This document shows, piece after piece, positions 1 through 64,000 of a DNA stretch of 64,000 nucleotides. This DNA comes from Aliiroseovarius sediminilitoris (GTDB lineage Bacteria > Pseudomonadota > Alphaproteobacteria > Rhodobacterales > Rhodobacteraceae). The notes under the pieces were generated by a model. That model did no database searches and was not told the origin of the DNA. It saw nothing but the letters and a program-made list of their open reading frames with translations. The stretch spans positions 124,001 through 188,000 of the forward strand of contig NZ_FOJB01000001.1 of the NCBI RefSeq assembly GCF_900109955.1, read 5' to 3'. Made by a program: the position numbers and the translations under genes. Each line of letters begins with the position of its first letter. The stretch's first letter is position 1.

Positions 1-413
1 AATGAAAAAACCGGGTCAGTTTCGTAACCAGCAGAGTATATCGCCCTCAGGTCAATTTCTTCATCGATCAGTTTGACCAGCTCGCGGCTTTGGATGAATT
101 CGTACAGGATATCTGTATCTTCGGATCCGCCGGTTCCAAACGCACTCAACCCCCCCAAGATATCGGTTGCAGAGCTTACATCCTCGGATCGCACGGTAAA
201 CGCGACATAAGACACATATTGGTCAAGTGCACGTGCATAAAGATACCAAGCACCGATGAGCAATGGAAAGATGACGGCGACAACAAAGCTGATAAGCACA
301 ACCCTATGGCGCGACTTGAAACGCGCCGGACGGGCCATTGGGGCAGTCTTCACTTCAGCGGACGCGCTGACGGCATCGGCAGGAGCAGTGTTGGCCTCAG
401 TGGGTTTATTCAT
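1..413 (-). CDS. kpsE: KpsE/BexC-like capsule export inner-membrane protein (partial, 3' end outside window)
   Basis: About 137 N-terminal residues are visible on the minus strand, starting at the ATG at 413 and running off the left edge. A polar N-terminus with a basic stretch (around residues 28-37) precedes one membrane segment (about 38-60, ending GAWYLYA). The following periplasmic part contains YVSYVAFTVRSED and LYEFIQSRELVKLIDEEIDL. This layout is typical of the KpsE/BexC/CtrB family, which links the ABC exporter of group 2 capsule-like polymers to the outer-membrane channel. The divergent KpsM-like gene about 250 bases away supports the call. The KpsT ATPase is not in the window. The family is fairly sure; the polymer is unknown. 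Confidence 0.72.
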   Translation of the reverse strand, partial: MNKPTEANTAPADAVSASAEVKTAPMARPARFKSRHRVVLISFVVAVIFPLLIGAWYLYARALDQYVSYVAFTVRSEDVSSATDILGGLSAFGTGGSEDTDILYEFIQSRELVKLIDEEIDLRAIYSAGYETDPVFS

Positions 414-668
414 GAATCATCCTTCGAAGACGCCAGTCTGTCGGTGTTTGGCGCAACTAAGTTGCCGCATTTTATTGTTGATAGCTCGTTCGTCCGTCGT
501 TTCGATGTAATTGATCACGTTTGTAAACCGCTCGTCGTGCAGCTTCCACCGCAATATGGACGCGTGGCTTATAACATTGAACCATTTTGCGTTGAAAGAG
601 CTATTCTTCTTGCCGACACGTGTGGATTCGGCTTGCCAAAAACGCGCATCTAACGGCAAAACACGCGC

Positions 669-1463
669 ATGAGCTTCAAAGCAGAGGGCCTGCACGCCCG
701 CAATTTCAAAACCTGGCGAACGATCGTGGCCCTGATGCTGCGAGAGATGGCCACCAGTTACGGCAGATCGCCCGGTGGCTACCTCTGGGCTGTGCTCGAA
801 CCGATCGGTGGCTTGACCGTCATGACGGTTGCGTTCTCGATGGCCTTCGCTTCGCCTGCGCTTGGAAACAACTTTGCGCTGTTTTACGCAACTGGCTACT
901 TGCCTTTTATGATGTATCTTGACCTGTCCAACAAAATTTCAAGGTCGATCAGATACTCCCGCCCTTTGTTATCTTACCCGTCAGTAACATATCTGGACGC
1001 TATCTTCGCACGCTTGTTTCTAAATGCGCTCACCCATTTTCTGGTGTTCTATATTTTGATGTTTGGCATCATGACGTTGTTCGATACTGGTAACATTCTG
1101 AACTACGCCGCCATATTCAACTCACTCAGTATGGCGTTGACCTTTTCGTTCGGGGTGGGTGTGCTGAACTGTTTCTTGCTTACCAAGTATCCGATTTGGG
1201 AGCGGGTCTGGGGGATCGTAACTCGCCCGCTGTTCATAATTTCTTCGATATTCTTTTTGATCGAAAGCATACCCCAACCTTTCCGTGATTACCTTGCATA
1301 CAATCCGCTGGTTCATATCATTGGGGAAATGCGGCGTGGCTTCTATGCGACCTACGACGCGACTTGGGTCAATCCTCTGTACGTGTATGGCATTTCGTTG
1401 ACGCTGACCGTGTTGGGCCTTGTGTTTCTGGGACGCTATCACCGCGAACTCCTCAACAACTGA
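669..1463 (+). CDS. kpsM: KpsM-like ABC-2 polysaccharide export permease
   Basis: A 264-residue integral membrane protein of the ABC-2 permease type that exports capsule-type polysaccharide across the inner membrane. The N-terminus carries the amphipathic RTIVALMLREMATSYGRS stretch before the first membrane helix, and GYLWAVLEPIGGL is typical of KpsM/BexB/RfbA-type permeases. About six hydrophobic helices follow, and the late YNPLVHIIGEMRRGF motif matches this family. The length is normal. It needs a KpsT-type ATPase, which is not present downstream, because the next gene is an RTX protein. It lies divergent to the KpsE-like gene, and the 255 bases between them must hold both promoters. No strong ribosome binding site is seen before the ATG. 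Confidence 0.8.
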   Translation: MSFKAEGLHARNFKTWRTIVALMLREMATSYGRSPGGYLWAVLEPIGGLTVMTVAFSMAFASPALGNNFALFYATGYLPFMMYLDLSNKISRSIRYSRPLLSYPSVTYLDAIFARLFLNALTHFLVFYILMFGIMTLFDTGNILNYAAIFNSLSMALTFSFGVGVLNCFLLTKYPIWERVWGIVTRPLFIISSIFFLIESIPQPFRDYLAYNPLVHIIGEMRRGFYATYDATWVNPLYVYGISLTLTVLGLVFLGRYHRELLNN

Positions 1464-1607
1464 CCCATACTCGGGGTGGTTCGCACCTTACGACGGGGTC
1501 GTTTACCTAAAATCCACACTGCTATTTCACAGAAGTAAAGCGCTCTTTAACTCCAAGGATCCACCATAGACCTCATTAAGCTGGGTGAGCTGTACGAGGG
1601 GGTCGGG

Positions 1608-4600
1608 GTGGCCAGTCTGGTATTTACCGGCACTCATGCGGGTGCCGAATTAAGCTATGTTGCAAACGTTTCTGATCTGGAAGTCTTCCAGGCGGGAAAC
1701 AGGACGTATTTATATGCTGCCACGGGTTCGAATGGTGGCGCGACGGTATTTTCCATTTCGGACGCCGGCGCATTCTCATTGTCAGCGCAATTGTCATATC
1801 CGCTTTCGGTTATGGCTTCACCATATGCTCAGATCGAACTGATTGAGGTGTCTGGCGCCACATATCTGCTGCCGTTCGGTAGATACGACTGGACCTTGAA
1901 CGCCATTACTTTGGATGGTCCGGACCTGTTCGGTGCGACCGAGAGTTTTGAATGGGGTTTGGGAGGATTGGGAAACCTGAGCGCTCTGACATCGCGCAGC
2001 TTCGGGGACCAGACACATGTCTATGCTTCGAATGCGCAGAGCACAGGCTTCAACCATTATGTCGTGTCCGAACAGAATATCTTGGAATTGATTGACGGAA
2101 ACAGCATTCCGACCGCCACGAACACCTCGGACATGGTGGCGCTTGGTATCGTTTCCAGCGGCGGCGCACAAATCTTGCTAGGTTTATCACAGCAGCAAGT
2201 TGGAATCTCCAGCTATCGTCTGGATAACGCCGGAAGCCCAACCTTCGCAGATTCGCTGTCTGCGGCAGAATACCTGCCGATTTCCGCCCCGACGGCACTG
2301 GTGTCCGGAAACGTACTGGACAAGACCTTCGCCATACTCGCAAGCGCCGGAAGTTCATCCCTGACAGTCGTTGAAGTTGGTGCCGACGGCTCACTGAATG
2401 CAATTGATCACATCATCGACAGCACGGCGACCAGATTCCAATCCATAACCGAACTGGCGTCGGCACAGGTTGGCGACAGACTTTACATCGTCGGCGGCGG
2501 CGCAGACGATGGATTGTCTCTGTTCACTCTTCTACCCAATGGGATGCTTGTGCATCTGGATACGGTTTGGGACACCAATCAGACGGCATTACAGAACATC
2601 TCGGCGCTGTCGATGGAATACGTGGGTGGCAAATTGCAGATCTTTGCAACCAGCGAGACCGAGCGCGGCATCACACAGTTCGAGTACGATCTCGCTGGTG
2701 CGGGCGAGACAATTGCTGGTGACGGATCATCGTCCGCTCTTTTCGGGTCTGCTGGCAATGACCAGATCGACGGTGGCATTTGGAGCGAAACCATATCCGG
2801 CGGTGCCGGTAACGATCTGCTGCGCGATGGCATCGGCGAAGATACGCTTATTGGCGGCACAGGTGCGGATATCTTTGTGCTGGCCTCCGACGATATGGTT
2901 GACAAAATCATGGACTTTCAGCCCGGTGTGGATCGGCTGAACCTGACTGAGTTCCAGATGTTGTACGATGTTCGGCAGCTAAATGTTGAACCCCGCGTTT
3001 GGGGAGCTGAAATAGTCTATCGCAATGAAGTTACATATGTATACAGCGCCGATGGACGGTCTCTGGACATTTCACATTTCACAACTGCCGATACGCTTCT
3101 GCTTAACCGACCGCCAAATGGGTTTCAGTATATTCCCGAGATCATAAACGGGACCAACGCGAATGATGTCCTGGGCGGCGATGAAGGCACGGAAACCTTG
3201 TATGGCTTCGGTGGAGACGACGTTTTCAACTGGTCGCTCGACCCAGATGTTTTCTATGGGGGGGACGGAACGGACACCGTAAATTATGCCACCGCCGCTT
3301 CATCGATATGGGTTGATCTGGCGAACAGACAAGCAACGGGCGCGGCGGATGGTGACGTCCACCATTCCATCGAAAATATCGTTGGGACCGCTTTTGACGA
3401 CACTTTGATCGGCGATGGCAGTGCCAATCGGCTGGTGGGTGGCAATGGTGACGATTATCTTGATGGCGGTCTTTCTGGTGACACCTTGGATGGCGGTGAT
3501 GGACGCGATACCGTCACCTATGCCTGGGCTCGCGAGGCGGTTATCGCGCGACTCGATAATGGTCTTTTGGCGGGAGCCGCACTCGGCGATATTCTGATCA
3601 ACATCGAAAACGTGGTGGGGACGGCCTTTGACGACACGCTTGCCGGAAACAATGCCGAAAACCTGCTATGGGGTGGCGAAGGCAATGACATCCTGACCGG
3701 CGGCGGTGGCGACGATAGCCTGGCAGGCGGCGGCGGAAACGACACGTTGTCTGGCGGCAGTGGCGCAGACCTGCTTGATGGTGGATCTGGTCAGGATTGG
3801 GTCGACTATCGTGACGCAAACTCTCAGGTGCAGGTTGACTTGGGAACACGCACAACCGGTTGGGGTGCGGCGGGCGACACGCTGGTGTCGATCGAACACA
3901 TTTACGGCAGTAATTTTGACGATCAGATTTCTGGAGCCGATGGCGGCAACACGATCTTGGGTATGGACGGCGCTGATTTCCTGTCTGGAGGTTCGGGTAA
4001 CGACGAACTGTTCGGCAACAGCGGTGACGACAGCCTGCTGGGCCAGAATGACAATGATCGGCTTTATGGTGGTTCGGGCAATGACGTCCTTTCAGGTGGG
4101 CACGGCAACGACGTGTTGTTTGGCCAATGGGGCGATGACATCATGAACGGCGGCAGCGGTGCTGACATTCTTCATGGATCCTATGGTGCTGACCTCATGA
4201 AAGATTTTGGCGGTCGGGATAAGTATCATGGTGGTCCGGGTTATGACACCGTTGACTATTCCGCATTAACCAACAATGTGCGCGTCGATCTGCGAAGCGG
4301 CAAAGGGTTCTGGGCCGCAACCGGTGATATCTATACTTCGGTCGAAGGTGTGATCGGAAGTCGGGGTTCGGATGTCATTTATGGCAATGCAGCTCACAAC
4401 ACACTCTCCGGGCGCGGTCAGGGCGACAGGATTTATGGCTTGGGAGGTCATGATACCTTGTCGGGGGATGACGGCGCTGACCAGCTATTTGGCGGGGTGG
4501 GTCGGGATCGGCTGTTTGGCGGGAACGGCCCTGACATTCTGAAAGGCGAAGGTGGCAATGATTTGCTACAAGGGGGGACTGGCCCCGATCAACTATTTGG

Positions 4601-5480
4601 CGGACCCGGTATCGACATTGCCAACTATGCTGATGCAATCACGGGCATTACGGTCAATCTGAGCACAAACGTGAACAAAGGAGCAGCCGCGGGCGACAAA
4701 CTTTACTCGATAGAGATAGTTGTCGGGTCGGGGTCGGACGATCGGCTGATCGGCAACGGTCAAGCGAACACATTTCGGGGTGGCGACGGCGATGACCGGT
4801 TTCAAGCACTCGGTGGCAATGATCGACTGTTCGGAGAGGACGGAAATGACACGTTCATTGCCGGTTCGGGCCGGGATTACATTCATGGCGGTGCAGGAAC
4901 AGATACGTTGGTCATGACGGCACTGGGATCGGGAGCTCACGTTTGGCTGACGCTGAACAAAGGCGGACGAAGTATGCAGGGCAACACAATCCTCTCTGTC
5001 GAAAACCTGACGGGCACTCATTTTGGCGACGTTCTTCATGGCGATAGCAACGACAATTTGTTTCGCGGTGCTCGGGGCAACGACAGACTGACTGGCGGCG
5101 ACGGCGACGACCGGTTGTATGGGGACCTGGGCAACGATCACTTGCTTGGAAATACCGGGGATGACATGCTGTATGGCGGTCCCGGGGACGACATCCTGAA
5201 CGGCGGACAAGGCGACGATGTCATGGTCGGTGGATCAGGAGGCGACACGTTCGTTTTCACGTCTGGCAATGACTCGATTTCAGATTTCGACGTCGGGTCA
5301 GACATCATCCGGATAAACCTACAAGGCGCGGCCGCCGCTGCGGTAACTTCCACCACCGTCAGCGATTTTGCCGACATACGCGATGACGGCATCTTTCTTG
5401 ACTTTGGTGGTGAAGCCTCGCTTTTTATTGAGAACCTACAGGATTTGTCCAGCCTGCAAGACGCGGTTGTTTGGTTCTAA
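1608..5480 (+). CDS. Large RTX protein, putative type I secretion substrate
   Basis: A 1290-residue acidic protein without a signal peptide. Residues 1 to about 370 lack RTX repeats and have a repeating beta-strand pattern like propeller/lactonase domains. From about 371 the chain is filled with GGxGxDxLx calcium-binding nonapeptides (GGAGNDLL, GGSGNDVL, GGDGDDRL). Six modules of the form DTVxY...VDL...GD...SIENxxGxxFDD begin near bases 3273, 3506, 3797, 4245, 4614 and 4901. The C-terminus carries GGDTFVFTSGNDSISDFD and ends in the hydrophobic AVVWF, as in proteins exported by TolC-dependent type I systems. The start is GTG with an upstream GAGGGGGT. No secretion ABC/HlyD pair is in the window. 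Function is unknown; a surface or matrix protein is plausible. Confidence 0.85.
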   Translation: MASLVFTGTHAGAELSYVANVSDLEVFQAGNRTYLYAATGSNGGATVFSISDAGAFSLSAQLSYPLSVMASPYAQIELIEVSGATYLLPFGRYDWTLNAITLDGPDLFGATESFEWGLGGLGNLSALTSRSFGDQTHVYASNAQSTGFNHYVVSEQNILELIDGNSIPTATNTSDMVALGIVSSGGAQILLGLSQQQVGISSYRLDNAGSPTFADSLSAAEYLPISAPTALVSGNVLDKTFAILASAGSSSLTVVEVGADGSLNAIDHIIDSTATRFQSITELASAQVGDRLYIVGGGADDGLSLFTLLPNGMLVHLDTVWDTNQTALQNISALSMEYVGGKLQIFATSETERGITQFEYDLAGAGETIAGDGSSSALFGSAGNDQIDGGIWSETISGGAGNDLLRDGIGEDTLIGGTGADIFVLASDDMVDKIMDFQPGVDRLNLTEFQMLYDVRQLNVEPRVWGAEIVYRNEVTYVYSADGRSLDISHFTTADTLLLNRPPNGFQYIPEIINGTNANDVLGGDEGTETLYGFGGDDVFNWSLDPDVFYGGDGTDTVNYATAASSIWVDLANRQATGAADGDVHHSIENIVGTAFDDTLIGDGSANRLVGGNGDDYLDGGLSGDTLDGGDGRDTVTYAWAREAVIARLDNGLLAGAALGDILINIENVVGTAFDDTLAGNNAENLLWGGEGNDILTGGGGDDSLAGGGGNDTLSGGSGADLLDGGSGQDWVDYRDANSQVQVDLGTRTTGWGAAGDTLVSIEHIYGSNFDDQISGADGGNTILGMDGADFLSGGSGNDELFGNSGDDSLLGQNDNDRLYGGSGNDVLSGGHGNDVLFGQWGDDIMNGGSGADILHGSYGADLMKDFGGRDKYHGGPGYDTVDYSALTNNVRVDLRSGKGFWAATGDIYTSVEGVIGSRGSDVIYGNAAHNTLSGRGQGDRIYGLGGHDTLSGDDGADQLFGGVGRDRLFGGNGPDILKGEGGNDLLQGGTGPDQLFGGPGIDIANYADAITGITVNLSTNVNKGAAAGDKLYSIEIVVGSGSDDRLIGNGQANTFRGGDGDDRFQALGGNDRLFGEDGNDTFIAGSGRDYIHGGAGTDTLVMTALGSGAHVWLTLNKGGRSMQGNTILSVENLTGTHFGDVLHGDSNDNLFRGARGNDRLTGGDGDDRLYGDLGNDHLLGNTGDDMLYGGPGDDILNGGQGDDVMVGGSGGDTFVFTSGNDSISDFDVGSDIIRINLQGAAAAAVTSTTVSDFADIRDDGIFLDFGGEASLFIENLQDLSSLQDAVVWF

Positions 5481-5586
5481 TCCGCCGACCACACCTTGTC
5501 AGGCCATGCGCGCGCCCGGATCGTTACTCTTTAACCTTATCACCGGATCAATCGTCGGAAGCAAATTTCGCAACGGAGTATCCGAA

Positions 5587-6411
5587 ATGTCCGACAGTTC
5601 GCCCATTCTGTCCCTTCCTCTTATCCAAGTCGCGCAGGCGCAGAAACACGTCACACATAACGAGGCGTTACGCCTTCTGGACATTCTGGTTCAGCTGTCG
5701 GTCGCAACCGCCGATGGGATGAGTCCGCCAACAGGTGCGGCCGAGGGCGACCGTCACATTGTTCCCAGCGGTGCCACGGGCGACTGGACCGGCAAAGATC
5801 AGAACATCACCTGGTTCCAGGATGGTGTTTGGCAGTTCATCGCCCCTCAGCAAGGGTGGCGTGCAGATATCGCAGCGACCGCGCAGCAAATGCGGTTTGA
5901 TGGTACCCAATGGGTCGATACGACACCTGCGACCAACAACCTTGATCTGGTGGGCGTGAACACGACCGCAGATGCCACCAACAAGTTGGCAGTTGCGGCA
6001 GATGCCACGCTGTTGTCGCATGACGGCACATCGCATCAGTTGAAAATCAACAAGGCGGCAATGGGTGACACGGCGTCCCTGCTGTTTCAGTCCAACTGGT
6101 CTGGCCGGGCGGAGTTCGGTTTGACAGGTGATGACGATTTCCACGTCAAAACCAGCCCGGATGGCAGCGTGTGGAACGAGACTATCGTCGCAACAGGCGC
6201 GGGCGACGTGGGAATCGGCAAAACCCCGGCGGCAAAACTGGATGTGGATGGGGTCCTGCGTCTGACGCCGACTGCAATTGCTGGCTTACCGGCTGCTGCG
6301 ACTGTCGGAGCGGGCGGCATTGCCTTTGTGTCGGATGCGACGGGTGGTGCACAACTGGCCTATAGCGACGGAGCATCATGGCTGAAGGTCAGCGACGGCA
6401 CAGCCCTCTGA
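5587..6411 (+). CDS. DUF2793 domain protein (tail-fibre-like)
   Basis: A 274-residue protein whose N-terminal ~95 residues match DUF2793 (LPLIQVAQAQKHVTHNEALR, then WTGKDQNITWFQDGVWQF). The rest is beta-rich and tail-fibre-like, with VGIGKTPAAKLDVDGVLRLT and the C-terminal GGIAFVSDATGGAQLAYSDG often found at the end of phage or gene-transfer-agent fibre proteins. The open frame extends upstream into the RTX gene, but the ATG at 5587 is the natural start because MSDSSPILSLPLIQ is the usual N-terminus. No other tail or head genes lie nearby, so this is a lone copy beside an RTX gene. Its role is not known. Confidence 0.75.
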   Translation: MSDSSPILSLPLIQVAQAQKHVTHNEALRLLDILVQLSVATADGMSPPTGAAEGDRHIVPSGATGDWTGKDQNITWFQDGVWQFIAPQQGWRADIAATAQQMRFDGTQWVDTTPATNNLDLVGVNTTADATNKLAVAADATLLSHDGTSHQLKINKAAMGDTASLLFQSNWSGRAEFGLTGDDDFHVKTSPDGSVWNETIVATGAGDVGIGKTPAAKLDVDGVLRLTPTAIAGLPAAATVGAGGIAFVSDATGGAQLAYSDGASWLKVSDGTAL

Positions 6412-6440
6412 CCGGAACTCCGCGCAGGAGGCGGCCATCA

Positions 6441-6475
6441 AAACGCCCGCAGGTTCTTACTGCGGGCGTTTTTTT
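6441..6475. terminator. Bidirectional rho-independent terminator
   Basis: An 11-base stem (AAACGCCCGCA / TGCGGGCGTTT) with a 9-base loop is followed by a run of T on the plus strand. The reverse strand also ends in TTTT. It separates the convergent DUF2793 gene and rfbC. Confidence 0.9.
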
Positions 6476-6479
6476 ATGA

Positions 6480-7052
6480 TCAACGAGGTCCACCGTCCGG
6501 ACCGAATGGCGTAACAAATTCGGCCATGGACCCGGCCTCGCCGTCCTTGCCGCTGAGTGTCGCTTGATCCGCGGATATGCCCCAATCGATACCGATATCC
6601 GGATCATCAAACCGCACCGACATCTCGGTCTCGGGCGCATAGTGGTCCGAGCATTTATAAAACACATCGACACCGTCAGTCAGCGTAACGAAGCCGTGCA
6701 GGAACCCTGTGGGCACCAACAGCGCCGACCCGTTTTCATCAGACAGTTCGACCGCAACCCATTCACCATAAGTGGGCGAGCCATGACGAACATCAACTGC
6801 AACATCCAGAATGGACCCACGCAGGCATCGAACCAACTTGGCCTGTGCATGGGGCGGCGCCTGGCAGTGCAGGCCGCGTATCGTGCCCTTGGTCGCCGAC
6901 CGCGACAGGTTGTCCTGAACGAAATTGGAGGGAAGGTCGGCCTGCTCCATCGCGCGGGTTGAAAAGGTTTCGCTGAAGAACCCGCGGTTATCTCCATGGC
7001 GCGGCGGCGTCACGATAACGCAGCCATCAAGCTTGGTCTTTTCTACTTTCAC
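6480..7052 (-). CDS. rfbC: dTDP-4-dehydrorhamnose 3,5-epimerase
   Basis: A 190-residue cupin-fold epimerase of the RmlC family, which converts dTDP-4-keto-6-deoxyglucose to the L-rhamnose form. It shows DNRGFFSETF near the start, TIRGLHCQ with the catalytic His, LVRCLRGSILDVAVDVR, PTGFLHGF, VFYKCSDHYAPETE and FDDPDIGIDW. The length is normal. RmlA, RmlB and RmlD are not in the window and must lie elsewhere. It sits in a minus-strand run with the sugar transferase and ugd, consistent with sugar-nucleotide supply for a surface polysaccharide. Confidence 0.9.
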   Translation of the reverse strand: MKVEKTKLDGCVIVTPPRHGDNRGFFSETFSTRAMEQADLPSNFVQDNLSRSATKGTIRGLHCQAPPHAQAKLVRCLRGSILDVAVDVRHGSPTYGEWVAVELSDENGSALLVPTGFLHGFVTLTDGVDVFYKCSDHYAPETEMSVRFDDPDIGIDWGISADQATLSGKDGEAGSMAEFVTPFGPDGGPR

Positions 7053-7127
7053 GGAAGTGACTCCATCAGGTTTTCAGGGCGGTTCGGCGAAGCATGTCGC
7101 GGGCCGACTGGGCCGGGCGAATTTGCC

Positions 7128-7763
7128 TTAACCCCGGATACGTCTTGCACGACGTCCGGGCAAGGGGAACAACTTGGCGGCCGTCAGGTAAAGAATATAC
7201 AGATCGAGGCGTAACGACTTGTTGACGTGATAGATGTGATCCAGCGCCGCCTTGCGCGGAACACAGCGTCTCAGGTAAACGCCTTCGGCCTCTTTCTGGG
7301 TTTCGCAAGCCGCGAGCATTTTTTCTTCGTGGCTGTGGAAGATGATCGATGCCAAGCCCGTAATTCCAGGGCGATCAAGCAAAACCTGCCTATAGATGTT
7401 GGGCCGGGCCTGAACATAGCGCGGCTCTGGTGGGCGTGGGCCAACGAAGCTCATTTCGCCCTTCAGCACATTCCAGACCTGGGGCAGCTCGTCCAAACGA
7501 TGGGCGCGCAGGAATTTCCCCATCGGCGTGATGCGGTTCTGTTTATGGCCACCGGTGATACCGACATTCTCATGGTCCGGCACGGTCCGCATGGTGCGGA
7601 TTTTCAACAGGTCGAACGTCTTGTCGAAGGTCGTATTCCGTTCCGAACGATAAATGAAAGGCCGACCGTCGCGCAGGGTGACGATCACATACAGCACCAA
7701 CAGCGTCGGAATGACGACGATACAAAGAACCAATGCGAGACCTATGTCGAAAAGGCGCTTCAT
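7128..7763 (-). CDS. Polyprenyl-phosphate sugar transferase (initiating, ExoY/WcaJ C-terminal type)
   Basis: A short sugar transferase of about 211 residues: one membrane helix at the N-terminus (FDIGLALVLCIVVIPTLLVL) and the conserved catalytic domain (LLKIRTMR, RAHRLDELPQVWNVLKGEMS, FVGPRPPEP, RPGITGLASI). Such enzymes place the first sugar phosphate on undecaprenyl phosphate. The preferred start is the ATG at 7763, with GGAAAG eight bases upstream; in-frame ATGs at 7817 and 7826 overlap the end of ugd and are possible. The longer open frame up to 7946 lies inside ugd and is not coding. The GPRPPEP form differs slightly from the usual GPRPE.P. Confidence 0.85.
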   Translation of the reverse strand: MKRLFDIGLALVLCIVVIPTLLVLYVIVTLRDGRPFIYRSERNTTFDKTFDLLKIRTMRTVPDHENVGITGGHKQNRITPMGKFLRAHRLDELPQVWNVLKGEMSFVGPRPPEPRYVQARPNIYRQVLLDRPGITGLASIIFHSHEEKMLAACETQKEAEGVYLRRCVPRKAALDHIYHVNKSLRLDLYILYLTAAKLFPLPGRRARRIRG

Positions 7764-7809
7764 CCCCAGTTCTTTCCGCTCATTCAGTTCGGCTTTAGAA
7801 TACGTGACT

Positions 7810-9144
7810 TCAACCATCCCAACCATCCGGCCCAAATCCACGCCGTCCAACGGCACAATATGAGACAAAGCCGGCCTTCTTTGCATCTTTCGGCGAATAG
7901 ATGTTGCGCAAATCAGCCATTCTGGCCGTTTCCATACGTCGGGCAAGGCGCTTCAAATCCAAGGCTCGAAACTCGTTCCATTCGGTCAGGATCACAACAG
8001 CATCCGCGTTCTGAACAGCCTTATACGCATCTTCAAACCAATGTGCACCCGGCAAAAGTGCCTCCCCTTCGTTTAACCCCTGCGGGTCGACAACACGCAC
8101 TTTCGCGCCGCTGCCGATCAAGGCGGGAACAATTGTCAGGCTGGGCGCATCGCGCATGTCATCGGTGTTGGGTTTGAAGGTCACGCCCAGCACGGCAATC
8201 GTTTTGCCCGACACAGACCCGTCGCAGAGATCGGTGATCTTATCGACCATACGGCGCTTGGTTTCATCATTGACGGCGATCACGGTTTCGGTGATCTGCA
8301 TTGGCATTCCGGCTTCCTGTCCGATGCGCGCCAAGGCTTTCGTGTCTTTTGGGAAACAACTGCCACCGTAGCCCGGACCGGCATGCAGGAACTTGTTGCC
8401 GATTCGACCGTCCAACCCGATGCCTTTCGAGACCTGTTTGACATCCGCCCCGACACGCTCGCACAGCGCGGCGATTTCGTTCACAAACGTAATCTTCGTC
8501 GCCAGGAAAGCATTGGCGGCGTATTTGATCATCTCGGCGCTTTCCAGATCAGTTGTGACAATCGGGAAATCGCGCAGGAACAGGGGTCGGTAGATCTCGG
8601 CCATGATGTCCGTGGCGCGTTCATTCTGCACTCCGACGACAACGCGATCCGGCCGCATGAAATCATCAATTGCCGCACCTTCGCGCAGGAATTCCGGGTT
8701 CGAGGCAACATCGAAATCAAGGTCGGGATGCGCCTTTTGAATCAACTGCTTCACCTTGCGATTCGTGCCCACCGGAACGGTCGATTTCGTGACCACAACT
8801 GCATAATCTTCAAGCGAATCAGCAATCTCTTCGGCGGCGGCATAGACAAAAGTCAGGTCTGCATGACCGTCACCACGTCGAGTCGGCGTGCCGACGGCAA
8901 TAAAAATCGCTTTTGCGCCTTGCACCGCTTCTTTCAGGTTCTGGGTAAACGAAAGTCGGCCTGCGGCCACGTTTTTCGCCATCAGATCTTCAAGGCCTGG
9001 CTCGTAGATAGGCACCTGCCCAGCTTCAAGCATGTTGATTTTCGCGGGATCTTTGTCCACGCAAACAACTTCATGTCCAAAATCTGAAAAACAAACGCCA
9101 GAGACCAGGCCCACATACCCGGTGCCGATCATCGCAATTTTCAT
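7810..9144 (-). CDS. ugd: UDP-glucose 6-dehydrogenase
   Basis: Makes UDP-glucuronate from UDP-glucose with NAD. It has 444 residues, starting at MKIAMIGTGYVGLVSG (NAD-binding Rossmann motif). The central domain contains GNKFLHAGPGYGG and the catalytic Cys in GGSCFPKDTKAL, and the C-terminal domain contains LGVTFKPNTDDMRDAPS. The start at 9144 is preceded by GAGG; the open frame upstream to 9198 has no family similarity. The C-terminus (AGFVSYCAVGRRGFGPDGWDG) runs a little longer than usual and overlaps alternative starts of the next gene, so the two are probably cotranscribed. It supplies uronic acid precursors for the polymer. Confidence 0.93.
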   Translation of the reverse strand: MKIAMIGTGYVGLVSGVCFSDFGHEVVCVDKDPAKINMLEAGQVPIYEPGLEDLMAKNVAAGRLSFTQNLKEAVQGAKAIFIAVGTPTRRGDGHADLTFVYAAAEEIADSLEDYAVVVTKSTVPVGTNRKVKQLIQKAHPDLDFDVASNPEFLREGAAIDDFMRPDRVVVGVQNERATDIMAEIYRPLFLRDFPIVTTDLESAEMIKYAANAFLATKITFVNEIAALCERVGADVKQVSKGIGLDGRIGNKFLHAGPGYGGSCFPKDTKALARIGQEAGMPMQITETVIAVNDETKRRMVDKITDLCDGSVSGKTIAVLGVTFKPNTDDMRDAPSLTIVPALIGSGAKVRVVDPQGLNEGEALLPGAHWFEDAYKAVQNADAVVILTEWNEFRALDLKRLARRMETARMADLRNIYSPKDAKKAGFVSYCAVGRRGFGPDGWDG

Positions 9145-9314
9145 TGGCTCGAAACCTCTTTTTTCAAATAATCTACGATGGGATGATGCATCACGCAAAC
9201 ACTGTCAACGGACGGCGAACCTTCGCCCATCCAGACATCGCCCTATTCCCGTCACGCCCATGCCATGGCAAGTTTGCACGCTGCGGGGCGAAACTGGATG
9301 GTTAGGCCTGAATC

Positions 9315-9953
9315 ATGTTTGGAAATACACTCAGAACACTCGGCGTCGCGGCGCTTCTGTCATTTGCCGCGCTGCCGGACGCTGCGGCTGCTGCCTGCAC
9401 CGTGGCAAAGGTATCCGGGGCAGAAAAACCAATTCCTAACAAAGGCTTGAACCAAGGCCTGCTTGACAAGGCCGTTGTTGCGCGGGTGAACGCCGAACGG
9501 TGTCGACGCGGCCTTCCAGCCGTGACAACGACTTCGGGCCTTCGTAAGCAGGCAGCACGACATTCACAATGGATGGCACGCAGTCAGAAACTCAGCCACA
9601 AGGCCAGTGGCTCGTTTAACCGGACCCTCACCGACAGACTGCGAGCATCTGGTGTGCGGTTTCGCACCGGGGCAGAGAACATCGGATGGGTCCATCTCTA
9701 TGGCATTGATGGCAACAAGTTCATGATTCGCTCGTCGCAGCAGTGTTTTTTCACAACGAAAAGCGGTCGCAGGATTGGGCGGCACAGCTATAACAGTCTG
9801 GCCAGTCTGATTGTTCGAAAATGGATGGATTCACCCGGACATAGAAAGAACATTCTGGGCCGAAAACTTCGATATAGCGGTGTCGGCGCGGGCGTTCAGC
9901 CCAGTGCGAAGTACTGTGGTTCGGTATTCCTTACCCATATCTTCGCCGGATAA
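9315..9953 (+). CDS. Secreted CAP/SCP-domain protein
   Basis: A 212-residue protein with a signal peptide (hydrophobic core LGVAALLSFAALPDAAAAA, cleavage expected near residue 26) followed by a CAP domain. Visible features are VARVNAERCRRGLP, LRKQAARHSQWMARS, LSHKAS, GAENIGWV and the signature WMDSPGHRKNILG near the end. Bacterial CAP proteins are exported and mostly uncharacterised. An internal ~30-residue segment with RSSQQCFFTTKSGRRIGRHS looks like a lineage-specific insertion. It is divergent from ugd (170 bases between) and may belong to the envelope locus only by position. Confidence 0.8.
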   Translation: MFGNTLRTLGVAALLSFAALPDAAAAACTVAKVSGAEKPIPNKGLNQGLLDKAVVARVNAERCRRGLPAVTTTSGLRKQAARHSQWMARSQKLSHKASGSFNRTLTDRLRASGVRFRTGAENIGWVHLYGIDGNKFMIRSSQQCFFTTKSGRRIGRHSYNSLASLIVRKWMDSPGHRKNILGRKLRYSGVGAGVQPSAKYCGSVFLTHIFAG

Positions 9954-10111
9954 TGCGGACTATTGCATCGCTGCCACAGGGTGGCGAAGTTCTGCGTGAA
10001 CGGGGTATTGAATGCAAGAACAGACTTCCAATAGCGTTCATGGTATGCAAAACAAATATGGACGGCTCGCTAAATCGGCGCTGCCCGCTAATTAATTATG
10101 GAGTATGAAAC

Positions 10112-10333
10112 ATGAAAAAAGTGATGACCCTTGCCGCTGCTGGCATGATCGCTCTGTCCGCACCTGCTTTCGCTGGCGCATACGGCGACGCAGTTGTTGA
10201 AGAAGAAGTTGTTGTTGTTGAAGAAGCTGGTAGCTCGCTGGGCAACACCGGTCTGGCTCTGCTGGGTCTGGCTGTCGTAGCTGGCATCATTGCAGCTTCG
10301 GACGACGACACCGCGGCAACCAGCACCAACTAA
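10112..10333 (+). CDS. Small secreted protein, YjbE/GfcA-like
   Basis: 73 residues starting with a clear signal peptide (MKKVMTLAAAGMIALSAPAFA), then an acidic valine-rich stretch (VVEEEVVVVEEAG), a hydrophobic helix (LALLGLAVVAGIIAA) and a polar D/T/S-rich tail (SDDDTAATSTN). This order, with signal, helix, and short Asp then Thr/Ser tail, resembles the small YjbE/GfcA proteins of Escherichia coli exopolysaccharide operons, although no sequence identity can be claimed. YjbF- and YjbH-like genes lie just downstream on the other strand, which strengthens the link. The ribosome binding site GGAG lies ten bases upstream and a terminator follows, so it is a monocistronic and probably well-expressed gene. 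Confidence 0.7.
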   Translation: MKKVMTLAAAGMIALSAPAFAGAYGDAVVEEEVVVVEEAGSSLGNTGLALLGLAVVAGIIAASDDDTAATSTN

Positions 10334-10364
10334 TTTGAACGCTTCTTCGGAAGCATTCAATCGG

Positions 10365-10400
10365 AAACGGCAAGTCCTTGGGGCTTGCCGTTTTTGTTTT
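10365..10400 (+). terminator. Rho-independent terminator of the small secreted gene
   Basis: A 10-base stem AAACGGCAAG / CTTGCCGTTT with a 9-base loop, followed by TTGTTTT. It lies 30 bases after the stop of the 73-residue protein. Confidence 0.88.
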
Positions 10401-10424
10401 CAGAGGCCATGATTCCACCGTTGG

Positions 10425-11894
10425 ATGAACAATCCCCACCGGTGCGAAGGGCGCTTTGAATTGCAAAAAATCACGCCGATCATTTTGGCAGGCGGCATTG
10501 GATCGCGTCTTTGGCCAATATCCCGTGAAAGTTTTCCCAAGCAGTTTCTTAAGATCAATGATGCGCCAAGTTTGTTTCAACAAACCGTGCAGCGCTTTCA
10601 ATTGGCGGGGTTCACACGCCCCATCATCGTCACGAACGAGGATTATCGTTTTCACGTGGTCGAACAGATGGGAGAAATCGGCACTCTGCCCGAGTTGATA
10701 TTGCTTGAACCTTGTTCGCGAAACACCGCAGGTGCCGTTTTGGCTGCGGTTCGCATGCAAGCCGACAGGAATCCTTCGGCGTTGTGCGTTGTCGCGCCGT
10801 CGGATCATTTGATTACGGATCGCACCGGTTTCACCTTGGCCATAGAAAAGGGTGTTTCTGCGGCGATTTCGGGCAAACTGGTTACATTCGGGATCAAACC
10901 AGACCGACCCGAAACAGGGTATGGGTATCTTGAGCTTGGCAAAGACGATGTTGGCGGTGGCCAGCTTGCACCCGTCCGGTCCTTTACCGAGAAGCCGGAT
11001 CTACAGACTGCGGCCCTGATGATGTCCAGCGGACACCATCTGTGGAATGCGGGCATTTTCCTGTTTCGTACCTCTGACATGCTTGCCGCGTTCACGCGAT
11101 ACGCGCCAGAAGTCGCCGCCCATGTCGATAAAGCGCTTTCTGGAAATACGCTCGATCTTGGGTTTACCCGTCTTGATAAGGACGCCTGGATGGCATTGCC
11201 CGACATATCTCTGGACTACGCGGTGATGGAACATGCCGACAACATCTGCGCCGTGCCGTTCGACGGGCACTGGTCTGATCTGGGCAGTTGGCAGGGATAC
11301 TGGCGCGAAGAATGCAGGTCGAACACGACGCAAGACGGCCTTGTGACCATCGGCAATGCGCACGGCATTGATTGCGAAAGCAGCTTGCTGATGTCCGAAA
11401 GTGCGGATCAGACGATTGTGGGTCTTGGGCTGCGCGATCTGGTGGCTGTGGCCATGAAAGACGCGGTGCTGGTCGCGGATCGCAACCGCTCGGATGAGAT
11501 TGGCACCGTGGTCAACTACCTGAAGTCACGGAACGCGTCGCAGGCTACATTCCGGCCACAGGATTTCAGACCATGGGGCTGGTTCGAGGAACTGGTCACT
11601 GGTCCCGGCTTCAAGGTGAAACTTATCACCGTGCATCCGCGGGGTGTTCTGTCGCTGCAATCGCATACCCATCGCGCCGAACACTGGGTGGTGGTTGAGG
11701 GGGCCGCCAGTGTCACCATCGGAAACCAAACGCTGGACCTGTCTGCGAACCAATCTGCCTATGTGCCGAAAGGCGAGGTTCACCGCTTGGAAAACAACAG
11801 CCTGTCCGATGCCGTTCTGATCGAGGTTCAAACCGGTCCTTATCTGGGCGAGGATGATATTGTCCGATACGAAGACGCCTATGCGCGCAGCTAG
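10425..11894 (+). CDS. manC: Mannose-1-phosphate guanylyltransferase / mannose-6-phosphate isomerase
   Basis: A 489-residue bifunctional enzyme making GDP-mannose. The nucleotidyltransferase domain (residues 1-~340) has ITPIILAGGIGSRLWPISRE, FPKQFL, LILLEPCSRNTAGA and GTVVNYL. The C-terminal cupin is a type II phosphomannose isomerase (RPWGWFEELVTGPGFKVK, HRAEHWVVVEGAA, YVPKGEVHRLEN). The start could be the ATG at 10425 or a TTG at 10461, which gives the more usual N-terminus just before ITPIILAGG and has GAAGGG upstream. It supplies GDP-mannose, or its fucose/rhamnose derivatives, for the polysaccharide and is convergent with yjbF. Confidence 0.92.
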   Translation: MNNPHRCEGRFELQKITPIILAGGIGSRLWPISRESFPKQFLKINDAPSLFQQTVQRFQLAGFTRPIIVTNEDYRFHVVEQMGEIGTLPELILLEPCSRNTAGAVLAAVRMQADRNPSALCVVAPSDHLITDRTGFTLAIEKGVSAAISGKLVTFGIKPDRPETGYGYLELGKDDVGGGQLAPVRSFTEKPDLQTAALMMSSGHHLWNAGIFLFRTSDMLAAFTRYAPEVAAHVDKALSGNTLDLGFTRLDKDAWMALPDISLDYAVMEHADNICAVPFDGHWSDLGSWQGYWREECRSNTTQDGLVTIGNAHGIDCESSLLMSESADQTIVGLGLRDLVAVAMKDAVLVADRNRSDEIGTVVNYLKSRNASQATFRPQDFRPWGWFEELVTGPGFKVKLITVHPRGVLSLQSHTHRAEHWVVVEGAASVTIGNQTLDLSANQSAYVPKGEVHRLENNSLSDAVLIEVQTGPYLGEDDIVRYEDAYARS

Positions 11895-11912
11895 ACGGCA
11901 CGCCTGCGCGGG

Positions 11913-12653
11913 TTACAGCCGCAGGTTCTGAATGGCCAGACTGCCGATCCGTTGACCAACCCATTGGCTGGATTTCAGGACACGGCCATTTCCGTCTACC
12001 CAATAGACATTGTTGAACGAAATCTCGCCACGCTTGCAGCTTTCCTTCATGACAACAGCATCCGCATTGATTGCACCCAGACTCACGCGCTCCGACTTGC
12101 CGCGCGCAAGCGAACAATCCAGCACAAGGCTGGTGCTTTGACCCAGATTGCCAAGATAGAAATGTTCGCGCTTGTAGGTGGCGTTGCGCCGCGCGGTGAT
12201 CGCCGACACGGCGGCATCGATGCGCGACGCCATCAGGTCTTCGCCCAGACCGCGCGTGTTGGCCAGAACCCCGCGCTGGAAGGTCAGTCCTTGCCCGGGG
12301 GCGCTGCCCCACGTGACATAATCGCCATTCCGTCCAACCGGGCTGATGGCCAGGACCGCCTTGGTCTCGATCCGCACGACCAGGGCGATTGGCCCTTTTG
12401 TTGCGGCCAAAGCTTTGCTTACAACGGCATTTGGATCGGTCGTCGCTGCCGTCGCGGTGGTGGGTGAAGCTTCTTTGCCACCGCCCAATTTTGCACCCAA
12501 CTGCTTGCCTGAGTTTTTCAGTAGACTGGCGGTGATCTTCGGCAGTTCAACCGCATCCGTATCCGAACCACATCCGCTCAGCACGACTGAGGCGGCCAAA
12601 ATGTACCCGGCGACGCGCACAGAGCGTCTGGTGAAACGGACTTTCACGCTCAT
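11913..12653 (-). CDS. yjbF: YjbF-family outer-membrane lipoprotein (GfcB-like)
   Basis: A 246-residue lipoprotein. The start is the ATG at 12653, overlapping the stop of yjbH as ATGA. The signal sequence ends in ASVVLSGC, a lipobox with Cys near residue 28. The mature part shows YVTWGSAPGQGLTFQRGVLANTRGLGEDLM and the late RYWIDSEGQI-like motif NVYWVDGNGRVLKSSQWVG, both typical of YjbF/GfcB. A low-complexity linker (TTATAATTDP) follows the lipobox. In Escherichia coli the yjbEFGH and gfcABCD operons act in exopolysaccharide or group 4 capsule secretion. No YjbG/GfcC gene is seen beside it. Confidence 0.82.
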   Translation of the reverse strand: MSVKVRFTRRSVRVAGYILAASVVLSGCGSDTDAVELPKITASLLKNSGKQLGAKLGGGKEASPTTATAATTDPNAVVSKALAATKGPIALVVRIETKAVLAISPVGRNGDYVTWGSAPGQGLTFQRGVLANTRGLGEDLMASRIDAAVSAITARRNATYKREHFYLGNLGQSTSLVLDCSLARGKSERVSLGAINADAVVMKESCKRGEISFNNVYWVDGNGRVLKSSQWVGQRIGSLAIQNLRL

Positions 12654-14764
12654 CTCCAGAACTTGCCCCAACGGGACGCCAGGGCATCTCCGTGGCCTTC
12701 GTCCACCCATTCGAACAGGCGGCCATCCACTTCCAGACGCGCGCCGCCGTCACGAGACAGGGATCGTAAACTGGCGTTCGATGCACCGCGTGAGGGTGTG
12801 CCGAACGCCCATTCAAACGGAATCGACAGGCGGATGCCTTTGTCAAACGACCCTTCGCCGAAATCCTCGGCCGAGACGTTCGTCTTGGTCACGAAACCAC
12901 CAACCTTCCAGCCGTTGTCAAATGTCCGGTCGATGGACAATGTGGCACCGTAATCGCCAGCCAGATAGCGGCCCACGTCAAGTTGGCCCGTAAACCCGTT
13001 TCCGAAATCATAATACGCGGACACATGCCCGGTAACGACACTGTAATCCTGAAAGCTGAACAGCTGATCAAACTCGCGTTGCTTCACCCAGGCAACTTCG
13101 GCGCCTACTGCAAGCTGGCTGTCGACCGGTTTCCACAGCACTTCGGCCGAGACCCCGCCAAACATGCTTTCAAGATAACCAATGGTCACGCGGCTATAAA
13201 GGTTCTTGCCGGGGCGACCATACATGCTCGCCGTCAAATGAGAGATCGCCGGATCACCTTCTGCCGCGTACCGCCCGGCCTGCGTCCGTACGGGTGGAAG
13301 CGCCGAGGAGCTGCCATCCGAATCTTCGCTCAGGTTGCCCCAGATGCTTTTCGAAATCGACCCGGACAAGAAGATGTTCGGGGCGACTTCATAAGACCCG
13401 CTCAGTTTCAGGCCGAAATCTGCGCGGATGGGGCTGGCCGGATCAAAGAAGCTCAATCCCATATAGGGGGCCAAAGCCCAGCGGAACCGGCTTTCGGGAT
13501 AAGCCAGTTCAGAATTGCGCACCGCACGCGGTGTTGCTTCGCCGATCGAGACACGCTGGAACATATCAGTCGCGGGGGCGTGTTCCAGCCGCTCAATATC
13601 GCTGCGGCGCATGGTGACCGTGGACAGCGGAATCCCCCGGTCCACCAGCGTTATCACGAATGTCTCGATTGATGGCGGCAGGGCATGGGTCAATATCCGT
13701 GCAGTGCGCCCAACGGCTTGCGCCGGGGAATAGAATTTTCTGTTGTCAACTTTCAGTTCGGCCCGCGTGGCACCCAACGCAAGGGATTGCAGCGTGATCC
13801 CGTCCTTGTTCAGCGCATCCCCGACAGCTTTGCGAATGCCTGTTTCGTTGGTCGGATCAGAAATCCAACTCGTGCTCCAGGCCTCGGTGTTGCTGCGCGA
13901 TGGTCGTGGTTTGACGGGCAAAGGTGCACGTTCGTTCCCCGAACGGGCGATGGGTTGACGCGGGTTCAGACGGATAACGACACTTGCCCCGATCGTATCA
14001 CCAGCCAGGTAAAACGCATTCAGGTGAATGGCCGGTGATACCTGATAGTCCACAGCAAAATTCAACGGAGACTTATGCTCCATTATCCCTGCCGCCACCT
14101 CTTGAACATAAGCGTCCGAGCTGTATTCCGCCTTCAGAGTCAGCTTGTCGTTCACCTTATAGGACACACCGGCAAATGGTGCGAAATCGCCCTTGAACCA
14201 TTGGCTGGCATTTAGTGTGCCGCCTTGGCCAAAATTCCATGGGGGGCGCGAGCCGGTTGCGCCAATTGGTTCATAGCTGCCCATCCGGCCCCAGCCAAGA
14301 CCACCCGTGACGCGCAAACGATCACCGATGGTTTTTGTGGCAACGATATACTCGCTGGAATAAATACCCGTGCCGATAAAGTCGCGAATCCCGACGGACA
14401 CGGCCGGGAAATATTTGCTTTCGTTCAGAACCCGATATCGGACATCGAAGCTCCGGTCGAAGTAATCCCCGACAACAGGGTGGAAATCGGAAATCTTGGC
14501 ATAGCGGAAGCTGCCTGACAGACGCGGCGTGATCTGGAAGCTCAGCGTGCCGTTGGCATTCGGTCCGAACTGCGAATAGGTGAATGCCAACTCGCTGTCA
14601 GCGGCGGCCTCGGCAGTCGGCATCGCGATCAGACCGGGAGTCCCGTAAATCGTATAGCTGGACGTCAGCGTCCCAACCTCGGACACGGCCGGCGTGGCTG
14701 TCGCCGCTGCGACACCAAAGGCTGCCAGTTTACAAAAATCCACCCGAGAAATGCTCACTGCCAT
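12650..14764 (-). CDS. yjbH: YjbH-family outer-membrane beta-barrel protein (GfcD-like)
   Basis: A 704-residue exported protein. After a signal-like N-terminus it starts with the family hallmark YTIYGTPGLIAMPTAEAAAD and LAFTYSQFG, followed by many alternating hydrophobic strands with aromatic ends (RVTGGLGWGR, LKAEYSSDAY, IRLNPRQP). The middle (about residues 310-400) has a periplasmic-type region, and the C-terminal half again is barrel-like (GQLDVGRYLAGDYGATLSI, GIRLSIPFEWAFG). YjbH/GfcD is an outer-membrane component of exopolysaccharide secretion. It is followed directly by yjbF with a 4-base overlap, so the two are translationally coupled. The AT-rich stretch upstream of 14764 should hold the promoter. 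Confidence 0.85.
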   Translation of the reverse strand: MAVSISRVDFCKLAAFGVAAATATPAVSEVGTLTSSYTIYGTPGLIAMPTAEAAADSELAFTYSQFGPNANGTLSFQITPRLSGSFRYAKISDFHPVVGDYFDRSFDVRYRVLNESKYFPAVSVGIRDFIGTGIYSSEYIVATKTIGDRLRVTGGLGWGRMGSYEPIGATGSRPPWNFGQGGTLNASQWFKGDFAPFAGVSYKVNDKLTLKAEYSSDAYVQEVAAGIMEHKSPLNFAVDYQVSPAIHLNAFYLAGDTIGASVVIRLNPRQPIARSGNERAPLPVKPRPSRSNTEAWSTSWISDPTNETGIRKAVGDALNKDGITLQSLALGATRAELKVDNRKFYSPAQAVGRTARILTHALPPSIETFVITLVDRGIPLSTVTMRRSDIERLEHAPATDMFQRVSIGEATPRAVRNSELAYPESRFRWALAPYMGLSFFDPASPIRADFGLKLSGSYEVAPNIFLSGSISKSIWGNLSEDSDGSSSALPPVRTQAGRYAAEGDPAISHLTASMYGRPGKNLYSRVTIGYLESMFGGVSAEVLWKPVDSQLAVGAEVAWVKQREFDQLFSFQDYSVVTGHVSAYYDFGNGFTGQLDVGRYLAGDYGATLSIDRTFDNGWKVGGFVTKTNVSAEDFGEGSFDKGIRLSIPFEWAFGTPSRGASNASLRSLSRDGGARLEVDGRLFEWVDEGHGDALASRWGKFWR

Positions 14765-14972
14765 CTCCGTTCAACATCTTTTTTTGTTCAGATACGCGAT
14801 CCCAGCAGACAAATCACGCAAAACCGACACGGTTCAGCGGTTTGCAGTGGATTGTCGCGCAATTGCACAAATGATCCTGTAGCTCCTCTAGCCTTTGTAA
14901 CGCGACGTTACCAGCCTTAACAAATCATGGTGGGATATACTGACGAAAACCCTATAAATGTCGGAGCCGATC

Positions 14973-16130
14973 ATGTCACTTTTCACACCATCCGCCGCAT
15001 GGGTCAGCGACGAACACCGCATGTTTGCTGATATGACCAACCGTTTCTTTGCAGACGAACTGGCACCCAACATCGAACGCTGGGTCGACCAAGGCATCGT
15101 TGACCACGACTTTTGGCGCACCGCCGGGCAAGCGGGCATCATGGGCGGTGCCATTCCCGAAGACTTCGGCGGCGCAGGGGGAGACATGGGGTTTGAAAGC
15201 GTCGTCATCTATGAACAGGCACGCACGGGCGATTGTGGTTGGGGCTATGGCATCCAGTCCATCGTGGTCCACTACATCACCGCCTATGGCACGGACGAAC
15301 AAAAGGCGCGCTGGCTGCCCGGCTTGGCGTCGGGCGAGATTGTCGGCGCTATTGCCATGACCGAACCGGGCACCGGGTCAGACCTTCAGGCCGTGCGCAC
15401 CCGCGCCGAGAAGGACGGCAACCAATACAAGATCAATGGGTCGAAGATTTTCATCACCAACGGACAAGCCGCCGACCTGATCATCACCGTCTGCAAGACC
15501 GACCGGAATGCTGGATCAAAAGGTATGTCCCTGATCGTTGTCGAACCGGACCAATGCGAGGGCTTCAAGCGCGGTCAGAATCTGAAAAAGCTGGGTATGA
15601 AAGCCAATGACACATCCGAACTGTTCTATGAGGATGTGAAAGTACCCCAGACCAATCTGTTGGGCACGGAAGAGGGGCAAGGGTTCTATCAACTGATGAA
15701 GCAACTGCCGTGGGAACGGCTGCTCATTGCCATTCAAGCCCTTGGTGCGATTGATTTCGCGTTGGAACAGACCATCGCCTATACACAAGAGCGCAAAGCC
15801 TTCGGGCAACGAGTGATGGATTTCCAGAACACACGGTTCAAGCTGGCCGAATGCAAAACCAAGGCCGAAGTGCTGCGCAGTTTTGTCAATGACGGGATCG
15901 CACGGCTGATCGACGGCACGCTGGATGCGCCCACCGCTTCGATGGCAAAATACTGGGGCAGCGAGGTCCAGAACGAGGTCATGCACGAATGCCTGCAACT
16001 GTTCGGCGGCTATGGCTACATGATGGAATACCCCATTGCCCGGCTCTATGCCGACGCCCGTGTGCAGATGATTTATGGCGGCACGAACGAGATCATGAAG
16101 GAACTGATTGCACGGGCGATTGATGAGTAA
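14973..16130 (+). CDS. Acyl-CoA dehydrogenase
   Basis: A 385-residue FAD enzyme oxidising an acyl-CoA to the 2-enoyl-CoA. The start chosen is the ATG at 14973 (MSLFTPSAAW) with GGAG eight bases before it, rather than the ATG at 14958. Domains in order: N-terminal helical domain; middle beta domain with AMTEPGTGSDLQAVRTRA and GSKIFITNGQ; C-terminal domain with ERKAFGQRVMDFQNTRF, LQLFGGYGYMMEYPIARLY and YGGTNEIMKELIAR, which contains the catalytic Glu position. It overlaps the next gene by eight bases. Pairing with an alpha-methylacyl-CoA racemase-like protein suggests branched-chain or isoprenoid-like acyl-CoA substrates, which is an inference. Confidence 0.92.
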   Translation: MSLFTPSAAWVSDEHRMFADMTNRFFADELAPNIERWVDQGIVDHDFWRTAGQAGIMGGAIPEDFGGAGGDMGFESVVIYEQARTGDCGWGYGIQSIVVHYITAYGTDEQKARWLPGLASGEIVGAIAMTEPGTGSDLQAVRTRAEKDGNQYKINGSKIFITNGQAADLIITVCKTDRNAGSKGMSLIVVEPDQCEGFKRGQNLKKLGMKANDTSELFYEDVKVPQTNLLGTEEGQGFYQLMKQLPWERLLIAIQALGAIDFALEQTIAYTQERKAFGQRVMDFQNTRFKLAECKTKAEVLRSFVNDGIARLIDGTLDAPTASMAKYWGSEVQNEVMHECLQLFGGYGYMMEYPIARLYADARVQMIYGGTNEIMKELIARAIDE

Positions 16131-17223
16131 GGTTGCTGCAAACGGCCCGCTTCACGGCGTCAGGGTTGTGGAAATTCAAGGTCTTGGCCCGACCCCCTTT
16201 GCCGCGATGTGGCTGGCAGATATGGGGGCAGATGTTGTGCGCATCCAGCGCCCGAACCTCAAACCCTTGGTCCCGCAAAGGGTCGATGTGCTGAACCGAG
16301 GACGCGGGTTTGTTGAACTGGACCTGAAAGACGATGCTGATCGCAACGCCGCCTGCAACCTGATCAACCGCGCAGACATGCTGATCGAAGGGATGCGCCC
16401 CGGCGTGATGGAGCGTCTGGGGCTTGGCCCGGCTGGCTTTTCGGGCACCAATCCTCGGCTTGTTTATGGACGCATGACGGGTTGGGGGCAATCCGGCCCG
16501 CTGGCGCAGGCGGCCGGACATGACATCAACTATATCTCGATCACTGGCGCGCTTCATGCCATCGGAGGCAAACATCCTGTGCCGCCCCTGAACCTGTTGG
16601 GCGATTTTGGCGGTGGTGGCATGTATCTTGTCGCTGGAATGCTGGCGGCGTTGTATGCGGCGCGCGAAACGGGCAAAGGCAACGTGGTGGACGCCGCTAT
16701 CACCGATGGCACGGCGCATCTGATGGCGATGATCTATTCCATGCACGGTGCTGGGATCTGGGCGGACGCGCGCGAGGCAAACCTGCTGGATGGCGGCGCT
16801 CCCTTCTACACCGTTTATGAATGCGCCTGTGGCGGGCACATGTCGGTTGGCGCGCTGGAGGCGAAATTCTATGCAGAGCTTCTGTCACGACTGGGGCTGG
16901 ATGATGCCGACTTGCCCGCACAGATGGATGTCGAAGGCTGGCCTGTCCTGCGCACCTGTTTCGCCGCCCGTTTCAAGCAGAAAACCCGCGATGAATGGGC
17001 AGAGCTTCTTGAAGGAACCGACGCCTGCTGCGCCCCGGTCTTGTCCTTGCAGGAAGCGCCCAACCACCCCCATAATCGCGCACGCAATACCTTTGCGGCG
17101 ATAGACGACGTCATACAGCCAGACGCGGCACCAAAACTGTCAGATACCGCGATTCGCGCAACCATAGGGGAAGAATGCAAGCCGTTGCAGATCGACGAAC
17201 TTATGGCGCGTTGGTCCGGTTAG
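16123..17223 (+). CDS. CaiB/BaiF CoA-transferase family protein, alpha-methylacyl-CoA racemase-like
   Basis: A 366-residue family III CoA-transferase fold. The start is the ATG at 16123, overlapping the acyl-CoA dehydrogenase stop. It has VVEIQGLGPTPFAAMWLADM, VLNRGRGFVELDLK, RPGVMERLGLGP, RMTGWGQSGP and AGHDINYISITGALHAIG. The His in GHDINYIS and the Asp in LLGDFGGGGM correspond to the catalytic pair of alpha-methylacyl-CoA racemases. The overlap indicates one operon. A racemase would interconvert 2-methylacyl-CoA epimers before dehydrogenation; an actual CoA transferase remains possible, since sequence alone does not separate them fully. Confidence 0.85.
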   Translation: MSKVAANGPLHGVRVVEIQGLGPTPFAAMWLADMGADVVRIQRPNLKPLVPQRVDVLNRGRGFVELDLKDDADRNAACNLINRADMLIEGMRPGVMERLGLGPAGFSGTNPRLVYGRMTGWGQSGPLAQAAGHDINYISITGALHAIGGKHPVPPLNLLGDFGGGGMYLVAGMLAALYAARETGKGNVVDAAITDGTAHLMAMIYSMHGAGIWADAREANLLDGGAPFYTVYECACGGHMSVGALEAKFYAELLSRLGLDDADLPAQMDVEGWPVLRTCFAARFKQKTRDEWAELLEGTDACCAPVLSLQEAPNHPHNRARNTFAAIDDVIQPDAAPKLSDTAIRATIGEECKPLQIDELMARWSG

Positions 17224-17347
17224 CCATATTAGCATTCCCATTATCACAGGTACCTCCGCTGCCCGAAGAACGACGGAAAAGACTTCCGGTTTTCCCAATT
17301 TGCCCCTTGCAAACCCGGCGCTGGACCGCTAAATCCCCGCCTACCGC

Positions 17348-17424
17348 GCTCTGGTAGCTCAGCTGGATAGAGTACTTGACTACGAATCAAGGGGTCGGGG
17401 GTTCGAATCCTCCCCAGAGCGCCA
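17348..17424 (+). tRNA. tRNA-Arg (anticodon ACG)
   Basis: A complete cloverleaf of 77 bases including an encoded CCA. The acceptor GCTCTGG pairs with CCAGAGC, D-arm GCTC...GAGT, anticodon stem CTTGA/TCAAG with loop CTACGAA (anticodon ACG), and T-arm GGGGG TTCGAAT CCTCC with one G-T pair. The ACG anticodon is normally deaminated to ICG and reads CGU, CGC and CGA. Confidence 0.96.
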
Positions 17425-17689
17425 TTCAAACCTTTCAAGACATTGTAAATAACGATAAAGCCAATTTGCTATGGCCGTTACCCCATCTCTATCCCAGACT
17501 TGGAGTGCGGTGGTGTGACGGAATGTGATACGTTATCTTCACAAAAGTAGTGCGAAATAGAGGACTTTGTGATTTGCGGATTGCCGCTTGCAATATTCCT
17601 GCCTGAAAAGTAAGCGCCTCAAGGCTGGATCGCACTATGATAGAAAGGGCTAACACCTTCTGCACTCACCATTTCCCGAATAGATTGCC
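17425..17689. other. Intergenic spacer between tRNA-Arg and the IS remnant
   Basis: About 265 bases of mixed composition with no convincing gene. No repeat of the tRNA 3' end was found by eye, so there is no sign of a tRNA-integrated island here. Confidence 0.6.
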
Positions 17690-17987
17690 TGGTCCCATCT
17701 CGATGAACGGGCGTGGCAGATACCTCGACAACATCTTCGTCGAACGCCTTTGGCGGTCACTAAACCAGGAGGCCATCTATCTCGAAGAAATCGACGACGG
17801 CTGCAAGGCCCGTTGCATCATCAGAGGCTGGATGGCCTTCTACAACACCAAACGCCCCCATTCCGCGCTTGGTCGGCAGACGCCCGATGACGTATATTGG
17901 GCAGGCTTGGAGCAACGACACGCAGCATGAGACTTAAACCCGATACACCTTAGAAATGCTGCAAACCTGTCCGAAAAGATGGGACCA
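17690..17987 (+). mobile_element. Internally deleted IS3-family element (298 bases)
   Basis: The 11-base sequence TGGTCCCATCT at 17690-17700 is repeated inverted as AGATGGGACCA at 17977-17987, giving TG...CA ends as usual for IS3-family elements. Between them lies only the C-terminal third of an IS3 transposase. The left repeat runs straight into the transposase code, so the 5' part of the element has been deleted. No target duplication is visible: the flanks TTGCC and TCTTC differ. It cannot encode its own transposase. Confidence 0.7.
17697..17930 (+). pseudogene. IS3-family transposase (OrfB) C-terminal fragment
   Basis: About 77 residues match the end of IS3-type OrfB integrase domains: ISMNGRGRYLDNIFVERLWR, LNQEAIYLEEI, GWMAFYNTKRPHSALG and TPDDVYWAG, including the last acidic catalytic region (the ERLWRSL ... 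W...YN...RPH pattern). The two upstream Asp positions of the DDE triad and the helix-turn-helix OrfA are missing. The open frame before 17697 has no transposase similarity. It is a nonfunctional remnant. Confidence 0.85.
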
Positions 17988-18144
17988 TCTTCAACCGATG
18001 CAGCCTTAACGCACAATCCCCATAGCACCGAGACCTGCCCGCGCTTTCCTCCTTGTCAGATTTGTCGCCGCTGCATCTCGCGATGGCAGCAGCCACAAAC
18101 CTTAGACAAAGTAAGCTTTCGCCACAGCTGTACCAAGGTCCGGT

Positions 18145-18174
18145 ATTGTTTGCCCCCGGTGTTTCTCGCTACAT
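18145..18174 (+). promoter_or_regulatory. Possible promoter of imuA-imuB-dnaE2
   Basis: TTGTTT at 18146-18151 and CTACAT at 18169-18174 are 17 bases apart, a plausible -35/-10 pair. Transcription would begin almost at the ATG at 18182, giving a leaderless or very short leader. The spacer contains GTTT...GTTT, resembling but not matching the alphaproteobacterial LexA box GTTC-N7-GTTC. Confidence 0.35.
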
Positions 18175-18181
18175 TCTCCCC

Positions 18182-18736
18182 ATGCAACATGCCGAGCTTC
18201 CATTTTTCCCTCCCGCCAGATCCCGCACACATGAGGTTTGCGGCGCGGGCGCGTATGTGTTTGCCTTTGCGCTCGCGGCACGATTGGGTGGCCATACGAT
18301 ATGGGTTCGTGAAAGCTGGGATAGCGCTCAGATCAACCCAACCGGGTTTGCAGATTTCGTGGAACCCTCAGAACTGACGGTTTGTAACACGAGGGCTCAA
18401 ACAGAAGCGCTTGCGATTGCTGAAGAGGCGCTGCGGTCGGAGGCGGTTTCACTGGTCGTCGTGCAACTCAACAAGCCCTTGGGATTAACAGAGGGGCGGC
18501 GACTGCAATTGGCAACGCGAGATGGAATGTCCACAGGGCTAGCCATTATTCCCGAAGGCATGGGAAGTCATGCGGCGGAAACGCGTTGGCGCTGCACCCC
18601 CGTTTTCGACCCTGAAGACTCGACACTCCAGAAGTGGGAGCTTATTAAGAACAAAACAGGAACAATGGGTGTCTGGCATGTTCGATGGGATACAGCGTCG
18701 CGTCGTATCACTGTGGTTTCCCCGGCTCGCGAGTGA
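18182..18736 (+). CDS. imuA: ImuA-like mutasome protein
   Basis: A RecA-fold-like accessory protein of the SOS mutasome, identified mainly by position before imuB and dnaE2 and by RSRTHEVCGAGAYVFAFALA, HTIWVRESW, AEEALRSEAVSLVVVQLNKP and ETRWRC...W. The open frame reaches back to a TTG at 18053 (227 residues), but the upstream 130 bases have weaker coding character and no ribosome site. The ATG at 18182 gives 184 residues and sits just after a promoter-like pair, so it is preferred; 18083 is another option. It overlaps imuB by 59 bases. The ATP-binding motif is not obvious, as is common for ImuA. Confidence 0.72.
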   Translation: MQHAELPFFPPARSRTHEVCGAGAYVFAFALAARLGGHTIWVRESWDSAQINPTGFADFVEPSELTVCNTRAQTEALAIAEEALRSEAVSLVVVQLNKPLGLTEGRRLQLATRDGMSTGLAIIPEGMGSHAAETRWRCTPVFDPEDSTLQKWELIKNKTGTMGVWHVRWDTASRRITVVSPARE

Positions 18737-20156
18737 CCGGGTTTTACGCCAGTGCCCGATCGAAGGGCCCTTTGCCCTGACGTTGAAACAGCAAAATTCC
18801 AACCGGATCTACTGCCTGAATGCTGCCGCAGAGAAACAAGGCTTGCATCAGGGCATGCCCTATGCGGATGCGCGCGCTTTTTTTCCAAGCCTGCAAAGTC
18901 GAGAGGCGGAGATCGAAAAAGATCAACAATTTCTACGCATCTTGTGCCGCTGGGCGCTGCGCTATTGCCCGTGGGTGGGGTTGGAGGGGAAGGATGGGTT
19001 GGTTCTGGACATCACCGGCTCGGCGCATCTGTTTGGAGGAGAAGCCCCCATGCTGGCCGATATGCGCACACGCCTGATGCGAGCGGGATTATCGGTGCAA
19101 ATCGGCTGTGCTAATACGCGCGGGGCGGCTTGGGCCCTAGCGCATCATGGCGAGGGAATTGCCTCAAGCAGGGATACGCTGCCCGCCCTAAGAGCCTTAC
19201 CAGTGGCGGCCTTGCGGATTGAAGACAGCATGTCGATCACGTTGCAACGCCTGGGGCTGCGCAGCATTGGCGATCTGGTCGGGGCCGCGCGCGCGCCGCT
19301 GACCCGCCGGTTTGGACCTGGCCTGCTGTTGCGGCTGGATCAGGCCCTGGGCGCACAGCCCGAAGAGATATCGCCACAGACAACACCGCCGCATTACGCC
19401 GTGCGGATGACATTGCCCGAACCGATTGGTCTGTTGTCAGACGTGATGGCAGGTGCCGAACGGCTTTTGGCTCAGCTTTGCACGAAGTTGAAAACACATG
19501 AGGTCGGCGCGCGCAAACTGTGCCTCTCTTTGCGCCGGGTTGATCAGGGTCATCAGCAGGTTGAGCTGCGCCTGGTCCGGCCCTTGCGCGACCCACAGCG
19601 TATTCTGCCGCTCTTTGAACGAGGGTTGGCAGAAATTGATGCGGGATTTGGTATTGACCAGCTGAGGCTTGAAGCCACGCTGATCGACCCCCTGCCAGTA
19701 CAACAGATCAGCCATGCCTCGGATGGTGGAAAAGGCAAGCTGGATGACCTGATTTCCCGGATCGGCACACGGATCGGATTGGAGAACATCCAGCGGTTCC
19801 TTCCCGCTGACAGCCACATCCCGGAGCGGAGTTTCATCATTGCGCCAGCGGCCTATTCAGAGCCTGCCAGTGGTTGGAACCTTTCTAACACACGCCCGAT
19901 CCTCCTGTTTCCATCAGAGCCGATTTCCGGAGCTGGTGCACGCCCGCCCGCGCAATTTCGCTGGCGGCGAATGGCTCTGACCACAGGTCGGGTGACCGGC
20001 CCGGAACGCATTGCCCCGGAATGGTGGCTGGAGGATGACAACTGGCGCTCGGGCCTGCGTGACTACTGGCGCGTGGAAACGCGTGAGGGGCGGCGGCTTT
20101 GGCTTTTTCACACACCGCAAAACCCGGGCTGGTTCGTGCAGGGAGAGTTTGCATGA
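18678..20156 (+). CDS. imuB: ImuB, Y-family DNA polymerase-like mutasome hub
   Basis: 492 residues. It starts at MFDGIQRRVVSLWFPRLASD, where the first Asp/Glu of active Y-family polymerases is replaced by WFPRL, as is normal for ImuB, which is catalytically dead. Further motifs are LHQGMPYADARAFFPSL, VLDITGSAHLFGGE (fingers/palm), a helix-hairpin region (LQRLGLRSIGDLVGA) and a long C-terminal domain with WWLEDDNW and WFVQGEFA that binds partners. ImuB bridges DnaE2, ImuA and the beta clamp in translesion synthesis. It overlaps imuA upstream and dnaE2 downstream (ATGA), indicating translational coupling. Confidence 0.9.
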   Translation: MFDGIQRRVVSLWFPRLASDRVLRQCPIEGPFALTLKQQNSNRIYCLNAAAEKQGLHQGMPYADARAFFPSLQSREAEIEKDQQFLRILCRWALRYCPWVGLEGKDGLVLDITGSAHLFGGEAPMLADMRTRLMRAGLSVQIGCANTRGAAWALAHHGEGIASSRDTLPALRALPVAALRIEDSMSITLQRLGLRSIGDLVGAARAPLTRRFGPGLLLRLDQALGAQPEEISPQTTPPHYAVRMTLPEPIGLLSDVMAGAERLLAQLCTKLKTHEVGARKLCLSLRRVDQGHQQVELRLVRPLRDPQRILPLFERGLAEIDAGFGIDQLRLEATLIDPLPVQQISHASDGGKGKLDDLISRIGTRIGLENIQRFLPADSHIPERSFIIAPAAYSEPASGWNLSNTRPILLFPSEPISGAGARPPAQFRWRRMALTTGRVTGPERIAPEWWLEDDNWRSGLRDYWRVETREGRRLWLFHTPQNPGWFVQGEFA

Positions 20157-23100
20157 TCGAGGTCAACCGCACTCACCACCCGATCGAGCCGTTCCGGCAC
20201 GACATGCTGGCAGCCCGGATGCAGGGGCAGGACTATGCCGAGCTTTGTGTCACCACGAATTTCACCTTTCTGACCGGGGCTTCCCACCCCGAGGAACTGG
20301 TGGTACGGGCGGCTGAACTGGGCTTGTCGGCCATTGCTATCACGGATCGTAATTCGCTCGCAGGGATGGTGCGGGCCTGGTCGGCTCTGAAGGAGCTTAA
20401 ACTCGAAAGACAAGAAGCGGTGCAGATACGCTCGCAACAGCGGGTGGACAATTCATCCCGGCAAATCATTGGGCAGAGTGATCCGCTGACCAAGCCCGAC
20501 ACTGCATCGCTGCCTAGGTTGATAGTGGGCTCTCGGCTCGTCTTGCAGAACAGTTCAGTCGAATGGATCGCCCTGCCACGCGACCGGGCCGCCTACAAAC
20601 GCCTGACGCGCCTGCTGACCCTGGGGAAGCGACGTACGGAAAAGGGCGGATGCATTCTTCACACCAAAGACATGATGACAGCCTGCAAGGGCATGATCCT
20701 GATCGCCTTGCCACAGGGGTGTTTGAATGAGGCTATACCCGATATTCGAAGGCTTCGTCAGCAGTTCCCCAACCATGTCTTTTTGGGCGCTGCTCCACGT
20801 TATGATGGGAGCGATCAAGCCTATTTCAATGCCTGCGCGCAGGCGGCGCAAAAAGCCTCGGCCCCGATGGTGGCGGTGGGCGATGTGCTGATGCACCGCG
20901 CAAACCGTCGCCAGCTTGCCGATGTGCTGACCTGCATGCGCGAGCGTATCACCATTGATCAGATCGGCACCCGCGCGCTGGCCAATGGCGAACACCGCCT
21001 GAAGGCCGGAGCGGACATGGCGCGGCTCTTTCGAAATCATCCGGCGGCGCTGCGCCGAACCTTGGAAATTGCCGACAGGTGCAGTTTTGATCTGAGCGAG
21101 CTGTCCTATGAATACCCGCATGAGGAAACGAGCGAGGAAACCCCGCAGGCCCGGCTGGAACGCCTGGTCAAGGAGGGGTTGAAGCGCCGCTACCCCGACG
21201 GCCCGCCGGACAGGGCGCTTGAGTTGATGGCAAAGGAACTGGCCGTTGTGAAAGAGCTGAACTTCCCTGCCTATTTCCTGACCGTGCATGACATTGTTCA
21301 ATTCGCCAGATCAGAGGGCATCCTGTGCCAGGGGCGCGGCTCTGCGGCCAATTCCATTCTTTGCTATCTTCTGGGCATCACCGATGTCAGCCCCGATATG
21401 ATTGCAATGGTCTTTGAACGCTTTGTGTCCAAACATCGGGGTGAGCCGCCAGATATCGACGTGGATTTCGAGCACGAACGGCGCGAAGAAGTCATCCAGT
21501 GGATTTATCGCAAATACGGTCGCCACCGCGCCGGGCTCTGCGCCACAGTGATCCACTTCCGCACCCGCGCTGCCATTCGTGAGGTCGGTAAGGTCATGGG
21601 GCTCAGCCAGGATGTGACCGCAGGACTGTCCGGGCAAATCTGGGGTATGACCAATGGCGGTGTCGACCTGAAGCGCATTCGCGAGCTTGGCCTTGACCCC
21701 GAGGATCGCCGCCTGATGCAGACCATCCGTCTGATTGGCGAGATCATCGGCTTTCCCCGCCACCTGTCCCAACATGTGGGAGGTTTTGTCATCACTCGTG
21801 GGCGGCTGGATGAGCTTGCCCCGATTGAAAACGCCGCGATGGAAGATCGCACCGTGATCTGCTGGGACAAAGACGACATTGACGCTTTGGGCATCCTCAA
21901 GGTGGATGTGCTGGGGCTGGGCATGCTCAGTTGCATTCGCAAAGCCTTTGCCTTGCTGCAAGAGCACGACAACGTAACACATAGCATTGCCTCGGTCCCC
22001 CAAAACGATGAAGCCACCTATGACATGCTGTGCCGGGCCGATGCGATTGGCGTCTTTCAGGTGGAAAGCCGGGCGCAGATGAACTTTCTGCCCAGAATGC
22101 GGCCTCGTGAATTTTATGATCTCGTGATTGAGGTCGCCATTGTCCGTCCCGGTCCCATTCAGGGCGATATGGTTCAACCCTATATCCGGCGGCGTAACGG
22201 CCAAGAAAGCGCAGAACCCTTTGGGCCAGCGCTGGGACAGGTTACCGAACGCACCCTCGGTGTGCCTCTGTTTCAGGAACAGGCTTTGCAAATCGCGATG
22301 GTCGGGGCCGGATTTTCCGCTGAAGAGGCTGATCATCTGCGTAGATCTTTGGCCTCATTCCGGCGCATGGGGACGATTGGCAAATACCGGGAGAAATTCA
22401 TCGCCGGTATGTTGAACAATGGTTATCGCTCGGACGTGGCCGAACGCTGCTTCGGCCAGATCGAGGGCTTTGCCGATTATGGTTTCCCTGAAAGTCATGC
22501 GGCAGCCTTTGCCATGCTAGCCTATGTCTCGGCCTGGCTGAAATGTCACCACCCGGCGATCTTTGCCTGCGCTTTGCTCAACTCTCAGCCGATGGGGTTC
22601 TATGCGCCTGCCCAGATCGTGCGGGATGTGCGTGAGCACGGGGTCGAGACACGGCCCATTTGCGTCAACCACTCGGACTGGGACAACACGCTGGAGCGGC
22701 GCCCCGATGGGGCCTTGGCGCTACGGCTTGGCTTTCGCCAGATCAAAGGGCTGAAAGAAGAGGATGCAGGCTGGATCGTGGCGGCGCGCGGCAATGGGTA
22801 CCCCGACCCCGAGGCGCTGTGGCTGCGTGCGGGGGTGCGCCCCAATGTCCTGAGGCGCCTGGCCGAGGCCGATGCGTTTTCCGATATGGGGCTCATGCGG
22901 CGCAATGCGCTGTGGCAGGTCAAGGCCATCCAAAGCCCCACGCCTCTTCCTCTGTTCAATAATCCGATTGACGGGGAAAATATCCATGAACCACAGGTCG
23001 AATTGCCGGTCATGCAATTGGGCGAAGAGGTGGTGGAAGATTACGTTTCCACCCGCCTGACTCTGCGTGCTCACCCGATGGAACTGCTGCGCCCCGCGCT

Positions 23101-23536
23101 TCCTGGCCTGATCACACATGCGTCTTTGCAAGATGTTGCCTTGGGGCGGTATAGCGTTTGCGGCCTCGTCATCACCCGGCAACGCCCCGGCACAGCCTCT
23201 GGCGTGATCTTCTTAACGCTGGAAGATGAAACCGGAGTCAGCAATGTAGTTGTATGGCCTAAGGTCTATGAACAGTTTCGCCGCATTGTCATGGGCGGTC
23301 GGTTGCTGCGCGTCACAGGCTACCTGCAGCGCGAAGGGATTGTCGTGCATCTGATCGCGCAGGAGGTGCAGGATCTGTCACATAAACTGACCGAACTGGG
23401 CCACCCACAACCTGAAGCCCTGACCACCGAAGGCTCCCGTGCCGATGATACTCCGAAAAATTCACGCTATCCGGCTCGTGCGATGCATCCACGTGATCAG
23501 GCAAAACGGTTGTTTCCAAGTCGAGACTTTCACTAA
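20153..23536 (+). CDS. dnaE2: Error-prone DNA polymerase III alpha subunit DnaE2 (ImuC)
   Basis: 1127 residues, start ATG at 20153 overlapping the imuB stop. The PHP domain is degenerate (TNFTFLTGASHPEEL in place of the His-rich motif), as in other DnaE2 proteins. The palm has GRGSAANSILCYLLGIT and the catalytic PPDIDVDFEHERREEVI, followed by FPRHLSQHVGGFV, VGLGML-type and LFQEQALQIA motifs, and a C-terminal OB domain (ISHALSL-like ASLQDVALGRYSVCGLV). An extra ~38 residues (about 80-118, between WSALKEL and PRLIVGSRL) are unusual. It performs mutagenic lesion bypass with ImuA and ImuB. DnaE2 of this type lacks the tau/epsilon-binding extension. Confidence 0.95.
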   Translation: MIEVNRTHHPIEPFRHDMLAARMQGQDYAELCVTTNFTFLTGASHPEELVVRAAELGLSAIAITDRNSLAGMVRAWSALKELKLERQEAVQIRSQQRVDNSSRQIIGQSDPLTKPDTASLPRLIVGSRLVLQNSSVEWIALPRDRAAYKRLTRLLTLGKRRTEKGGCILHTKDMMTACKGMILIALPQGCLNEAIPDIRRLRQQFPNHVFLGAAPRYDGSDQAYFNACAQAAQKASAPMVAVGDVLMHRANRRQLADVLTCMRERITIDQIGTRALANGEHRLKAGADMARLFRNHPAALRRTLEIADRCSFDLSELSYEYPHEETSEETPQARLERLVKEGLKRRYPDGPPDRALELMAKELAVVKELNFPAYFLTVHDIVQFARSEGILCQGRGSAANSILCYLLGITDVSPDMIAMVFERFVSKHRGEPPDIDVDFEHERREEVIQWIYRKYGRHRAGLCATVIHFRTRAAIREVGKVMGLSQDVTAGLSGQIWGMTNGGVDLKRIRELGLDPEDRRLMQTIRLIGEIIGFPRHLSQHVGGFVITRGRLDELAPIENAAMEDRTVICWDKDDIDALGILKVDVLGLGMLSCIRKAFALLQEHDNVTHSIASVPQNDEATYDMLCRADAIGVFQVESRAQMNFLPRMRPREFYDLVIEVAIVRPGPIQGDMVQPYIRRRNGQESAEPFGPALGQVTERTLGVPLFQEQALQIAMVGAGFSAEEADHLRRSLASFRRMGTIGKYREKFIAGMLNNGYRSDVAERCFGQIEGFADYGFPESHAAAFAMLAYVSAWLKCHHPAIFACALLNSQPMGFYAPAQIVRDVREHGVETRPICVNHSDWDNTLERRPDGALALRLGFRQIKGLKEEDAGWIVAARGNGYPDPEALWLRAGVRPNVLRRLAEADAFSDMGLMRRNALWQVKAIQSPTPLPLFNNPIDGENIHEPQVELPVMQLGEEVVEDYVSTRLTLRAHPMELLRPALPGLITHASLQDVALGRYSVCGLVITRQRPGTASGVIFLTLEDETGVSNVVVWPKVYEQFRRIVMGGRLLRVTGYLQREGIVVHLIAQEVQDLSHKLTELGHPQPEALTTEGSRADDTPKNSRYPARAMHPRDQAKRLFPSRDFH

Positions 23537-23869
23537 AACAGGCGTTCCAGCACATCGCAGCATTCGGTAGGGATGGGCTCTCTCGCGCGCTTTCTCTGTG
23601 CGGATGATCAATGGCAGCTTCCCGGTTGCGGCAATGTGATGGAAGATCTTTGAGCCGCAAATGGAAAAATTAGTGCGCCAGTAAAAACCCGGCCAATTCA
23701 AGATCAATGACTTAGCAATGCGGCAATGACAAAACTATGTGTCGCGCGCCACTTGATCCGTCTGGCCCCGGCGCTTTACTCTGGTCATGTTTCAATGTTG
23801 GTCTGAGCACGATCTGTCGGCTGGGGCTGACAATAGTACTGACCGCGCATCAATCAGGGAGGCCACCGA
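23537..23869. other. 333-base gap with no supported gene
   Basis: No start-to-stop gene with recognisable content. On the minus strand two neighbouring frames read like pieces of one degraded coding sequence (IFHHIAATGKLPLIIRTEKA, then after a +1 shift REPIPTECCDVLERLF and a stop at about 23535). I could not name the source. The right end holds a GGGAGG ribosome site for the next gene. Confidence 0.4.
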
Positions 23870-24775
23870 ATGAGCTTGGCGGAATATGTGCGAATTCTGG
23901 GGCGTGGTCCGGGTCGTGCGCGATCTCTGACGCAGGACGAAGCCTATCGCGCCATGACGCTGATGCTGTCCGGTGAAGGTCCGCCCGAGGCCGTTGGCGC
24001 CATCCTGATGCTGATGCGGATGAAAGGCGAAACCGCAAGCGAGATTGCAGGATTTTCCAAAGCAGCGCAGGATGCTTTGCCTGCGGGACCGGCAGCCGAT
24101 CTCGATTGGCCATGCTATGCGGCGGGGCGTACGCGTGGTGCGCCGTGGTTCCTTCACGCTGCGAAGGCCATCGCCCAGAACGAAACGCGCGTTTTGCTGC
24201 ACGGCTGGAACAAGCCCGACGCACGGGTCCGTGCCGGACTGGACGTGCTTTCCATCCCCTTCTGCACCACTCTGGACGACGCGGCATCCGCGCTTGACCA
24301 CGGACAGATTGCCTATCTGCCACTCGAGATAATTCACCCACGCCTTTTTGCACTGCTCAATCTGCGGGATGCTTTTGGACTCCGGTCATGTGTAAACACA
24401 GTGTGCAGAATGCTGAACCCCGGTCGCGCCGTGGCAAGCGTTCAGGGCGTGTTTCATCCATCATACCGGCTGTTGCAGGCCGACGCGGCACAGCTTCTTG
24501 GGTGGGAGGCATTGACGGTAATCAAAGGCGGCGGCGGCGAGTTCGAACGTCATCCCGGCAAGACCGTTGAAGCGTTTGGATTGCGTCAGGGCCGGCCCTG
24601 GCAAGGCAGCGTGCCGCCCTTGGTAAATGAAACCGCCCGCCTTCAGGATTATGATGGACCTCTGGTTCCCGTCGACGCGCCATTTGCGCAAGCCATGGTC
24701 GCTGGGACCATCGACCTTGCCCGTGACACACTTGCCGGAGCATGCCCATCTGGTCGCCAAAGGGATTCGGCCTGA
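23870..24775 (+). CDS. TrpD2/YbiB-like glycosyltransferase-family-3 protein
   Basis: A 301-residue protein of the anthranilate phosphoribosyltransferase fold. The N-terminal helical domain (residues 5-70) has RSLTQDEAYRAMTLMLSGE, PPEAVGAILMLMRMKGETAS and EIAGF. The glycine-rich GTGGD loop of true TrpD is absent (here YAAGRTRGAPWFLHAAKAIA). RMLNPGRAVASVQGVFHPSY and GGGGEFERHPGKT are as in the TrpD2/YbiB branch, some members of which bind DNA and respond to SOS in Escherichia coli. The start has GGAGG upstream. A tryptophan role is unlikely; sitting after the mutasome fits, but does not prove, a DNA-related role. Confidence 0.8.
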   Translation: MSLAEYVRILGRGPGRARSLTQDEAYRAMTLMLSGEGPPEAVGAILMLMRMKGETASEIAGFSKAAQDALPAGPAADLDWPCYAAGRTRGAPWFLHAAKAIAQNETRVLLHGWNKPDARVRAGLDVLSIPFCTTLDDAASALDHGQIAYLPLEIIHPRLFALLNLRDAFGLRSCVNTVCRMLNPGRAVASVQGVFHPSYRLLQADAAQLLGWEALTVIKGGGGEFERHPGKTVEAFGLRQGRPWQGSVPPLVNETARLQDYDGPLVPVDAPFAQAMVAGTIDLARDTLAGACPSGRQRDSA

Positions 24776-24781
24776 GCGTGT

Positions 24782-25006
24782 TTACCGCCAGTAATCATTG
24801 GCCGCAGCGACCGTGGCAAAATGAGTTGCGACCACCTGACTGACCGCGATCAACGCCTCGGCGTCCTCTGCATATTCGGGGCGCATTCGACTGCGGGCTT
24901 CGTCATCGGGTTGGGTCATCTTGACCGCAACACGTGCCAGTTTGACAGCCATCTCATAGCCTTGCTCAGGTGTTTCCGTGATCAGGGATGGAAGCCAGGA
25001 TGACAT
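24782..25006 (-). CDS. Hypothetical small protein
   Basis: 74 residues, start ATG at 25006 with AAAGGA six bases upstream, which clearly marks it over the longer open frame to 25141. Predicted mostly helical and soluble: MSSWLPSLITETPEQGYEMA, LARVAVKMTQPDDEARSRMR, ALIAVSQVVATHFATVAAAN. No signal peptide or membrane span. It is convergent with the TrpD2-like gene, with six bases between the stops, and divergent from the hydroxyacid dehydrogenase. I do not recognise the family. Confidence 0.6.
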   Translation of the reverse strand: MSSWLPSLITETPEQGYEMAVKLARVAVKMTQPDDEARSRMRPEYAEDAEALIAVSQVVATHFATVAAANDYWR

Positions 25007-25167
25007 GATATGTCCTTTCACGCAGGCATCTTTCGCCCATAGTTTGGGTCCACCGCGCCGACAAAGCAACACCTCGCCTGATCCGACGAAACAGGTCTGT
25101 TCGCATTGGCCTATGATCGTGGTATCAGGTAGTGTTTTCAACAGGTTAAATATAACAGGAATACGCC

Positions 25168-26181
25168 ATGAAAATCGTGCGGACGGACAGCGAGCTTCAG
25201 ACGCCGAAACTGGACGCAGACCTGACTGCGGCCGGTCATGACCTGGTGCTGTTGCCGGGTGGGGTTACTGAGGATGTGATGTTGGCGGCAACGCGCGACG
25301 CCGATCTGATCCTGATGTGCTACACGCCGATCACGAAACGGATGATCGGCAACGCGACCCGGCTGAAAGGCATCGTGAAATATGGTGTCGGCATTGACGC
25401 TATCGACATTCCCGCCGCCATCGACGCGGGCGTGGCCGTGGTGAACGTGCCGGAATATGCGGAAGAGACGGTGGCCGAAGGTGCCTTTGCCTTGCTGATC
25501 GCGCTGGCCAAGAAACTGGCCACGCTTAACACCCATATGACATCTCAAGGATGGGCGTGGCCCGAACCCACATGGCTTGGGTCGGACATCGCCGGCAAGA
25601 CCGTCGGGATTGTAGGGCTTGGCAAGATCGGGTGCAGCATGGCGCGCATGGCGGGGCTGGGGTTCCGGGCAAATGTGATCGCCTACAGCCCACATACCAC
25701 GGCGGCGGAAATGGCGAGGCTGAGTGTGACGAAAGTTGACAACCTGCTTGACCTGATGACGCAAAGCGATTTCGTCACGATCCACGCAGTTCTGAACGAT
25801 GACACCCGTGGCATGATTGGCGAGGCGGAGCTGCGGGCGATGAAGCCCTCCGCCTTTCTGATCAATGTATCTCGCGGTGCGATTGTGGACGAAGCTGCCC
25901 TTGTTCGGGCGATCCGCGAGGGCTGGATTTCCGGAGCGGGGTTGGATGTGTTCAGTCAGGAACCCCTGAGCAAAACGGGCCATCCGATGAGCGTGCTGTT
26001 TGACCACCCCAACGTGATCCTGTCGCCACATCTGACCTTCTATACCGAGGACGCAATGCAGCGGTTGGAGGGTGAAACGCTGGAACGGTGTTTCGAGGTG
26101 CTGGAAGGCCGCGACGTGCTGATCAAATCCCGCGACCCACGCCTGCGCGCGCAAACCAAGGGCGTGGTTTTTGCCGATTAG
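25168..26181 (+). CDS. D-isomer-specific 2-hydroxyacid dehydrogenase
   Basis: A 337-residue NAD(P)-dependent enzyme reducing 2-oxoacids. The N-terminal catalytic half includes IVKYGVGIDAIDIPAAIDAG and VVNVPEYAEETVAEGA. The Rossmann motif is GKTVGIVGLGKIGCSMARMA. The catalytic Arg is in NVSRGAIVDEAAL, the Glu in GAGLDVFSQEPL and the His in LSPHLTFYTEDAM, where the usual SPH.A/G is SPHLTFY. The ribosome site AGGA precedes the ATG. It is convergent with the eamA gene of the phosphonate operon and not obviously part of it. The substrate cannot be assigned. Confidence 0.88.
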   Translation: MKIVRTDSELQTPKLDADLTAAGHDLVLLPGGVTEDVMLAATRDADLILMCYTPITKRMIGNATRLKGIVKYGVGIDAIDIPAAIDAGVAVVNVPEYAEETVAEGAFALLIALAKKLATLNTHMTSQGWAWPEPTWLGSDIAGKTVGIVGLGKIGCSMARMAGLGFRANVIAYSPHTTAAEMARLSVTKVDNLLDLMTQSDFVTIHAVLNDDTRGMIGEAELRAMKPSAFLINVSRGAIVDEAALVRAIREGWISGAGLDVFSQEPLSKTGHPMSVLFDHPNVILSPHLTFYTEDAMQRLEGETLERCFEVLEGRDVLIKSRDPRLRAQTKGVVFAD

Positions 26182-26199
26182 GGTGCGGGCTACCGCACC
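26182..26199. terminator. Hairpin between convergent genes
   Basis: A perfect 7-base stem GGTGCGG / CCGCACC with loop GCTA lies across the end of the 2-hydroxyacid dehydrogenase and the eamA stop. There is no T run on either side, so termination is uncertain. Confidence 0.4.
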
Positions 26200-27029
26200 A
26201 AACCGATGAAGATGATCCCGGCCCCGACAGCCGCTGCCGACATAAGACGCCGTGCCCGCGGCCCTTCGCCAAACCAAAGAACGCCGATCAGGGCGGCGAA
26301 GATCACCGAAGTTTCGCGCAGCGCGGACACGATGCCCAGCGGCGCGATTGTCTTGGCATAGAGCACCAGCGCATAGGCGGTGCCAGACACCACACCCCCC
26401 ATGAACCCGATCAAAAGCATTCTGGGCGGTTGCGCGCGCAACCGGTCCAAGCGGGAGGGAAACAGAAACAGAACGATCAGGATTTTCGACAGGAACAGCC
26501 AGCCAATATAGCCAAGCGCGCTGCCGGAAGTTCGCACGCCGAACCCATCGACCAACGTATAGGCTACCACGGTGCCTCCAACCGCCAAGGCCGCGAAAAG
26601 TGCGTTTCTGGAAATCGTCGCGCTGAATGCGCCTTGGGCAAGAAACATGATCCCTGCCGAGACGCTGAAAATGCCGATCCACGCCTGCAAAGGCAGCGTT
26701 TCGCCCACCCAAAACTGCGCGCCTAACGCGACAAGAACCGGGGCGAAGCCGCGCGCCACGGGATAAATGAAGCTCAGATCACCCAGACGATAGGCGACGC
26801 TCAGGAAATAGAAATAAAGCCAGTGAATCGCGACGGACGCGATCATAAAGGGCCATGCTGACGGATCCGGGATGGGCACGAACCCGATGAAGGTCAGGGC
26901 AAAGGCCACATGCCCCAAGGCCATCATGCCCAGCATGATCACCCTGTCCCCTGCCCCTTTTACCAGGGCATTCCACAGCGCGTGCAGGAAAGCAGCCGAC
27001 AAAACAATCAAGGCGACTTGAGCAGTCAT
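26190..27029 (-). CDS. EamA/DMT-family transporter of the phosphonate operon
   Basis: 279 residues with ten hydrophobic helices in two EamA repeats (FLHALWNALVKGAGD at the start; FIYPVARGFAPVLVALGAQF closing the first, APLGIVSALRETSVIFAALIG in the second). DMT-family carriers move small metabolites such as amino acids or amines, often outward. The start ATG at 27029 overlaps the pbfA stop by four bases (ATGA), so it is translationally coupled and the last gene of phnW-phnA-phnY-pbfA-eamA. This placement suggests a link to aminophosphonates or to a product such as acetate or an amine. The substrate is unknown. Confidence 0.85.
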   Translation of the reverse strand: MTAQVALIVLSAAFLHALWNALVKGAGDRVIMLGMMALGHVAFALTFIGFVPIPDPSAWPFMIASVAIHWLYFYFLSVAYRLGDLSFIYPVARGFAPVLVALGAQFWVGETLPLQAWIGIFSVSAGIMFLAQGAFSATISRNALFAALAVGGTVVAYTLVDGFGVRTSGSALGYIGWLFLSKILIVLFLFPSRLDRLRAQPPRMLLIGFMGGVVSGTAYALVLYAKTIAPLGIVSALRETSVIFAALIGVLWFGEGPRARRLMSAAAVGAGIIFIGLVR

Positions 27030-28381
27030 GCCGCGTCTTTGATCGCCGTCACCACAATCTCAAGCGCGCGGTCCAGATCATCGCGCGCGATGGTCAGCGG
27101 GGGCGACAGGGTCAACACACAGCCCTGGCTGATCTTGAAGCTCAGACCCGCTTCGAGACAGGCGTAATAAATCCGCTCTGCCTTCGCATTGCCAGGGGTT
27201 TTCAGGGCGCGGTCTTCGACGATTTCGACACCGAACATCAGACCGCGACCACGAATGTCGCCGACAATCGGGACATCTTGAAGACGATCCTGAAGCACAT
27301 GCATCGCGTAGGTGCCAAGATCGGCGGACCGGGCGACCAGTCCTTCTTCCTCGATGATCTCGATCGTGGTCAGGGCGGCGCGGGATGTGACCGGGTTTTT
27401 TTCGTGCGTGTAATGCCCGATGGCGAAGTCACCGCAGACATCCAGTTCCTGTCGCGCCACGCAGGCCGCGATCGGAAGGATGCCGCCGCCCAGCGCTTTG
27501 CCCATGGTGACGATGTCGGGGATAATCTCGTCATGTTCGAACGCGAACATCTTGCCGGTCTTGCCCAGTCCGGTCGGAATTTCGTCCATGATCAAAAGTG
27601 CGCCGTGTCGGCTGCACGCCTCTCGCACGGTCTTCCAGAAACCGGGGGGCGGAACATACGGCACCGCACGCATGGGTTCCGCGATCACCGCGGCCACGTC
27701 GCCTTCGCGCTCCAGCACATATTCGACCATCCTGGCACAGGCCAATCCGCAGGCGTCGGGGCTTTCGTGATTATACGGGCAGCGATAGCAGGCAAACGGC
27801 GCGACATGTTCGGTGCCCGACAGAAGCGGCCCGGCGATGTGGCTGCGGAACGTCGCCTCGCCCCCCACGCTGGCCGCGCCCATCCCCGCGCCGTGAAACG
27901 CATCCCAGAACGAGATTGTCTTGAACCGCCCCGTCGCGGCACGCGCGATCTTCAACGCCACCTCATTGGCGTCCGACCCGCCAGTGGTGAACAGCACCTT
28001 GCCAAGATCGCCGGGCGCAATCGCGGCCAGTTTCTCGGCCAGTTGAACTGCCGGGTCATTGGTGAACCGCCGTGGTGCGAACGGCAGATCGTCCAACTGC
28101 GCCTTGATCGCGGCAATCAGTTTGGGGTGGCCATAACCGATATGGTGCACGGAATTTCCATGAAAATCCATGAAGCGGCGCCCGTCCATATCCTCGATCC
28201 AGATTCCGTCGGCCTTCGCAATGGTGCTGACACAGGGGCTGGACAGGCTTTGGTGCATGAACGCATCGGCGTCGCGTTTCAACAACGGACCGGATTTGGG
28301 CCCGATGGATTTCTTCAACCAAACCCGCCGTGCGTCCGACGTGTTGGATTCGCCTTCGGTGTGAACGATCTTGGTTGTCAT
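27026..28381 (-). CDS. pbfA: PbfA-like (R)-1-hydroxy-2-aminoethylphosphonate ammonia-lyase (class III aminotransferase fold)
   Basis: A 451-residue PLP enzyme of the class III aminotransferase fold. Motifs: DGRRFMDFHGNSVHHIGYGH, TTGGSDANEVALKIAR, FWDAFHGAGMGA, CYRCPYNHESPDAC, LIMDEIPTGLGKTGKMFAFE and the PLP lysine in TMGKALGGGILPI. Enzymes of this type inside phnW/phnY/phnA operons have been shown to be PbfA, an elimination enzyme that turns (R)-1-hydroxy-2-aminoethylphosphonate into phosphonoacetaldehyde and ammonia. Older annotation would be aminotransferase. The ribosome site GAGG lies upstream, and a hairpin separates it from phnY. The assignment rests on fold plus context; direct homology search is needed to exclude a different transaminase. 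Confidence 0.8.
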   Translation of the reverse strand: MTTKIVHTEGESNTSDARRVWLKKSIGPKSGPLLKRDADAFMHQSLSSPCVSTIAKADGIWIEDMDGRRFMDFHGNSVHHIGYGHPKLIAAIKAQLDDLPFAPRRFTNDPAVQLAEKLAAIAPGDLGKVLFTTGGSDANEVALKIARAATGRFKTISFWDAFHGAGMGAASVGGEATFRSHIAGPLLSGTEHVAPFACYRCPYNHESPDACGLACARMVEYVLEREGDVAAVIAEPMRAVPYVPPPGFWKTVREACSRHGALLIMDEIPTGLGKTGKMFAFEHDEIIPDIVTMGKALGGGILPIAACVARQELDVCGDFAIGHYTHEKNPVTSRAALTTIEIIEEEGLVARSADLGTYAMHVLQDRLQDVPIVGDIRGRGLMFGVEIVEDRALKTPGNAKAERIYYACLEAGLSFKISQGCVLTLSPPLTIARDDLDRALEIVVTAIKDAA

Positions 28382-28400
28382 GGCACCTCAAGAAGAAAAG

Positions 28401-28425
28401 GTGAGACCCGGACACCGGGCCTCAC
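28401..28425 (-). promoter_or_regulatory. Intercistronic hairpin between phnY and pbfA
   Basis: On the minus strand an 11-base stem (one G-T pair) GTGAGGCCCGG / CCGGGTCTCAC with a three-base loop is followed by CTTTTCTTCTT, ahead of the pbfA ribosome site. It may act as a partial terminator or an mRNA processing/stability element, so pbfA-eamA could be made at lower level than phnWAY. Confidence 0.55.
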
Positions 28426-28456
28426 AGACAGGGAGGGGAAATGGTCGCGCACCACC

Positions 28457-29905
28457 CTAGTTCGGCCAGGGCAGCGAATAGGTTTTGACGTTGGTAAAGA
28501 ACTTCATCGCTTCGGTGACGCCTTCCTTGACGGCATTGCCTGAATCCTTGATGCCGCCAAACGGCGATGTTTCGATCCGGTAGCCGGGCTGTTCCCAGAT
28601 GTTGCAGGTCCCCACATCCAGACCGTTGATAAAGGCGATCGCGCGGTTCAGATCATTTGTGCAGACCCCCGAAGACAGGCCGAACTGGGTCGAGTTCGAG
28701 ATCCGCATAACCTCGTCATCATCATCGGGCACACGGACGATTGGTATGATTGGGCCGAAAGTTTCCTCCATCACCAATTCACTGTCATGGGGCACGTGGT
28801 CGACCACAATGGGCGGCAGAAGCGCGCCGTCGCGACCGGGGTGATACAGGATTTCGGCACCATCCTTTTCGGCCATGAAGACGCGTTTTTCGAACAGTTC
28901 TGCCGCCTGCGCATGGATCACGCAACCCAGTTCCGTGTCGGGGTCTTGCGGATCGCCAAACTTGATCTTCTTGGCCTTCTCAAGCACCAGCGGCACGAAC
29001 TTGTCAGCCACGCTTTCCTGCACCAGAATACGTTTGATCGCGGTGCAGCGCTGGCCGGAATTGCCCGTGGCCCCCGCCACCGCAATGGTCGCGGCCTTGT
29101 CCAGATCGACATCGCGCAGATCGTTGCAAACGATCAGAGGATCGTTGCCGCCAAGCTCGAGCGCCTGCCGCTTATAGGACGCCTTTTCAGCGATCATCTT
29201 GCCCACGGGCACGCCGCCGGTGAAGGTGATGATGTCGATGTTTTCGTTGACGATCATCTCCTCTCCGATATCCTGCGGCCAGCCGGTGACAACCTGGAAC
29301 ATCTCGGGCGGCAGGCCCGCTTCGTAAAGGATATCTGCCAGCGCAATCGCGGTCAGCGGCGTCAGCTCGGTTGGCTTGCAAACCATACAATTGTTGGTCG
29401 CAATCGACGGCGCAATCTTGTGGCTGACCATGTTCAGCGGATGGTTGAACGGCGTGATCGCGCTGATCGCCCGCACCGGTTCGCGCTTGGTGAAAATCTT
29501 GCGCTCTTTCCCGTTGTGGGTCAGGTCACACGAGAAAATCTCGCCATCGTCATTCAATGCCTGCGCGGCAGCGAACTGATAGACATCCTGCGCGCGCTTG
29601 GTCTCGTAAATGGCGTGCTGGTGACAAATGCCCAACTCCAGCACCAGCCACTTGGCCAGAAACTCGCGCCGCTCACCGATCAGTTCACCCGCACGTTGCA
29701 GGATTTGCGACCGTTCATAACGCGATAGCTTCGACTTGTAGTTCGCCGCAATGTCAAATGCGCGACGGGCGTGTTCAGCCTGACCGGCGGGCACTGTGCC
29801 GATGACCTCATCAGTATAGGGATACTTCACCGGAACGACATCGTCAGTGAACACGATCTCGCCGCCGATGCGCATACCTTCGTGGCGGATGTGGTCTTTG
29901 CTCAT
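28457..29905 (-). CDS. phnY: Phosphonoacetaldehyde dehydrogenase
   Basis: A 482-residue NAD(P)-dependent aldehyde dehydrogenase that oxidises phosphonoacetaldehyde to phosphonoacetate. The start is the ATG at 29905 ([15 protein letters not shown]) with AAGGATAA eight bases upstream; the ATGs at 29920 and 29947 overlap the end of phnA. Motifs: [35 protein letters not shown], catalytic Glu in [12 protein letters not shown], catalytic Cys in [25 protein letters not shown] and FGGIKDSGN. The specific name rests on sitting between phnA and pbfA/phnW. Regulated with phnW and phnA as one operon. Confidence 0.9.
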
Positions 29906-29921
29906 CACGTTATCCTTCATA

Positions 29922-31166
29922 TCAAAGCGCCGCTGCCTGAGTGGCATAGAAGAACGCGTCGAAGTTCCGCAGCACCGGGCGCTCCGGCAGGGGCAGAACG
30001 CGGTTGCAGATGAACGGCACCTCTTGTTCGGTCAGTCCACCGTGGCTGCGCAAAGGTTCGTTCAGCGCGGCCAGATCGTGACGATGTTCTGATGTTCCGA
30101 TGCAGATGTTTTCGCCCGACACCAGAACGATGTCACCAATCCGATCCGCAGGCAATTCAAAGCGGGCAACCGCCTCGGTGTTGGTCAGCACATCCGTAAT
30201 CCCATCCGTGGCGCGCAGCTTGGCCATGATGTCATCCTGATCGGCACTGTCGGGCAGATAGGCCGTCGCAAACGAACCAAGCGCGCCATGGTGCACAACA
30301 TAAGGGTCGGTGATCGGCAGGATCAGGCGCGCAGCAGCTTCGCCCAGCCATTGGTCAAGCAAGTCTTGCACATAAACGACCGAGGGCGAGCCATCAGCGT
30401 GATGCTTGGGCTTCATACCGTGGTCGGCGGTCACGACAATGGCGGCACCCATCGCATCCAGCTCGGTCAGATACTTGTCGAACATCTCGTAAAACGCTTT
30501 CGCCTGGGCCTGATCGGGGGCGTATTTGTGCTGCACGTAATCGGTGGTGGTCAGATACATCACGTCCGGTTTCCATTCGCGCAGCAGCTTGACGCCGGCG
30601 GCAAAGACAAACTCGGAAAGTTCAGCGGAGTATACCTCGGGTTGGGCCATGCCCAGCCATTTGCTGGCCGCATCCTGACCGTGCTCTGCTTGGGTCGACG
30701 TGTCGGATTTCTCGGCCGAGAAGCACTTGGCGCGGTCCTCATCAAACTTCAACCCCGCCCCCAGAAGGGCACGCAACTTGTCTTTGGCCGTTACCACTGC
30801 GACACGCGCTCCCGCCTCGTAAAACTGTGAAAAGATCGTCGGCGCGCGCAGAAAACGCACGTCGTTCATCATCACCTCTTCTCCGGTCTCCGGTTCATAC
30901 AGGTAATTGCCGCAAATCCCGTGCACGACCGGCGGGCGGCCCGTGGCAATAGACAGGTTGTTAGGGTTGGTAAACGACGGGACCACCGAATGCGCCAGCC
31001 GGTCGGTGCCGGTTTCCCGCATCCGCTTCAAGGTCGGCATCAACCCGTCGGCAATCGCCTTGTCCAGATACTCCGGCTCGCACCCATCAAGGCAGATCGC
31101 AATCGCACAGGTTTTCGGAGCAGGGTAAGCGCGCCCGTTCACGACGACGGGGGATTGAATGGTCAT
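29922..31166 (-). CDS. phnA: Phosphonoacetate hydrolase
   Basis: A 414-residue alkaline-phosphatase-superfamily enzyme that splits the C-P bond of phosphonoacetate to acetate and phosphate. The two-zinc site is visible: Asp in [14 protein letters not shown], the catalytic Thr in [17 protein letters not shown], Asp and His in [13 protein letters not shown], Asp-His in [12 protein letters not shown] and the late His in [13 protein letters not shown]. The [17 protein letters not shown] segment is typical of PhnA. The ribosome site AAGGA precedes the ATG. It lies between phnW and phnY with short gaps. No phnX (phosphonatase) is present, so the PhnW-PhnY-PhnA route is the one encoded. Confidence 0.95.
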
Positions 31167-31186
31167 AGAGTATTCCTTCGTATTTA

Positions 31187-32374
31187 TCAGGCAGCCAGTT
31201 TGGCGCGTTCTTCAAGTGCGATGGCAGGTGGGGCGGCGCTTTCGACGCCCATCTCGTTCAGTGTTTCCTTGGCGGCGGTCACAACCTGCCGCATGACATT
31301 CTCATCCATCTGACCAATGCAGCCGATGCGGAAACTGTCCACGACGGTCAATTTGCCCGGGTAGATGATGAACCCTTTGCCTTTCATAAGCTCATAGAAG
31401 CGGTCAAAGACGAAGTTTTCATCCGCCGGACAGAAGAATGTCACGATGATCGGCGACAACCAGCGATCTTTCAGTAGGGTTTCAAACCCAAGCGCGCGCA
31501 TCCCATCGACCAAAACATCGCGATTGCGCGTATAGCGCCCGCCACGACCGGCAACACCGCCTTCGGCTTCGTGCCCGCGCAACGCCTCAAGGAAGGCGGC
31601 GACCACATGGGTGGGCGGAGTGAACCGCCATTGTCCGGTCTTGTTCATATGCGCCCACTGCGCGTGGACATCCAGGCTCAGCGAATGACTGTTGCCCTTG
31701 GCGGTTTCCAGTTCTGACTTACGCGCGATGATGAAGCCGAAACCCGGCACACCTTCGATGCACTTGTTTGCCGAAGATACCATCGCTTCGTAGCGAATGT
31801 CTGCGACCCTCAACTCGATCGCGCCAAAGGCTGACATCGAGTCGATCAGGAGCTTCCGTCCGGCAGCATATGTTGCTTCCGAGATTTCCTCGACCGGGTT
31901 CAAAATGCCAGAGCTTGTTTCGCAATGGATCGCGACGACATGGGTGATCGCCGGGTCGTCGGCCAATATCTGCGCGACCTCGTCGCCACGCGGCGGCAGG
32001 TAATCGCCCTTATTCAGCACAACATGTTCGCGGCCAAGATACTCCAGCGTCTGCGCCGAGCGCATCCCATAGGCGCCGTTGGCCAACACCAACGCTTTGC
32101 CATCACGCGGAATGAAGGACGCCAGCATCGCTTCGACCGAGAACGAGCCGCTGCCCTGCATGGGCACACAATCGAAGTCATCGGACCCGTCGCCAAGCAA
32201 TGCCAAAAGGCGCGCGCGCATGTCCCGCGTCATGGCGCGGAAGTCATCATCCCAGCTGCCCCAGTCGCGCAGCATCGCTTCTTTCACTGCGTAAGACGTG
32301 GTCAAGGGACCGGGGGTCAGAAGATACGGCTCGCCCAAACGCGGCGGTTCGATTTTGAGGTCTGCGGCGGTCAT
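31187..32374 (-). CDS. phnW: 2-aminoethylphosphonate:pyruvate aminotransferase
   Basis: A 395-residue PLP enzyme of fold type I that moves the amino group of AEP to pyruvate, giving phosphonoacetaldehyde and alanine. The start is the ATG at 32374 with GGAGA upstream; the open frame to 32443 lies in the promoter region. Motifs: PYLLTPGPLTTSYAVKEAML, DWGSWDDDFR, PMQGSGSFSVEAML, VAIHCETSSGILNP, LLIDSMSAFGAIEL and the PLP lysine in SSANKCIEGVPGFGF. A C-terminal extension (VESAAPPAIALEERAKLAA) is mildly unusual. It is the first gene of the operon and divergent from the LysR gene. Confidence 0.95.
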   Translation of the reverse strand: MTAADLKIEPPRLGEPYLLTPGPLTTSYAVKEAMLRDWGSWDDDFRAMTRDMRARLLALLGDGSDDFDCVPMQGSGSFSVEAMLASFIPRDGKALVLANGAYGMRSAQTLEYLGREHVVLNKGDYLPPRGDEVAQILADDPAITHVVAIHCETSSGILNPVEEISEATYAAGRKLLIDSMSAFGAIELRVADIRYEAMVSSANKCIEGVPGFGFIIARKSELETAKGNSHSLSLDVHAQWAHMNKTGQWRFTPPTHVVAAFLEALRGHEAEGGVAGRGGRYTRNRDVLVDGMRALGFETLLKDRWLSPIIVTFFCPADENFVFDRFYELMKGKGFIIYPGKLTVVDSFRIGCIGQMDENVMRQVVTAAKETLNEMGVESAAPPAIALEERAKLAA

Positions 32375-32491
32375 GATCTGTCTCCGAAAGGGGGGAACGC
32401 AAGAACAGCATTGCAGCAGTTTCATCCATATGTGAAATTGCAATTAACGATCAAAGCATAAGTTGTGCCTATACCAGAAATAAGCGGAAAG
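32375..32491. promoter_or_regulatory. Divergent promoter region of phnW and the LysR regulator
   Basis: 117 AT-richer bases between the two start codons. The palindrome ATTGCAAT (in GAAATTGCAATTAAC, about 32436-32443) and the stretch ATAAGTTGTGCCTATACC near 32458-32475 are candidate LysR contact sites, but neither is a confident T-N11-A operator. Confidence 0.45.
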
Positions 32492-33379
32492 ATGATGCGC
32501 CACAGCCAGTTGAAAGCCTTTCACCACGTCGCCCTGTTGGGTGGATTCTCGCGCGCCGCCGAGGCGCTTTTCCTGACCCAGCCCGCAATCTCGGAGCAGG
32601 TAAAAAAACTGGAGCAGGAACACGACACCCTGTTGTTTCACCGCGAACGCAAACGCGTTCGGTTGACCGAAGAAGGTGCACAGCTTTTCCTGTTCACCAA
32701 GCAATATTTCGAGATCGAGCAGAAGATCGAGGATTACATGTCCTCGACCAGTGCCGCGATTGACGGAGAGTTGCGCATCATCGCCGACAGCGCCCACCAT
32801 ATCACCCACTTCCTGGGTGATTTCCGCACCCGCTATCCCAATATCTCGGTCACATTGCGCACCGGGAACACCGAGGAAATTCTGGAAGACCTGCGCGCCT
32901 ACAACGCCGAAATCGGCATCGTCGGAAGCCTGACTCCCGGTGCCGACATGACGGCGCTGAACCTTGGAACAACCAAGATCACAGCCTTTGCTGCGTGCGG
33001 ATCGTTGTTGGCTGCGCGCCCAGCGCTCAGCCTGCAAGACCTGGCGGATCTTCCGCTGATTTTTCGCGAACAGGGGTCCAAGACACGACAGAAGCTGGAG
33101 GAGCGGGCGAAGCAGAAAGGCGTGACCCTGACCCCTGCCATCGTTGCCGAAGGGCGCGAGGCTGTGCGCGAGGTTGTCGCTTCGGGCGCGGGAATCGGGT
33201 TTGTGTCGCAAGCCGAGTACGGGCACGATGACCGGCTGACCCAGATCACGCTTGTCGATGCCGATATCGAGATGAGCGAGACATTGGTGCATTTGGCACA
33301 ACGGAGCGATGTCAAAGTGATCCGCGCCTTCATGGAGTTTGCACGCAAGGCTCAGGACGAAAAAAGCGCCGGCGATTAG
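32492..33379 (+). CDS. LysR-family regulator of the phosphonate operon
   Basis: A 295-residue LysR-type regulator. The start is the ATG at 32492 or 32495 (MMRHSQLKAFHHVALLGGFS), preceded by GGAAAG; the GTG at 32465 is less likely. The N-terminal helix-turn-helix is FSRAAEALFLTQPAISEQVK, followed by the linker helix and a two-lobed effector domain (DGELRIIADSAHHITHFLGD, IVGSLTPGADM, REAVREVVASGAGIGFVS). It is divergent from phnW, the classical arrangement for an activator whose ligand is a pathway compound such as AEP. Homologous LysR genes next to phnW operons have been called AepR-type regulators; the effector here is inferred. Confidence 0.88.
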   Translation: MMRHSQLKAFHHVALLGGFSRAAEALFLTQPAISEQVKKLEQEHDTLLFHRERKRVRLTEEGAQLFLFTKQYFEIEQKIEDYMSSTSAAIDGELRIIADSAHHITHFLGDFRTRYPNISVTLRTGNTEEILEDLRAYNAEIGIVGSLTPGADMTALNLGTTKITAFAACGSLLAARPALSLQDLADLPLIFREQGSKTRQKLEERAKQKGVTLTPAIVAEGREAVREVVASGAGIGFVSQAEYGHDDRLTQITLVDADIEMSETLVHLAQRSDVKVIRAFMEFARKAQDEKSAGD

Positions 33380-33389
33380 GCCAGCGCTT
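33361..33389 (-). terminator. Terminator of the AEP importer operon, inside the LysR 3' end
   Basis: On the minus strand, stem AAGCGCTGGC / GCCGGCGCTT (one mismatch) with loop CTAATC is followed by TTTTTCG. It lies 23 bases past the permease stop and overlaps the last codons of the convergent LysR gene. Confidence 0.6.
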
Positions 33390-33411
33390 CGCGGGCTTCA
33401 CCAGTTGGCAA

Positions 33412-35433
33412 TCAACGTGTCCGCCATGCCTGCGTGCGCGTCAGGACACCCTTGGATACAATCAGGTGAATGATCCGTGCCAGTGCGTTGGTGTAGAAGA
33501 TCATCATCCCCATCGCCGCCGCCGGGGCAATGTCACCCGCATCGTCCATGTTCAACACTGCAATCGACGCCAGCGATGTCTTGGGCGAATACAGGAACAC
33601 CACCGCCGACACCGTCGTCATCGCATTGACGAACAGATAGATCGAGATATCCAGGATCGACGGCAGGCACACCGGCACCGTGACCCGGCTGAACAGTTTC
33701 ATGGTCGGTTGCTTCAGAGATGCCGACACGGACTCAAACTCGCGATCCATCTGTTTCAATGCGGTGACGGCCGTCAGGTGTGAAACGGTGTAGAAATGCG
33801 TCACCGAGCAGATCACCAGAATCGCCATAGTGCCATAGATCGCATTCAGCGGGTTGGACGGGTTGTTGAAAAAGAAGATATACGCCAGGCCCAGCACCAT
33901 GCCCGGAATGGCCATGGGCAACATGGCGAACATCTGAAAGAGTGCGCGACCGGTTCTGAAGCCATTGGTCTTCTCGACCAGATATGCGCCGAAGAACACG
34001 ATGGCCGTTCCGAACACTGCCGTCAGCAGGCCCAGCTTGATCGAGTTGTAATAAGACCCCCAACCGCCGCCATCCATCCGGTCGAATTGATAATTGTTCA
34101 GGCTCAAGCTCAGGTCATAGGGCCAGAACTTGATCAGGGCCGCGAATTGACAGACCGCCAGAATGCCGATGATGAACAGGCCGACAATGGCGCAATAGAT
34201 GAACGAGATCGTGTCAGTACGCTTGTCGGGCTGCGGCTGATAGGGAACCGAGCGCGCCGACAAAAGCGCCACCTGCTTTGACTGCACCAACCGGTCGATG
34301 GCAAAGGCGAAGATCGCGGGGATGACCAACACGACCGACACCACCGCGCCCATTTCAAAGTTCTGCTGGCCGATAACCTGTTTGTAGATATCCACCGCCA
34401 ACACGTTGAACTGACCACCGATCACCTTTGGCAGGCCGAAATCGGTGATCACGAGGTTGAACACCACGAACGCCGCCGAGATCAGGCCATAGCGTGCACC
34501 GGGAATGGTGACAGTCCAGAAGGTGCGCCAACGGGTTGCCCGCAAACTGGCCGCCGCTTCGTAAAGACGCGCATCCGAGATCGCCAACGCGGTCGAGATA
34601 ATCATGAAGGCGTGTGGGAACGTAAAGAATATCGACCCGATGACGATCCCGATCGGGCCATAGATGCTGGCCCCGAACAACAGCTCTTTCATCATGCCCT
34701 GATTGCCGAACAGATAGACCAGCGCGATCCCCGGCAACAGCGATGGCACGAGGATTGGTGCCATGGCGATCAAGCGGAACACGCCTTTGTAACGCATGCA
34801 GCTGCGGTTGAGCGCATAGGCAAACCAGAAGGCCAGCATCACGGTCACAATTGTGCTGACCACTGCGATCCAAAGCGAGTTTTTGATCGAGTTGAACAGC
34901 GCAGGCGTCGAGAAATAATTGATGAAGTTGTCAAACCCGGTTGCTTTAACAGGTCGCAACTGCACCCGGCGGAAGGTGTTGCTATCCAGCGTCACCCAAT
35001 CGGTGCCATCCTGAAGCGTCGATCCGACCAGAAACCGACCGGCCTGGCTGGTGTTTCGGATTTGATACATGACCGGACTGCGGAAACTGAAATCCGGAAA
35101 AAAGCCCGTCACACCAATGCGCCCATCCGATCCGGCGCTTAGATCAAACTCATCAATCGCCCCGGTTTGCGCGTTCAACTCCGCGCCGTTCAAGACGGTG
35201 CCATCAAACACGCCATCCTCGTCGCTGACCTGGAATTCATACTGGGACAGCTCAAAACGATAGGTCGAAAACGATTTTGACAGCATGGCATAAAGCGGAA
35301 ACGCCAAGGTAATGACCAGATACAGGGCAATAACCAGCATTCCGCCGCGCATCATGATGTCATCACGGCTCAGCTTGCCTTTGATGGTCGGGCCACCGGG
35401 CAGTTGTGAAAGATCGGTCGCGTCGGCCATCAA
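33412..35433 (-). CDS. aepW: AEP ABC importer, fused double permease (PhnU2/AepW-like)
   Basis: 673 residues with two complete ABC importer permease units in one chain, about twelve helices. Each unit has a coupling-loop motif: EAAASLRATRWRTFWTVTIP in the first and FESVSASLKQPTMKLFSRVT in the second. Between the first helix and the rest of unit one there is a periplasmic insertion of about 100 residues (FELSQYEFQVSDEDG to LRPVKATGFDNF). Fused permeases of this family are annotated as putative 2-aminoethylphosphonate transporters. The start overlaps the stop of the ATPase gene (ATGATGG), and it is the last gene of the aepX-aepV-aepW operon. Confidence 0.88.
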   Translation of the reverse strand: MMADATDLSQLPGGPTIKGKLSRDDIMMRGGMLVIALYLVITLAFPLYAMLSKSFSTYRFELSQYEFQVSDEDGVFDGTVLNGAELNAQTGAIDEFDLSAGSDGRIGVTGFFPDFSFRSPVMYQIRNTSQAGRFLVGSTLQDGTDWVTLDSNTFRRVQLRPVKATGFDNFINYFSTPALFNSIKNSLWIAVVSTIVTVMLAFWFAYALNRSCMRYKGVFRLIAMAPILVPSLLPGIALVYLFGNQGMMKELLFGASIYGPIGIVIGSIFFTFPHAFMIISTALAISDARLYEAAASLRATRWRTFWTVTIPGARYGLISAAFVVFNLVITDFGLPKVIGGQFNVLAVDIYKQVIGQQNFEMGAVVSVVLVIPAIFAFAIDRLVQSKQVALLSARSVPYQPQPDKRTDTISFIYCAIVGLFIIGILAVCQFAALIKFWPYDLSLSLNNYQFDRMDGGGWGSYYNSIKLGLLTAVFGTAIVFFGAYLVEKTNGFRTGRALFQMFAMLPMAIPGMVLGLAYIFFFNNPSNPLNAIYGTMAILVICSVTHFYTVSHLTAVTALKQMDREFESVSASLKQPTMKLFSRVTVPVCLPSILDISIYLFVNAMTTVSAVVFLYSPKTSLASIAVLNMDDAGDIAPAAAMGMMIFYTNALARIIHLIVSKGVLTRTQAWRTR

Positions 35434-36545
35434 CTTGCCTCCGGGCGGTCGAAAGCCATCAAGCGATCGGTGGGCAATTCGATGACCATCTTGCGACCTT
35501 CTCCCAACCCAAGCCGGCGTACCGCATTGATCGAGAAATCAGCGATCAGTTCGGACTGGCCAAAGCGGTCGTTGCGCAAGCGGCAGCGCCAGAACGATCC
35601 CAGAAACTCCATTTCATGCAGCAACACGTCGATGCAGTTGCGGTTCGGATCTTCTGCGCTATAGCCGTCTTCGTGAGGGATGATATCTTCGGGACGAATG
35701 GCCGCCACAACGACGGTGCCATCTTTGAAGCTGTGTTCATGGCAGGCGAAAGTCTTTTCACCCACGCTGAGCCGGCCACCCTTGGCAACCATTGATTCAA
35801 CCTGGTTCATCTCGCCGATGAAATCAGCAACGAACAGGTTTGCAGGTTCGCGATAAATTTCAGTGGGCGAACCGACCTGTTCGATCACACCATGGTTCAT
35901 CACCACGATCCGGTCGGCCATCGCCAAGGCTTCTTCCTGATCATGCGTCACCATCACTGTGGTCACACCCAGCTTGCGCTGAAGCTCTTTGATCTCGTGA
36001 CGCAGGTGAACGCGCACTTTGGCATCCAGCGCGGAAAGCGGTTCATCCAGCAACAGCAGGCCGGGGTTGGTGGCAATCGCACGGGCCAGCGCAATCCGTT
36101 GTTGTTGCCCGCCGGACAGTTGCGCCGGATATTTGGTGCCCTGCTCGGGCAGCCCGACCAGTTCCAGCAACTCGCTGACCCTGACGGCAATCTCGGATTT
36201 GCTGCGGCCGGTGTTTTCCAGCCCAAAGGCGATATTCTTTTTGATCGTCAGGTTGGGAAACAAGGCATAGGATTGGAAGACGATACCAAAATCCCGCTCG
36301 GACGGCGGCAGGTTCGACACATCCTTGCCGTCCTGCATGACGGTTCCCTTGGTTTGCAGATCAAGCCCTGCGATAGCCCGGAGCAAGGTCGTCTTGCCAC
36401 AGCCTGACGGGCCAAGGAAGCACACGAACTCACCCTCTTTAACGTCCAGAGAGACATCTTTCAGCGCGAGAAACGTGCCGAAAGCTTTCCACAGCTTATC
36501 GATGCTGAGATAGGTTTTCTGGCCTATAGCAGTGTCTTGTATCAC
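35430..36545 (-). CDS. aepV: AEP ABC importer ATPase (PhnT/AepV-like)
   Basis: A 371-residue ABC ATPase. Walker A GPSGCGKTTLL, Q-loop FGIVFQSYALFPNLT, signature QLSGGQQQRIALARAI, Walker B LLLLDEPLSALDAKVR and switch His in VMVTHDQEEALAMAD. The C-terminal ~130 residues form a TOBE-like regulatory domain (VAAIRPEDIIPHE, LLHEMEFLGSFWRCRL). This length and tail are typical of the spermidine/putrescine/iron-type importers that include the AEP systems. It overlaps the permease gene by four bases and follows the binding-protein gene after a hairpin. Confidence 0.9.
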   Translation of the reverse strand: MIQDTAIGQKTYLSIDKLWKAFGTFLALKDVSLDVKEGEFVCFLGPSGCGKTTLLRAIAGLDLQTKGTVMQDGKDVSNLPPSERDFGIVFQSYALFPNLTIKKNIAFGLENTGRSKSEIAVRVSELLELVGLPEQGTKYPAQLSGGQQQRIALARAIATNPGLLLLDEPLSALDAKVRVHLRHEIKELQRKLGVTTVMVTHDQEEALAMADRIVVMNHGVIEQVGSPTEIYREPANLFVADFIGEMNQVESMVAKGGRLSVGEKTFACHEHSFKDGTVVVAAIRPEDIIPHEDGYSAEDPNRNCIDVLLHEMEFLGSFWRCRLRNDRFGQSELIADFSINAVRRLGLGEGRKMVIELPTDRLMAFDRPEAS

Positions 36546-36637
36546 AGGCTTGTCCTTACATATTCCGTTGGCTTACGGCCAAATCTGTCCGGTCGCGACC
36601 GGGCGCGCGTGTCAGGTCTGGAAGGGGCTTGGGTGAA

Positions 36638-36664
36638 AGCGGGGAGCATCAGCTGTCCCCCGCT
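36638..36664 (-). promoter_or_regulatory. Hairpin after aepX
   Basis: A 7-base stem AGCGGGG / CCCCGCT with a 13-base loop lies nine bases past the aepX stop on the minus strand, without a T run. Such hairpins after binding-protein genes usually stabilise the upstream message, giving excess binding protein over the membrane parts. Confidence 0.5.
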
Positions 36665-36672
36665 CACTTAGC

Positions 36673-37695
36673 TTATGACTTGGGTTCGGACTTGCCGTCA
36701 TAGCGGCTCTGCCATTCTTCAAGAATGGCCGCCCGATTGTTGGCTGCAAACTCAAAATCATTGTCGATCATTGCGTCCAGCAGACCCTCGGGGAAGTGCT
36801 CAACCGGCTTGGCGATGCCGGGATAGGCAACAACCGCATAGCCGGTATTGTACATCTCGTTGGCTTCCTTGGTGACGGTGAAATCAACCAGCGCCTGCGC
36901 GGCTTCAAGATTGGCTGTGCCCGCAACGATTGCCGTGGCCTCCATGTCCCAACCGACCCCTTCGGACGGCACGATGATTTCCAGCGGCGCACCGTCGGCT
37001 TTCGACTTGGCACCACGGAAGGCAAACGAGATGCCGATCGGAATTTCACCCGACGCGGCCAGCTTGCAAGGTTTGGAGCCGGAATGGGTATAGCGCGCGA
37101 TGTTTTCATGCAGCGCGTCCATATACTCCCAGCCGCCTTCTTCACCAAACATTTGCAGCCAGCTGGACACGTCCAGGAAACCTGTGCCGGACGAATTTGG
37201 GTTCGGCATGATCACATGACCCGCATACATGGGATCGGTCAGATCCTTCCACGATGTCGGTGGTTTCAGTCCAAGCTTCTCGGCCTCGACGGTGTTATAG
37301 CAGACCGAGGCGACCCAGGCGTCCATGCCAACCCAGGCGGGCGGGTTGTCGCCATCCACGAATTTCGGATCAAGGTTTTCAACACCGGCCGGGGCATAAG
37401 GCTCAAGCATCCCTTCGGATTTCAGCAGCAACAATGACGTGGCTGCCAGACCCCAGATCACGTCTGCTTGCGGGTTGTCACGCTCGGCTAACAGTTTTGC
37501 GGTGATGATCCCGGTGGAATCGCGCACCCAGTTGATCTTGATGTCGGGGTTGCTCTGGTTGAACGTCTCGGCGTAGCGGGCCAGATCTTCGGCTTCTACG
37601 GCAGTATAGACCGTCAGTTCTGTCTCTGCGACCGCAGCGGTAGCAAAGGCGACGCTAGCCAGAAAGGACGTCAGTCTTTTCGCTGTGTGTTTCAT
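36673..37695 (-). CDS. aepX: AEP ABC importer substrate-binding protein (PhnS2/AepX-like)
   Basis: A 340-residue periplasmic protein with a signal peptide (MKHTAKRLTSFLASVAFATAA, cut after VAE-A region near residue 23). The start is the ATG at 37695 with GAGGAG upstream; the open frame to 37764 is not needed. Mature features: ELTVYTAVEAEDLARYAETF, INWVRDSTGIITAKLLAE, ADVIWGLAATSLLLLKSEGM, MPNPNSSGTGFLDVSSWLQM and IGISFAFRGAKSKADGAP. These are typical of the type 2 binding proteins annotated for AEP. It is the first gene of the importer operon; the 303 bases upstream hold its promoter and repeated operator-like motifs. Confidence 0.88.
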   Translation of the reverse strand: MKHTAKRLTSFLASVAFATAAVAETELTVYTAVEAEDLARYAETFNQSNPDIKINWVRDSTGIITAKLLAERDNPQADVIWGLAATSLLLLKSEGMLEPYAPAGVENLDPKFVDGDNPPAWVGMDAWVASVCYNTVEAEKLGLKPPTSWKDLTDPMYAGHVIMPNPNSSGTGFLDVSSWLQMFGEEGGWEYMDALHENIARYTHSGSKPCKLAASGEIPIGISFAFRGAKSKADGAPLEIIVPSEGVGWDMEATAIVAGTANLEAAQALVDFTVTKEANEMYNTGYAVVAYPGIAKPVEHFPEGLLDAMIDNDFEFAANNRAAILEEWQSRYDGKSEPKS

Positions 37696-37876
37696 TATCT
37701 TCTCCTCTGTTGATCTTCTGTTGTCGTGGCGGGAGCGATCAACTTCCACGCCATCCTTTTTCAAGCCAGTTTGGCAGGTTCTGACGACAAGAAAAATCGA
37801 TTATACCTACCATATGATTGGCCTGCCTTATACCATATCCAGCCACTGGGGCTTGGCGCGTGAGCCTCGCTTCGAA

Positions 37877-37939
37877 CCTCGTGACAGCGCAGATCATGCC
37901 CTGCGCCTCGTGACATATGTTTATCAATGTTTTGTGACA
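37877..37939. promoter_or_regulatory. Repeated GTGACA motif upstream of aepX
   Basis: The ten-base CCTCGTGACA occurs at 37877-37886 and again at 37906-37915, 29 bases apart (about three helix turns), and GTGACA recurs at 37934-37939. They lie in the 303-base gap between aepX and the Na/Pi gene, where the aepX promoter must be. Nearer aepX (37801-37848) there are two TATACC...CATAT copies. The binding protein is unknown. Confidence 0.4.
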
Positions 37940-37998
37940 GATCGGGCTGCACCGTCTGGCGCTTGAACTTCCAAGGAGGTCACATTGCTTGTTGCGCA

Positions 37999-39678
37999 TC
38001 AGTCGCTCACCTCCGTGCCATCCAGGTCTTCGATCAAGCGCGTTTCCAAAAGCTGGCCATTCCGATACAGGATCGGATACGCAATCGCGGCGATATGGTT
38101 GTTGATATCACGCAGGGCGCGCAGCGTTTCCAAATGGATATCGCTGGTCTCGAAGCTCTCGACACGACCATTTTGCAGGCGCGCAAGGTGATATTTTCGG
38201 CTTTTGCGCTCGGCCCGTTTGAAATCGGCTTTCTCGACCACAAGCAAACGCGCGCTTTCCAGATCATCCGAGATCAGAACATTGCTGGCCAGATGGAAGT
38301 TCGCGCAGACCGCCTCGTACATCCGCAGAAGTTCGGCCCAGCCTTCCTCTGAAAAACTCAGATGCCCATCCAGTTTTTCTTTCGCAACCGAGGTCAATTT
38401 CATCGCAATCACATCGCCCGCGGCTTCAAGTCGGATGGCATATTCCATCAAACCGCGAACAGATTTGACGTCCGCTTTTGAGTAAGTGTTTTGCGGCATA
38501 GTCGCGACGTAGGATCGGATGCCTGATAGCGTCTCATTCACCTCGTCGTCCTTTGCGCGCGTCGCCCGCAACACCGATGTATCGCTTGCCTCGTAAAGTC
38601 GGGGCACGGTGTGAAACATCCGCTCAACCTGACCGATCATCCGCAGCAACTCCCGTTTCAAACTGGCGATCGCCTGTTGCGGCGTATCGAGCGCGGATGG
38701 GTCCAATGCGCTGACTGGCTGATCTACCCCATTTGCCTGATTGCCCGAATATTTTGGGAACAACCGCACAATCGGGTGTTCAATCAGGCTACAAAATGGC
38801 AGCGCCAGCACCAGAAGCGACAGGTTGAACCCGATATGGGCATAAATCAGCGACTGGCCGGGACCAACAAACAGCAGGTGATCTGGGTCAGCCAACAAAT
38901 TAATGACCAGCAGAACAATCAAGGCCCAACTTCCGCGCAGCATCAGGTTTGCGAACGGAATACGTCGCCCCTCTGACGACATTCCACGGGTCAGCCAGAT
39001 CGGAATGAACGCGCTGCCCATATTTGCCCCCAACAAAAGCGACAGCGCGGCGGCGAAGGGGATTGCGCCGATCTGAACCAGCGTCACACACATCAGGATC
39101 GCGGCAACACTGGAATGCATGATGAATGCCAAGGCGGCACCGACGATGAAAGCTGTCACGAAATCACGCGCCAGATACCCGGACACTGCCGGAAGAAATG
39201 CGCTGTCGCTGATCGGGGCAACGGCATCGCGCAGAAACTGAAGCGAAATCAGGATGAACGCCACACCCATCAGGATACGGCCAAATTGCCGACCTTTCTT
39301 GCTTTCAACCTTCACAAACAACCAGCCGCCAGCGGCCAGCAGCAAGGGCACGAGCCAATCCAGCTTGAACGACAAAATCTGAATGATAAGCGCCGATCCC
39401 AGATCGCCACCCAGCACGATTGCAAGCCCGGTGGGAAAGGCCAGATACCCGCTCGCGGCGAACCCGGTTGCCAACAGCGCCACCGCCGCCGAGCTTTGCA
39501 AGACGATCGCCAGGAAAACGCCGGTCGTGCTGGCGCCGATCAGACTGTGGTTGTCTGTAAGCATCCGCTGGAACGAGGCACCAAAGCTGCGCTCGATCCC
39601 CGTGCGCACCATCCGCACGGCGAACAGCAGCAGCATGGTGGCACCCGCAAGGCTGATCACAAAACTTACGATGGCCAT
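37999..39678 (-). CDS. Na+/phosphate cotransporter family protein with PhoU-like domain
   Basis: A 559-residue protein. The start is the ATG at 39678, one base after the stop of the phosphatase gene. The membrane half (residues 1-~300) has the two inverted Na/Pi repeats with QSS motifs (FLAIVLQSSAAVALLATGFA and FIMHSSVAAILMCVTLVQIG) and LLGANMGSAFIPIWLTRGMS. The rest is a soluble helical PhoU-like domain (REL...GQVERMFHTVPRL, YSKADVKSVRGLMEYAIRLE). Members such as YjbB of Escherichia coli export phosphate. Beside an AEP-degrading pathway that frees phosphate, export of surplus phosphate is a reasonable inference, but uptake cannot be excluded. Confidence 0.85.
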   Translation of the reverse strand: MAIVSFVISLAGATMLLLFAVRMVRTGIERSFGASFQRMLTDNHSLIGASTTGVFLAIVLQSSAAVALLATGFAASGYLAFPTGLAIVLGGDLGSALIIQILSFKLDWLVPLLLAAGGWLFVKVESKKGRQFGRILMGVAFILISLQFLRDAVAPISDSAFLPAVSGYLARDFVTAFIVGAALAFIMHSSVAAILMCVTLVQIGAIPFAAALSLLLGANMGSAFIPIWLTRGMSSEGRRIPFANLMLRGSWALIVLLVINLLADPDHLLFVGPGQSLIYAHIGFNLSLLVLALPFCSLIEHPIVRLFPKYSGNQANGVDQPVSALDPSALDTPQQAIASLKRELLRMIGQVERMFHTVPRLYEASDTSVLRATRAKDDEVNETLSGIRSYVATMPQNTYSKADVKSVRGLMEYAIRLEAAGDVIAMKLTSVAKEKLDGHLSFSEEGWAELLRMYEAVCANFHLASNVLISDDLESARLLVVEKADFKRAERKSRKYHLARLQNGRVESFETSDIHLETLRALRDINNHIAAIAYPILYRNGQLLETRLIEDLDGTEVSD

Positions 39679-39679
39679 G

Positions 39680-40459
39680 CTACGCCCCCACCAGATGCAG
39701 AAGGTCGGCATGAAGTTTGGCAGTTGCGGCTGTCACGACGCCTGACGTGCCAGACGACAGGGACAACGGCTGACCTTCCCAATCCGTGACAATGCCTCCA
39801 GCCGCTTCGATCACTGGAACCAAGGGCAAATAATCATAGGGTTGCAGATCTTCATCCACCACAGCATCGACATGCCCCATGGCAACCAACGCATGAGGAT
39901 AACAATCATAGCCGAACCGACGCGTTTGACCTGCCGACAGAAGACGGTTGAAGGCCTGAGGATGTCTGACAAATATCTTCTCGGCTTCGTTGATATATAA
40001 AATCGCCCGATCCAGCGAAGTCTGTGATGAGACGCGAATCTTGTCGCCGTTCAGCATCGCAGAGCCACCCCGCACACCGATCACCGTTTCGTTCAGCACA
40101 GGCATTCCGATCACGCCAATGGTGGGCACACCCTTGTAAAGTCGCGCCAGAAGAATACCAAAAAGTGGGTGGCCAGACAGGAAAGACCGGGTACCATCGA
40201 TGGGATCTATGCTCCAGACATGGTCACAAGTCAGGTCAGATTGACCGAACTCCTCGCCCAGAATGCCATCTTCGGGAAAGTGCTGATCCAAATAGGCACG
40301 CACGCGCAGTTCGACACTGCGATCTGCCTGGGTGACAGGGCTTTCGTCGTCCTTCAGCTCGATCTCAAGCAGATGGCGAAAATACGCCATCGCAGAACTG
40401 CCTGCCAGATCGGCAATGCGATTGGCATGAACGACGGTTGTTTCAGCCTCCGTCAGCAT
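39680..40459 (-). CDS. Inositol-monophosphatase/HisN-family phosphatase
   Basis: A 259-residue Mg2+-dependent phosphomonoesterase. Metal and catalytic motifs are complete: DESPVTQADRSVE, GILGEEFGQSD, the VWSIDPIDGTRSFLSGHPLF signature and YDYLPLVPVIEAAGGIVTDW. The closest named relatives by motif are histidinol-phosphatase (HisN) and inositol monophosphatase; sequence alone does not decide the substrate. It overlaps the DeoR gene by seven bases and is followed immediately by the Na/Pi transporter, so the three form one operon. A role in releasing phosphate from a phosphorylated intermediate would suit the neighbours but is not shown. Confidence 0.88.
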   Translation of the reverse strand: MLTEAETTVVHANRIADLAGSSAMAYFRHLLEIELKDDESPVTQADRSVELRVRAYLDQHFPEDGILGEEFGQSDLTCDHVWSIDPIDGTRSFLSGHPLFGILLARLYKGVPTIGVIGMPVLNETVIGVRGGSAMLNGDKIRVSSQTSLDRAILYINEAEKIFVRHPQAFNRLLSAGQTRRFGYDCYPHALVAMGHVDAVVDEDLQPYDYLPLVPVIEAAGGIVTDWEGQPLSLSSGTSGVVTAATAKLHADLLHLVGA

Positions 40460-41247
40460 TTCACGACCTCCGGATGTACCGCCTTAACGCTGATGTCCCA
40501 ATTGTCCAACTGCCGCGCCAATTCATGCTCCGGCACCTGATCTACGATCATCCGATCAATGCGTTGCGGCGTGAATCCCTGATGAGGTGCTTTCGATCCG
40601 AATTTATGATGAGTCATTGCCACAACTGCCGCATCCGAGCAGTCGATCACCACGGACGCCAGATCCGCTTCCGCCCTGTTCAAATAAAGAAAGCCGCGCT
40701 TGGTGTGCAACGCATCGGCGCTAAGAACGGACAGATCATAACAGAACTGTCGCGCCTGTTGTTCAGCCACGTGACCGAATGCGCCCAGTTCGTCGACATG
40801 CATTTCCCCGCCCAAAAGGTAGACGTGATTGTCGTTGTGGCCCACCAAGGTTTGCGCGACCTGAACCGAGTTTGTCGTTATTGAAAGGCTGCCACGGGTG
40901 CGCAATTCCTCTGCGACGAATGCGGTGGTGCTACCGACATCCAGAAACAACGTCATGCCGTCTTCAATCTCGCGCACAAGGGTTTTCGCCACAGCGCGCT
41001 TCTCTCGCGCATACTGCTCGATCCGCTGGAAAAAGCTCGGGTCGCTCTGGGTTCCGACAAGATAGGCGCCGCCATGAACGCGCGCGACCGAGCCCGCCTT
41101 TGACAACGCCTTGATTGTGCGGCGTACGGTTTCTTCCGAGACATTCAGCGCAGTGGCAAGGTCCGAATTCTTGGCAAACCCGCCGACCCTGCGAATGGCG
41201 TCGAGCAATTCCAGCTCTCGGTAGGAGTGTTTTGTCTCGCCTGCCAT
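40453..41247 (-). CDS. DeoR-family transcriptional regulator
   Basis: A 264-residue regulator. The start is the ATG at 41247 (MAGETKHSYRELELLDAIRR) with GGGGGC upstream; a TTG at 41259 is less likely. The winged helix-turn-helix is GGFAKNSDLATALNVSEETV followed by RRTIKALSKAGSVARVHGGA, the DeoR signature. The sugar-phosphate-type sensor domain shows FLDVGSTTAFVAEEL, ITTNSVQVAQTLV, VYLLGGEM and CSDAAVVAMTHHKFG. Regulators of this family usually respond to phosphorylated sugars or polyols. It is cotranscribed with the phosphatase and the Na/Pi transporter and probably represses its own operon. Confidence 0.9.
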   Translation of the reverse strand: MAGETKHSYRELELLDAIRRVGGFAKNSDLATALNVSEETVRRTIKALSKAGSVARVHGGAYLVGTQSDPSFFQRIEQYAREKRAVAKTLVREIEDGMTLFLDVGSTTAFVAEELRTRGSLSITTNSVQVAQTLVGHNDNHVYLLGGEMHVDELGAFGHVAEQQARQFCYDLSVLSADALHTKRGFLYLNRAEADLASVVIDCSDAAVVAMTHHKFGSKAPHQGFTPQRIDRMIVDQVPEHELARQLDNWDISVKAVHPEVVKC

Positions 41248-41602
41248 ATCAGCCCCCAAGCATGTGGCTTAACCAAATCCTTTGGTTTTCCACATTTTCA
41301 CACAATTTTGTGGATTTTTGCCCGAATCAAGACAAAATACAAGCCAAAACCAAAATTCTAGCCAACAGCCGTGAACTTGTTGTGCCGAGTGTTGAAAGCG
41401 GATGTGATCTACGCGTCGCGTGCCAACGCAACCTGACTATCTTTGTCGGTCCGCCAACCGGTTCTGAGGACCAGGGACATCGGCGGATAGACTTGGTGCA
41501 CGGTGACGGGCGGTCAAATGTTTGAAGCGCGTGATGAACGGGTTGTAACCGACCTCCACCACGTGTTGTTTCTTGGCGGAGTTTTCATCCCGGAGCGGCG
41601 GG
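41248..41602. other. 355-base intergenic region with the DeoR operon promoter
   Basis: No gene is seen. The half nearest deoR is AT-rich and contains inverted repeats (CCAAATCCTTTGG at about 41273-41285 and TCCACA...TGTGGA) and several AAAACCAAAAT-like stretches, as expected for a regulated promoter. The half nearest flgI has ordinary composition and no clear terminator. Confidence 0.55.
41289..41314. promoter_or_regulatory. Candidate DeoR operator
   Basis: An inverted repeat TCCACA (41289-41294) / TGTGGA (41309-41314) with a 14-base AT-rich spacer, 42 bases upstream of the deoR start. The position fits autoregulation. No protein-DNA evidence can be read from sequence. Confidence 0.4.
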
Positions 41603-42706
41603 TCAGCGGACTACGAAATCAGCATGGAGCGCACCCGCGGCTTTGATGCTTTTCAGAATATCGATCAAGTCGCGCGGAGCGACCCCCAGAGCATTAAGGC
41701 CGGCGATCACGTCTGATAGTGACGCGCTACCATCGACCTCGGCCAGGCCAATGCCCGGTTCTTCTTCGATACCTGCACTGGTTCGCGGCACCAGGATCGG
41801 CTCCCCGTTTGAGAACGGGTTGGGCTGCACAACAACGGGCGTTTCCTGAATTCGAAGCGTCAGATTGCCTTGCGAAACGGCAACGCGGCTGATCCGCACG
41901 TCCGATCCCATGACGATGGTCCCTGATCGTTGATCCACAACGACCTTCGCCTTTCGCTCGGGCTGGACGCCCAGATTTTCGATAGTGCCAATGGCATGGG
42001 CCGGAGAAATCGCGCGCGTGGCGCTGATGTCGACGACCACGGTTCCGCTGTCCAGCATCCGTGACACGACGCGGTCAAACTTGGCGTTGATCGCCCGTTC
42101 AATACGTTCGGCCGTGGTAAAGTCCGGGGTTCGCAGCGCCAGTCGGATTGACCTCAGCTTGGTAAAATCAAAGTCAATCTCTTGTTCAACGCGCGCACCA
42201 TTGGGGATGACGCCGCTTGTCGGAACCCCTTGCGTAACCTTGCCCGCATCGCCTTCGGCAACAGCGCCACCAGCGATGATCGTGCCCTGGCCAACGGCAT
42301 AGATCTCGCCATCCGCCGCATTCAGCGGCGTCATGATCAGCGTGCCTCCCAGCAGGCTTTTGGCATCTCCGATAGCCGAAACGGTAACATCAATCCTCGA
42401 CCCAGCACGGGCAAAAGGTGGCAGGGCTGCGGTGACGAAAACAGCAGCCACATTCTTCGGTCGGAACTGTTCGCCCGTAATGTTGACGCCCAATCTCTCC
42501 AGAATGTTGGACATTATGTCTTCGGTGAAGGGGGCGTTTCGAATGCCGTCGCCGGTGCCGTTCAACCCGACCACCAGCCCGTAGCCCACCAGATCGTTGC
42601 CACGCACGCCGTCAAATTCCACCAGGTCTTTGATACGCACAGGATTTGCTTGAGCCACGGACAATGACAACAGCATAGAAAGCAAGAATACAGGAAGCCG
42701 GTTCAT
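41603..42706 (-). CDS. flgI: Flagellar P-ring protein FlgI
   Basis: 367 residues with a signal peptide (MNRLPVFLLSMLLSLSVAQA). The mature start NPVRIKDLVEFDGVRGNDLV and GYGLVVGLNGTGDGIRNAPF are the FlgI hallmark. Others are NVAAVFVTAALPPFARAGSR, DVTVSAIGDAKSLLGGTLIM, VPSGVIPNGA-like TSGVIPNGARVEQE and GLNALGVAPRDLIDILKSIK near the end. It forms the periplasmic P ring around the flagellar rod. The length is normal. The start overlaps the flgL stop by four bases; it is the last gene of the motB/flgE-K-L-I run. Confidence 0.97.
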   Translation of the reverse strand: MNRLPVFLLSMLLSLSVAQANPVRIKDLVEFDGVRGNDLVGYGLVVGLNGTGDGIRNAPFTEDIMSNILERLGVNITGEQFRPKNVAAVFVTAALPPFARAGSRIDVTVSAIGDAKSLLGGTLIMTPLNAADGEIYAVGQGTIIAGGAVAEGDAGKVTQGVPTSGVIPNGARVEQEIDFDFTKLRSIRLALRTPDFTTAERIERAINAKFDRVVSRMLDSGTVVVDISATRAISPAHAIGTIENLGVQPERKAKVVVDQRSGTIVMGSDVRISRVAVSQGNLTLRIQETPVVVQPNPFSNGEPILVPRTSAGIEEEPGIGLAEVDGSASLSDVIAGLNALGVAPRDLIDILKSIKAAGALHADFVVR

Positions 42707-43713
42707 CGCATATAGTCCGTGAAAGTCAGGTTAGAGAGCCGGGCCGTCACCGTATAAAGGCTTTCCATCTGGTCATAGAGCGCCTGCAATGCGGTTGCCG
42801 TTTCGTATGGATCTGCTGCGGTCAGGCGATTATATGAGAGTTCCAACGCAGATTTTTCTGCTACATTGCTGGCAGAGGCGGCTTCGATCCGCGCCTCGAC
42901 ACTACCGATATTCGCCCGTACATTGGTCAGGTCATCAATCGCGTTCAACAGACCATTCGATGATCTGCTCGCAAGGTCCTTTTGGGCGTCCAGGTCACCC
43001 GTCAAGACACCTTCGCCCATGACCGCAGATTTGGTGAGAGCGGCCAACAGGTCACGTATTTCGGGGCTGTTCGCCTTGACAGGCTGTGACGCCACTTCGC
43101 CATCACGCAACCGAAACGGTCCCAGATCTTGACCTGACCCCAAATATCCCAACGTGTCAAATCCGCCGCCCGGCGCCTTGAACCAATTGTCGATCTGATC
43201 CGCAATGCCGGCAGCAGTGGTTTCTCCGGAGATCGCCGACATCACACCCGAGAGGATAGCAGAGGCGTCTGCCAGGGCCGGACCATCCGTTGCCGTCCCC
43301 GCAAAAAGCGCCCGCCCGCCGAGGCTCGTGTTCAGGTTCGAGATTACCGACGACAATCGTTCCCGCGCGTCCACCCCCGTATCCTGGAACACTCCCGCAT
43401 TCTGGGACCCAATCGCAATATGCAGACCGCCGGACAGTGTCTCGACCTGATCCTGGATGTTGCCAAGAACGGTTTGGGCACCTTCCAAAATCGTCGCAGC
43501 TTCTTTTACGCTTTGGGCATAGGCTGTTTGCAGTTTCAGGCTATGTTCGATACCTGCCACCGGACCAAAGTCGCCAGAAACCTGAGTTGCCATATCTGTC
43601 TTGCGACCGGTCGACAGCTCAAGCCCCAGACGCGCCATATCCTGTTTGATTTGCGCCGTCAGATGGCGGGTTTGAAACGTGCTGGCAAGATCACCGTAAC
43701 TCGCGAATGTCAT
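42703..43713 (-). CDS. flgL: Flagellar hook-associated protein 3 FlgL
   Basis: 336 residues of the flagellin/FlgL type, forming the hook-filament junction. N-terminal flagellin domain: YGDLASTFQTRHLTAQIKQD, LGLELSTGRKTDMATQVSGD. C-terminal domain: GLLNAIDDLTNVRANIGSVE, YNRLTAADPYETATALQALY, with a final LTFTDYMR. Middle part is variable. No signal peptide, as expected for a protein exported by the flagellar type III system. Ten bases after flgK. Confidence 0.93.
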   Translation of the reverse strand: MTFASYGDLASTFQTRHLTAQIKQDMARLGLELSTGRKTDMATQVSGDFGPVAGIEHSLKLQTAYAQSVKEAATILEGAQTVLGNIQDQVETLSGGLHIAIGSQNAGVFQDTGVDARERLSSVISNLNTSLGGRALFAGTATDGPALADASAILSGVMSAISGETTAAGIADQIDNWFKAPGGGFDTLGYLGSGQDLGPFRLRDGEVASQPVKANSPEIRDLLAALTKSAVMGEGVLTGDLDAQKDLASRSSNGLLNAIDDLTNVRANIGSVEARIEAASASNVAEKSALELSYNRLTAADPYETATALQALYDQMESLYTVTARLSNLTFTDYMR

Positions 43714-43723
43714 GTCGTCCCTC

Positions 43724-45175
43724 CTAGATGGCCAGTATGGTCTGGATCATTTCGTCAGCTGTCGAAATGACACGCGCGTTGGCTGCGTAAGCCTGTTCGA
43801 TCTGCATCAGCTTTTGCATCTGCGCGTCGGTATCAACACCTTGCGACAGCTCCATCTGGCGCAGCGCCTGTTGTTGGGATGTGGCGAAGCCCAGGCGGGT
43901 TTCGGTCTGAAGTCGGTCTGAAGTCACGCTCGACAGCAACTCCGATGCCAGTCCGGCAGCAGATTGCGACGTGGCGGAGAACCCACCAGAAACTGGCACC
44001 CGCGTCGTGCTGAATGTGTCGATCAGACCATTCAGCAATGCAGCATCGCCAACATTCCCTTGCGCAGCAGCCCCAAGACCGTCGCGCAGCCGCCACAGTG
44101 CGCCGCCTTGATCCGGATCGACAGCGGCATTTACCGAAATCCGGGTTGCCAGCGCCACTTCATCCACCGCAGCAAAAGTGGCCCCTGCATCGGTAAAGAG
44201 ACCTGGGTCGCCCGGTGCGCGGGTCGCGTCCAGCGCGGGATCTTGAAACCGTTCAAGCAGGTCGCGCGCAAAACCATCTACCCGCACCTGCGCAGTGACA
44301 GCGATCTGATCGCGCACGGCAAACTGACCCGCAAGCGCGCCACCGGCAACAAGGCTGCGTTCACCTGCGCTGTCGATCGGTATGCCGTTAAGCGTCAGAC
44401 CGGACAAGGCACCGCCAGCAAGCGTCATCTCTGGCACAATCATGTTGACCGAAGTGAAGTCCAGCCGCGCGGCCTTGCCATCCAGCAACACAGCCCCACC
44501 GGTTGTGACGAGGGCAACCGCCCCATTCTCGCGTGGCAGTTGTCTGAACGGCACAATCGGAGAAAGCGCATCGATCTTCTGCTGTCGCAAATCCATCAAC
44601 CCGGACGGGTCAGCGCCACGCGCCTGTGCGGTTTGTATCTTCGCGTTCAGCGCTTGAACATCGTCCAAACCGGCGTTCAGTGTTGCCACCATCTCCGCGA
44701 TCGCCTGATCCGCATTCAAGCGCGCGTTCTGGATATGGTCGGATGTGGCGTTCAAATGAGTGGTCAGGCTGTTGGCCGCGTTCAAGACCGCAGATTGGCG
44801 CGTCTGACTGTCTGGTCGCGCTGCGGCTTCGATGAGCGATGCTTCAAACTGCGCCAGACGCCCGGATAAAGACCCGGGCTGGTCGGGTGTGCCCAGCACC
44901 TGCTCCAGATCAGTCAGAAACTGCTGCTGTGCGCCGTGGTATCCTGCCGCTGCGTCCGCAAGACGACGGTCACCGATCAACACCTCATCCACCTGCCGTA
45001 ATACACCTTCGACCCGGACGCCAGCACTGCCCGGCGTCCGCGTAGACAGTTCCAGCGATCTGGCGCCGTAGCCTTGGGTCATCGCGTTGGCAACGTTGGA
45101 CGAGACAAGCTCGGCCGCGCGTGACGATGCGGTAAGCCCTGACAGGGCGTTAGAGAAGGCGCCGGAAATGCTCAT
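43724..45175 (-). CDS. flgK: Flagellar hook-associated protein 1 FlgK
   Basis: 483 residues. The N-terminus MSISGAFSNALSGLTASSRA with AAELVSSNVANAMTQGYGAR is the rod/hook family motif, and the C-terminus has EQAYAANARVISTADEMIQTI, the matching helical end. The central region carries LNAKIQTAQARGADPSGLMD and DALSPIVPFRQ-type sequence usual in FlgK. It joins hook to FlgL. It lies 28 bases downstream of flgE in the same operon. Confidence 0.95.
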   Translation of the reverse strand: MSISGAFSNALSGLTASSRAAELVSSNVANAMTQGYGARSLELSTRTPGSAGVRVEGVLRQVDEVLIGDRRLADAAAGYHGAQQQFLTDLEQVLGTPDQPGSLSGRLAQFEASLIEAAARPDSQTRQSAVLNAANSLTTHLNATSDHIQNARLNADQAIAEMVATLNAGLDDVQALNAKIQTAQARGADPSGLMDLRQQKIDALSPIVPFRQLPRENGAVALVTTGGAVLLDGKAARLDFTSVNMIVPEMTLAGGALSGLTLNGIPIDSAGERSLVAGGALAGQFAVRDQIAVTAQVRVDGFARDLLERFQDPALDATRAPGDPGLFTDAGATFAAVDEVALATRISVNAAVDPDQGGALWRLRDGLGAAAQGNVGDAALLNGLIDTFSTTRVPVSGGFSATSQSAAGLASELLSSVTSDRLQTETRLGFATSQQQALRQMELSQGVDTDAQMQKLMQIEQAYAANARVISTADEMIQTILAI

Positions 45176-45203
45176 CGGTCAGACTCTGGGATCCTTGTTT
45201 TCA

Positions 45204-46511
45204 TCACCGTTTGATGTTGGTGGTTTCTTGCAGCATCTCGTCCACGGTTTGAATGACCTTGGCGTTCGAGCTATAAGCCCGCTGCGTTTGGATAAGGCTG
45301 GTCAACTCACCTGCGACGTCCGTCGTCGACCCTTCGCGCGCGAAGCCAACGACTTCGCCGGTCGGACCATCCCCGGCATCCCACATGAAGAAAGAACCGC
45401 TGTCCGGGGACACCTGATAGGCCTGGTTCGAGATCGAAATCAGTCCGTTCGGGTTTGGAACGTCAACCAATGGCACCTGATAGATCGTGCGTATGAATCC
45501 GGTGTCATAGGTCGCTTGGATATACCCGTGTTCGTCAATCTGAACTGCGGTCAGATTGCCGACTGGCGAGCCGTTCTTGGTAATCGCCACCGGTGCGAAG
45601 CTGTCCGACAATTGGGTCAGGCCGTTCGGATCCCCGATCTTGCCGATGGTCAGCGAAAGCGGCCCGCCAGCGACGGTCAGGTCAAGCGTTCCGTTCACCG
45701 CATTATATCCGCCACCTGACACGACGGCGACAGACGCAAGCGATCCACCATCCGTCCGCGAATCGTCGAAGGTCAGAGTGTATTCGCCAATGGTGGTCCC
45801 GCCCGAGGCGCTATCACTGATGACCATCGTCCATTGATTTGAAGACCCGGTTGCCGGAACGATGGGTGTAAACGAGAAATCGAGCGTCTCGGATGTGCCG
45901 AGGTTGCCAAAATACTCCACTGATAGAGGCCGCACTGTCCCAGCCGATCCGGCCTCGGTTTCGACCGCAGGAAGATTGACACCAAGTTTCATCGTGGTTG
46001 TCGGATCGCCCGCCGTTTGGTTGGCGTTGATCACGACAGGTTCAAGTCCCACGCCCGTATCACGGGGATAGGTCGCCACGTTACCATCTGCATCCGCAGG
46101 CCAGCCCAGGAGCACCAAACCCGTCTCGGTCTTCAGAACACCTTCGGAATCTGTGCGAAACGACCCGGTTGTGGTCATCATCATAGGGCGTTCGCCGGGA
46201 TTGGCTTCGCGATAGACCTCTTGCGTGACGGGCAACATGCCGCGCCCGCTGATCGCGATGTCCATCGGGTTTGATGTCGAAATCAGTGGTCCGTGTTCGT
46301 CGATCAAGCGTTGAGTGGTGGTTCGCACCCCGCCTGCCGAATAGGTGCCTGCACCGGCCAGACCACCAATCACCAGGTTCTGAAAATCAGCCGTGGCGCG
46401 TTTGTATCCAAATGTCGATGAGTTCGCGATATTATCCGAAATCGTAGCCAGTTTGGTTGCGTGAGCATTCAATCCGGCGACGCCGGCACTGAGTGAGGAG
46501 GAAATCGTCAT
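45204..46511 (-). CDS. flgE: Flagellar hook protein FlgE
   Basis: 435 residues. The start is the ATG at 46511 (MTISSSLSAGVAGLNAHATK) with AAAGG upstream; the open frame to 46553 adds an unlikely tail. LATISDNIANSSTFGYKRAT is the N-terminal rod/hook signature, and ELTSLIQTQRAYSSNAKVIQ with VDEMLQETTNIKR is the C-terminal one. Hook-specific middle domains show GNVATYPRDT, VQIDEHGYIQATYDTGF and ISNQAYQVSPDSGSF. It polymerises into the hook. First gene of flgE-K-L-I; a CtrA-like box lies upstream. Confidence 0.94.
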   Translation of the reverse strand: MTISSSLSAGVAGLNAHATKLATISDNIANSSTFGYKRATADFQNLVIGGLAGAGTYSAGGVRTTTQRLIDEHGPLISTSNPMDIAISGRGMLPVTQEVYREANPGERPMMMTTTGSFRTDSEGVLKTETGLVLLGWPADADGNVATYPRDTGVGLEPVVINANQTAGDPTTTMKLGVNLPAVETEAGSAGTVRPLSVEYFGNLGTSETLDFSFTPIVPATGSSNQWTMVISDSASGGTTIGEYTLTFDDSRTDGGSLASVAVVSGGGYNAVNGTLDLTVAGGPLSLTIGKIGDPNGLTQLSDSFAPVAITKNGSPVGNLTAVQIDEHGYIQATYDTGFIRTIYQVPLVDVPNPNGLISISNQAYQVSPDSGSFFMWDAGDGPTGEVVGFAREGSTTDVAGELTSLIQTQRAYSSNAKVIQTVDEMLQETTNIKR

Positions 46512-46569
46512 GGTGCGCCTTTCTGCTGCATCTACCTCTATGTCGATCTCCATCCATAGGGGTCTGACC

Positions 46570-46584
46570 TTAACAGGCGACTAA
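46570..46584 (-). promoter_or_regulatory. Candidate CtrA box upstream of flgE
   Basis: TTAA at 46570-46573 and CTAA at 46581-46584 with a 7-base spacer; read on the minus strand this is TTAG-N7-TTAA, one base from the CtrA consensus TTAA-N7-TTAA. It is 59-73 bases before the flgE start. CtrA controls flagellar genes in Rhodobacteraceae. Confidence 0.4.
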
Positions 46585-46634
46585 CGGTTAAAATTGCAGG
46601 CATTTCCGACGCTGTCTTGATGGCACGGGCCTAG

Positions 46635-47453
46635 CTATTGCCCGGACCGCAATAAGATCAGCTCGATTCGATTGTTGCGGATGGCCATGGCATTCGCGAC
46701 CGCTGGTTCACGATCCGCATGACCCGTGACGCGAGTGATGCGTTCAGGCGCCAAAGCACCATCCTCGAACATCTTGCGCAGTTGGGTTGCGCGCCCAGTC
46801 GATAGATCCCAGGCTGTGTTTTCAATCACGACAACCGGCTGAGTTGCCACATGGCCTTCGATCGCAACGCCATTTTCAACCAAGGTGAACACGCGGGCTA
46901 TCATTCCGGTCAGTTCGGACAAAACCGCAGTGGGTGTGGTTGTATTCGGTTCAAACAGTGGCGCACCATCCAGATCAAACAGTTCGACAAGCAGGCCTTC
47001 ATCGGTGACGCGTGTCACGATATGACGTGCGATTCCGTCGCTGGCCATGCTTTCGCCGCCTCGGGCGAACAACATCTCGTTCAACTCTTCCAATCGTGCG
47101 TTTTCCGTTGCGGCATCGTCCGCCATACCACCTTCGGTCAGGCCTGGATCGCGCGGGACACCACCATTTCCGGTTTGCGACAGGGTTTCTTCGACAAAGA
47201 CGCTGTCGCCGCCGAACGACCCGTCGCCGCCGCCAGACACGCGCGTCACAGGGATGGTCGGATTGAAGTAATCCGCAATCCCTTTACGTTGCTTTTCCGT
47301 TGTTGCGTTCAACAGCCACATCAAAAGAAAGAAAGCCATCATGGCGGTCACAAAATCGGCATAGGCCACTTTCCATGCACCGCCGTGGTGTCCACCACCG
47401 CTGACCTTTTTCACCCTTTTGATGATCACCGGCGCATTTGCGTTTGCGCGCAT
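46635..47453 (-). CDS. motB: Flagellar motor stator protein MotB
   Basis: 272 residues. A basic N-terminus (MRANANAPVIIKRVKK, GGHHGGAWKVAYADF) leads into the single membrane helix FVTAMMAFFLLMWLLN, with the proton-carrying Asp in AYADF, then the plug-like KQRKGIADYFNPT. A low-complexity glycine/acidic linker follows, and the C-terminal OmpA-like peptidoglycan-binding domain has ENTAWDLSTGRATQLRKMFE and RVTGHADREPAVANAMAIRN. MotA is not adjacent. The ribosome site GAGG lies upstream. It shares direction with flgE but is separated by 123 bases with the CtrA-like box. Confidence 0.93.
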   Translation of the reverse strand: MRANANAPVIIKRVKKVSGGGHHGGAWKVAYADFVTAMMAFFLLMWLLNATTEKQRKGIADYFNPTIPVTRVSGGGDGSFGGDSVFVEETLSQTGNGGVPRDPGLTEGGMADDAATENARLEELNEMLFARGGESMASDGIARHIVTRVTDEGLLVELFDLDGAPLFEPNTTTPTAVLSELTGMIARVFTLVENGVAIEGHVATQPVVVIENTAWDLSTGRATQLRKMFEDGALAPERITRVTGHADREPAVANAMAIRNNRIELILLRSGQ

Positions 47454-47558
47454 CTCACCACCTCGTTCTTCACCCGGGATCAGTGATAGCGGGCCGAGGT
47501 TGATACGGGCTTAATCTTTCAAATTGTTGGCAATCTAATACTTCACCTGTGAAATGTC

Positions 47559-47591
47559 GCTTTTCCTTGACTTCATTTCAATCGCAACGAT
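47559..47591 (+). promoter_or_regulatory. Candidate hmgA promoter and operator
   Basis: TTGACT at about 47559-47564 followed after about 16-17 bases by ATACCA-like sequence could be -35/-10. The small palindrome ATCGCAACGAT (47581-47591) overlaps the -10 area and shares the nine bases TCGCAACGA with a palindrome before the FAD monooxygenase gene at 51982-51990. Confidence 0.4.
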
Positions 47592-47647
47592 ACCATTGCG
47601 GGGCAAACAGGATTGACCCTGCGAAGGGTATTGAAACGAGGCTTCAG

Positions 47648-49000
47648 ATGAACCAGCACAGCTCTGGGCGCGACATGACGCGCGCGGTGTCCTCTGTCGG
47701 CACCGAAACACATTACATGCCTGGATGGGCAAATGATTTCGAAACCGAGGCGCTGCCCGGTGCTCTGCCACAAGGCATGAACAGCCCGCAGAAATGCGAA
47801 TACGGCCTGTATGGCGAGCAATTGTCCGGCACAGCTTTCACGGCAAACCCGCCGGAACGAACCTGGACCTATCGCATCCGGCCATCGGTGAAGCACTCGG
47901 CACGCTATACGAAAATTGACGTGGCCTATTGGAAATCCGCGCCCTGTGTTGACCCGGATGTGGTCAGTTTGGGTCAGTATCGCTGGGACCCGGTCCCCAC
48001 CACCCAGGGTCTGAACTGGATCACCGGTATGCGCACGATGACCACGGCGGGGGACGTGAACACTCAGGTGGGTATGGCATCGCATATCTATCTTGTCACA
48101 GAATCCATGGTCGACGACTACTTCTACTCGGCCGACAGCGAACTGCTGGTCGTGCCGCAACAAGGCAAGCTGCGCTTTTATACCGAGCTAGGGATCATCG
48201 ACCTTCAACCTCAAGAAATCGGCATCATCCCACGTGGGCTGGTTTACCGCGTCGAGCTGCTGGACGGCCCGGCGCGCGGTTTCGTCTGCGAAAACTACGG
48301 CCAGAAATTCGAGATGCCGGGCCGTGGTCCCATCGGCGCAAACTGCATGGCCAATCCGCGAGATTTCAAAGCCCCGGTTGCGGCGTTTGAGGATCGCGAA
48401 GTGCCGTCGACCATCACCGTCAAATGGTGCGGCCAGTTCCACAAGACCGAGATCGGGCAGTCGCCGCTGGACGTGGTCGCGTGGCACGGCAACTACACGC
48501 CCTACAAATACGACCTGACCACCTATTGCCCGGTTGGCGCGATCCTGTTTGATCATCCGGACCCTTCGATCTTCACCGTCCTCACCGCACCTTCGGGTCA
48601 GCCGGGCACCGCGAATATCGACTTTGTCTTGTTTCGCGACCGCTGGATGGTGGCGGAAAATACCTTCCGCCCACCGTGGTATCACAAGAACATCATGTCC
48701 GAGCTGATGGGCAACATCTATGGCCAGTATGATGCCAAGCCGCAGGGCTTTGTCCCCGGCGGGGTCAGCCTTCACAACATGATGCTGCCGCACGGGCCGG
48801 ACCGGGATGCGTTTGAGGGCGCGTCGAACTCAAACCTCGGCCCCGAGAAGCTGGAAAACACCATGTCCTTCATGTTCGAAACCCGCTTCCCACAGCACCT
48901 GACCGCCTTCGCCGCGAACGAAGCGCCCTTGCAGGACGATTACATCGACTGCTGGGACAGCCTTGAGAAGAAATTCGACGGGACGGCGGGCAAAAAATGA
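47648..49000 (+). CDS. hmgA: Homogentisate 1,2-dioxygenase
   Basis: A 450-residue Fe(II) ring-cleaving enzyme turning homogentisate into 4-maleylacetoacetate. The start is the ATG at 47648 with GAGG seven bases upstream; an ATG at 47675 is the alternative. Motifs: [58 protein letters not shown]-like [12 protein letters not shown], and the iron-site region [20 protein letters not shown] with [10 protein letters not shown]. Length and order match the family fully. It is the first gene of hmgA-maiA-fahA, overlapping maiA by four bases. Confidence 0.97.
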
Positions 49001-49638
49001 TGACGCTGTACGGATACTGGCGGTCCACGGCGGCCTATCGGGTTCGCATTGCGCTGAACCTTAAAGGGATCAGTGCGAAACAGGTGTCCGTGCATCTGGT
49101 GAAGGATGGCGGGCAGCAGCATACGCCAACGTATGTTCTGAAGAACCCGACGCATTTGGTGCCGGCACTGGAGCTGGCGGACGGCACGGTTCTGACCCAG
49201 TCTCTGGCGATCATCGACTATCTTGAGGCGTTGCAACCGGACCCGGCCCTTCTGCCCTCAAACCCGGTGGCGCGCGCCAAAGTGCTTGCCGCTGCGCATG
49301 TCGTCGCGATGGACATTCACCCGGTGAACAACCTGCGTGTCGTGTCCCATCTGACGGATGCGTTTGGCGCGGATGCCGAGGCCAAGCGCCAGTGGATGTG
49401 CCATTGGATGGACAAGGGCTTTGCCGCGCTGGAACAGATGGTGGCGAAAGACAGCAGGTTTGCCTTTGGTGACACGCCGTCACTGGCGGATATCTGCCTT
49501 GTCGCGCAATATTACAATGCACGGCGCTGGGGGCTGGATCTGGCACCCTATCCGCGCCTGACCGAAATCGAAGAAACCTGTCTGGCCCTGCCCGCCTTTG
49601 CCGCCGCAAAGCCCGAGGCACAGCCGGACGCCGAATGA
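48997..49638 (+). CDS. maiA: Maleylacetoacetate isomerase (zeta-class GST)
   Basis: 213 residues with the GST fold. The N-terminal thioredoxin-like domain has [20 protein letters not shown] (glutathione-site Ser), [14 protein letters not shown] and [14 protein letters not shown]; the C-terminal helical domain has [15 protein letters not shown] and [14 protein letters not shown]. It converts 4-maleylacetoacetate to 4-fumarylacetoacetate using glutathione. Start ATG at 48997 or the next codon at 49000. It overlaps hmgA, and fahA begins eight bases after its stop, so the three genes are one transcript. Confidence 0.95.
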
Positions 49639-49645
49639 GGATCAC

Positions 49646-50902
49646 ATGAGCAAACTAAAGAAATCATGGGTCGACAGCGCGAACTCCGCCGAGACACCCT
49701 TTCCCCTCAACAACCTGCCCTATGGCGTCTTCTCGGTTGATGACGAACCACGTTGCGGCGTTGCGATCGGCGATATGATCCTCGATATGCAAGCTGCCGA
49801 AGAAGCCGGTCTGATCGAAATTTCGGACGAGCCGGTTTTCGACGTGCCATTCTGGAACGAGTTGATGGAGCTGGGGCCGGACGCATGGGCTGCACTGCGG
49901 ACGCGTTTGGAACAACTGTTGCGCGAAGGTTCATCCGAGCGTGCGACGGTTGAGCCGCTGCTGGTCAAACAGGCTGATGCCGACCTGCACATGCCGTTCC
50001 TCGTGTCTGAATACACCGACTTCTATGCCGGTCGCCAGCACGCCGCCAACATGGGGGCGATCCTGCGCGGATCACCCGATCTGCCCGCCAACTGGCTGCA
50101 TATTCCGATTGGCTATAACGGTCGGGCATCCTCGGTCGTGATTTCCGGCACACCGATCCACCGCCCCAACGGCCAGCGCAAAGCGCCCGACGCCGAAATG
50201 CCAGGCTTCGGCCCCTCGATGCGTCTGGATATCGAACTTGAGATGGGCGCCATCGTCGGCAAAGCCTCCGACTTTGGCCAGCCGATCACGGTGGACGAGG
50301 CCGACGACATGATCTTCGGCTACGTGCTTCTGAACGATTGGTCCGCGCGCGACATCCAGGGCTGGGAATACCAGCCGTTGGGTCCGTTCCAGGGCAAGGC
50401 CTTCGGCACCTCGATCAGCCCCTGGATCGTGACCGCCGCCGCTCTGGAAGATTTCCGCGCTCCGACACCCGAGCGTGAGAAGGAACTTCTGCCTTACCTC
50501 GAAGGCTCGAAGGACGGGCTGTATGACATTGACCTTCAGGTGCTGATGCAGCCCGAAGGCGCGGCAAAAGCCAGCGTGATTGGTGAAACCAACTATACCC
50601 GCATGTATTACTCCGCCGCCGAACAACTTTGCCACCATGCGATTGGTGGCTGCGGGATGAATGTGGGTGATCTGCTAGGGTCGGGTACGATTTCAGGGCC
50701 GACAAAATCGGAATACGGATCGCTGATGGAGATGAGCTGGGCAGGCCGCGAACCTTTCACACTCGACACTGGCGAAAGCCGGACATTCATCGAGGACGGC
50801 GACACCCTGACCCTGCGCGGGGCCGCGAAGGGCGACGGGTTCCAGATCGGGTTCGGCGATTGTGTCGGGAAGATCCTGCCCGCGGTGACGTGGCCGACTT
50901 GA
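49646..50902 (+). CDS. fahA: Fumarylacetoacetase
   Basis: A 418-residue hydrolase giving fumarate and acetoacetate. The start is the ATG at 49646 (MSKLKKSWVDSANSAETPFP) with GAGG upstream. The N-terminal SH3-like domain is followed by the catalytic domain: SEYTDFYAGRQHAANMGAIL, PIGYNGRASSVVISGTPIHR, LDIELEMGAIVGK with the metal-binding Glu pair, LNDWSARDIQGWEYQPLGPF and KAFGTSISPWIV. The late GCGMNVGDLLGSGTISGP is also conserved. Last step of the tyrosine/homogentisate route. Confidence 0.97.
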   Translation: MSKLKKSWVDSANSAETPFPLNNLPYGVFSVDDEPRCGVAIGDMILDMQAAEEAGLIEISDEPVFDVPFWNELMELGPDAWAALRTRLEQLLREGSSERATVEPLLVKQADADLHMPFLVSEYTDFYAGRQHAANMGAILRGSPDLPANWLHIPIGYNGRASSVVISGTPIHRPNGQRKAPDAEMPGFGPSMRLDIELEMGAIVGKASDFGQPITVDEADDMIFGYVLLNDWSARDIQGWEYQPLGPFQGKAFGTSISPWIVTAAALEDFRAPTPEREKELLPYLEGSKDGLYDIDLQVLMQPEGAAKASVIGETNYTRMYYSAAEQLCHHAIGGCGMNVGDLLGSGTISGPTKSEYGSLMEMSWAGREPFTLDTGESRTFIEDGDTLTLRGAAKGDGFQIGFGDCVGKILPAVTWPT

Positions 50903-50975
50903 CAGACCCAAGGGCGTGCCCACCGCGCCCACCCATTTTCAACTGAAACGACAACGCGCAACGAGGACAGACCCC

Positions 50976-51926
50976 ATGGCAAAAGCATTCGCATCGCAAG
51001 GCGACATGACCGAGAAGAACATCAGCTTCACCGAAGTGGGCGACGGGCTGTATGCCTTTACTGCCGAAGGCGACCCGAATTCCGGCGTCATCATTGGCGA
51101 TGACAGCGTGATGATCGTCGAGGCTCAGGCCACGCCCCGCCTGGCGGGCAAGGTTATTGAATGTGTGCGCTCTGTGACGGACAAGCCGATCAGCCACGTT
51201 GTGCTGACCCACTATCACGCGGTGCGCGTGTTGGGGGCCTCGGCCTATGGCGCGGATCAGATCATCATGGGCGATGCGGCCCGTGCGATGGTGGTCGAGC
51301 GTGGCCAGGAAGATTGGGACAGCGAATTCCAGCGCTTCCCGCGCCTGTTTGAAGGGCATGAAAGCATCCCTGGACTGACCTATCCGACCACCACCTTTTC
51401 CGATGACATGACCGTCTATCTGGGCAATCGCCGCATCGACCTGATGCACCTTGGGCGCGCCCACACGGCAGGTGACATCGTGATCCATGTGCCGGATCAA
51501 AACGTGATGTTCACCGGCGATATCGTCGAATATCACTCGGCCTGCTATTGCGGTGACGGGCATTTCAGCGATTGGGGCGACACGCTGGACAACATCGCCG
51601 CGTTCGATGTGGACGCCATTGCGCCGGGTCGTGGCGACGCACTTTTGGGCAAAGAGATGGTGCACGCCGCCATCGAGAACACGCGCGACTTCGTGGAAAG
51701 CACCTATCGCCCAGTTGCCAGAGTTGCTGCTCGTGGTGGATCGCTGAAAGAGGCATGGGATGCCTGTCGCGCCGAATGTGACCCGAAATTTGCCGATTAC
51801 GCGATTTACGAGCACTGCCTGCCCTTCAACGTCGCCCGCGCCTATGACGAAGCGCGCGGCATCGACACACCCCGCATCTGGACCGCCCAGCGCGATATCG
51901 AGATGTGGGAAGCCCTGCAAGGCTAA
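50976..51926 (+). CDS. MBL-fold protein with altered metal motif
   Basis: 316 residues; start ATG at 50976 with GAGGA upstream. The metallo-beta-lactamase fold is visible: SGVIIGDDSVMIVEAQATPR, then LTHYHAVRVLGASAYGAD, where the usual HxHxDH reads H-Y-H-A-V-R, so the Asp and third His of metal site two are lost. Later ligands appear kept: LGRAHTAGDIVIHVPDQNV and FTGDIVEYHSACYCGDGHF. C-terminal helices hold the rest. It follows fahA by 73 bases and precedes the FAD monooxygenase. A hydrolase or a one-metal oxidoreductase/lactonase of aromatic catabolism is possible; the substrate is unknown. Confidence 0.85.
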   Translation: MAKAFASQGDMTEKNISFTEVGDGLYAFTAEGDPNSGVIIGDDSVMIVEAQATPRLAGKVIECVRSVTDKPISHVVLTHYHAVRVLGASAYGADQIIMGDAARAMVVERGQEDWDSEFQRFPRLFEGHESIPGLTYPTTTFSDDMTVYLGNRRIDLMHLGRAHTAGDIVIHVPDQNVMFTGDIVEYHSACYCGDGHFSDWGDTLDNIAAFDVDAIAPGRGDALLGKEMVHAAIENTRDFVESTYRPVARVAARGGSLKEAWDACRAECDPKFADYAIYEHCLPFNVARAYDEARGIDTPRIWTAQRDIEMWEALQG

Positions 51927-51980
51927 TACCTGACGGGGTGCGATGACGGCATATCAGCGCATCCCGACCAGATTCGTAGC

Positions 51981-51993
51981 TTTCGCAACGAAA
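51981..51993 (+). promoter_or_regulatory. Candidate operator before the FAD monooxygenase
   Basis: The palindrome TTTCGCAACGAAA (stem TTTCG/CGAAA, centre CAA) lies 49 bases before the start codon. Its core TCGCAACGA is identical to that of the palindrome 57 bases before hmgA. An IclR-type regulator of homogentisate genes would be a candidate binder; none is in the window. Confidence 0.4.
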
Positions 51994-52041
51994 TGCGTTA
52001 AAATGCGTATCGGCGACCATCGCCAGCCGGAGGAGAACCGC

Positions 52042-53652
52042 ATGAACAAGATTTTCGAAGTCCCGCTTTATCCCTATGACCGCAGCCCGGATCAGGATGC
52101 CGCCGCCCCCGTGCGCCACCCCGTCGTGATCGTCGGTGCCGGACCCATCGGACTTGGCATGGGGATCGACCTGGCGCAGCAAGGCGTCAAGGTTGTTATC
52201 GTGGATGACAACGACAAGGTCAGCTTCGGCTCGCGCGCAATCTGTTTTGCGAAACGGCCACTGGAAATCCTCGACCGATTGGGCTGTGGACAGGCGATGG
52301 TCGATAAGGGAGTTGAATGGGATGTGGGCAAGGTCTTCTTCGACGACCGCGAGGTCTACAAGTTTGAACTGTTGCCCGAAGAAGGCCATCAACGACCCGC
52401 CTTCATCAATTTGCAGCAGTATTACTTCGAAGAATATCTGGTGAACCGGGTTCGCGAGTTGGAAGCCGAAGGTGCTCCGATCGAGATTCGTGGCGCCAAC
52501 AAAGTCACGGCCATTGGCACCCATCCCGATCATGCCACACTGGAAATCGACACACCTGAAGGGTCATACAACATCGAAGCCGACTGGCTGATCGCCTGCG
52601 ACGGCGCGGGCTCGCCCACCCGACAGATGTTGGGGCTGGATTTCGTCGGTCGTGTGTTCGAGGACAACTTCCTGATTGCCGACGTGATCATGGAGGCCGA
52701 CTTTCCCACCGAGCGCTGGTTCTGGTTCGATCCGCCCTTCAACCGCGGTCAGTCTGCTTTGTTGCACAAGCAGCCGGATGGCGTGTGGCGCATCGACCTG
52801 CAACTTGGCTGGGACATCGACAAGGAAGAAGAAAAAAAGCCCGAGAACGTGATTCCGCGTCTGAAGGCCATGCTGGGTGACGATGTGGAGTTTGAGCTTG
52901 AGTGGGTCTCGATCTACACGTTCCAGTGCCGCCGGATGGAAAAATTTCGCTATGGTCGTGTGCTGTTTGCCGGGGACGCCGCGCACCAGGTATCGCCCTT
53001 CGGAGCGCGCGGGGCAAACTCGGGCCTGCAAGACACCGACAACCTTGGCTGGAAGCTGAAACTGGTGATTGACGGCAAAGCGGACGAGAAACTTCTGGAC
53101 AGCTATGACATCGAACGCATTCACGGCGCAGATGAGAATATTCTGAACTCAACTCGCTCAACCGATTTCATCACGCCTAAATCCGAGATGAGCCGCCTGT
53201 TGCGCGATGCCGTTCTTGATCTGGCCGAACATTACGAATTTGCGCGTCCACTGGTTAACTCGGGCCGGCTGTCGGTGCCCTGCACCTATGATGGCTCTCC
53301 ACTGAACTCAGCCGACGCGCTGGACGGACCGATCAAAACACGGCCCGGTTCGTCCTGTCCCGACGTGCCGTTGGGGGATGAGTTTCTTTTGCCAAAACTG
53401 GGCAATAAATTCACGCTTCTTACCATCGACGCCGACGCGCCGGATATGATTGAAGAGGACGGGATCAAGGTGACGCGACTGGCACTGTCGGTAAAAGACG
53501 ACCGAACCGGTGCTCTCAAGGAACGCTATCTGGGCCATGCGCCCAGCGCGGTCTATCTTATCCGGCCTGACCAGCACGTCGCAGCCCGCCGCCCCAGCTT
53601 TGATGAAAATCTGTTCCGCGCCGCCATCCGTCGCGCGACGGGGAAGGAGTAA
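52042..53652 (+). CDS. FAD-dependent aromatic-ring monooxygenase (MhpA/PheA-type)
   Basis: A 536-residue class A flavin monooxygenase. The start is the ATG at 52042 with GGAGGAG upstream. FAD motifs in order: VVIVGAGPIGLGMGIDLAQQ (GxGxxG), LIACDGAGSPTRQMLG (DG motif) and RVLFAGDAAHQVSPFGARGA (GD motif), then ANSGLQDTDNLGWKLKLVID. The C-terminal thioredoxin-like dimerisation part is shortened (FTLLTIDADAPDM, AVYLIRPDQHVAARRP). The family hydroxylates phenols such as 3-(3-hydroxyphenyl)propionate. Beside homogentisate genes it might form or modify a hydroxylated phenylacetate, an inference. DUF2783 follows after five bases. Confidence 0.87.
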   Translation: MNKIFEVPLYPYDRSPDQDAAAPVRHPVVIVGAGPIGLGMGIDLAQQGVKVVIVDDNDKVSFGSRAICFAKRPLEILDRLGCGQAMVDKGVEWDVGKVFFDDREVYKFELLPEEGHQRPAFINLQQYYFEEYLVNRVRELEAEGAPIEIRGANKVTAIGTHPDHATLEIDTPEGSYNIEADWLIACDGAGSPTRQMLGLDFVGRVFEDNFLIADVIMEADFPTERWFWFDPPFNRGQSALLHKQPDGVWRIDLQLGWDIDKEEEKKPENVIPRLKAMLGDDVEFELEWVSIYTFQCRRMEKFRYGRVLFAGDAAHQVSPFGARGANSGLQDTDNLGWKLKLVIDGKADEKLLDSYDIERIHGADENILNSTRSTDFITPKSEMSRLLRDAVLDLAEHYEFARPLVNSGRLSVPCTYDGSPLNSADALDGPIKTRPGSSCPDVPLGDEFLLPKLGNKFTLLTIDADAPDMIEEDGIKVTRLALSVKDDRTGALKERYLGHAPSAVYLIRPDQHVAARRPSFDENLFRAAIRRATGKE

Positions 53653-53657
53653 TCGCC

Positions 53658-53852
53658 ATGACCGACCTTATCCTGACACCAAACATCAACCGCGCCGATG
53701 ACTTTTATGCCGAACTGCTGGCCGCACATGAGGGTTTGTCTAAAGACGATAGTGACGCTTTGAACGCTCGTTTGATTCTGATCCTTGCCAACCACATCGG
53801 TGATCGCGAGGTGTTGAGCCAGGCTGTGAAAGCCGCAGGTCTGCCGGATTAG
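53658..53852 (+). CDS. DUF2783 small protein
   Basis: 64 residues with GGAAGGAG upstream, starting five bases after the FAD monooxygenase stop. The sequence (LTPNINRADDFYAELLAAHE, LNARLILILANHIGDREVLS) matches DUF2783, a small helical family of unknown function. Tight spacing suggests it works with the monooxygenase, perhaps as an accessory subunit, but nothing in the sequence shows this directly. Confidence 0.82.
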   Translation: MTDLILTPNINRADDFYAELLAAHEGLSKDDSDALNARLILILANHIGDREVLSQAVKAAGLPD

Positions 53853-53873
53853 GGCTATCGAACATAAGAACGA

Positions 53874-53908
53874 AAAAGCCCGCGGCACCGACCGCGGGCT
53901 TTTGTTTT
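53874..53908. terminator. Bidirectional rho-independent terminator
   Basis: A 12-base stem AAAAGCCCGCGG / CCGCGGGCTTTT with a 6-base loop, T-rich on both strands. It ends the DUF2783 transcript and, in reverse, the peroxiredoxin transcript. Confidence 0.92.
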
Positions 53909-53925
53909 GGGCTGACAAGCTGATG

Positions 53926-54579
53926 TTAGCTGGGGTCAGCCGTGGTGCGCAGATAGGGCAGCTTGAAGTCCACCTTGCCGAACTTCTCTTTTGCCTCGTC
54001 GTCGTTCAACGACAGCGCAACAATCACATCCTGCCCTTTGACCCAGTTGGCGGGCGTGGCGATGGGTGTGCCGAAGGTGGCTTGCAGACCATCCAGCGCG
54101 CGCAGAACCTCGGCAAAGTTGCGGCCCACGGACATCGGGTAGGTCATGATCAACTGCACCTTCTTGTCCGGCGAAATGATGAACACCGACCGGACGGATG
54201 CGGAATCGGCCGCCGTGCGCCCGTCGGGCAGATAGGCATCGGCGGGCAGCATGTCGAACATCTTTGACACGGCCAGATCTTCGTCTGCGATGATCGGAAA
54301 ACCGGCTTTGGCGCCCGAATAACCTTCGATATCCTCTTTCCAGCTGACGTGTTCGGCGGCGCTGTCCACGGACAGGCCGATCACCTTGGTGCCACGTTTC
54401 GCCCATTCATCGGCAAGCTGGGCAACCGCCCCGAACTCCGTCGTGCAAACGGGGGTGTAGTCTTTCGGGTGCGAAAACAGGATGGCCCATTCATCGCCGA
54501 TCCAGTCGTGGAACGTGATTTTCCCCTGATCCGTTTCCGCGGTGAAATTTGGCACCGTGTCGTTAATGCGAAGTCCCAT
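53926..54579 (-). CDS. 1-Cys peroxiredoxin (Prx6 type)
   Basis: 217 residues. The peroxidatic Cys sits in SHPKDYTPVCTTEFGAVAQL, the Prx6 form of the PxxxTxxC motif, followed by VIGLSVDSAAEHVSWKEDI, FPIIADEDLAVSKMFDML and the C-terminal half (PADAYLPDGRTAADSASVRS, YPMSVGRNFAEVLRALDGLQ) typical of the longer Prx6 branch. No resolving Cys is evident: the only Cys is the peroxidatic one. It reduces peroxides in the cytoplasm. Divergent from the aldehyde dehydrogenase, with 190 bases between. Confidence 0.93.
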   Translation of the reverse strand: MGLRINDTVPNFTAETDQGKITFHDWIGDEWAILFSHPKDYTPVCTTEFGAVAQLADEWAKRGTKVIGLSVDSAAEHVSWKEDIEGYSGAKAGFPIIADEDLAVSKMFDMLPADAYLPDGRTAADSASVRSVFIISPDKKVQLIMTYPMSVGRNFAEVLRALDGLQATFGTPIATPANWVKGQDVIVALSLNDDEAKEKFGKVDFKLPYLRTTADPS

Positions 54580-54683
54580 GTGATCTCTCCCGTCCTGTTG
54601 TTAGCTTGTCTAAGAGTTACGATCTGTTTCCCATTTTTAAAGACCCTGAACGGAATCAAACGCAACTAAATCGTTGCACGAGG

Positions 54684-54701
54684 AAAATTTGATCAAATTT
54701 T
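54684..54701. promoter_or_regulatory. 18-base perfect palindrome upstream of the aldehyde dehydrogenase
   Basis: AAAATTTGATCAAATTTT is an uninterrupted palindrome 69 bases before the aldehyde dehydrogenase start. Just before it lies GCAAC-N6-GTTGC (54662-54677). This is a likely operator region in the divergent promoter shared with the peroxiredoxin; the regulator is unknown. Confidence 0.5.
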
Positions 54702-54769
54702 GTTTCCGTGGGTTGCGCCGGACAATTCCCGGTGCCAGAGTGCGGACAAATCCGACCAAGGAGACTGGA

Positions 54770-56209
54770 ATGATCGAGAAACGCGATTTCTATATCAACG
54801 GCAAATGGGTTGCGCCCGCAGCGCCCAAGGACCTGAATGTCATCGACCCGTCAACCGAAGACGTTTGCGCGGTCATATCGCTGGGCGATCAAGCGGATAC
54901 TGATGCCGCCGTTGCTGCTGCCAAGTCGGCCTTTGCCGACTGGGCTTTTTCCAAGAAACAGGATCGGCTGGCCCTGATCGAAACGCTTCTGAAGGTTTAT
55001 CAGAAACGTTCGGACGATCTGGCCGAGGCGATGAGCATGGAAATGGGCGCGCCCATTGATCTGGCCCGCACCGCGCAGGCTGGATCGGGCACCTGGCACA
55101 TCCAGAACTTCATCACCGCGTTCAAGGATTTCGAGTTCGACAAGATGCTGGGGGCACATGCGCCGAATGATCGTCTGCTTTATGAACCTATTGGTGTTTG
55201 CGCGCTGATCACGCCGTGGAACTGGCCGATGAACCAGGTCTCTCTGAAGGTTGTGGCGGCAATGGCGGCAGGATGCACCATGGTGCTGAAACCGTCGGAA
55301 ATCGCACCGCTATCTTCGATCGTCTGGAGCGAGATTGTGGACGAAGCCGGCTTCCCCGCCGGGGTCTATAACATGGTGAATGGCGACGGCATGGGCGTTG
55401 GCACACAATTGTCCACACACCCCGATGTGGACATGGTCAGCTTCACCGGCTCGACCCGCGCGGGCATCGCGATCTCCAAGGCCGCCGCTGATACATTGAA
55501 GCGCGTCAGCCTTGAACTGGGCGGCAAGGGGGCCAACATCATCTTTGACGACGCCGACGAAAAGGCTGTGAAGCGGGGCGTGATGCACATGATGCAAAAC
55601 ACCGGTCAAAGCTGCAATGCGCCGTCGCGGATGCTTGTTCAGCGCGACGTGTATGACCAAGCCGTCGAAACCGCGCGCGAAGCGGCCGAGAAGGTTCAGG
55701 TTGGCCCTGCCAGCCAGGAAGGTCGCCATATCGGCCCGGTGGTCAGCGAGGCACAATGGAACAAGATCCAGGATCTTATCCAGATCGGCATCGACGAAGG
55801 CGCGCGCCTGATCGCTGGCGGCACGGGACGCCCCGAGGGTCTGAACAAGGGCTATTTTGTAAAGCCGACGATCTTTGCCGATGTGAACAACCAAATGACC
55901 ATCGCCCGCGAAGAAATCTTTGGCCCGGTGATGGCGATGATCCCTTTCGACTCTGAAGAAGAAGCAGTCGAGATTGCCAACGACACCGTCTATGGCCTGA
56001 CCAACTATGTCCAGACGCAAGACGGCACCCGCGCCAACCGCGTGGCCCGCCACCTGCGCTCGGGTATGGTCGAGATGAACGGCACATCCCGCGCCGCAGG
56101 CTCGCCCTTCGGTGGCTACAAGCAGTCCGGCAACGGGCGCGAGGGTGGCATTCTGGGGATCGAGGATTTCCTTGAGGTGAAGGCTGTGTCCGGCTGGTCG
56201 AACGGCTGA
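54770..56209 (+). CDS. Aldehyde dehydrogenase
   Basis: A 479-residue NAD(P)-dependent enzyme. The start is the ATG at 54770 (MIEKRDFYINGKWV) with AAGGAGA upstream; the frame open to 54674 crosses the promoter palindrome and is rejected. Motifs: ITPWNWPMNQVSLKVVAAMA, VVLKPSE-type MVLKPSEIAPLSS, VSFTGSTRAGIAIS, catalytic Glu in RVSLELGGKGANII, catalytic Cys in NTGQSCNAPSRMLV, EEIFGPVMAMIPFD and FGGYKQSGNGREGG. The substrate cannot be named; betaine-aldehyde-like and aliphatic aldehydes are equally possible. Confidence 0.93.
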   Translation: MIEKRDFYINGKWVAPAAPKDLNVIDPSTEDVCAVISLGDQADTDAAVAAAKSAFADWAFSKKQDRLALIETLLKVYQKRSDDLAEAMSMEMGAPIDLARTAQAGSGTWHIQNFITAFKDFEFDKMLGAHAPNDRLLYEPIGVCALITPWNWPMNQVSLKVVAAMAAGCTMVLKPSEIAPLSSIVWSEIVDEAGFPAGVYNMVNGDGMGVGTQLSTHPDVDMVSFTGSTRAGIAISKAAADTLKRVSLELGGKGANIIFDDADEKAVKRGVMHMMQNTGQSCNAPSRMLVQRDVYDQAVETAREAAEKVQVGPASQEGRHIGPVVSEAQWNKIQDLIQIGIDEGARLIAGGTGRPEGLNKGYFVKPTIFADVNNQMTIAREEIFGPVMAMIPFDSEEEAVEIANDTVYGLTNYVQTQDGTRANRVARHLRSGMVEMNGTSRAAGSPFGGYKQSGNGREGGILGIEDFLEVKAVSGWSNG

Positions 56210-56229
56210 CGCCCCAAAACCAAACTGCG

Positions 56230-56256
56230 AAAAGGTCCGCCTGCGCGGGCCTTTTT
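56230..56256. terminator. Bidirectional terminator
   Basis: Stem AAAAGGTCCGC / GCGGGCCTTTTT (one T-G pair) with loop CTGC and T runs on both strands, between the convergent aldehyde dehydrogenase and the DUF3833 gene. Confidence 0.85.
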
Positions 56257-56265
56257 CACACAAGA

Positions 56266-56793
56266 TCAGAACTTTTCGAACACGATGATCGCTTCGCCTA
56301 CTGTGACGCCGAATTTCTTCACATAGGCGCGGTTCAAGACGCGATCATCTGACAGAAGCCACATCCAGTCATCGAAATCGACACGCATGGTCTTGCCGTC
56401 CCGTCCGGGCAGGTCGATCCGGTATGTCCAGTTGAAGGTGTCTCCGCGCTCCTCGCCATTGGCCTGACCGATGACGCCGGGGGCAGTGCCCGACCACGTG
56501 CCGTCCCCCGTCTTGTTCAACGTCCAGATGCGTTGTTCGGTGCTGCCATCGGCATAAGTGAAATCTTCGACCAAGGTCAGGGTCTGCCCATCCCAAGTGC
56601 CGTTTATGGCGACCTCAAAGCGTCGCTTCACGTTGCCGAACACATCCTGGAACTGCCCATGGGCGACGGTCTTGCCCTCAAAGAACTCTTCAAGGTTCAG
56701 ATTTCGAGTGCTGAGCTTGGGATCATCCAGATCAGGTGCTCCTCCGCAACCGATCAAAAGCGTAAAAGCCAAAGCAGAAAGTTTCAGTTTCAT
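56266..56793 (-). CDS. DUF3833 lipoprotein
   Basis: 175 residues. The signal sequence ends in the lipobox LLIGC, with the lipidated Cys near residue 16. The mature part is a small beta-rich fold: LEEFFEGKTVAHGQFQDVFG, WDGQTLTLVEDFTYADGSTE, RIWTLNKTGDGTWSGTAPGV and VDFDDWMWLLSDDRVLNRAY, matching DUF3833. The family is lipocalin-like in pattern and of unknown function. It stands alone on the minus strand. Confidence 0.85.
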   Translation of the reverse strand: MKLKLSALAFTLLIGCGGAPDLDDPKLSTRNLNLEEFFEGKTVAHGQFQDVFGNVKRRFEVAINGTWDGQTLTLVEDFTYADGSTEQRIWTLNKTGDGTWSGTAPGVIGQANGEERGDTFNWTYRIDLPGRDGKTMRVDFDDWMWLLSDDRVLNRAYVKKFGVTVGEAIIVFEKF

Positions 56794-56862
56794 GTCGCCC
56801 TCAGCGCGTTATTACGTCAAGAGGGTTACGCTGAAAGGTCGGGCTTGGATCACTTTTCACCG

Positions 56863-57990
56863 TCAGGCGCGGCGCACCACCACCGACCCAACCGAATACC
56901 CCGCCCCAAACGAACAGATCACGCCCGTATCCCCCGGCGCCAGATCATCCGAGTATTTCGAGAACGCAATAATCGACCCGGCGGATGAGGTGTTGGCATA
57001 GTCTTGCAGGATGTTGGGTTGTTCGCCGTCTTCCGGTGTGCGGCCCAGAACCTTCTTGCCGATGAAATCATTCATGGTCTTGTTGGCCTGATGCAGCCAC
57101 AGCCGTTTCAGGTCATCGGGCGCAACGCCTATATCGCCTATATGTTCCAGAATGTGTTTCGAGACGATGGGCAGCACCTCTTTGAACACTTTCCGCCCGT
57201 TCTGCATGAACTGCATATCGCGTCGGTCGGGCAGGTCATCCCCTGCCTCGCGTGTGCGGCGCAGGAAACCATTGTTGTTGCGGATGTTGTTGGAAAACTG
57301 CGTCAGACAGCGGGTCGACAGGATATCGAAATGGTCGCCTCTGGCGTCCTCTTTCCGTTCGATCAGGGTTGCGGTCGCCACGTCGCCGAAGATGAAATGA
57401 CAATCGCGATCGCGCCATTCCAGATGGGCCGAGCAGATTTCCGGGTTCACCACCAGCGCCCGTTTGACCGAGCCTGACCGGATCATGTCCGCCGCTGCCT
57501 GTATGCCGAACGTGGCCGAGGAACAGGCGACGTTCATATCAAAAGCAAACCCGCCCGCGCCCAGCACCTCTTGGATTTCAATGGCAATCGCGGGATAGGC
57601 GCGTTCGTGGTTCGACGCGGCACAGATAATCAGGTCAACTTCGGTCGCGTTGCACCCCGCCTGCGCCAGTGCTTTCTCGCAGGCATCCACGCCCATCTCA
57701 GTCATGATGCCCGGTTCATCGTCTGATCGTTCGCGCAGTGTCGGGTGCATGATGTCCGGGTCCAGCACACCGATCTTGTCCATGACATAGCGCTGGTGGA
57801 TGCCCGAGGCCGAGACAATGAAATCTTCACTGGAATGGTCGATCGGCTGAACCTCACCCGCCGTTATGGCCTCCGCGTTTTCGGTGTTCTGTTTGTCGGC
57901 ATAAGCGTTAAATGCAGCGACAAGTTCAGCATTGGTGATGGTTTGTGCGGGTGTGAACACCCCGGTGCCAGAAATGACAGGCTGGATCAT
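56863..57990 (-). CDS. Beta-ketoacyl-ACP synthase III-like condensing enzyme
   Basis: 375 residues; start ATG at 57990 (MIQPVISGTGVFTPAQTITN) with GAGGAG upstream. The thiolase-fold Cys-His-Asn triad is present: Cys in DMNVACSSATFGIQ, His in LKRLWLHQANKTMNDF, Asn in DYANTSSAGSIIAFS. It is longer than housekeeping FabH (about 320) through an insertion around residues 35-60 and another near 230-260 (NNIRNNNGFLRRTRE). This longer type is a separate branch; a Pseudomonas member joins medium-chain acyl-CoA to malonyl-ACP. It is a lone gene without acpP or other fab genes, so a shunt from fatty-acid breakdown is an inference. Confidence 0.88.
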   Translation of the reverse strand: MIQPVISGTGVFTPAQTITNAELVAAFNAYADKQNTENAEAITAGEVQPIDHSSEDFIVSASGIHQRYVMDKIGVLDPDIMHPTLRERSDDEPGIMTEMGVDACEKALAQAGCNATEVDLIICAASNHERAYPAIAIEIQEVLGAGGFAFDMNVACSSATFGIQAAADMIRSGSVKRALVVNPEICSAHLEWRDRDCHFIFGDVATATLIERKEDARGDHFDILSTRCLTQFSNNIRNNNGFLRRTREAGDDLPDRRDMQFMQNGRKVFKEVLPIVSKHILEHIGDIGVAPDDLKRLWLHQANKTMNDFIGKKVLGRTPEDGEQPNILQDYANTSSAGSIIAFSKYSDDLAPGDTGVICSFGAGYSVGSVVVRRA

Positions 57991-58069
57991 GTGGGACTCC
58001 TCGAAAGTTGGTCCAGTCAATCAGGAAGCACTCCTGGCGACAAGGGGAACTGACTCTGGTTCATGACCT

Positions 58070-58717
58070 CTAAAAGGGGCACTTTGCCTTGAAGGTCAGC
58101 CCTTTCCCCCCATCAGGGTGACGCAGGCGCAGGCTTTCGGCGTGCAACATCAGGCGCGGGGCATTGCGCGCCTGGCCGTCGGCATAGAAGGGGTCGCCCA
58201 GAATGGGGTGCCCGATTTCCTTCATGTGCACCCGCAACTGATGACTGCGCCCGGTCTGGGGAAACAAGCGCATACGCGTGGCTTGATCCTCGTATTTAAG
58301 AACCTTCCAGTCAGTGATTGCGGGTTTTCCGTTCTCGAAATCGACATGCTGCTTGGGGCGATTGGGCCAATCGACGATCAGGGGCAGATCAACCGTGCCT
58401 TCGCGTTCGGACACGCGTTCCCAGACCCGCGCGACATAGACCTTTTTGACCTGCCGCTTTTCAAATTGAAGCCCAAGATGCCGTTGGGCGTGCGAGGTCA
58501 TGGCGAACACCATGATGCCGGACGTGTCCCGGTCCAGCCGATGCACCAGAAGCGCGTCCGGAAAGACCGCCTGAATGCGGGCGATCAGGCAATCCGCAAG
58601 ATGCTCCCCCTTGCCCGGCACCGACAATAGTCCTGCGGGTTTGTCGACCAGAAGCAACTCGTGATCCTGGTGGACGATCACAAGCGGATCATCGGGCGGG
58701 GTGTATTCATCTGACAT
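58070..58717 (-). CDS. RluA-family pseudouridine synthase
   Basis: 215 residues. The catalytic Asp lies in LLVHRLDRDTSGIMVFAMTS. Other family motifs are LLVDKPAGLLSVPGKGEH, KVYVARVWERVSEREGTVDL, TRMRLFPQTGRSHQLRVHMK and GHPILGDPFYA. No S4 domain, so it is of the short RluA type, which modifies 23S rRNA position 746 and tRNA position 32 in Escherichia coli; the targets here are inferred. Confidence 0.92.
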   Translation of the reverse strand: MSDEYTPPDDPLVIVHQDHELLLVDKPAGLLSVPGKGEHLADCLIARIQAVFPDALLVHRLDRDTSGIMVFAMTSHAQRHLGLQFEKRQVKKVYVARVWERVSEREGTVDLPLIVDWPNRPKQHVDFENGKPAITDWKVLKYEDQATRMRLFPQTGRSHQLRVHMKEIGHPILGDPFYADGQARNAPRLMLHAESLRLRHPDGGKGLTFKAKCPF

Positions 58718-58755
58718 GGGCGCCAGATAGCCTGTGTGGCGGACGCGGGCAAGGC

Positions 58756-59658
58756 TCAGCGGCGGCGACGCATCCCGCGCAGCATTGACGTGGTATAGAT
58801 TACCAGCGCCAGCCAGATCAGCGGAAACGCGATCCGCTTTGCGCCTTCAAACGGTTCGTCAAAGACAAACACCGCGACCAGAAAGATCATCGTCGGCGCG
58901 ATGTATTGCAAAATCGCGATGGTCGACAGCCGCAAGAGCTTCGCACCATTGGCATAGAGCATCAGCGGCACAGCCGTCACCACACCGCAACCAAGCAAAA
59001 GCGCCGTGTCCAACCCGGTCAACAGGAAATGGCTTTGCCCCCGTGCCGTTAGCCAAGCCACAGCTGCCAGCGCAGGGATCAGAAGGATCAACACCTCAAG
59101 CATGAAGCCTTGATTGGGGCCGATGGGCAGGGATTTCTTGCACAGCGCGTAAAACCCCCATGTCAGCATCAGACCAACCGCCACCAAGGGCACCCGCCCC
59201 GCATCAAGCGTCAGGATCAGCACTGCAAGGAAGGCCAATGCCACCGCCAGCATCTGTGCACGGTTCATCCGTTCGCCCAGCAGAACCGTGCCAAGAAATA
59301 TCGAAAAAAGCGGATTGATATAATAGCCTAATGCGGCCTCTAGTGTCTGTTCATGCGCAATCGCCCAGACGTAAATGCCCCAGTTGAGCGAAATCAGCCC
59401 GGCGGTCAGAACCGCCAGAAGCAACATACGCGGATTGGCAATCGCTTCGCGCAAGGCGCGGGTGCGGCCCGTGGCAATCAGGATGACCCCCGCCACCGGC
59501 ACCGACCAGATCACACGATGCGCGACGACCTCGACCGCCGGCATATGCGCCAGTGCCTTCATGTAAAGCGGCAGGAACCCCCACAGGAAATAGGCCGACA
59601 TGGCCAGTCCCAGCCCCTGCGGCGTATCCTCGTTCGTCGATCTGGTCACATCCGTCAT
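58756..59658 (-). CDS. rarD: RarD-like EamA-family transporter
   Basis: 300 residues, about ten membrane helices in two EamA repeats. SAYFLWGFLPLYMKALAHMP near the N-terminus, VVAHRVIWSVPVAG, LISLNWGIYVWAIAHEQTLE, ALGYYINPLFSIFLGTVLLG and LLRLSTIAILQYIAPTMIFL are the RarD signature. Substrate unknown; the chloramphenicol link of the name is historical. The C-terminus MLRGMRRRR is strongly basic, as expected for a cytoplasmic end. Confidence 0.92.
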   Translation of the reverse strand: MTDVTRSTNEDTPQGLGLAMSAYFLWGFLPLYMKALAHMPAVEVVAHRVIWSVPVAGVILIATGRTRALREAIANPRMLLLAVLTAGLISLNWGIYVWAIAHEQTLEAALGYYINPLFSIFLGTVLLGERMNRAQMLAVALAFLAVLILTLDAGRVPLVAVGLMLTWGFYALCKKSLPIGPNQGFMLEVLILLIPALAAVAWLTARGQSHFLLTGLDTALLLGCGVVTAVPLMLYANGAKLLRLSTIAILQYIAPTMIFLVAVFVFDEPFEGAKRIAFPLIWLALVIYTTSMLRGMRRRR

Positions 59659-59749
59659 CTCGCGCTCCTGGTCCGTCGTTTAGGCCAGTAAAGCGGAAAG
59701 CGGTAGCTCGATTTCTGTGTGCCGCGTCATAAGAAAACGTGATTAATCA

Positions 59750-60319
59750 TCAAGTCTTGCCGGTAACGCCCTGCCGCGCCACCTTGACCCGCATCCACGC
59801 GTCGCGTTCCAGAACGAAGCAAAGCCATGGTGCCGGTGTGCCAGCGCCGATCAGATCCAACGCCGCGTCGGCCATCCGGACCGCGCCGAGCTTTGCAGTG
59901 GCTCTCTGCGACCGGGGATTGGTCGAATCAATATGAAACCAAACTCGGTCGAACGTCGCGAAAGCATGATCCAGCATCAGCGTCTTCATCTCGAAATTTG
60001 TCGCGCCGCCCCAATAGTGGTGGTTCAGAAACGTGAAGCCGATGGCGATATCTTCGGGCGCGTCGGGACCAACATAATAGCGCGAACAGCCGATCAGCGT
60101 GCCGCTGGCCTTGTCTGTCACAACACTGGCACCCCCAGCGCGCAGCAGGAAGTCGAAATAGGGGGCAAAGACCGCGGTCTTGTACCTGTCGCGCGAAGGA
60201 TGGCCCGCCCAGGTTTCCGCGTCCTTGGCCGCATCAGTCAGCATCGCGCGGTCGCTTTCAAGCATCCCGCGCAAAGCGATTGTTTCGCCTTCCAAACCTG
60301 GTTGGTCGTCAAAGCTCAT
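59750..60319 (-). CDS. GNAT-family N-acetyltransferase
   Basis: 189 residues of the RimJ/RimL-like GNAT group: GETIALRGMLESDRAMLTDA at the start, GTLIGCSRYYVGPDAPEDIA, FTFLNHHYWGGATNFEMKTL, the acetyl-CoA region ATFDRVWFHIDSTNPRSQRA and TAKLGAVRMADA. It overlaps the preceding FAD-GcvT gene by four bases (ATGA), so it is translationally coupled at the end of the demethylation operon. The acceptor is unknown; an amine or amino acid from that pathway is conceivable. Confidence 0.85.
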   Translation of the reverse strand: MSFDDQPGLEGETIALRGMLESDRAMLTDAAKDAETWAGHPSRDRYKTAVFAPYFDFLLRAGGASVVTDKASGTLIGCSRYYVGPDAPEDIAIGFTFLNHHYWGGATNFEMKTLMLDHAFATFDRVWFHIDSTNPRSQRATAKLGAVRMADAALDLIGAGTPAPWLCFVLERDAWMRVKVARQGVTGKT

Positions 60320-62763
60320 GCGCGCACCCGTTCCGATTTTGGGTCATACATAGGCTTCAATGATGCCTCGGCCTTGACCCGCGTGCCAGCCACGTCGATT
60401 TCATAGCTTGAGGCCAGAACATCCGCGACCGTTTCGCCTTTGCACGGCACATAGCCCATCCCGATGGCCGCTCCAAGGTGGTGCCCGTAGCCACCTGAAC
60501 TCAAGTAACCGACAATCTCACCATCACGGATCAACGGTTCGTTGTGATAAAGCAGGTGGTCCGGGTCGGTTAACTTGAACTGAACCAATCGCTGCGACAG
60601 GCCCTCGTCTTTCTTGGCCAGCACCGCGTCGCGCCCGATGAAGTCCGGCTTGTCGGTCTTGACCGCGAAGCCCAACCCGGCCTCAAGCACATGGTCCTCG
60701 CAGGTGATGTCGTGGCCGAAATGGCGGAATGCCTTCTCGATCCGGCAACTGTCCATCATGTGCATCCCGCAAAGCGTCAAGCCCACGTCCTGCCCGGCTT
60801 CGAATATCGTCTCGAACGCATGAGCGGCCATGTCGGACGAGATATATATCTCCCATCCCAGCTCGCCCACGTAAGACACGCGGTGAGCGCGGGCCAGGCC
60901 CATGCCCAGCTCAATCTCTTGCGCGGTGCCGAACGGGTTTGCATCATTGCTGAAATCCGCCGGGCTGACGCGCTGCAACAGCGCACGGGAATTCGGCCCC
61001 ATGACAGCCAGCACGCCCTCGCCCGCCGTCACATCGGTGATCATGACGCGGGCTTCGCCGACATGACGGCGCATCCATGACTCATCCGCCAGACGCGTGC
61101 CGGAGGGCGTGACCACCAGATAGGCGGTTTCGGACAAGCGGGTGACGGTCACATCCGCCTCGATCCCCGCGCGGGTGTTCAGGAACTGGGTATAAACAAT
61201 CTTGCCGACGGGCACGGACATGTCCGCTCCGCAAACGTGATTCAAGAAGCCTTCCGCATCCGGGCCTTCGACACGGATTTTCCCGAAGGACGACATATCA
61301 TACATGCCCACGTTTTCGCGCACCGCATTATGTTCGGCGGCGGCGTTGTCGAACCAGTTGGGGCGGCCCCAAGTGTATTCGTATTCGCGGGCCTGATCAT
61401 CACGGGCAAACCAGTTGGCGCGCTCCCACCCAGCCGTTTCACCCATGACAGCGCCTTGATCCAGCAGGTGCCGGTGAAACGGTGTGCGCCGCACACCACG
61501 CGCGGTGGCTTTCTGGCGGAACGGGAAGTGGTCGGCATAAAGCAAACCCAATGTCTCTTTTGACCGCTCATAAAGGTAGTGCTGGTTGCCTTGGAACGGC
61601 TGCATCCGACTGATGTCGACATCGCCCAGATCGAAGGGTTTTTGCCCATCCTCCATCCACTGTGCCAACGCCATTCCGGCGCCACCCGCCGACTGGATGC
61701 CGATCGAATTGAAACCTGCGGCCACCCAGACATTGTCCATCTCGGGTGCCAAGCCAAGGTGATAGGCATCGTCCGGCGTGAAGCTTTCGGGTCCGTTGAA
61801 GAAGGTGTGAATGCCTGCCTCGGCCAGCATCGGCATCCGATTGCAGGCAGCTTCCAGGATGGGTTCGAAATGGTCGAAATCCTCGGCAAGCTGGTCAAAT
61901 TCAAACGTGTCGGGAATACCGTCCATCGCCCAAGGCTTGGCATTCGGTTCAAACGCCCCGAGCAGGATTTTCCCCGCGTCTTCCTTGTAATAGGCGCATT
62001 CGTCCGGCACCCGCAGCACGGGCATCTGGGTCAGGCCCGAAATCCCCTCGGTCACGATATAGAAATGCTCGCAGGCGTGCAGCGGCACGTTCACACCGGC
62101 CATCTTGCCGACCTCGCGGCCCCACATCCCCGCGCAATTGACGATCATGTCACAGGCGATCGTCCCTTGGTCTGACCCATCGTCAGACACCCAGTTCACG
62201 CCCGTCACCTTGCGCCCATCCCGAACAACGCCTGTCACCTTTGTGCGCTCTTTGACCACCGCGCCCCGCTGTCGCGCGCCCTTCACCAAAGCCAATGCGA
62301 TGTTGGCGGGATCGGCCTGCCCATCGGTGGGCAGCCAGATGCCACCTGCCACACCGTCCAGATTGATGTGCTGATAGCGCTCTTTCACCTCGGCGGGCGA
62401 CAGTTCTTCACACGGAACACCAAAGGCGCGGGCCATGGCGGCGCTTCTGTAAAGCTCCTCTTTGCGCTCGTCCGTCAGCGCGACCGATACCGAACCACAC
62501 TGCCGCATCCCGGTCGCAACACCTGTTTCTGCCTCGAGTCCCAGATATAAATCCGCCGAGTATTTGGCGAGCTTGGTCATGTTCGACGACGACCTTAACT
62601 GCCCGATCAGGCCCGCCGCATGCCATGTGGTGCCGGACGTCAACTGCTTTCGTTCCAGCAGAACCACATCTTTCCACCCCAGCTTGGTCAGGTGATAGGC
62701 AACGGAACACCCTATGACGCCGCCACCGATGATGACGACACGGGCATGATTGGGAAGGCTCAT
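60316..62763 (-). CDS. FAD-GcvT demethylating dehydrogenase, dimethylglycine/sarcosine dehydrogenase-like
   Basis: An 815-residue two-part enzyme. The N-terminal FAD oxidoreductase starts HARVVIIGGGVIGCSVAYHL and has SGTTWHAAGLIGQ, whose His is the covalent FAD site in dimethylglycine dehydrogenases, then GFNSIGIQSAGGAGMALAQW. From about residue 430 follows a GcvT-like tetrahydrofolate domain (VGMYDMSSFGKIRVEGPDAE, YTQFLNTRAGIEADVTVTRL, GELGWEIYISSDMAAHAFE, HDITCEDHVLEAGLGFAVK). It removes N-methyl groups to tetrahydrofolate, passing electrons to ETF. The substrate may be dimethylglycine, sarcosine or another methylamine. GGAG lies before the ATG. Confidence 0.92.
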   Translation of the reverse strand: MSLPNHARVVIIGGGVIGCSVAYHLTKLGWKDVVLLERKQLTSGTTWHAAGLIGQLRSSSNMTKLAKYSADLYLGLEAETGVATGMRQCGSVSVALTDERKEELYRSAAMARAFGVPCEELSPAEVKERYQHINLDGVAGGIWLPTDGQADPANIALALVKGARQRGAVVKERTKVTGVVRDGRKVTGVNWVSDDGSDQGTIACDMIVNCAGMWGREVGKMAGVNVPLHACEHFYIVTEGISGLTQMPVLRVPDECAYYKEDAGKILLGAFEPNAKPWAMDGIPDTFEFDQLAEDFDHFEPILEAACNRMPMLAEAGIHTFFNGPESFTPDDAYHLGLAPEMDNVWVAAGFNSIGIQSAGGAGMALAQWMEDGQKPFDLGDVDISRMQPFQGNQHYLYERSKETLGLLYADHFPFRQKATARGVRRTPFHRHLLDQGAVMGETAGWERANWFARDDQAREYEYTWGRPNWFDNAAAEHNAVRENVGMYDMSSFGKIRVEGPDAEGFLNHVCGADMSVPVGKIVYTQFLNTRAGIEADVTVTRLSETAYLVVTPSGTRLADESWMRRHVGEARVMITDVTAGEGVLAVMGPNSRALLQRVSPADFSNDANPFGTAQEIELGMGLARAHRVSYVGELGWEIYISSDMAAHAFETIFEAGQDVGLTLCGMHMMDSCRIEKAFRHFGHDITCEDHVLEAGLGFAVKTDKPDFIGRDAVLAKKDEGLSQRLVQFKLTDPDHLLYHNEPLIRDGEIVGYLSSGGYGHHLGAAIGMGYVPCKGETVADVLASSYEIDVAGTRVKAEASLKPMYDPKSERVRA

Positions 62764-62851
62764 GATCTTTCACTCCATGTGGATCTGGTTCACGGTTGCA
62801 TAATTGCAGGGACCCGAACCCATACAATCCGTCATATTTGTCGGAAATCTG

Positions 62852-63814
62852 TCATCCTGCCGGTGCCCGTGTTCGTCTCAACACGGTCGGCGTGATGCCG
62901 AAATGCCTTGCGAACATGGATGAGAACCCGTTGGGAAACCCGCAAGCCAGCCCAACTTCGCGCACGCTCATGGAAGTTTTCAGCAACAAAGTGTTGGCCT
63001 GGTTCAGGCGTAACTCGCGGTAATAGGCATTGGGTGTGGTTCCGAAATGCTTGCGAAACTGACGCTCCAAAGATCGTTCCGAGATGTTCAAATAGCCCAC
63101 AAGCTCGGATATCCGCAGCGGCTCTTCCAGATTGGCCTGCATCAACTCGATACACTGGTCCAGTGAGCGATTGCCGCTGCGCGACATTTCCTTGCCCCCA
63201 AAAGGCTGGAGTGTGGCGGGGGTCCGGATGGTTTCATGCAGGAAGATATCCGCGACCGTCGCCACGGCGGCGGCGCTGATGTGGCCCCCAAGCATCCCCA
63301 ACACCAGATCATAGGTCGCCCCCATCCCCGCGCTAGTGGTGATCTGCCCATCATCGGCGGCAAGGGCATAAGACCCCATGCCGGGCGTGCCGCGTTCATT
63401 CAAGAGCGCGCGATTTTCCCAATGGGTGGTGTGGCTCATCAACTGCTCGCCGGTTTCGGCGATATAACGGCTGGCTGCTTCCGACAGCAGAATGACGCGG
63501 GTGCCAGCCCATTGATAAGCCTTGATCTCGCGCCGCAGCGACAGGTCGGGCGCGTCAGGGTCAGAGTTGCCAAGCACGAACACGTAATCCGCCGTTGGCT
63601 TGGCCTCGTACGGCGTTGTGTCGATGGTGATGCCCGCGCGGCAGGTGATCGGACCGCCGCGTCTGGACAGCCATCGCCAGCGAAAGGTCTCTCTCGCCGT
63701 CACGCGGTTGGCGGTGCGCAACAGCTCTACGGCGGCAGTGAACTCGGTCAGGACAAAACCGTCTGCGACCAGTATATCAACCTGGATGGGTGATTTCGGC
63801 GTTTCACCTGTCAC
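62852..63814 (-). CDS. GlxA-family AraC-type regulator
   Basis: A 320-residue regulator with an N-terminal DJ-1/PfpI-like domain (VDILVADGFVLTEFTAAVEL, YVFVLGNSDPDAPDLS, RVILLSEAASRYIAETG) and a C-terminal double helix-turn-helix (LRISELVGYLNISERSLERQ, SVREVGLACGFPNGFSSMFA). This is the family of GbdR, ArgR and CdhR, which sense betaine, arginine or carnitine-type compounds. The GTG start overlaps the stop of the upstream GcvT gene by four bases. The operon position suggests it controls these demethylation genes. Confidence 0.92.
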   Translation of the reverse strand: MTGETPKSPIQVDILVADGFVLTEFTAAVELLRTANRVTARETFRWRWLSRRGGPITCRAGITIDTTPYEAKPTADYVFVLGNSDPDAPDLSLRREIKAYQWAGTRVILLSEAASRYIAETGEQLMSHTTHWENRALLNERGTPGMGSYALAADDGQITTSAGMGATYDLVLGMLGGHISAAAVATVADIFLHETIRTPATLQPFGGKEMSRSGNRSLDQCIELMQANLEEPLRISELVGYLNISERSLERQFRKHFGTTPNAYYRELRLNQANTLLLKTSMSVREVGLACGFPNGFSSMFARHFGITPTVLRRTRAPAG

Positions 63815-64000
63815 GCGCGCAAACGCTTATTGTTCGGGTCCCAAAGCGGTTGATCCGGCTGCACAACGGCATGGCACCGCTCGCCATAGATCTCGACCTC
63901 AAGCTCGGTGCCCGGCTCAGCCAGATCGGTCCGCACCATGCCCAGCGCAATCGACGCGTTGACGCGATAGCCCCAGCCGCCGGACGTGGTTTCGCCGACA
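63811..64000 (-). CDS. GcvT-family protein, C-terminal end (partial, 5' end outside window)
   Basis: Only the last 62 residues are visible: GETTSGGWGYRVNASIALGM, then the closing PGTELEVEIYGERCHAVVQP and LWDPNNKRLRA before the TGA. This is the C-terminal barrel of GcvT and of dimethylglycine-dehydrogenase-like enzymes. It is the next-upstream gene of the minus-strand operon and overlaps the GlxA regulator start as GTGA. Whether it carries an FAD domain cannot be seen. Confidence 0.8.
   Translation of the reverse strand, partial: VGETTSGGWGYRVNASIALGMVRTDLAEPGTELEVEIYGERCHAVVQPDQPLWDPNNKRLRA

Follow-up and report, generated by a model that had tools for sequence, protein, structure and literature searches.

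A LysR-associated AEP and hydroxy-AEP catabolic cluster in Aliiroseovarius sediminilitoris and a neighbouring DeoR–IMPase–NaPi unit that probably vents phosphate

The window, as the whole 64,000-nucleotide stretch of DNA analysed here is called, belongs to a 3.4 Mb genome and carries, side by side, predicted genes for the uptake and breakdown of AEP and hydroxy-AEP (HAEP), two types of regulator and a candidate phosphate exporter (Table 1). An earlier note on this DNA, made from the sequence, listed twelve of these genes, counting the importer as three, and all of them were found at the place and on the strand given there. The extent of 26190-41247 that it assigned to the locus holds for the genes listed, but the pbfF-like gene just outside this range also belongs to the locus. 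The annotated start of phnY was kept, with a longer open reading frame beginning at 29947, and the likely start of phnW was chosen by the coding model and the position of a conserved upstream box, within a frame that extends up to 32443. The intergenic gaps along phnW-phnA-phnY-pbfA-eamA (+20, +1, +75, and -4 bp) and along deoR-IMPase-NaPi (-7 and +1 bp) are short and fit two operons, while the aepX start lies 303 bp past NaPi, which leaves space for a separate aepX promoter.

Table 1. Genes and predicted regulatory sites of the AEP/HAEP locus and its neighbours, in window coordinates.
Feature	Position	Strand	Family assignment and remarks
pbfF-like gene	25168..26181	+	D-2-hydroxyacid dehydrogenase family, PF02826; candidate NAD-dependent HAEP racemase (S-HAEP to R-HAEP)
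eamA (phn_DUF6-like), DMT-superfamily carrier	26190..27029	-	PF00892; TIGR03340 below cut-off
pbfA	27026..28381	-	NF049939, 679.6 bits (cut-off 525)
phnY, phosphonoacetaldehyde dehydrogenase	28457..29920	-	TIGR03250, 742 bits (cut-off 636)
phnA, phosphonoacetate hydrolase	29922..31166	-	TIGR02335, 504 bits (cut-off 408)
phnW, AEP:pyruvate aminotransferase	31187..32374	-	TIGR02326, 477 bits (cut-off 401)
Predicted AepR (LysR) box ATCGTTAATTGCAATTTCACATAT	32428..32451	-	Divergent phnW/lysR promoter region, 34.6 bits
LysR-type regulator (aepR-like)	32492..33379	+	TIGR03339 phn_lysR, below cut-off
aepW (PhnU2), fused two-permease ABC subunit	33412..35433	-	TIGR03262, 784 bits (cut-off 593)
aepV (PhnT2), ABC ATPase	35430..36545	-	TIGR03265, 529 bits (cut-off 458)
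aepX (PhnS2), substrate-binding protein	36673..37695	-	TIGR03261, 514 bits (cut-off 393)
Weak AepR-like box GTAGGTATAATCGATTTTTCTTGT	37787..37810	-	91 bp ahead of the aepX start
NaPi, candidate phosphate exporter; YjbB-like Na/Pi carrier, PhoU domain at the C terminus	37999..39678	-	PF02690 (twice) and PF01895
Inositol-monophosphatase/HisN-like phosphatase (IMPase)	39680..40459	-	PF00459; TIGR02067 below cut-off
DeoR-type protein, putative regulator of the IMPase-NaPi unit	40453..41247	-	PF00455 and PF08220
Pair of DeoR-type boxes, TTTGTGG-like repeats	41288..41325	.	20.5 and 18.7 bits, ahead of deoR

For related genomes, genes were predicted with a simple coding model that had been trained on the window. 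The PhnW proteins of Aliiroseovarius species are 88-95% identical and the gene order is the same in several of them, a conservation of neighbourhood for which the earlier note had suggested a search and which shows that the cluster is not a chance array. The description of the locus as an island in the strict, horizontally acquired sense was rejected: the GC content stays between 0.56 and 0.61 with no step across the region, and the flgI flank is common to loci L004, L007, and L010, so that the locus is a gene cluster with no visible recent insertion.

Seven proteins, namely PhnW, PhnY, PhnA, PbfA, and the three importer subunits AepX, AepV, and AepW (PhnS2, PhnT2, and PhnU2 in NCBIfam), score above the curated equivalog cut-offs, and neither the PLP enzyme, previously described as a PbfA-like lyase, nor the importer falls into a different family. 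PhnW, PhnY, and PhnA are encoded next to each other in one cluster. PhnA aligns over nearly its full length with PDB 3szy (E 2e-214), with the Asp-, His-, and Thr-bearing motifs identical, and PhnY likewise with PDB 4i3t over nearly its full length (E 4e-226). PhnJ, the marker of C-P lyase, was not found in the genome. It is established for these families that PhnW and PbfA yield phosphonoacetaldehyde, which PhnY and PhnA convert to acetate and phosphate. The enzyme identities proposed here rest on curated models.

The earlier note counted two entry reactions; there are probably three, the PbfF-like gene having been overlooked. This gene converges with eamA, tail to tail with a gap of 8 bp, and its product is 62-89% identical to phn-adjacent copies from Rhodobacterales and Mesorhizobium and about 36% identical to two copies outside phn clusters. 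This comparison, made with copies other than the assayed M. plurifarium enzyme, together with the PF02826 family places the protein in the PbfF group of HAEP racemases. With a PbfF-group gene present, S-HAEP is probably a third substrate, and the likely substrates are AEP, R-HAEP, and S-HAEP. In the pathway proposed, PhnW would transaminate AEP to phosphonoacetaldehyde, with the nitrogen leaving as alanine, PbfF would racemise S-HAEP to R-HAEP, and PbfA would strip ammonia from R-HAEP to give phosphonoacetaldehyde again, which PhnY would oxidise to phosphonoacetate and PhnA would cleave to acetate and phosphate.

The importer genes lie next to phnW, and the AepXVW-like ABC importer read from the sequence is borne out in all three parts; PhnS2/T2/U2 and AepXVW are equated here through the match of genus and the description of the cluster rather than by direct sequence comparison. 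AepXVW would import AEP and probably HAEP. In AepW a stretch of about 110 additional residues separates the first membrane helix from the conserved permease part, the model match starting at residue 164; relatives of the protein are equally long, so this N-terminal stretch is common in the group. The EamA protein reaches 153.7 bits with TIGR03340 (phn_DUF6), under the cut-off of 288, and is thus homologous only, an EamA/DMT carrier by Pfam. The eamA gene overlaps pbfA by 4 bp. The protein is not AEP-specific, since EamA also adjoins NaPi outside phn clusters, for example in L094-L105, where phnWAY is missing. EamA and NaPi co-occur above expectation in 57 phn loci (Fisher p about 0.001, uncorrected for relatedness). 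Taken together, the catabolic enzymes, the importer, and the regulator support the assignment of the locus as an AEP and HAEP catabolic cluster with its own importer and LysR regulator.

The LysR-type protein scores 287.8 bits with TIGR03339, short of the cut-off of 341.1, and keeps the divergent position and the box seen in AEP clusters. Motif discovery (EM) on phnW/lysR promoter regions gave a single 24-bp box, ATtGaaAaTtaCaATTTtACATAT, in 87 of 90 phnW upstreams; the motif was trained on these same upstreams, and the count shows conservation rather than an independent test. In a pattern scan of the whole genome, the box between phnW and lysR was the sole exact match of the degenerate pattern. 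The weaker AepR-like box ahead of aepX has counterparts elsewhere: 27 of 38 aepX upstreams score higher than 95% of shuffled versions of the same sequence, compared with 20 of 200 control upstreams. No AepR box lies ahead of deoR, pbfF, or eamA in this window. The term "binding site" was not met in the AepR papers found, and the predicted AepR box may therefore be undescribed.

The deoR, IMPase, and NaPi genes have a different predicted operator. Of 31 upstreams of deoR genes linked to NaPi, the training set of a DeoR motif, 27 contain this motif, and none of 89 phnW upstreams does; the two best sites of the motif in the window are the pair ahead of deoR. Not every Aliiroseovarius locus carries the unit: it occurs in this window and in L004, L007, and L010, whereas L008 has only DeoR and L006 does without it. 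The unit is therefore a companion of the AEP cluster rather than a constant member. The earlier reading of the whole locus as a self-contained AEP module therefore suits the catabolic core, the importer, and LysR, but not the DeoR-IMPase-NaPi unit, with its own operator, its uneven presence, and its occurrence in operons without phnWAY. In our proposal the unit would most likely vent surplus intracellular phosphate through the YjbB-like carrier, and DeoR would control it; this control, the phosphate export, and the signals are what we infer. The IMPase was also considered as the housekeeping histidinol-phosphatase HisN, a candidate that was rejected as its TIGR02067 score of 246.9 bits misses the cut-off of 275.15 and another gene of the genome, at 274.8 bits, is the better candidate. 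In L028, L126, and L127, a DeoR gene, next to one for an 820-residue dimethylglycine-dehydrogenase-like protein, stands directly before aepX.

We lean towards seeing DeoR-(IMPase)-NaPi as a portable phosphate-venting module with regulation of its own, one that alphaproteobacterial organophosphorus operons (phnWAY, phosphonate monoester hydrolase) supplying carbon or nitrogen have recruited repeatedly and that would be the missing exporter of phosphate-insensitive marine phosphonate mineralisation. A somewhat less probable, though serious, alternative is that the unit primarily serves the use of phosphoesters or phosphonate esters, with IMPase hydrolysing, DeoR sensing, and NaPi removing phosphate, and that its AEP neighbourhood reflects a shared substrate class such as AEP-bearing esters. 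In many Rhodobacterales the same DeoR-NaPi pair, with the same DeoR box, lies opposite genes for phosphonate monoester hydrolases (PDB 4upk being the best match among solved structures) accompanied by ABC importers, mostly without phnWAY; L116 carries the full DeoR-IMPase-NaPi set opposite such a hydrolase, and DeoR regulators often sense phosphorylated sugars. Against this, neither such a hydrolase nor a second importer lies beside the unit in this window, and IMPase is missing from most linked loci, being found in 12 of 57.

In L116 (11389-12918), L123, L129, L130, L131, and others, the phosphonate monoester hydrolase shares a divergent promoter and a DeoR-type box with DeoR-NaPi; it lies beside the phn LysR in four loci, with an oligopeptide-type ABC importer in several. 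That setting hints at a role of the hydrolase in organophosphorus ester catabolism. In L108, L109, L117, and L118, NaPi belongs to a conserved operon whose other genes encode a TRAP transporter, aldehyde and iron-type alcohol dehydrogenases, a glutamine-synthetase-like protein, and in some cases EamA; the operon possibly serves another nitrogen-bearing organophosphorus substrate.

The venting reading depends on the carrier itself. NaPi contains two Na_Pi_cotrans stretches followed by a PhoU domain, the same domain order as YjbB of E. coli and Salmonella, and is 32% identical to E. coli YjbB over 536 aa, end to end including the PhoU part; no solved structure matched it by sequence. What sets it apart from YjbB is its place in one predicted operon with DeoR and IMPase, next to phosphonate genes. 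YjbB expressed in Salmonella behaves as a Pi exporter according to the text of PMC10055408. In a survey of 296 genomes of Rhodobacterales, tabulated by hand, phnA was present in 35 and NaPi in 117. Of the 35 phnA-bearing genomes, 19 (15 of 24 genera) have NaPi no more than 15 kb away from phnA, against fewer than one such linkage expected from random placement; this is an association that says nothing on the direction of transport. NaPi is not required: in 16 of the 35 genomes it is not linked to phnA, and 33 of 57 full-length loci have no NaPi near phnW. Its arrangement varies, with the gene ahead of aepX, behind pbfA or eamA, or opposite LysR, and in eleven loci of Mesorhizobium, Aminobacter, and related genera it stands between LysR and phnW with an AepR box in front, the upstreams of these eleven having been part of the AepR training set. 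When 70 NaPi proteins were placed in a quick tree, the phn-linked label was seen to change nine times, with at least six changes forced by well-supported branches; the changes may be losses or gains, and because several branches are long, single placements are uncertain.

On this evidence phosphate export by NaPi is likely. That NaPi would instead be a sodium-coupled phosphate importer, placed here by chance or for general phosphorus supply, with the DeoR unit unrelated to AEP, we consider unlikely: Na/Pi carriers do include importers, the unit is preceded in this window by a DeoR box of its own and not by an AepR box, and it also occurs in operons without phnWAY, but the linkage to phnA across 15 genera, the fact that in Mesorhizobium and Aminobacter NaPi directly follows the AepR box, and the full-length kinship with YjbB all speak against it.

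As for the catabolic cluster, the LysR protein would bind the divergent phnW/lysR box and probably also the weaker box before aepX, and would switch the genes on when a substrate or intermediate is present. The window holds four consensus-like Pho boxes where 4.5 are expected, a chance level, and none at three or fewer mismatches lies within 26190-41247, in agreement with the earlier note, although boxes that diverge from the E. coli-type consensus may escape such a scan; the sigma-54 promoter consensus matched less often than expected by chance. The note's further remark that phoB is lacking is right for the window but not for the genome, where the gene lies at G000:C1:1833367. A LysR box together with no excess of Pho boxes fits substrate induction through LysR, which the text of PMC8316502 proposes for Stappia and that of PMC9311074 shows in part for AepR of P. 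putida. PhoB-mediated phosphate-starvation control, as in other phosphonate operons, is very improbable, for although phoB exists in the genome and phnWX and aepXVW of P. putida BIRD-1 need PhoBR for P-source use (PMC9311074), the absence of a Pho-box excess, the strong LysR box, and the use of AEP as N source by Stappia and Aliiroseovarius (PMC8316502) argue otherwise. By its predicted sites the cluster is probably substrate-induced rather than Pho-controlled, and the independence from phosphate starvation supposed earlier is supported as probable, the published growth of Aliiroseovarius being in agreement.

The combination of genes is not new. The text of Murphy et al. 2021 (PMC8316502) describes aepXVW-phnWAY-LysR clusters of marine Alphaproteobacteria, with Aliiroseovarius crassostreae and A. 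sediminilitoris among the carriers and with the same importer, three enzymes, and single LysR as here; the same study covers PbfA, reports that two Aliiroseovarius species grow with AEP as their only N or P source, and also that cells using AEP as N source export Pi. The catabolic core is thus already known, its importer, pathway, LysR regulator, and phosphate-insensitive use having been published together in 2021. Both pbfA (2021) and pbfF (2025) are likewise published: Zangelmi et al. 2021 (PMC8154272) describe pbfA next to phnWAY, as in Roseovarius nubinhibens, feeding R-HAEP into phosphonoacetaldehyde, with no important difference from the case here as far as that text goes, and Ruffolo et al. 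2025 (PMC12366243) describe PbfF in the same family, PF02826, and the same cluster type, with A. crassostreae listed as a pbfA/pbfF carrier, whereas here the gene converges on the main operon from outside and has no AepR box. The text of Murphy et al. names no exporter and does not mention a DeoR-IMPase-NaPi unit. The recurrent linkage of NaPi, the DeoR unit, and both boxes were not found in the text of the papers searched, nor was any paper on a phosphate exporter in phosphonate clusters.

The picture as a whole, a chromosomal, LysR-controlled AEP/HAEP catabolic cluster of a roseobacter accompanied by a separate DeoR-IMPase-NaPi unit as probable vent, is one that we hold with good confidence. 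AEP mineralisation with phosphate release is proposed to be a notable source of regenerated phosphate in the sea, and the protein that lets phosphate out in this process is not named in the text of the papers found. The less familiar part of the locus is the separately controlled neighbour set, probably for disposing of leftover phosphate, and the recurrent candidate gene and the clear predicted AepR box open both the phosphate exit and the regulation of AEP use to single-gene experiments.

Follow-up and report, generated by a model that had tools for sequence, protein, structure and literature searches.

The AepXVW-phnWAY-pbfA clusters of marine Alphaproteobacteria (PMC8316502, PMC8154272) are the closest described counterparts of the genes for breakdown of the phosphonate 2-aminoethylphosphonate (AEP) examined here, with which they share the importer, a LysR gene, PhnW, PhnA, an aldehyde dehydrogenase, and PbfA. 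AepXVW clusters have been reported in both Aliiroseovarius crassostreae and A. sediminilitoris, together with growth on AEP, and marine bacteria using AEP as a nitrogen source were found to export phosphate (Pi) to the medium in work that included Aliiroseovarius (PMC8316502). A term search of the main text of PMC8316502, PMC8154272, and related papers, in which not all terms were sought throughout, gave no mention of a DeoR, IMPase, or Na/Pi symporter, and a literature search on Pi exporters in phosphonate clusters returned nothing relevant. The parts of the locus are known already, with their combination not mentioned in the literature searched.

YjbB of E. coli and Salmonella, described as a Pi exporter (PMC11389368), has the same Na_Pi_cotrans region and PhoU-like C-terminus as the transporter presented here, however in K-12 it adjoins metH and pepE rather than an organophosphorus operon. 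S. aureus NptA likewise carries a PhoU domain and imports Pi (PMC13170248). Na/Pi transporters related to ours lie beside UgpB clusters and beside PhnD-like/PhnE-like clusters, comparable to the Ugp and Gpx glycerol-phosphate importers (PMC12718374), with the label Gpx-like used here on the basis of family and gene make-up rather than sequence comparison with GpxB. Genes of the GGAH, ETAGA, GAADDH, and GETADH kind, known from the ethanolamine gamma-glutamyl pathway of Phaeobacter sp. MED193, flank relatives of the phosphatase; the MED193 pathway uses extracellular PhoX, unlike the route proposed below, and a Pho-independent phosphorylethanolamine route was left open in that work (PMC10132767).

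Layout and regulation of the operon

The window, a stretch of 64,000 nucleotides of the A. sediminilitoris genome, carries genes for a DeoR-family regulator, an IMPase-family phosphatase, and a Na/Pi transporter as a tightly packed operon, all three on the minus strand, with the AEP importer and PhnW-PhnA-PhnY-PbfA following directly downstream (Table 1). The initial annotation had described these three genes as overlapping or abutting, with a PhoU tail on the transporter, which agrees with the coordinates and Pfam domains, and had named the adjoining importer an AEP importer, as borne out by PhnS2, PhnT2, and PhnU2, each exceeding its NCBIfam cut-off. PhnW and PhnA of this AepXVW-PhnWAY mineralisation cluster also lie above curated cut-offs. 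The ATG of the IMPase gene overlaps the deoR stop (ATGCTGA, 7 nt in common), and the transporter ATG at 39678 lies 1 nt past the IMPase stop, with its open frame reaching upstream to 39711; for deoR, a TTG at 41259 is a possible alternative to the ATG at 41247. Both the order of the three genes and that of the adjacent phn genes are kept in other Aliiroseovarius genomes (loci L005, L007, and L008/L031), and a MAG contig (L006) has the same order from the IMPase onward. Given this conservation, the layout goes beyond a chance arrangement of open reading frames. A scan for promoters and terminators gave a result at chance level.

Table 1. Features of the operon and the adjoining AEP cluster (positions in the window)
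Feature	Position	Strand	Basis or remark
DeoR-family regulator	40453..41247	-	PF08220 + PF00455; HTH_DeoR + DeoRC
IMPase-family phosphatase, HisN-like paralogue; proposed phosphoethanolamine-type phosphatase	39680..40459	-	PF00459
YjbB/NptA-type Na/Pi transporter with PhoU domain; proposed Pi exporter	37999..39678	-	PF02690 (two stretches) + PF01895
Putative DeoR operator CCACA-N14-TGTGG, upstream of deoR	41290..41313	-	kept across Aliiroseovarius loci
Intergenic region with conserved promoter-like block, ahead of AEP importer operon	37696..37998	-	TAGGTATAATCGATTTTTCTTGTCGT
AEP-binding protein PhnS2/AepX	36673..37695	-	TIGR03261, 514 bits > 392.75
AEP importer ATPase PhnT2/AepV	35430..36545	-	TIGR03265, 529 bits > 457.7
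AEP importer permease PhnU2/AepW	33412..35433	-	TIGR03262, 784.5 bits > 593.25
AEP-associated LysR regulator (AepR-like)	32465..33379	+	best family TIGR03339, 287.8 bits < cut-off 341
AEP transaminase PhnW	31187..32380	-	NF010006, TIGR02326, TIGR03301, above cut-off
Phosphonoacetate hydrolase PhnA (Pi-releasing)	29922..31166	-	TIGR02335, 503.7 bits > 407.55
Aldehyde dehydrogenase, PhnY by position	28457..29947	-	ORF + conserved synteny
PbfA, (R)-1-hydroxy-2-AEP ammonia-lyase	27026..28381	-	NF049939, 679.6 bits > 525
EamA-like transporter, named from sequence	26190..27029	-	recurrent neighbour of Pi transporter

In other genomes, genes for 50–59% identical relatives of the DeoR protein immediately precede that of the transporter. 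The sequence CCACA-N14-TGTGG ahead of deoR is kept in four Aliiroseovarius loci in which the surrounding upstream region has otherwise diverged, and at up to two mismatches it occurs once in the 3.41 Mb genome, in front of deoR. On account of this single match, DeoR is likely to act on its own operon only, through this putative operator. Control of the AEP genes by DeoR was set aside on the same grounds, although sites unlike this one may exist; the AEP genes have a LysR gene of their own, and the 300-nt gap ahead of aepX holds a promoter-like block, TAGGTATAATCGATTTTTCTTGTCGT, that is near-invariant across five loci. Repeats of the TGTGG type lie upstream of several other deoR-nptA operons, with no strict common operator found across them.

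The transporter and its neighbours

Pfam assigns two Na_Pi_cotrans stretches (119 bits, cut-off 29) and a PhoU domain (40.7 bits, cut-off 23.5) to the transporter. Its C-terminal part matches a solved PhoU in a fold search (TM 0.86 by target), with PhoU the sole match and no clear solved relative of the membrane part found by this search or by phmmer. The protein aligns with E. coli YjbB over nearly the whole length, including the PhoU half (32% identity, 536 alignment positions), making this exporter its nearest characterised relative among those compared. It scores above the cut-off of the Na/Pi symporter subfamily NF037997 (109.1 bits, cut-off 50) and below those of TIGR00704 (144.8 < 210.1) and TIGR01013 (125 < 306.15), whereas E. 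coli YjbB exceeds both of the latter (455.9 and 569 respectively), and we therefore describe the window protein as YjbB-like rather than filing it as a YjbB orthologue. A second Na/Pi protein of the genome, ~23% identical to it, adjoins a PHO4-type gene and a ugp cluster.

A transporter homologue is present in 98 of 246 Rhodobacterales genomes and PhnA in 28, with the transporter occurring in 27 of the 28 PhnA genomes compared with 71 of the 218 without PhnA (Fisher p = 2.6e-11); as the loci share ancestry, p-values overstate independence and serve as guides only. Half of the PhnA genomes of the order (14/28) have the transporter within 10 kb of PhnA, in several arrangements (G000, G050, G110, G210, G102, G072, G229, G107, G081, G061, G197, G036, G234, and G132), and in G073 the distance is 11 kb. 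At seven loci (L032, L061, L062, L064, L066, L067, and L070) the gene lies directly 3' of phnY, pbfA, or eamA in the same orientation, separated by 22–125 nt, and on the transporter tree the AEP-neighbour label changes at least seven times, by gain or loss. Outside Rhodobacterales, distances taken from coordinates only place the transporter within 6 kb of PhnA in 7 of 41 PhnA genomes and within 20 kb in 13.

Core organophosphorus markers, a set partly picked after the neighbourhoods were seen, lie near 33 of 79 transporter loci versus 1 of 40 arbitrary loci in the same genomes, with none of the chosen markers at 26 of the 79; an EamA-like homologue is found in 18 of the 79 versus none of the 40 control loci. 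In many Rhodobacterales the transporter relatives adjoin UgpB, or PhnD/PhnE-like (Gpx-like) systems with a HAD hydrolase, and further neighbours include UgpB-like systems with a metallophosphoesterase, and PehA-like esterases. Given its co-occurrence and linkage with PhnA, the linkage beyond the order, and the flanking Ugp and Gpx-like systems, the transporter is a recurrent partner of organophosphorus-uptake clusters.

The direction of transport is not readable from sequence, and Pi export is probably the main role of the protein at this locus. The alternative of a Na+-driven importer that recovers Pi, such as that freed in the periplasm or medium, its organophosphorus neighbours reflecting general phosphorus scavenging, would agree with NptA, with the general symporter model NF037997, and with loci L053-L055, where the transporter lies within an ethanolamine TRAP operon; this last setting suits uptake of Pi released outside and fits export poorly, a cytoplasmic Pi surplus being not obvious there. 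However, we consider an importer improbable, as the exporter YjbB is the nearest of the characterised relatives compared, the neighbours are often systems that deliver organophosphorus compounds intact to the cytoplasm (AEP, Ugp, Gpx-like), and PstB and two PHO4-type genes are already present in the host for uptake.

Export as a companion of AEP breakdown, as put forward in the initial annotation, gains good contextual support from the likeness to YjbB, the PhnA linkage, and the published Pi release, but the operon is not specific to phosphonates. The neighbourhood survey upheld the linkage, yet also found in part what the annotation had named as counter-evidence, the operon mostly in genomes lacking phosphonate genes: a DeoR-IMPase-transporter triplet (L035) and IMPase-transporter pairs (L037, L046, and L048) occur without adjacent phn genes. 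These phn-less sets, together with the Ugp, Gpx-like, and PehA-like flanking genes, tie the operon to organophosphorus catabolism generally. They are also what might be expected of an independent phosphate-homeostasis or phosphatase unit, placed beside the AEP genes by chance in Aliiroseovarius and without a functional tie to them, as are the private operator and the gap and separate promoter-like block before aepX. Such a unit is nonetheless distinctly improbable, with transporter-PhnA linkage far above chance both within and outside the order, the transporter in many cases immediately following phnWAY-type genes in the same orientation, and a DeoR, an IMPase, and a transporter found again in a differently arranged AEP cluster of G110 (L010/L066).

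Substrate of the IMPase-family phosphatase

The phosphatase matches Inositol_P (PF00459) at 172 bits against a cut-off of 27 and contains the metal-binding motifs of the family (GEE, DPIDGT, and a late D), with E69, E70, D85, I87, D88, G89, T90, and D209 invariant in the alignment. Among protein families it scores best against HisN (TIGR02067), and the closest solved structure to its model is the histidinol-phosphate phosphatase MtHPP (5EQ9), also the nearest by sequence, yet it falls below the HisN cut-off (246.9 < 275.15). A better HisN candidate is encoded in the host at C1:692943 (274.8 bits, itself just under the cut-off), and most genomes of the order have homologues at about 37–42% identity. 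The window IMPase and this candidate are split on the tree with 100/99 support, and 11 residues conserved in the family of the former differ in the latter. A housekeeping HisN role was set aside in view of the better candidate, and the window enzyme, a HisN-like paralogue, is probably distinct from it.

Relatives of the IMPase adjoin gamma-glutamyl-ethanolamine genes in nine loci (L011, L015, L016, L019, L024, L025, L026, L158, and L161), a neighbourhood whose label changes at least four times on the IMPase tree. The importer beside the relative resembles PhnS2T2U2 in L016, L019, L020, and L024, with the L016 importer proteins scoring under the AEP cut-offs. Other relatives occur with a choline/ethanolamine-kinase-like gene, a DAO-GCV_T flavoprotein, and a ChoXWV-like importer, and AEP genes are adjoined in L010/L066 besides Aliiroseovarius. 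In the host itself, an ETAGA orthologue (71%) belongs to an Eto-type cluster (L177). IMPase copies near AEP importers in L175/L176, a pair on a long branch, were left uncounted as a further independent association; the L175 sequence is without the YINE and YDCYPH signatures.

The phosphatase had been taken initially to hint at an unrecognised organophosphate intermediate or substrate. The PhnW-PhnY-PhnA route is not known to pass through a phosphomonoester, and an intermediate of AEP breakdown was rejected as the substrate on these grounds, making a second, phosphoethanolamine-like substrate the likelier. Judged from gene neighbourhood, the IMPase may act on phosphoethanolamine or a close analogue, an assignment we hold tentatively. 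IMPase-family enzymes often have broad substrate ranges, and it is a real, if somewhat doubtful, possibility that the enzyme acts on another phosphomonoester, such as a glycerol, inositol, histidinol, or sugar phosphate, and that its link to the ethanolamine and choline-type neighbourhood is indirect. The proximity of its fold and sequence to MtHPP and its 247 bits against the HisN model would suit that possibility, in contrast to the separate HisN candidate, the 11 differing residues, and the recurrent linkage to ethanolamine gamma-glutamylation, choline/ethanolamine-kinase-like, and AEP genes.

Surplus phosphorus and Pi return to seawater

Taken together, we favour, with moderate confidence, a reading in which AEP breakdown releases Pi, the transporter exports it, and the IMPase has some phosphomonoesterase role; the operon would then be accessory to organophosphorus catabolism, dealing with the phosphorus left over from it. 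AEP is imported by AepXVW, and PhnW-PhnY-PhnA, an established pathway whose genes are present, frees one Pi per nitrogen; the YjbB/NptA-type transporter, as its homology and context suggest, would then expel cytoplasmic Pi beyond demand. The IMPase would hydrolyse an amino-alcohol phosphomonoester, most likely phosphoethanolamine or an N-methylated form, which, being nearly isosteric with AEP, might conceivably enter by the AEP importer. The ethanolamine produced may enter the gamma-glutamyl pathway, whose genes lie in another part of the genome, with the Pi passing to the exporter. A more specific form, in which the locus is a head-group scavenging unit whose AepX-type importer takes both AEP (C-P) and phosphoethanolamine (C-O-P), with PhnWYA opening the former, the IMPase the latter, and the YjbB-type transporter removing excess Pi, appears rather unlikely. 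If true, however, the IMPase family, PhnS2-like importers, and ETAGA genes of other bacteria would together constitute the missing Pho-independent phosphoethanolamine route of marine bacteria. The IMPase is a candidate for the uptake of intact phosphoethanolamine with cytoplasmic hydrolysis, which published work has left open.

When marine bacteria use AEP as a nitrogen source they give phosphate back to the sea, and the literature examined does not name the exporter responsible for this part of the ocean phosphorus cycle. The transporter is the leading candidate, by sequence and context, for the exporter behind this Pi release of AEP-grown marine bacteria, and the PhnA-linked transporter gene offers a single deletable candidate for it.

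Neighbours of the Na/Pi transporter

An EamA-like transporter lies near the YjbB/NptA-type Na/Pi transporter gene in 18 of 79 transporter loci, compared with none of 40 arbitrary control loci, and this recurrent neighbour is also encoded in the window. In the neighbourhoods L036, L040–L044, L047, and L049, the Na/Pi transporter adjoins a PehA-like sulfatase-family esterase and a polyamine-type ABC importer, with DeoR and EamA also present in most of these loci; these genes probably constitute an organophosphate-ester module.

The Na/Pi transporter gene also lies inside ethanolamine TRAP/gamma-glutamylation operons (L053, L054, and L055, ~5–15 kb), composed of RpiR-like, GGAH, EtoVWX-like, Na/Pi transporter, ETAGA, ALDH, and Fe-ADH genes. 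A single stretch of L070 holds a 2-aminoethylphosphonate (AEP) cluster, the transporter, and an ethanolamine cluster.

Positions of features in the window and in compared loci
Feature	Location	Remark
EamA-like transporter	window 26190-27029	
Putative HmgA/maleylacetoacetate isomerase/FAH-like homogentisate genes	window 47549-50902	adjoin flagellar genes
Second Na/Pi protein	L110 (own genome), C1:1544000-1563500	order: PHO4-type transporter, second Na/Pi protein, ugp cluster
DAO-GCV_T type flavoprotein	L010, 6312-8765	inside an AEP cluster

DAO-GCV_T flavoproteins and the IMPase

The AEP clusters of L010, L064, and L066 include, adjoining the importer, a DAO-GCV_T type flavoprotein of ~820 residues that may demethylate N-methylated AEP. 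An IMPase-containing cluster is conserved in L009, L014, L017, L018, L160, L162–L165, and further loci, comprising DeoR, an OpuAC-type binding protein, an ATPase, a fused ChoW-like permease, a choline/ethanolamine-kinase-like protein, a DAO-GCV_T flavoprotein, and an IMPase, a composition possibly reflecting catabolism of N-methylated ethanolamines via phospho-forms.
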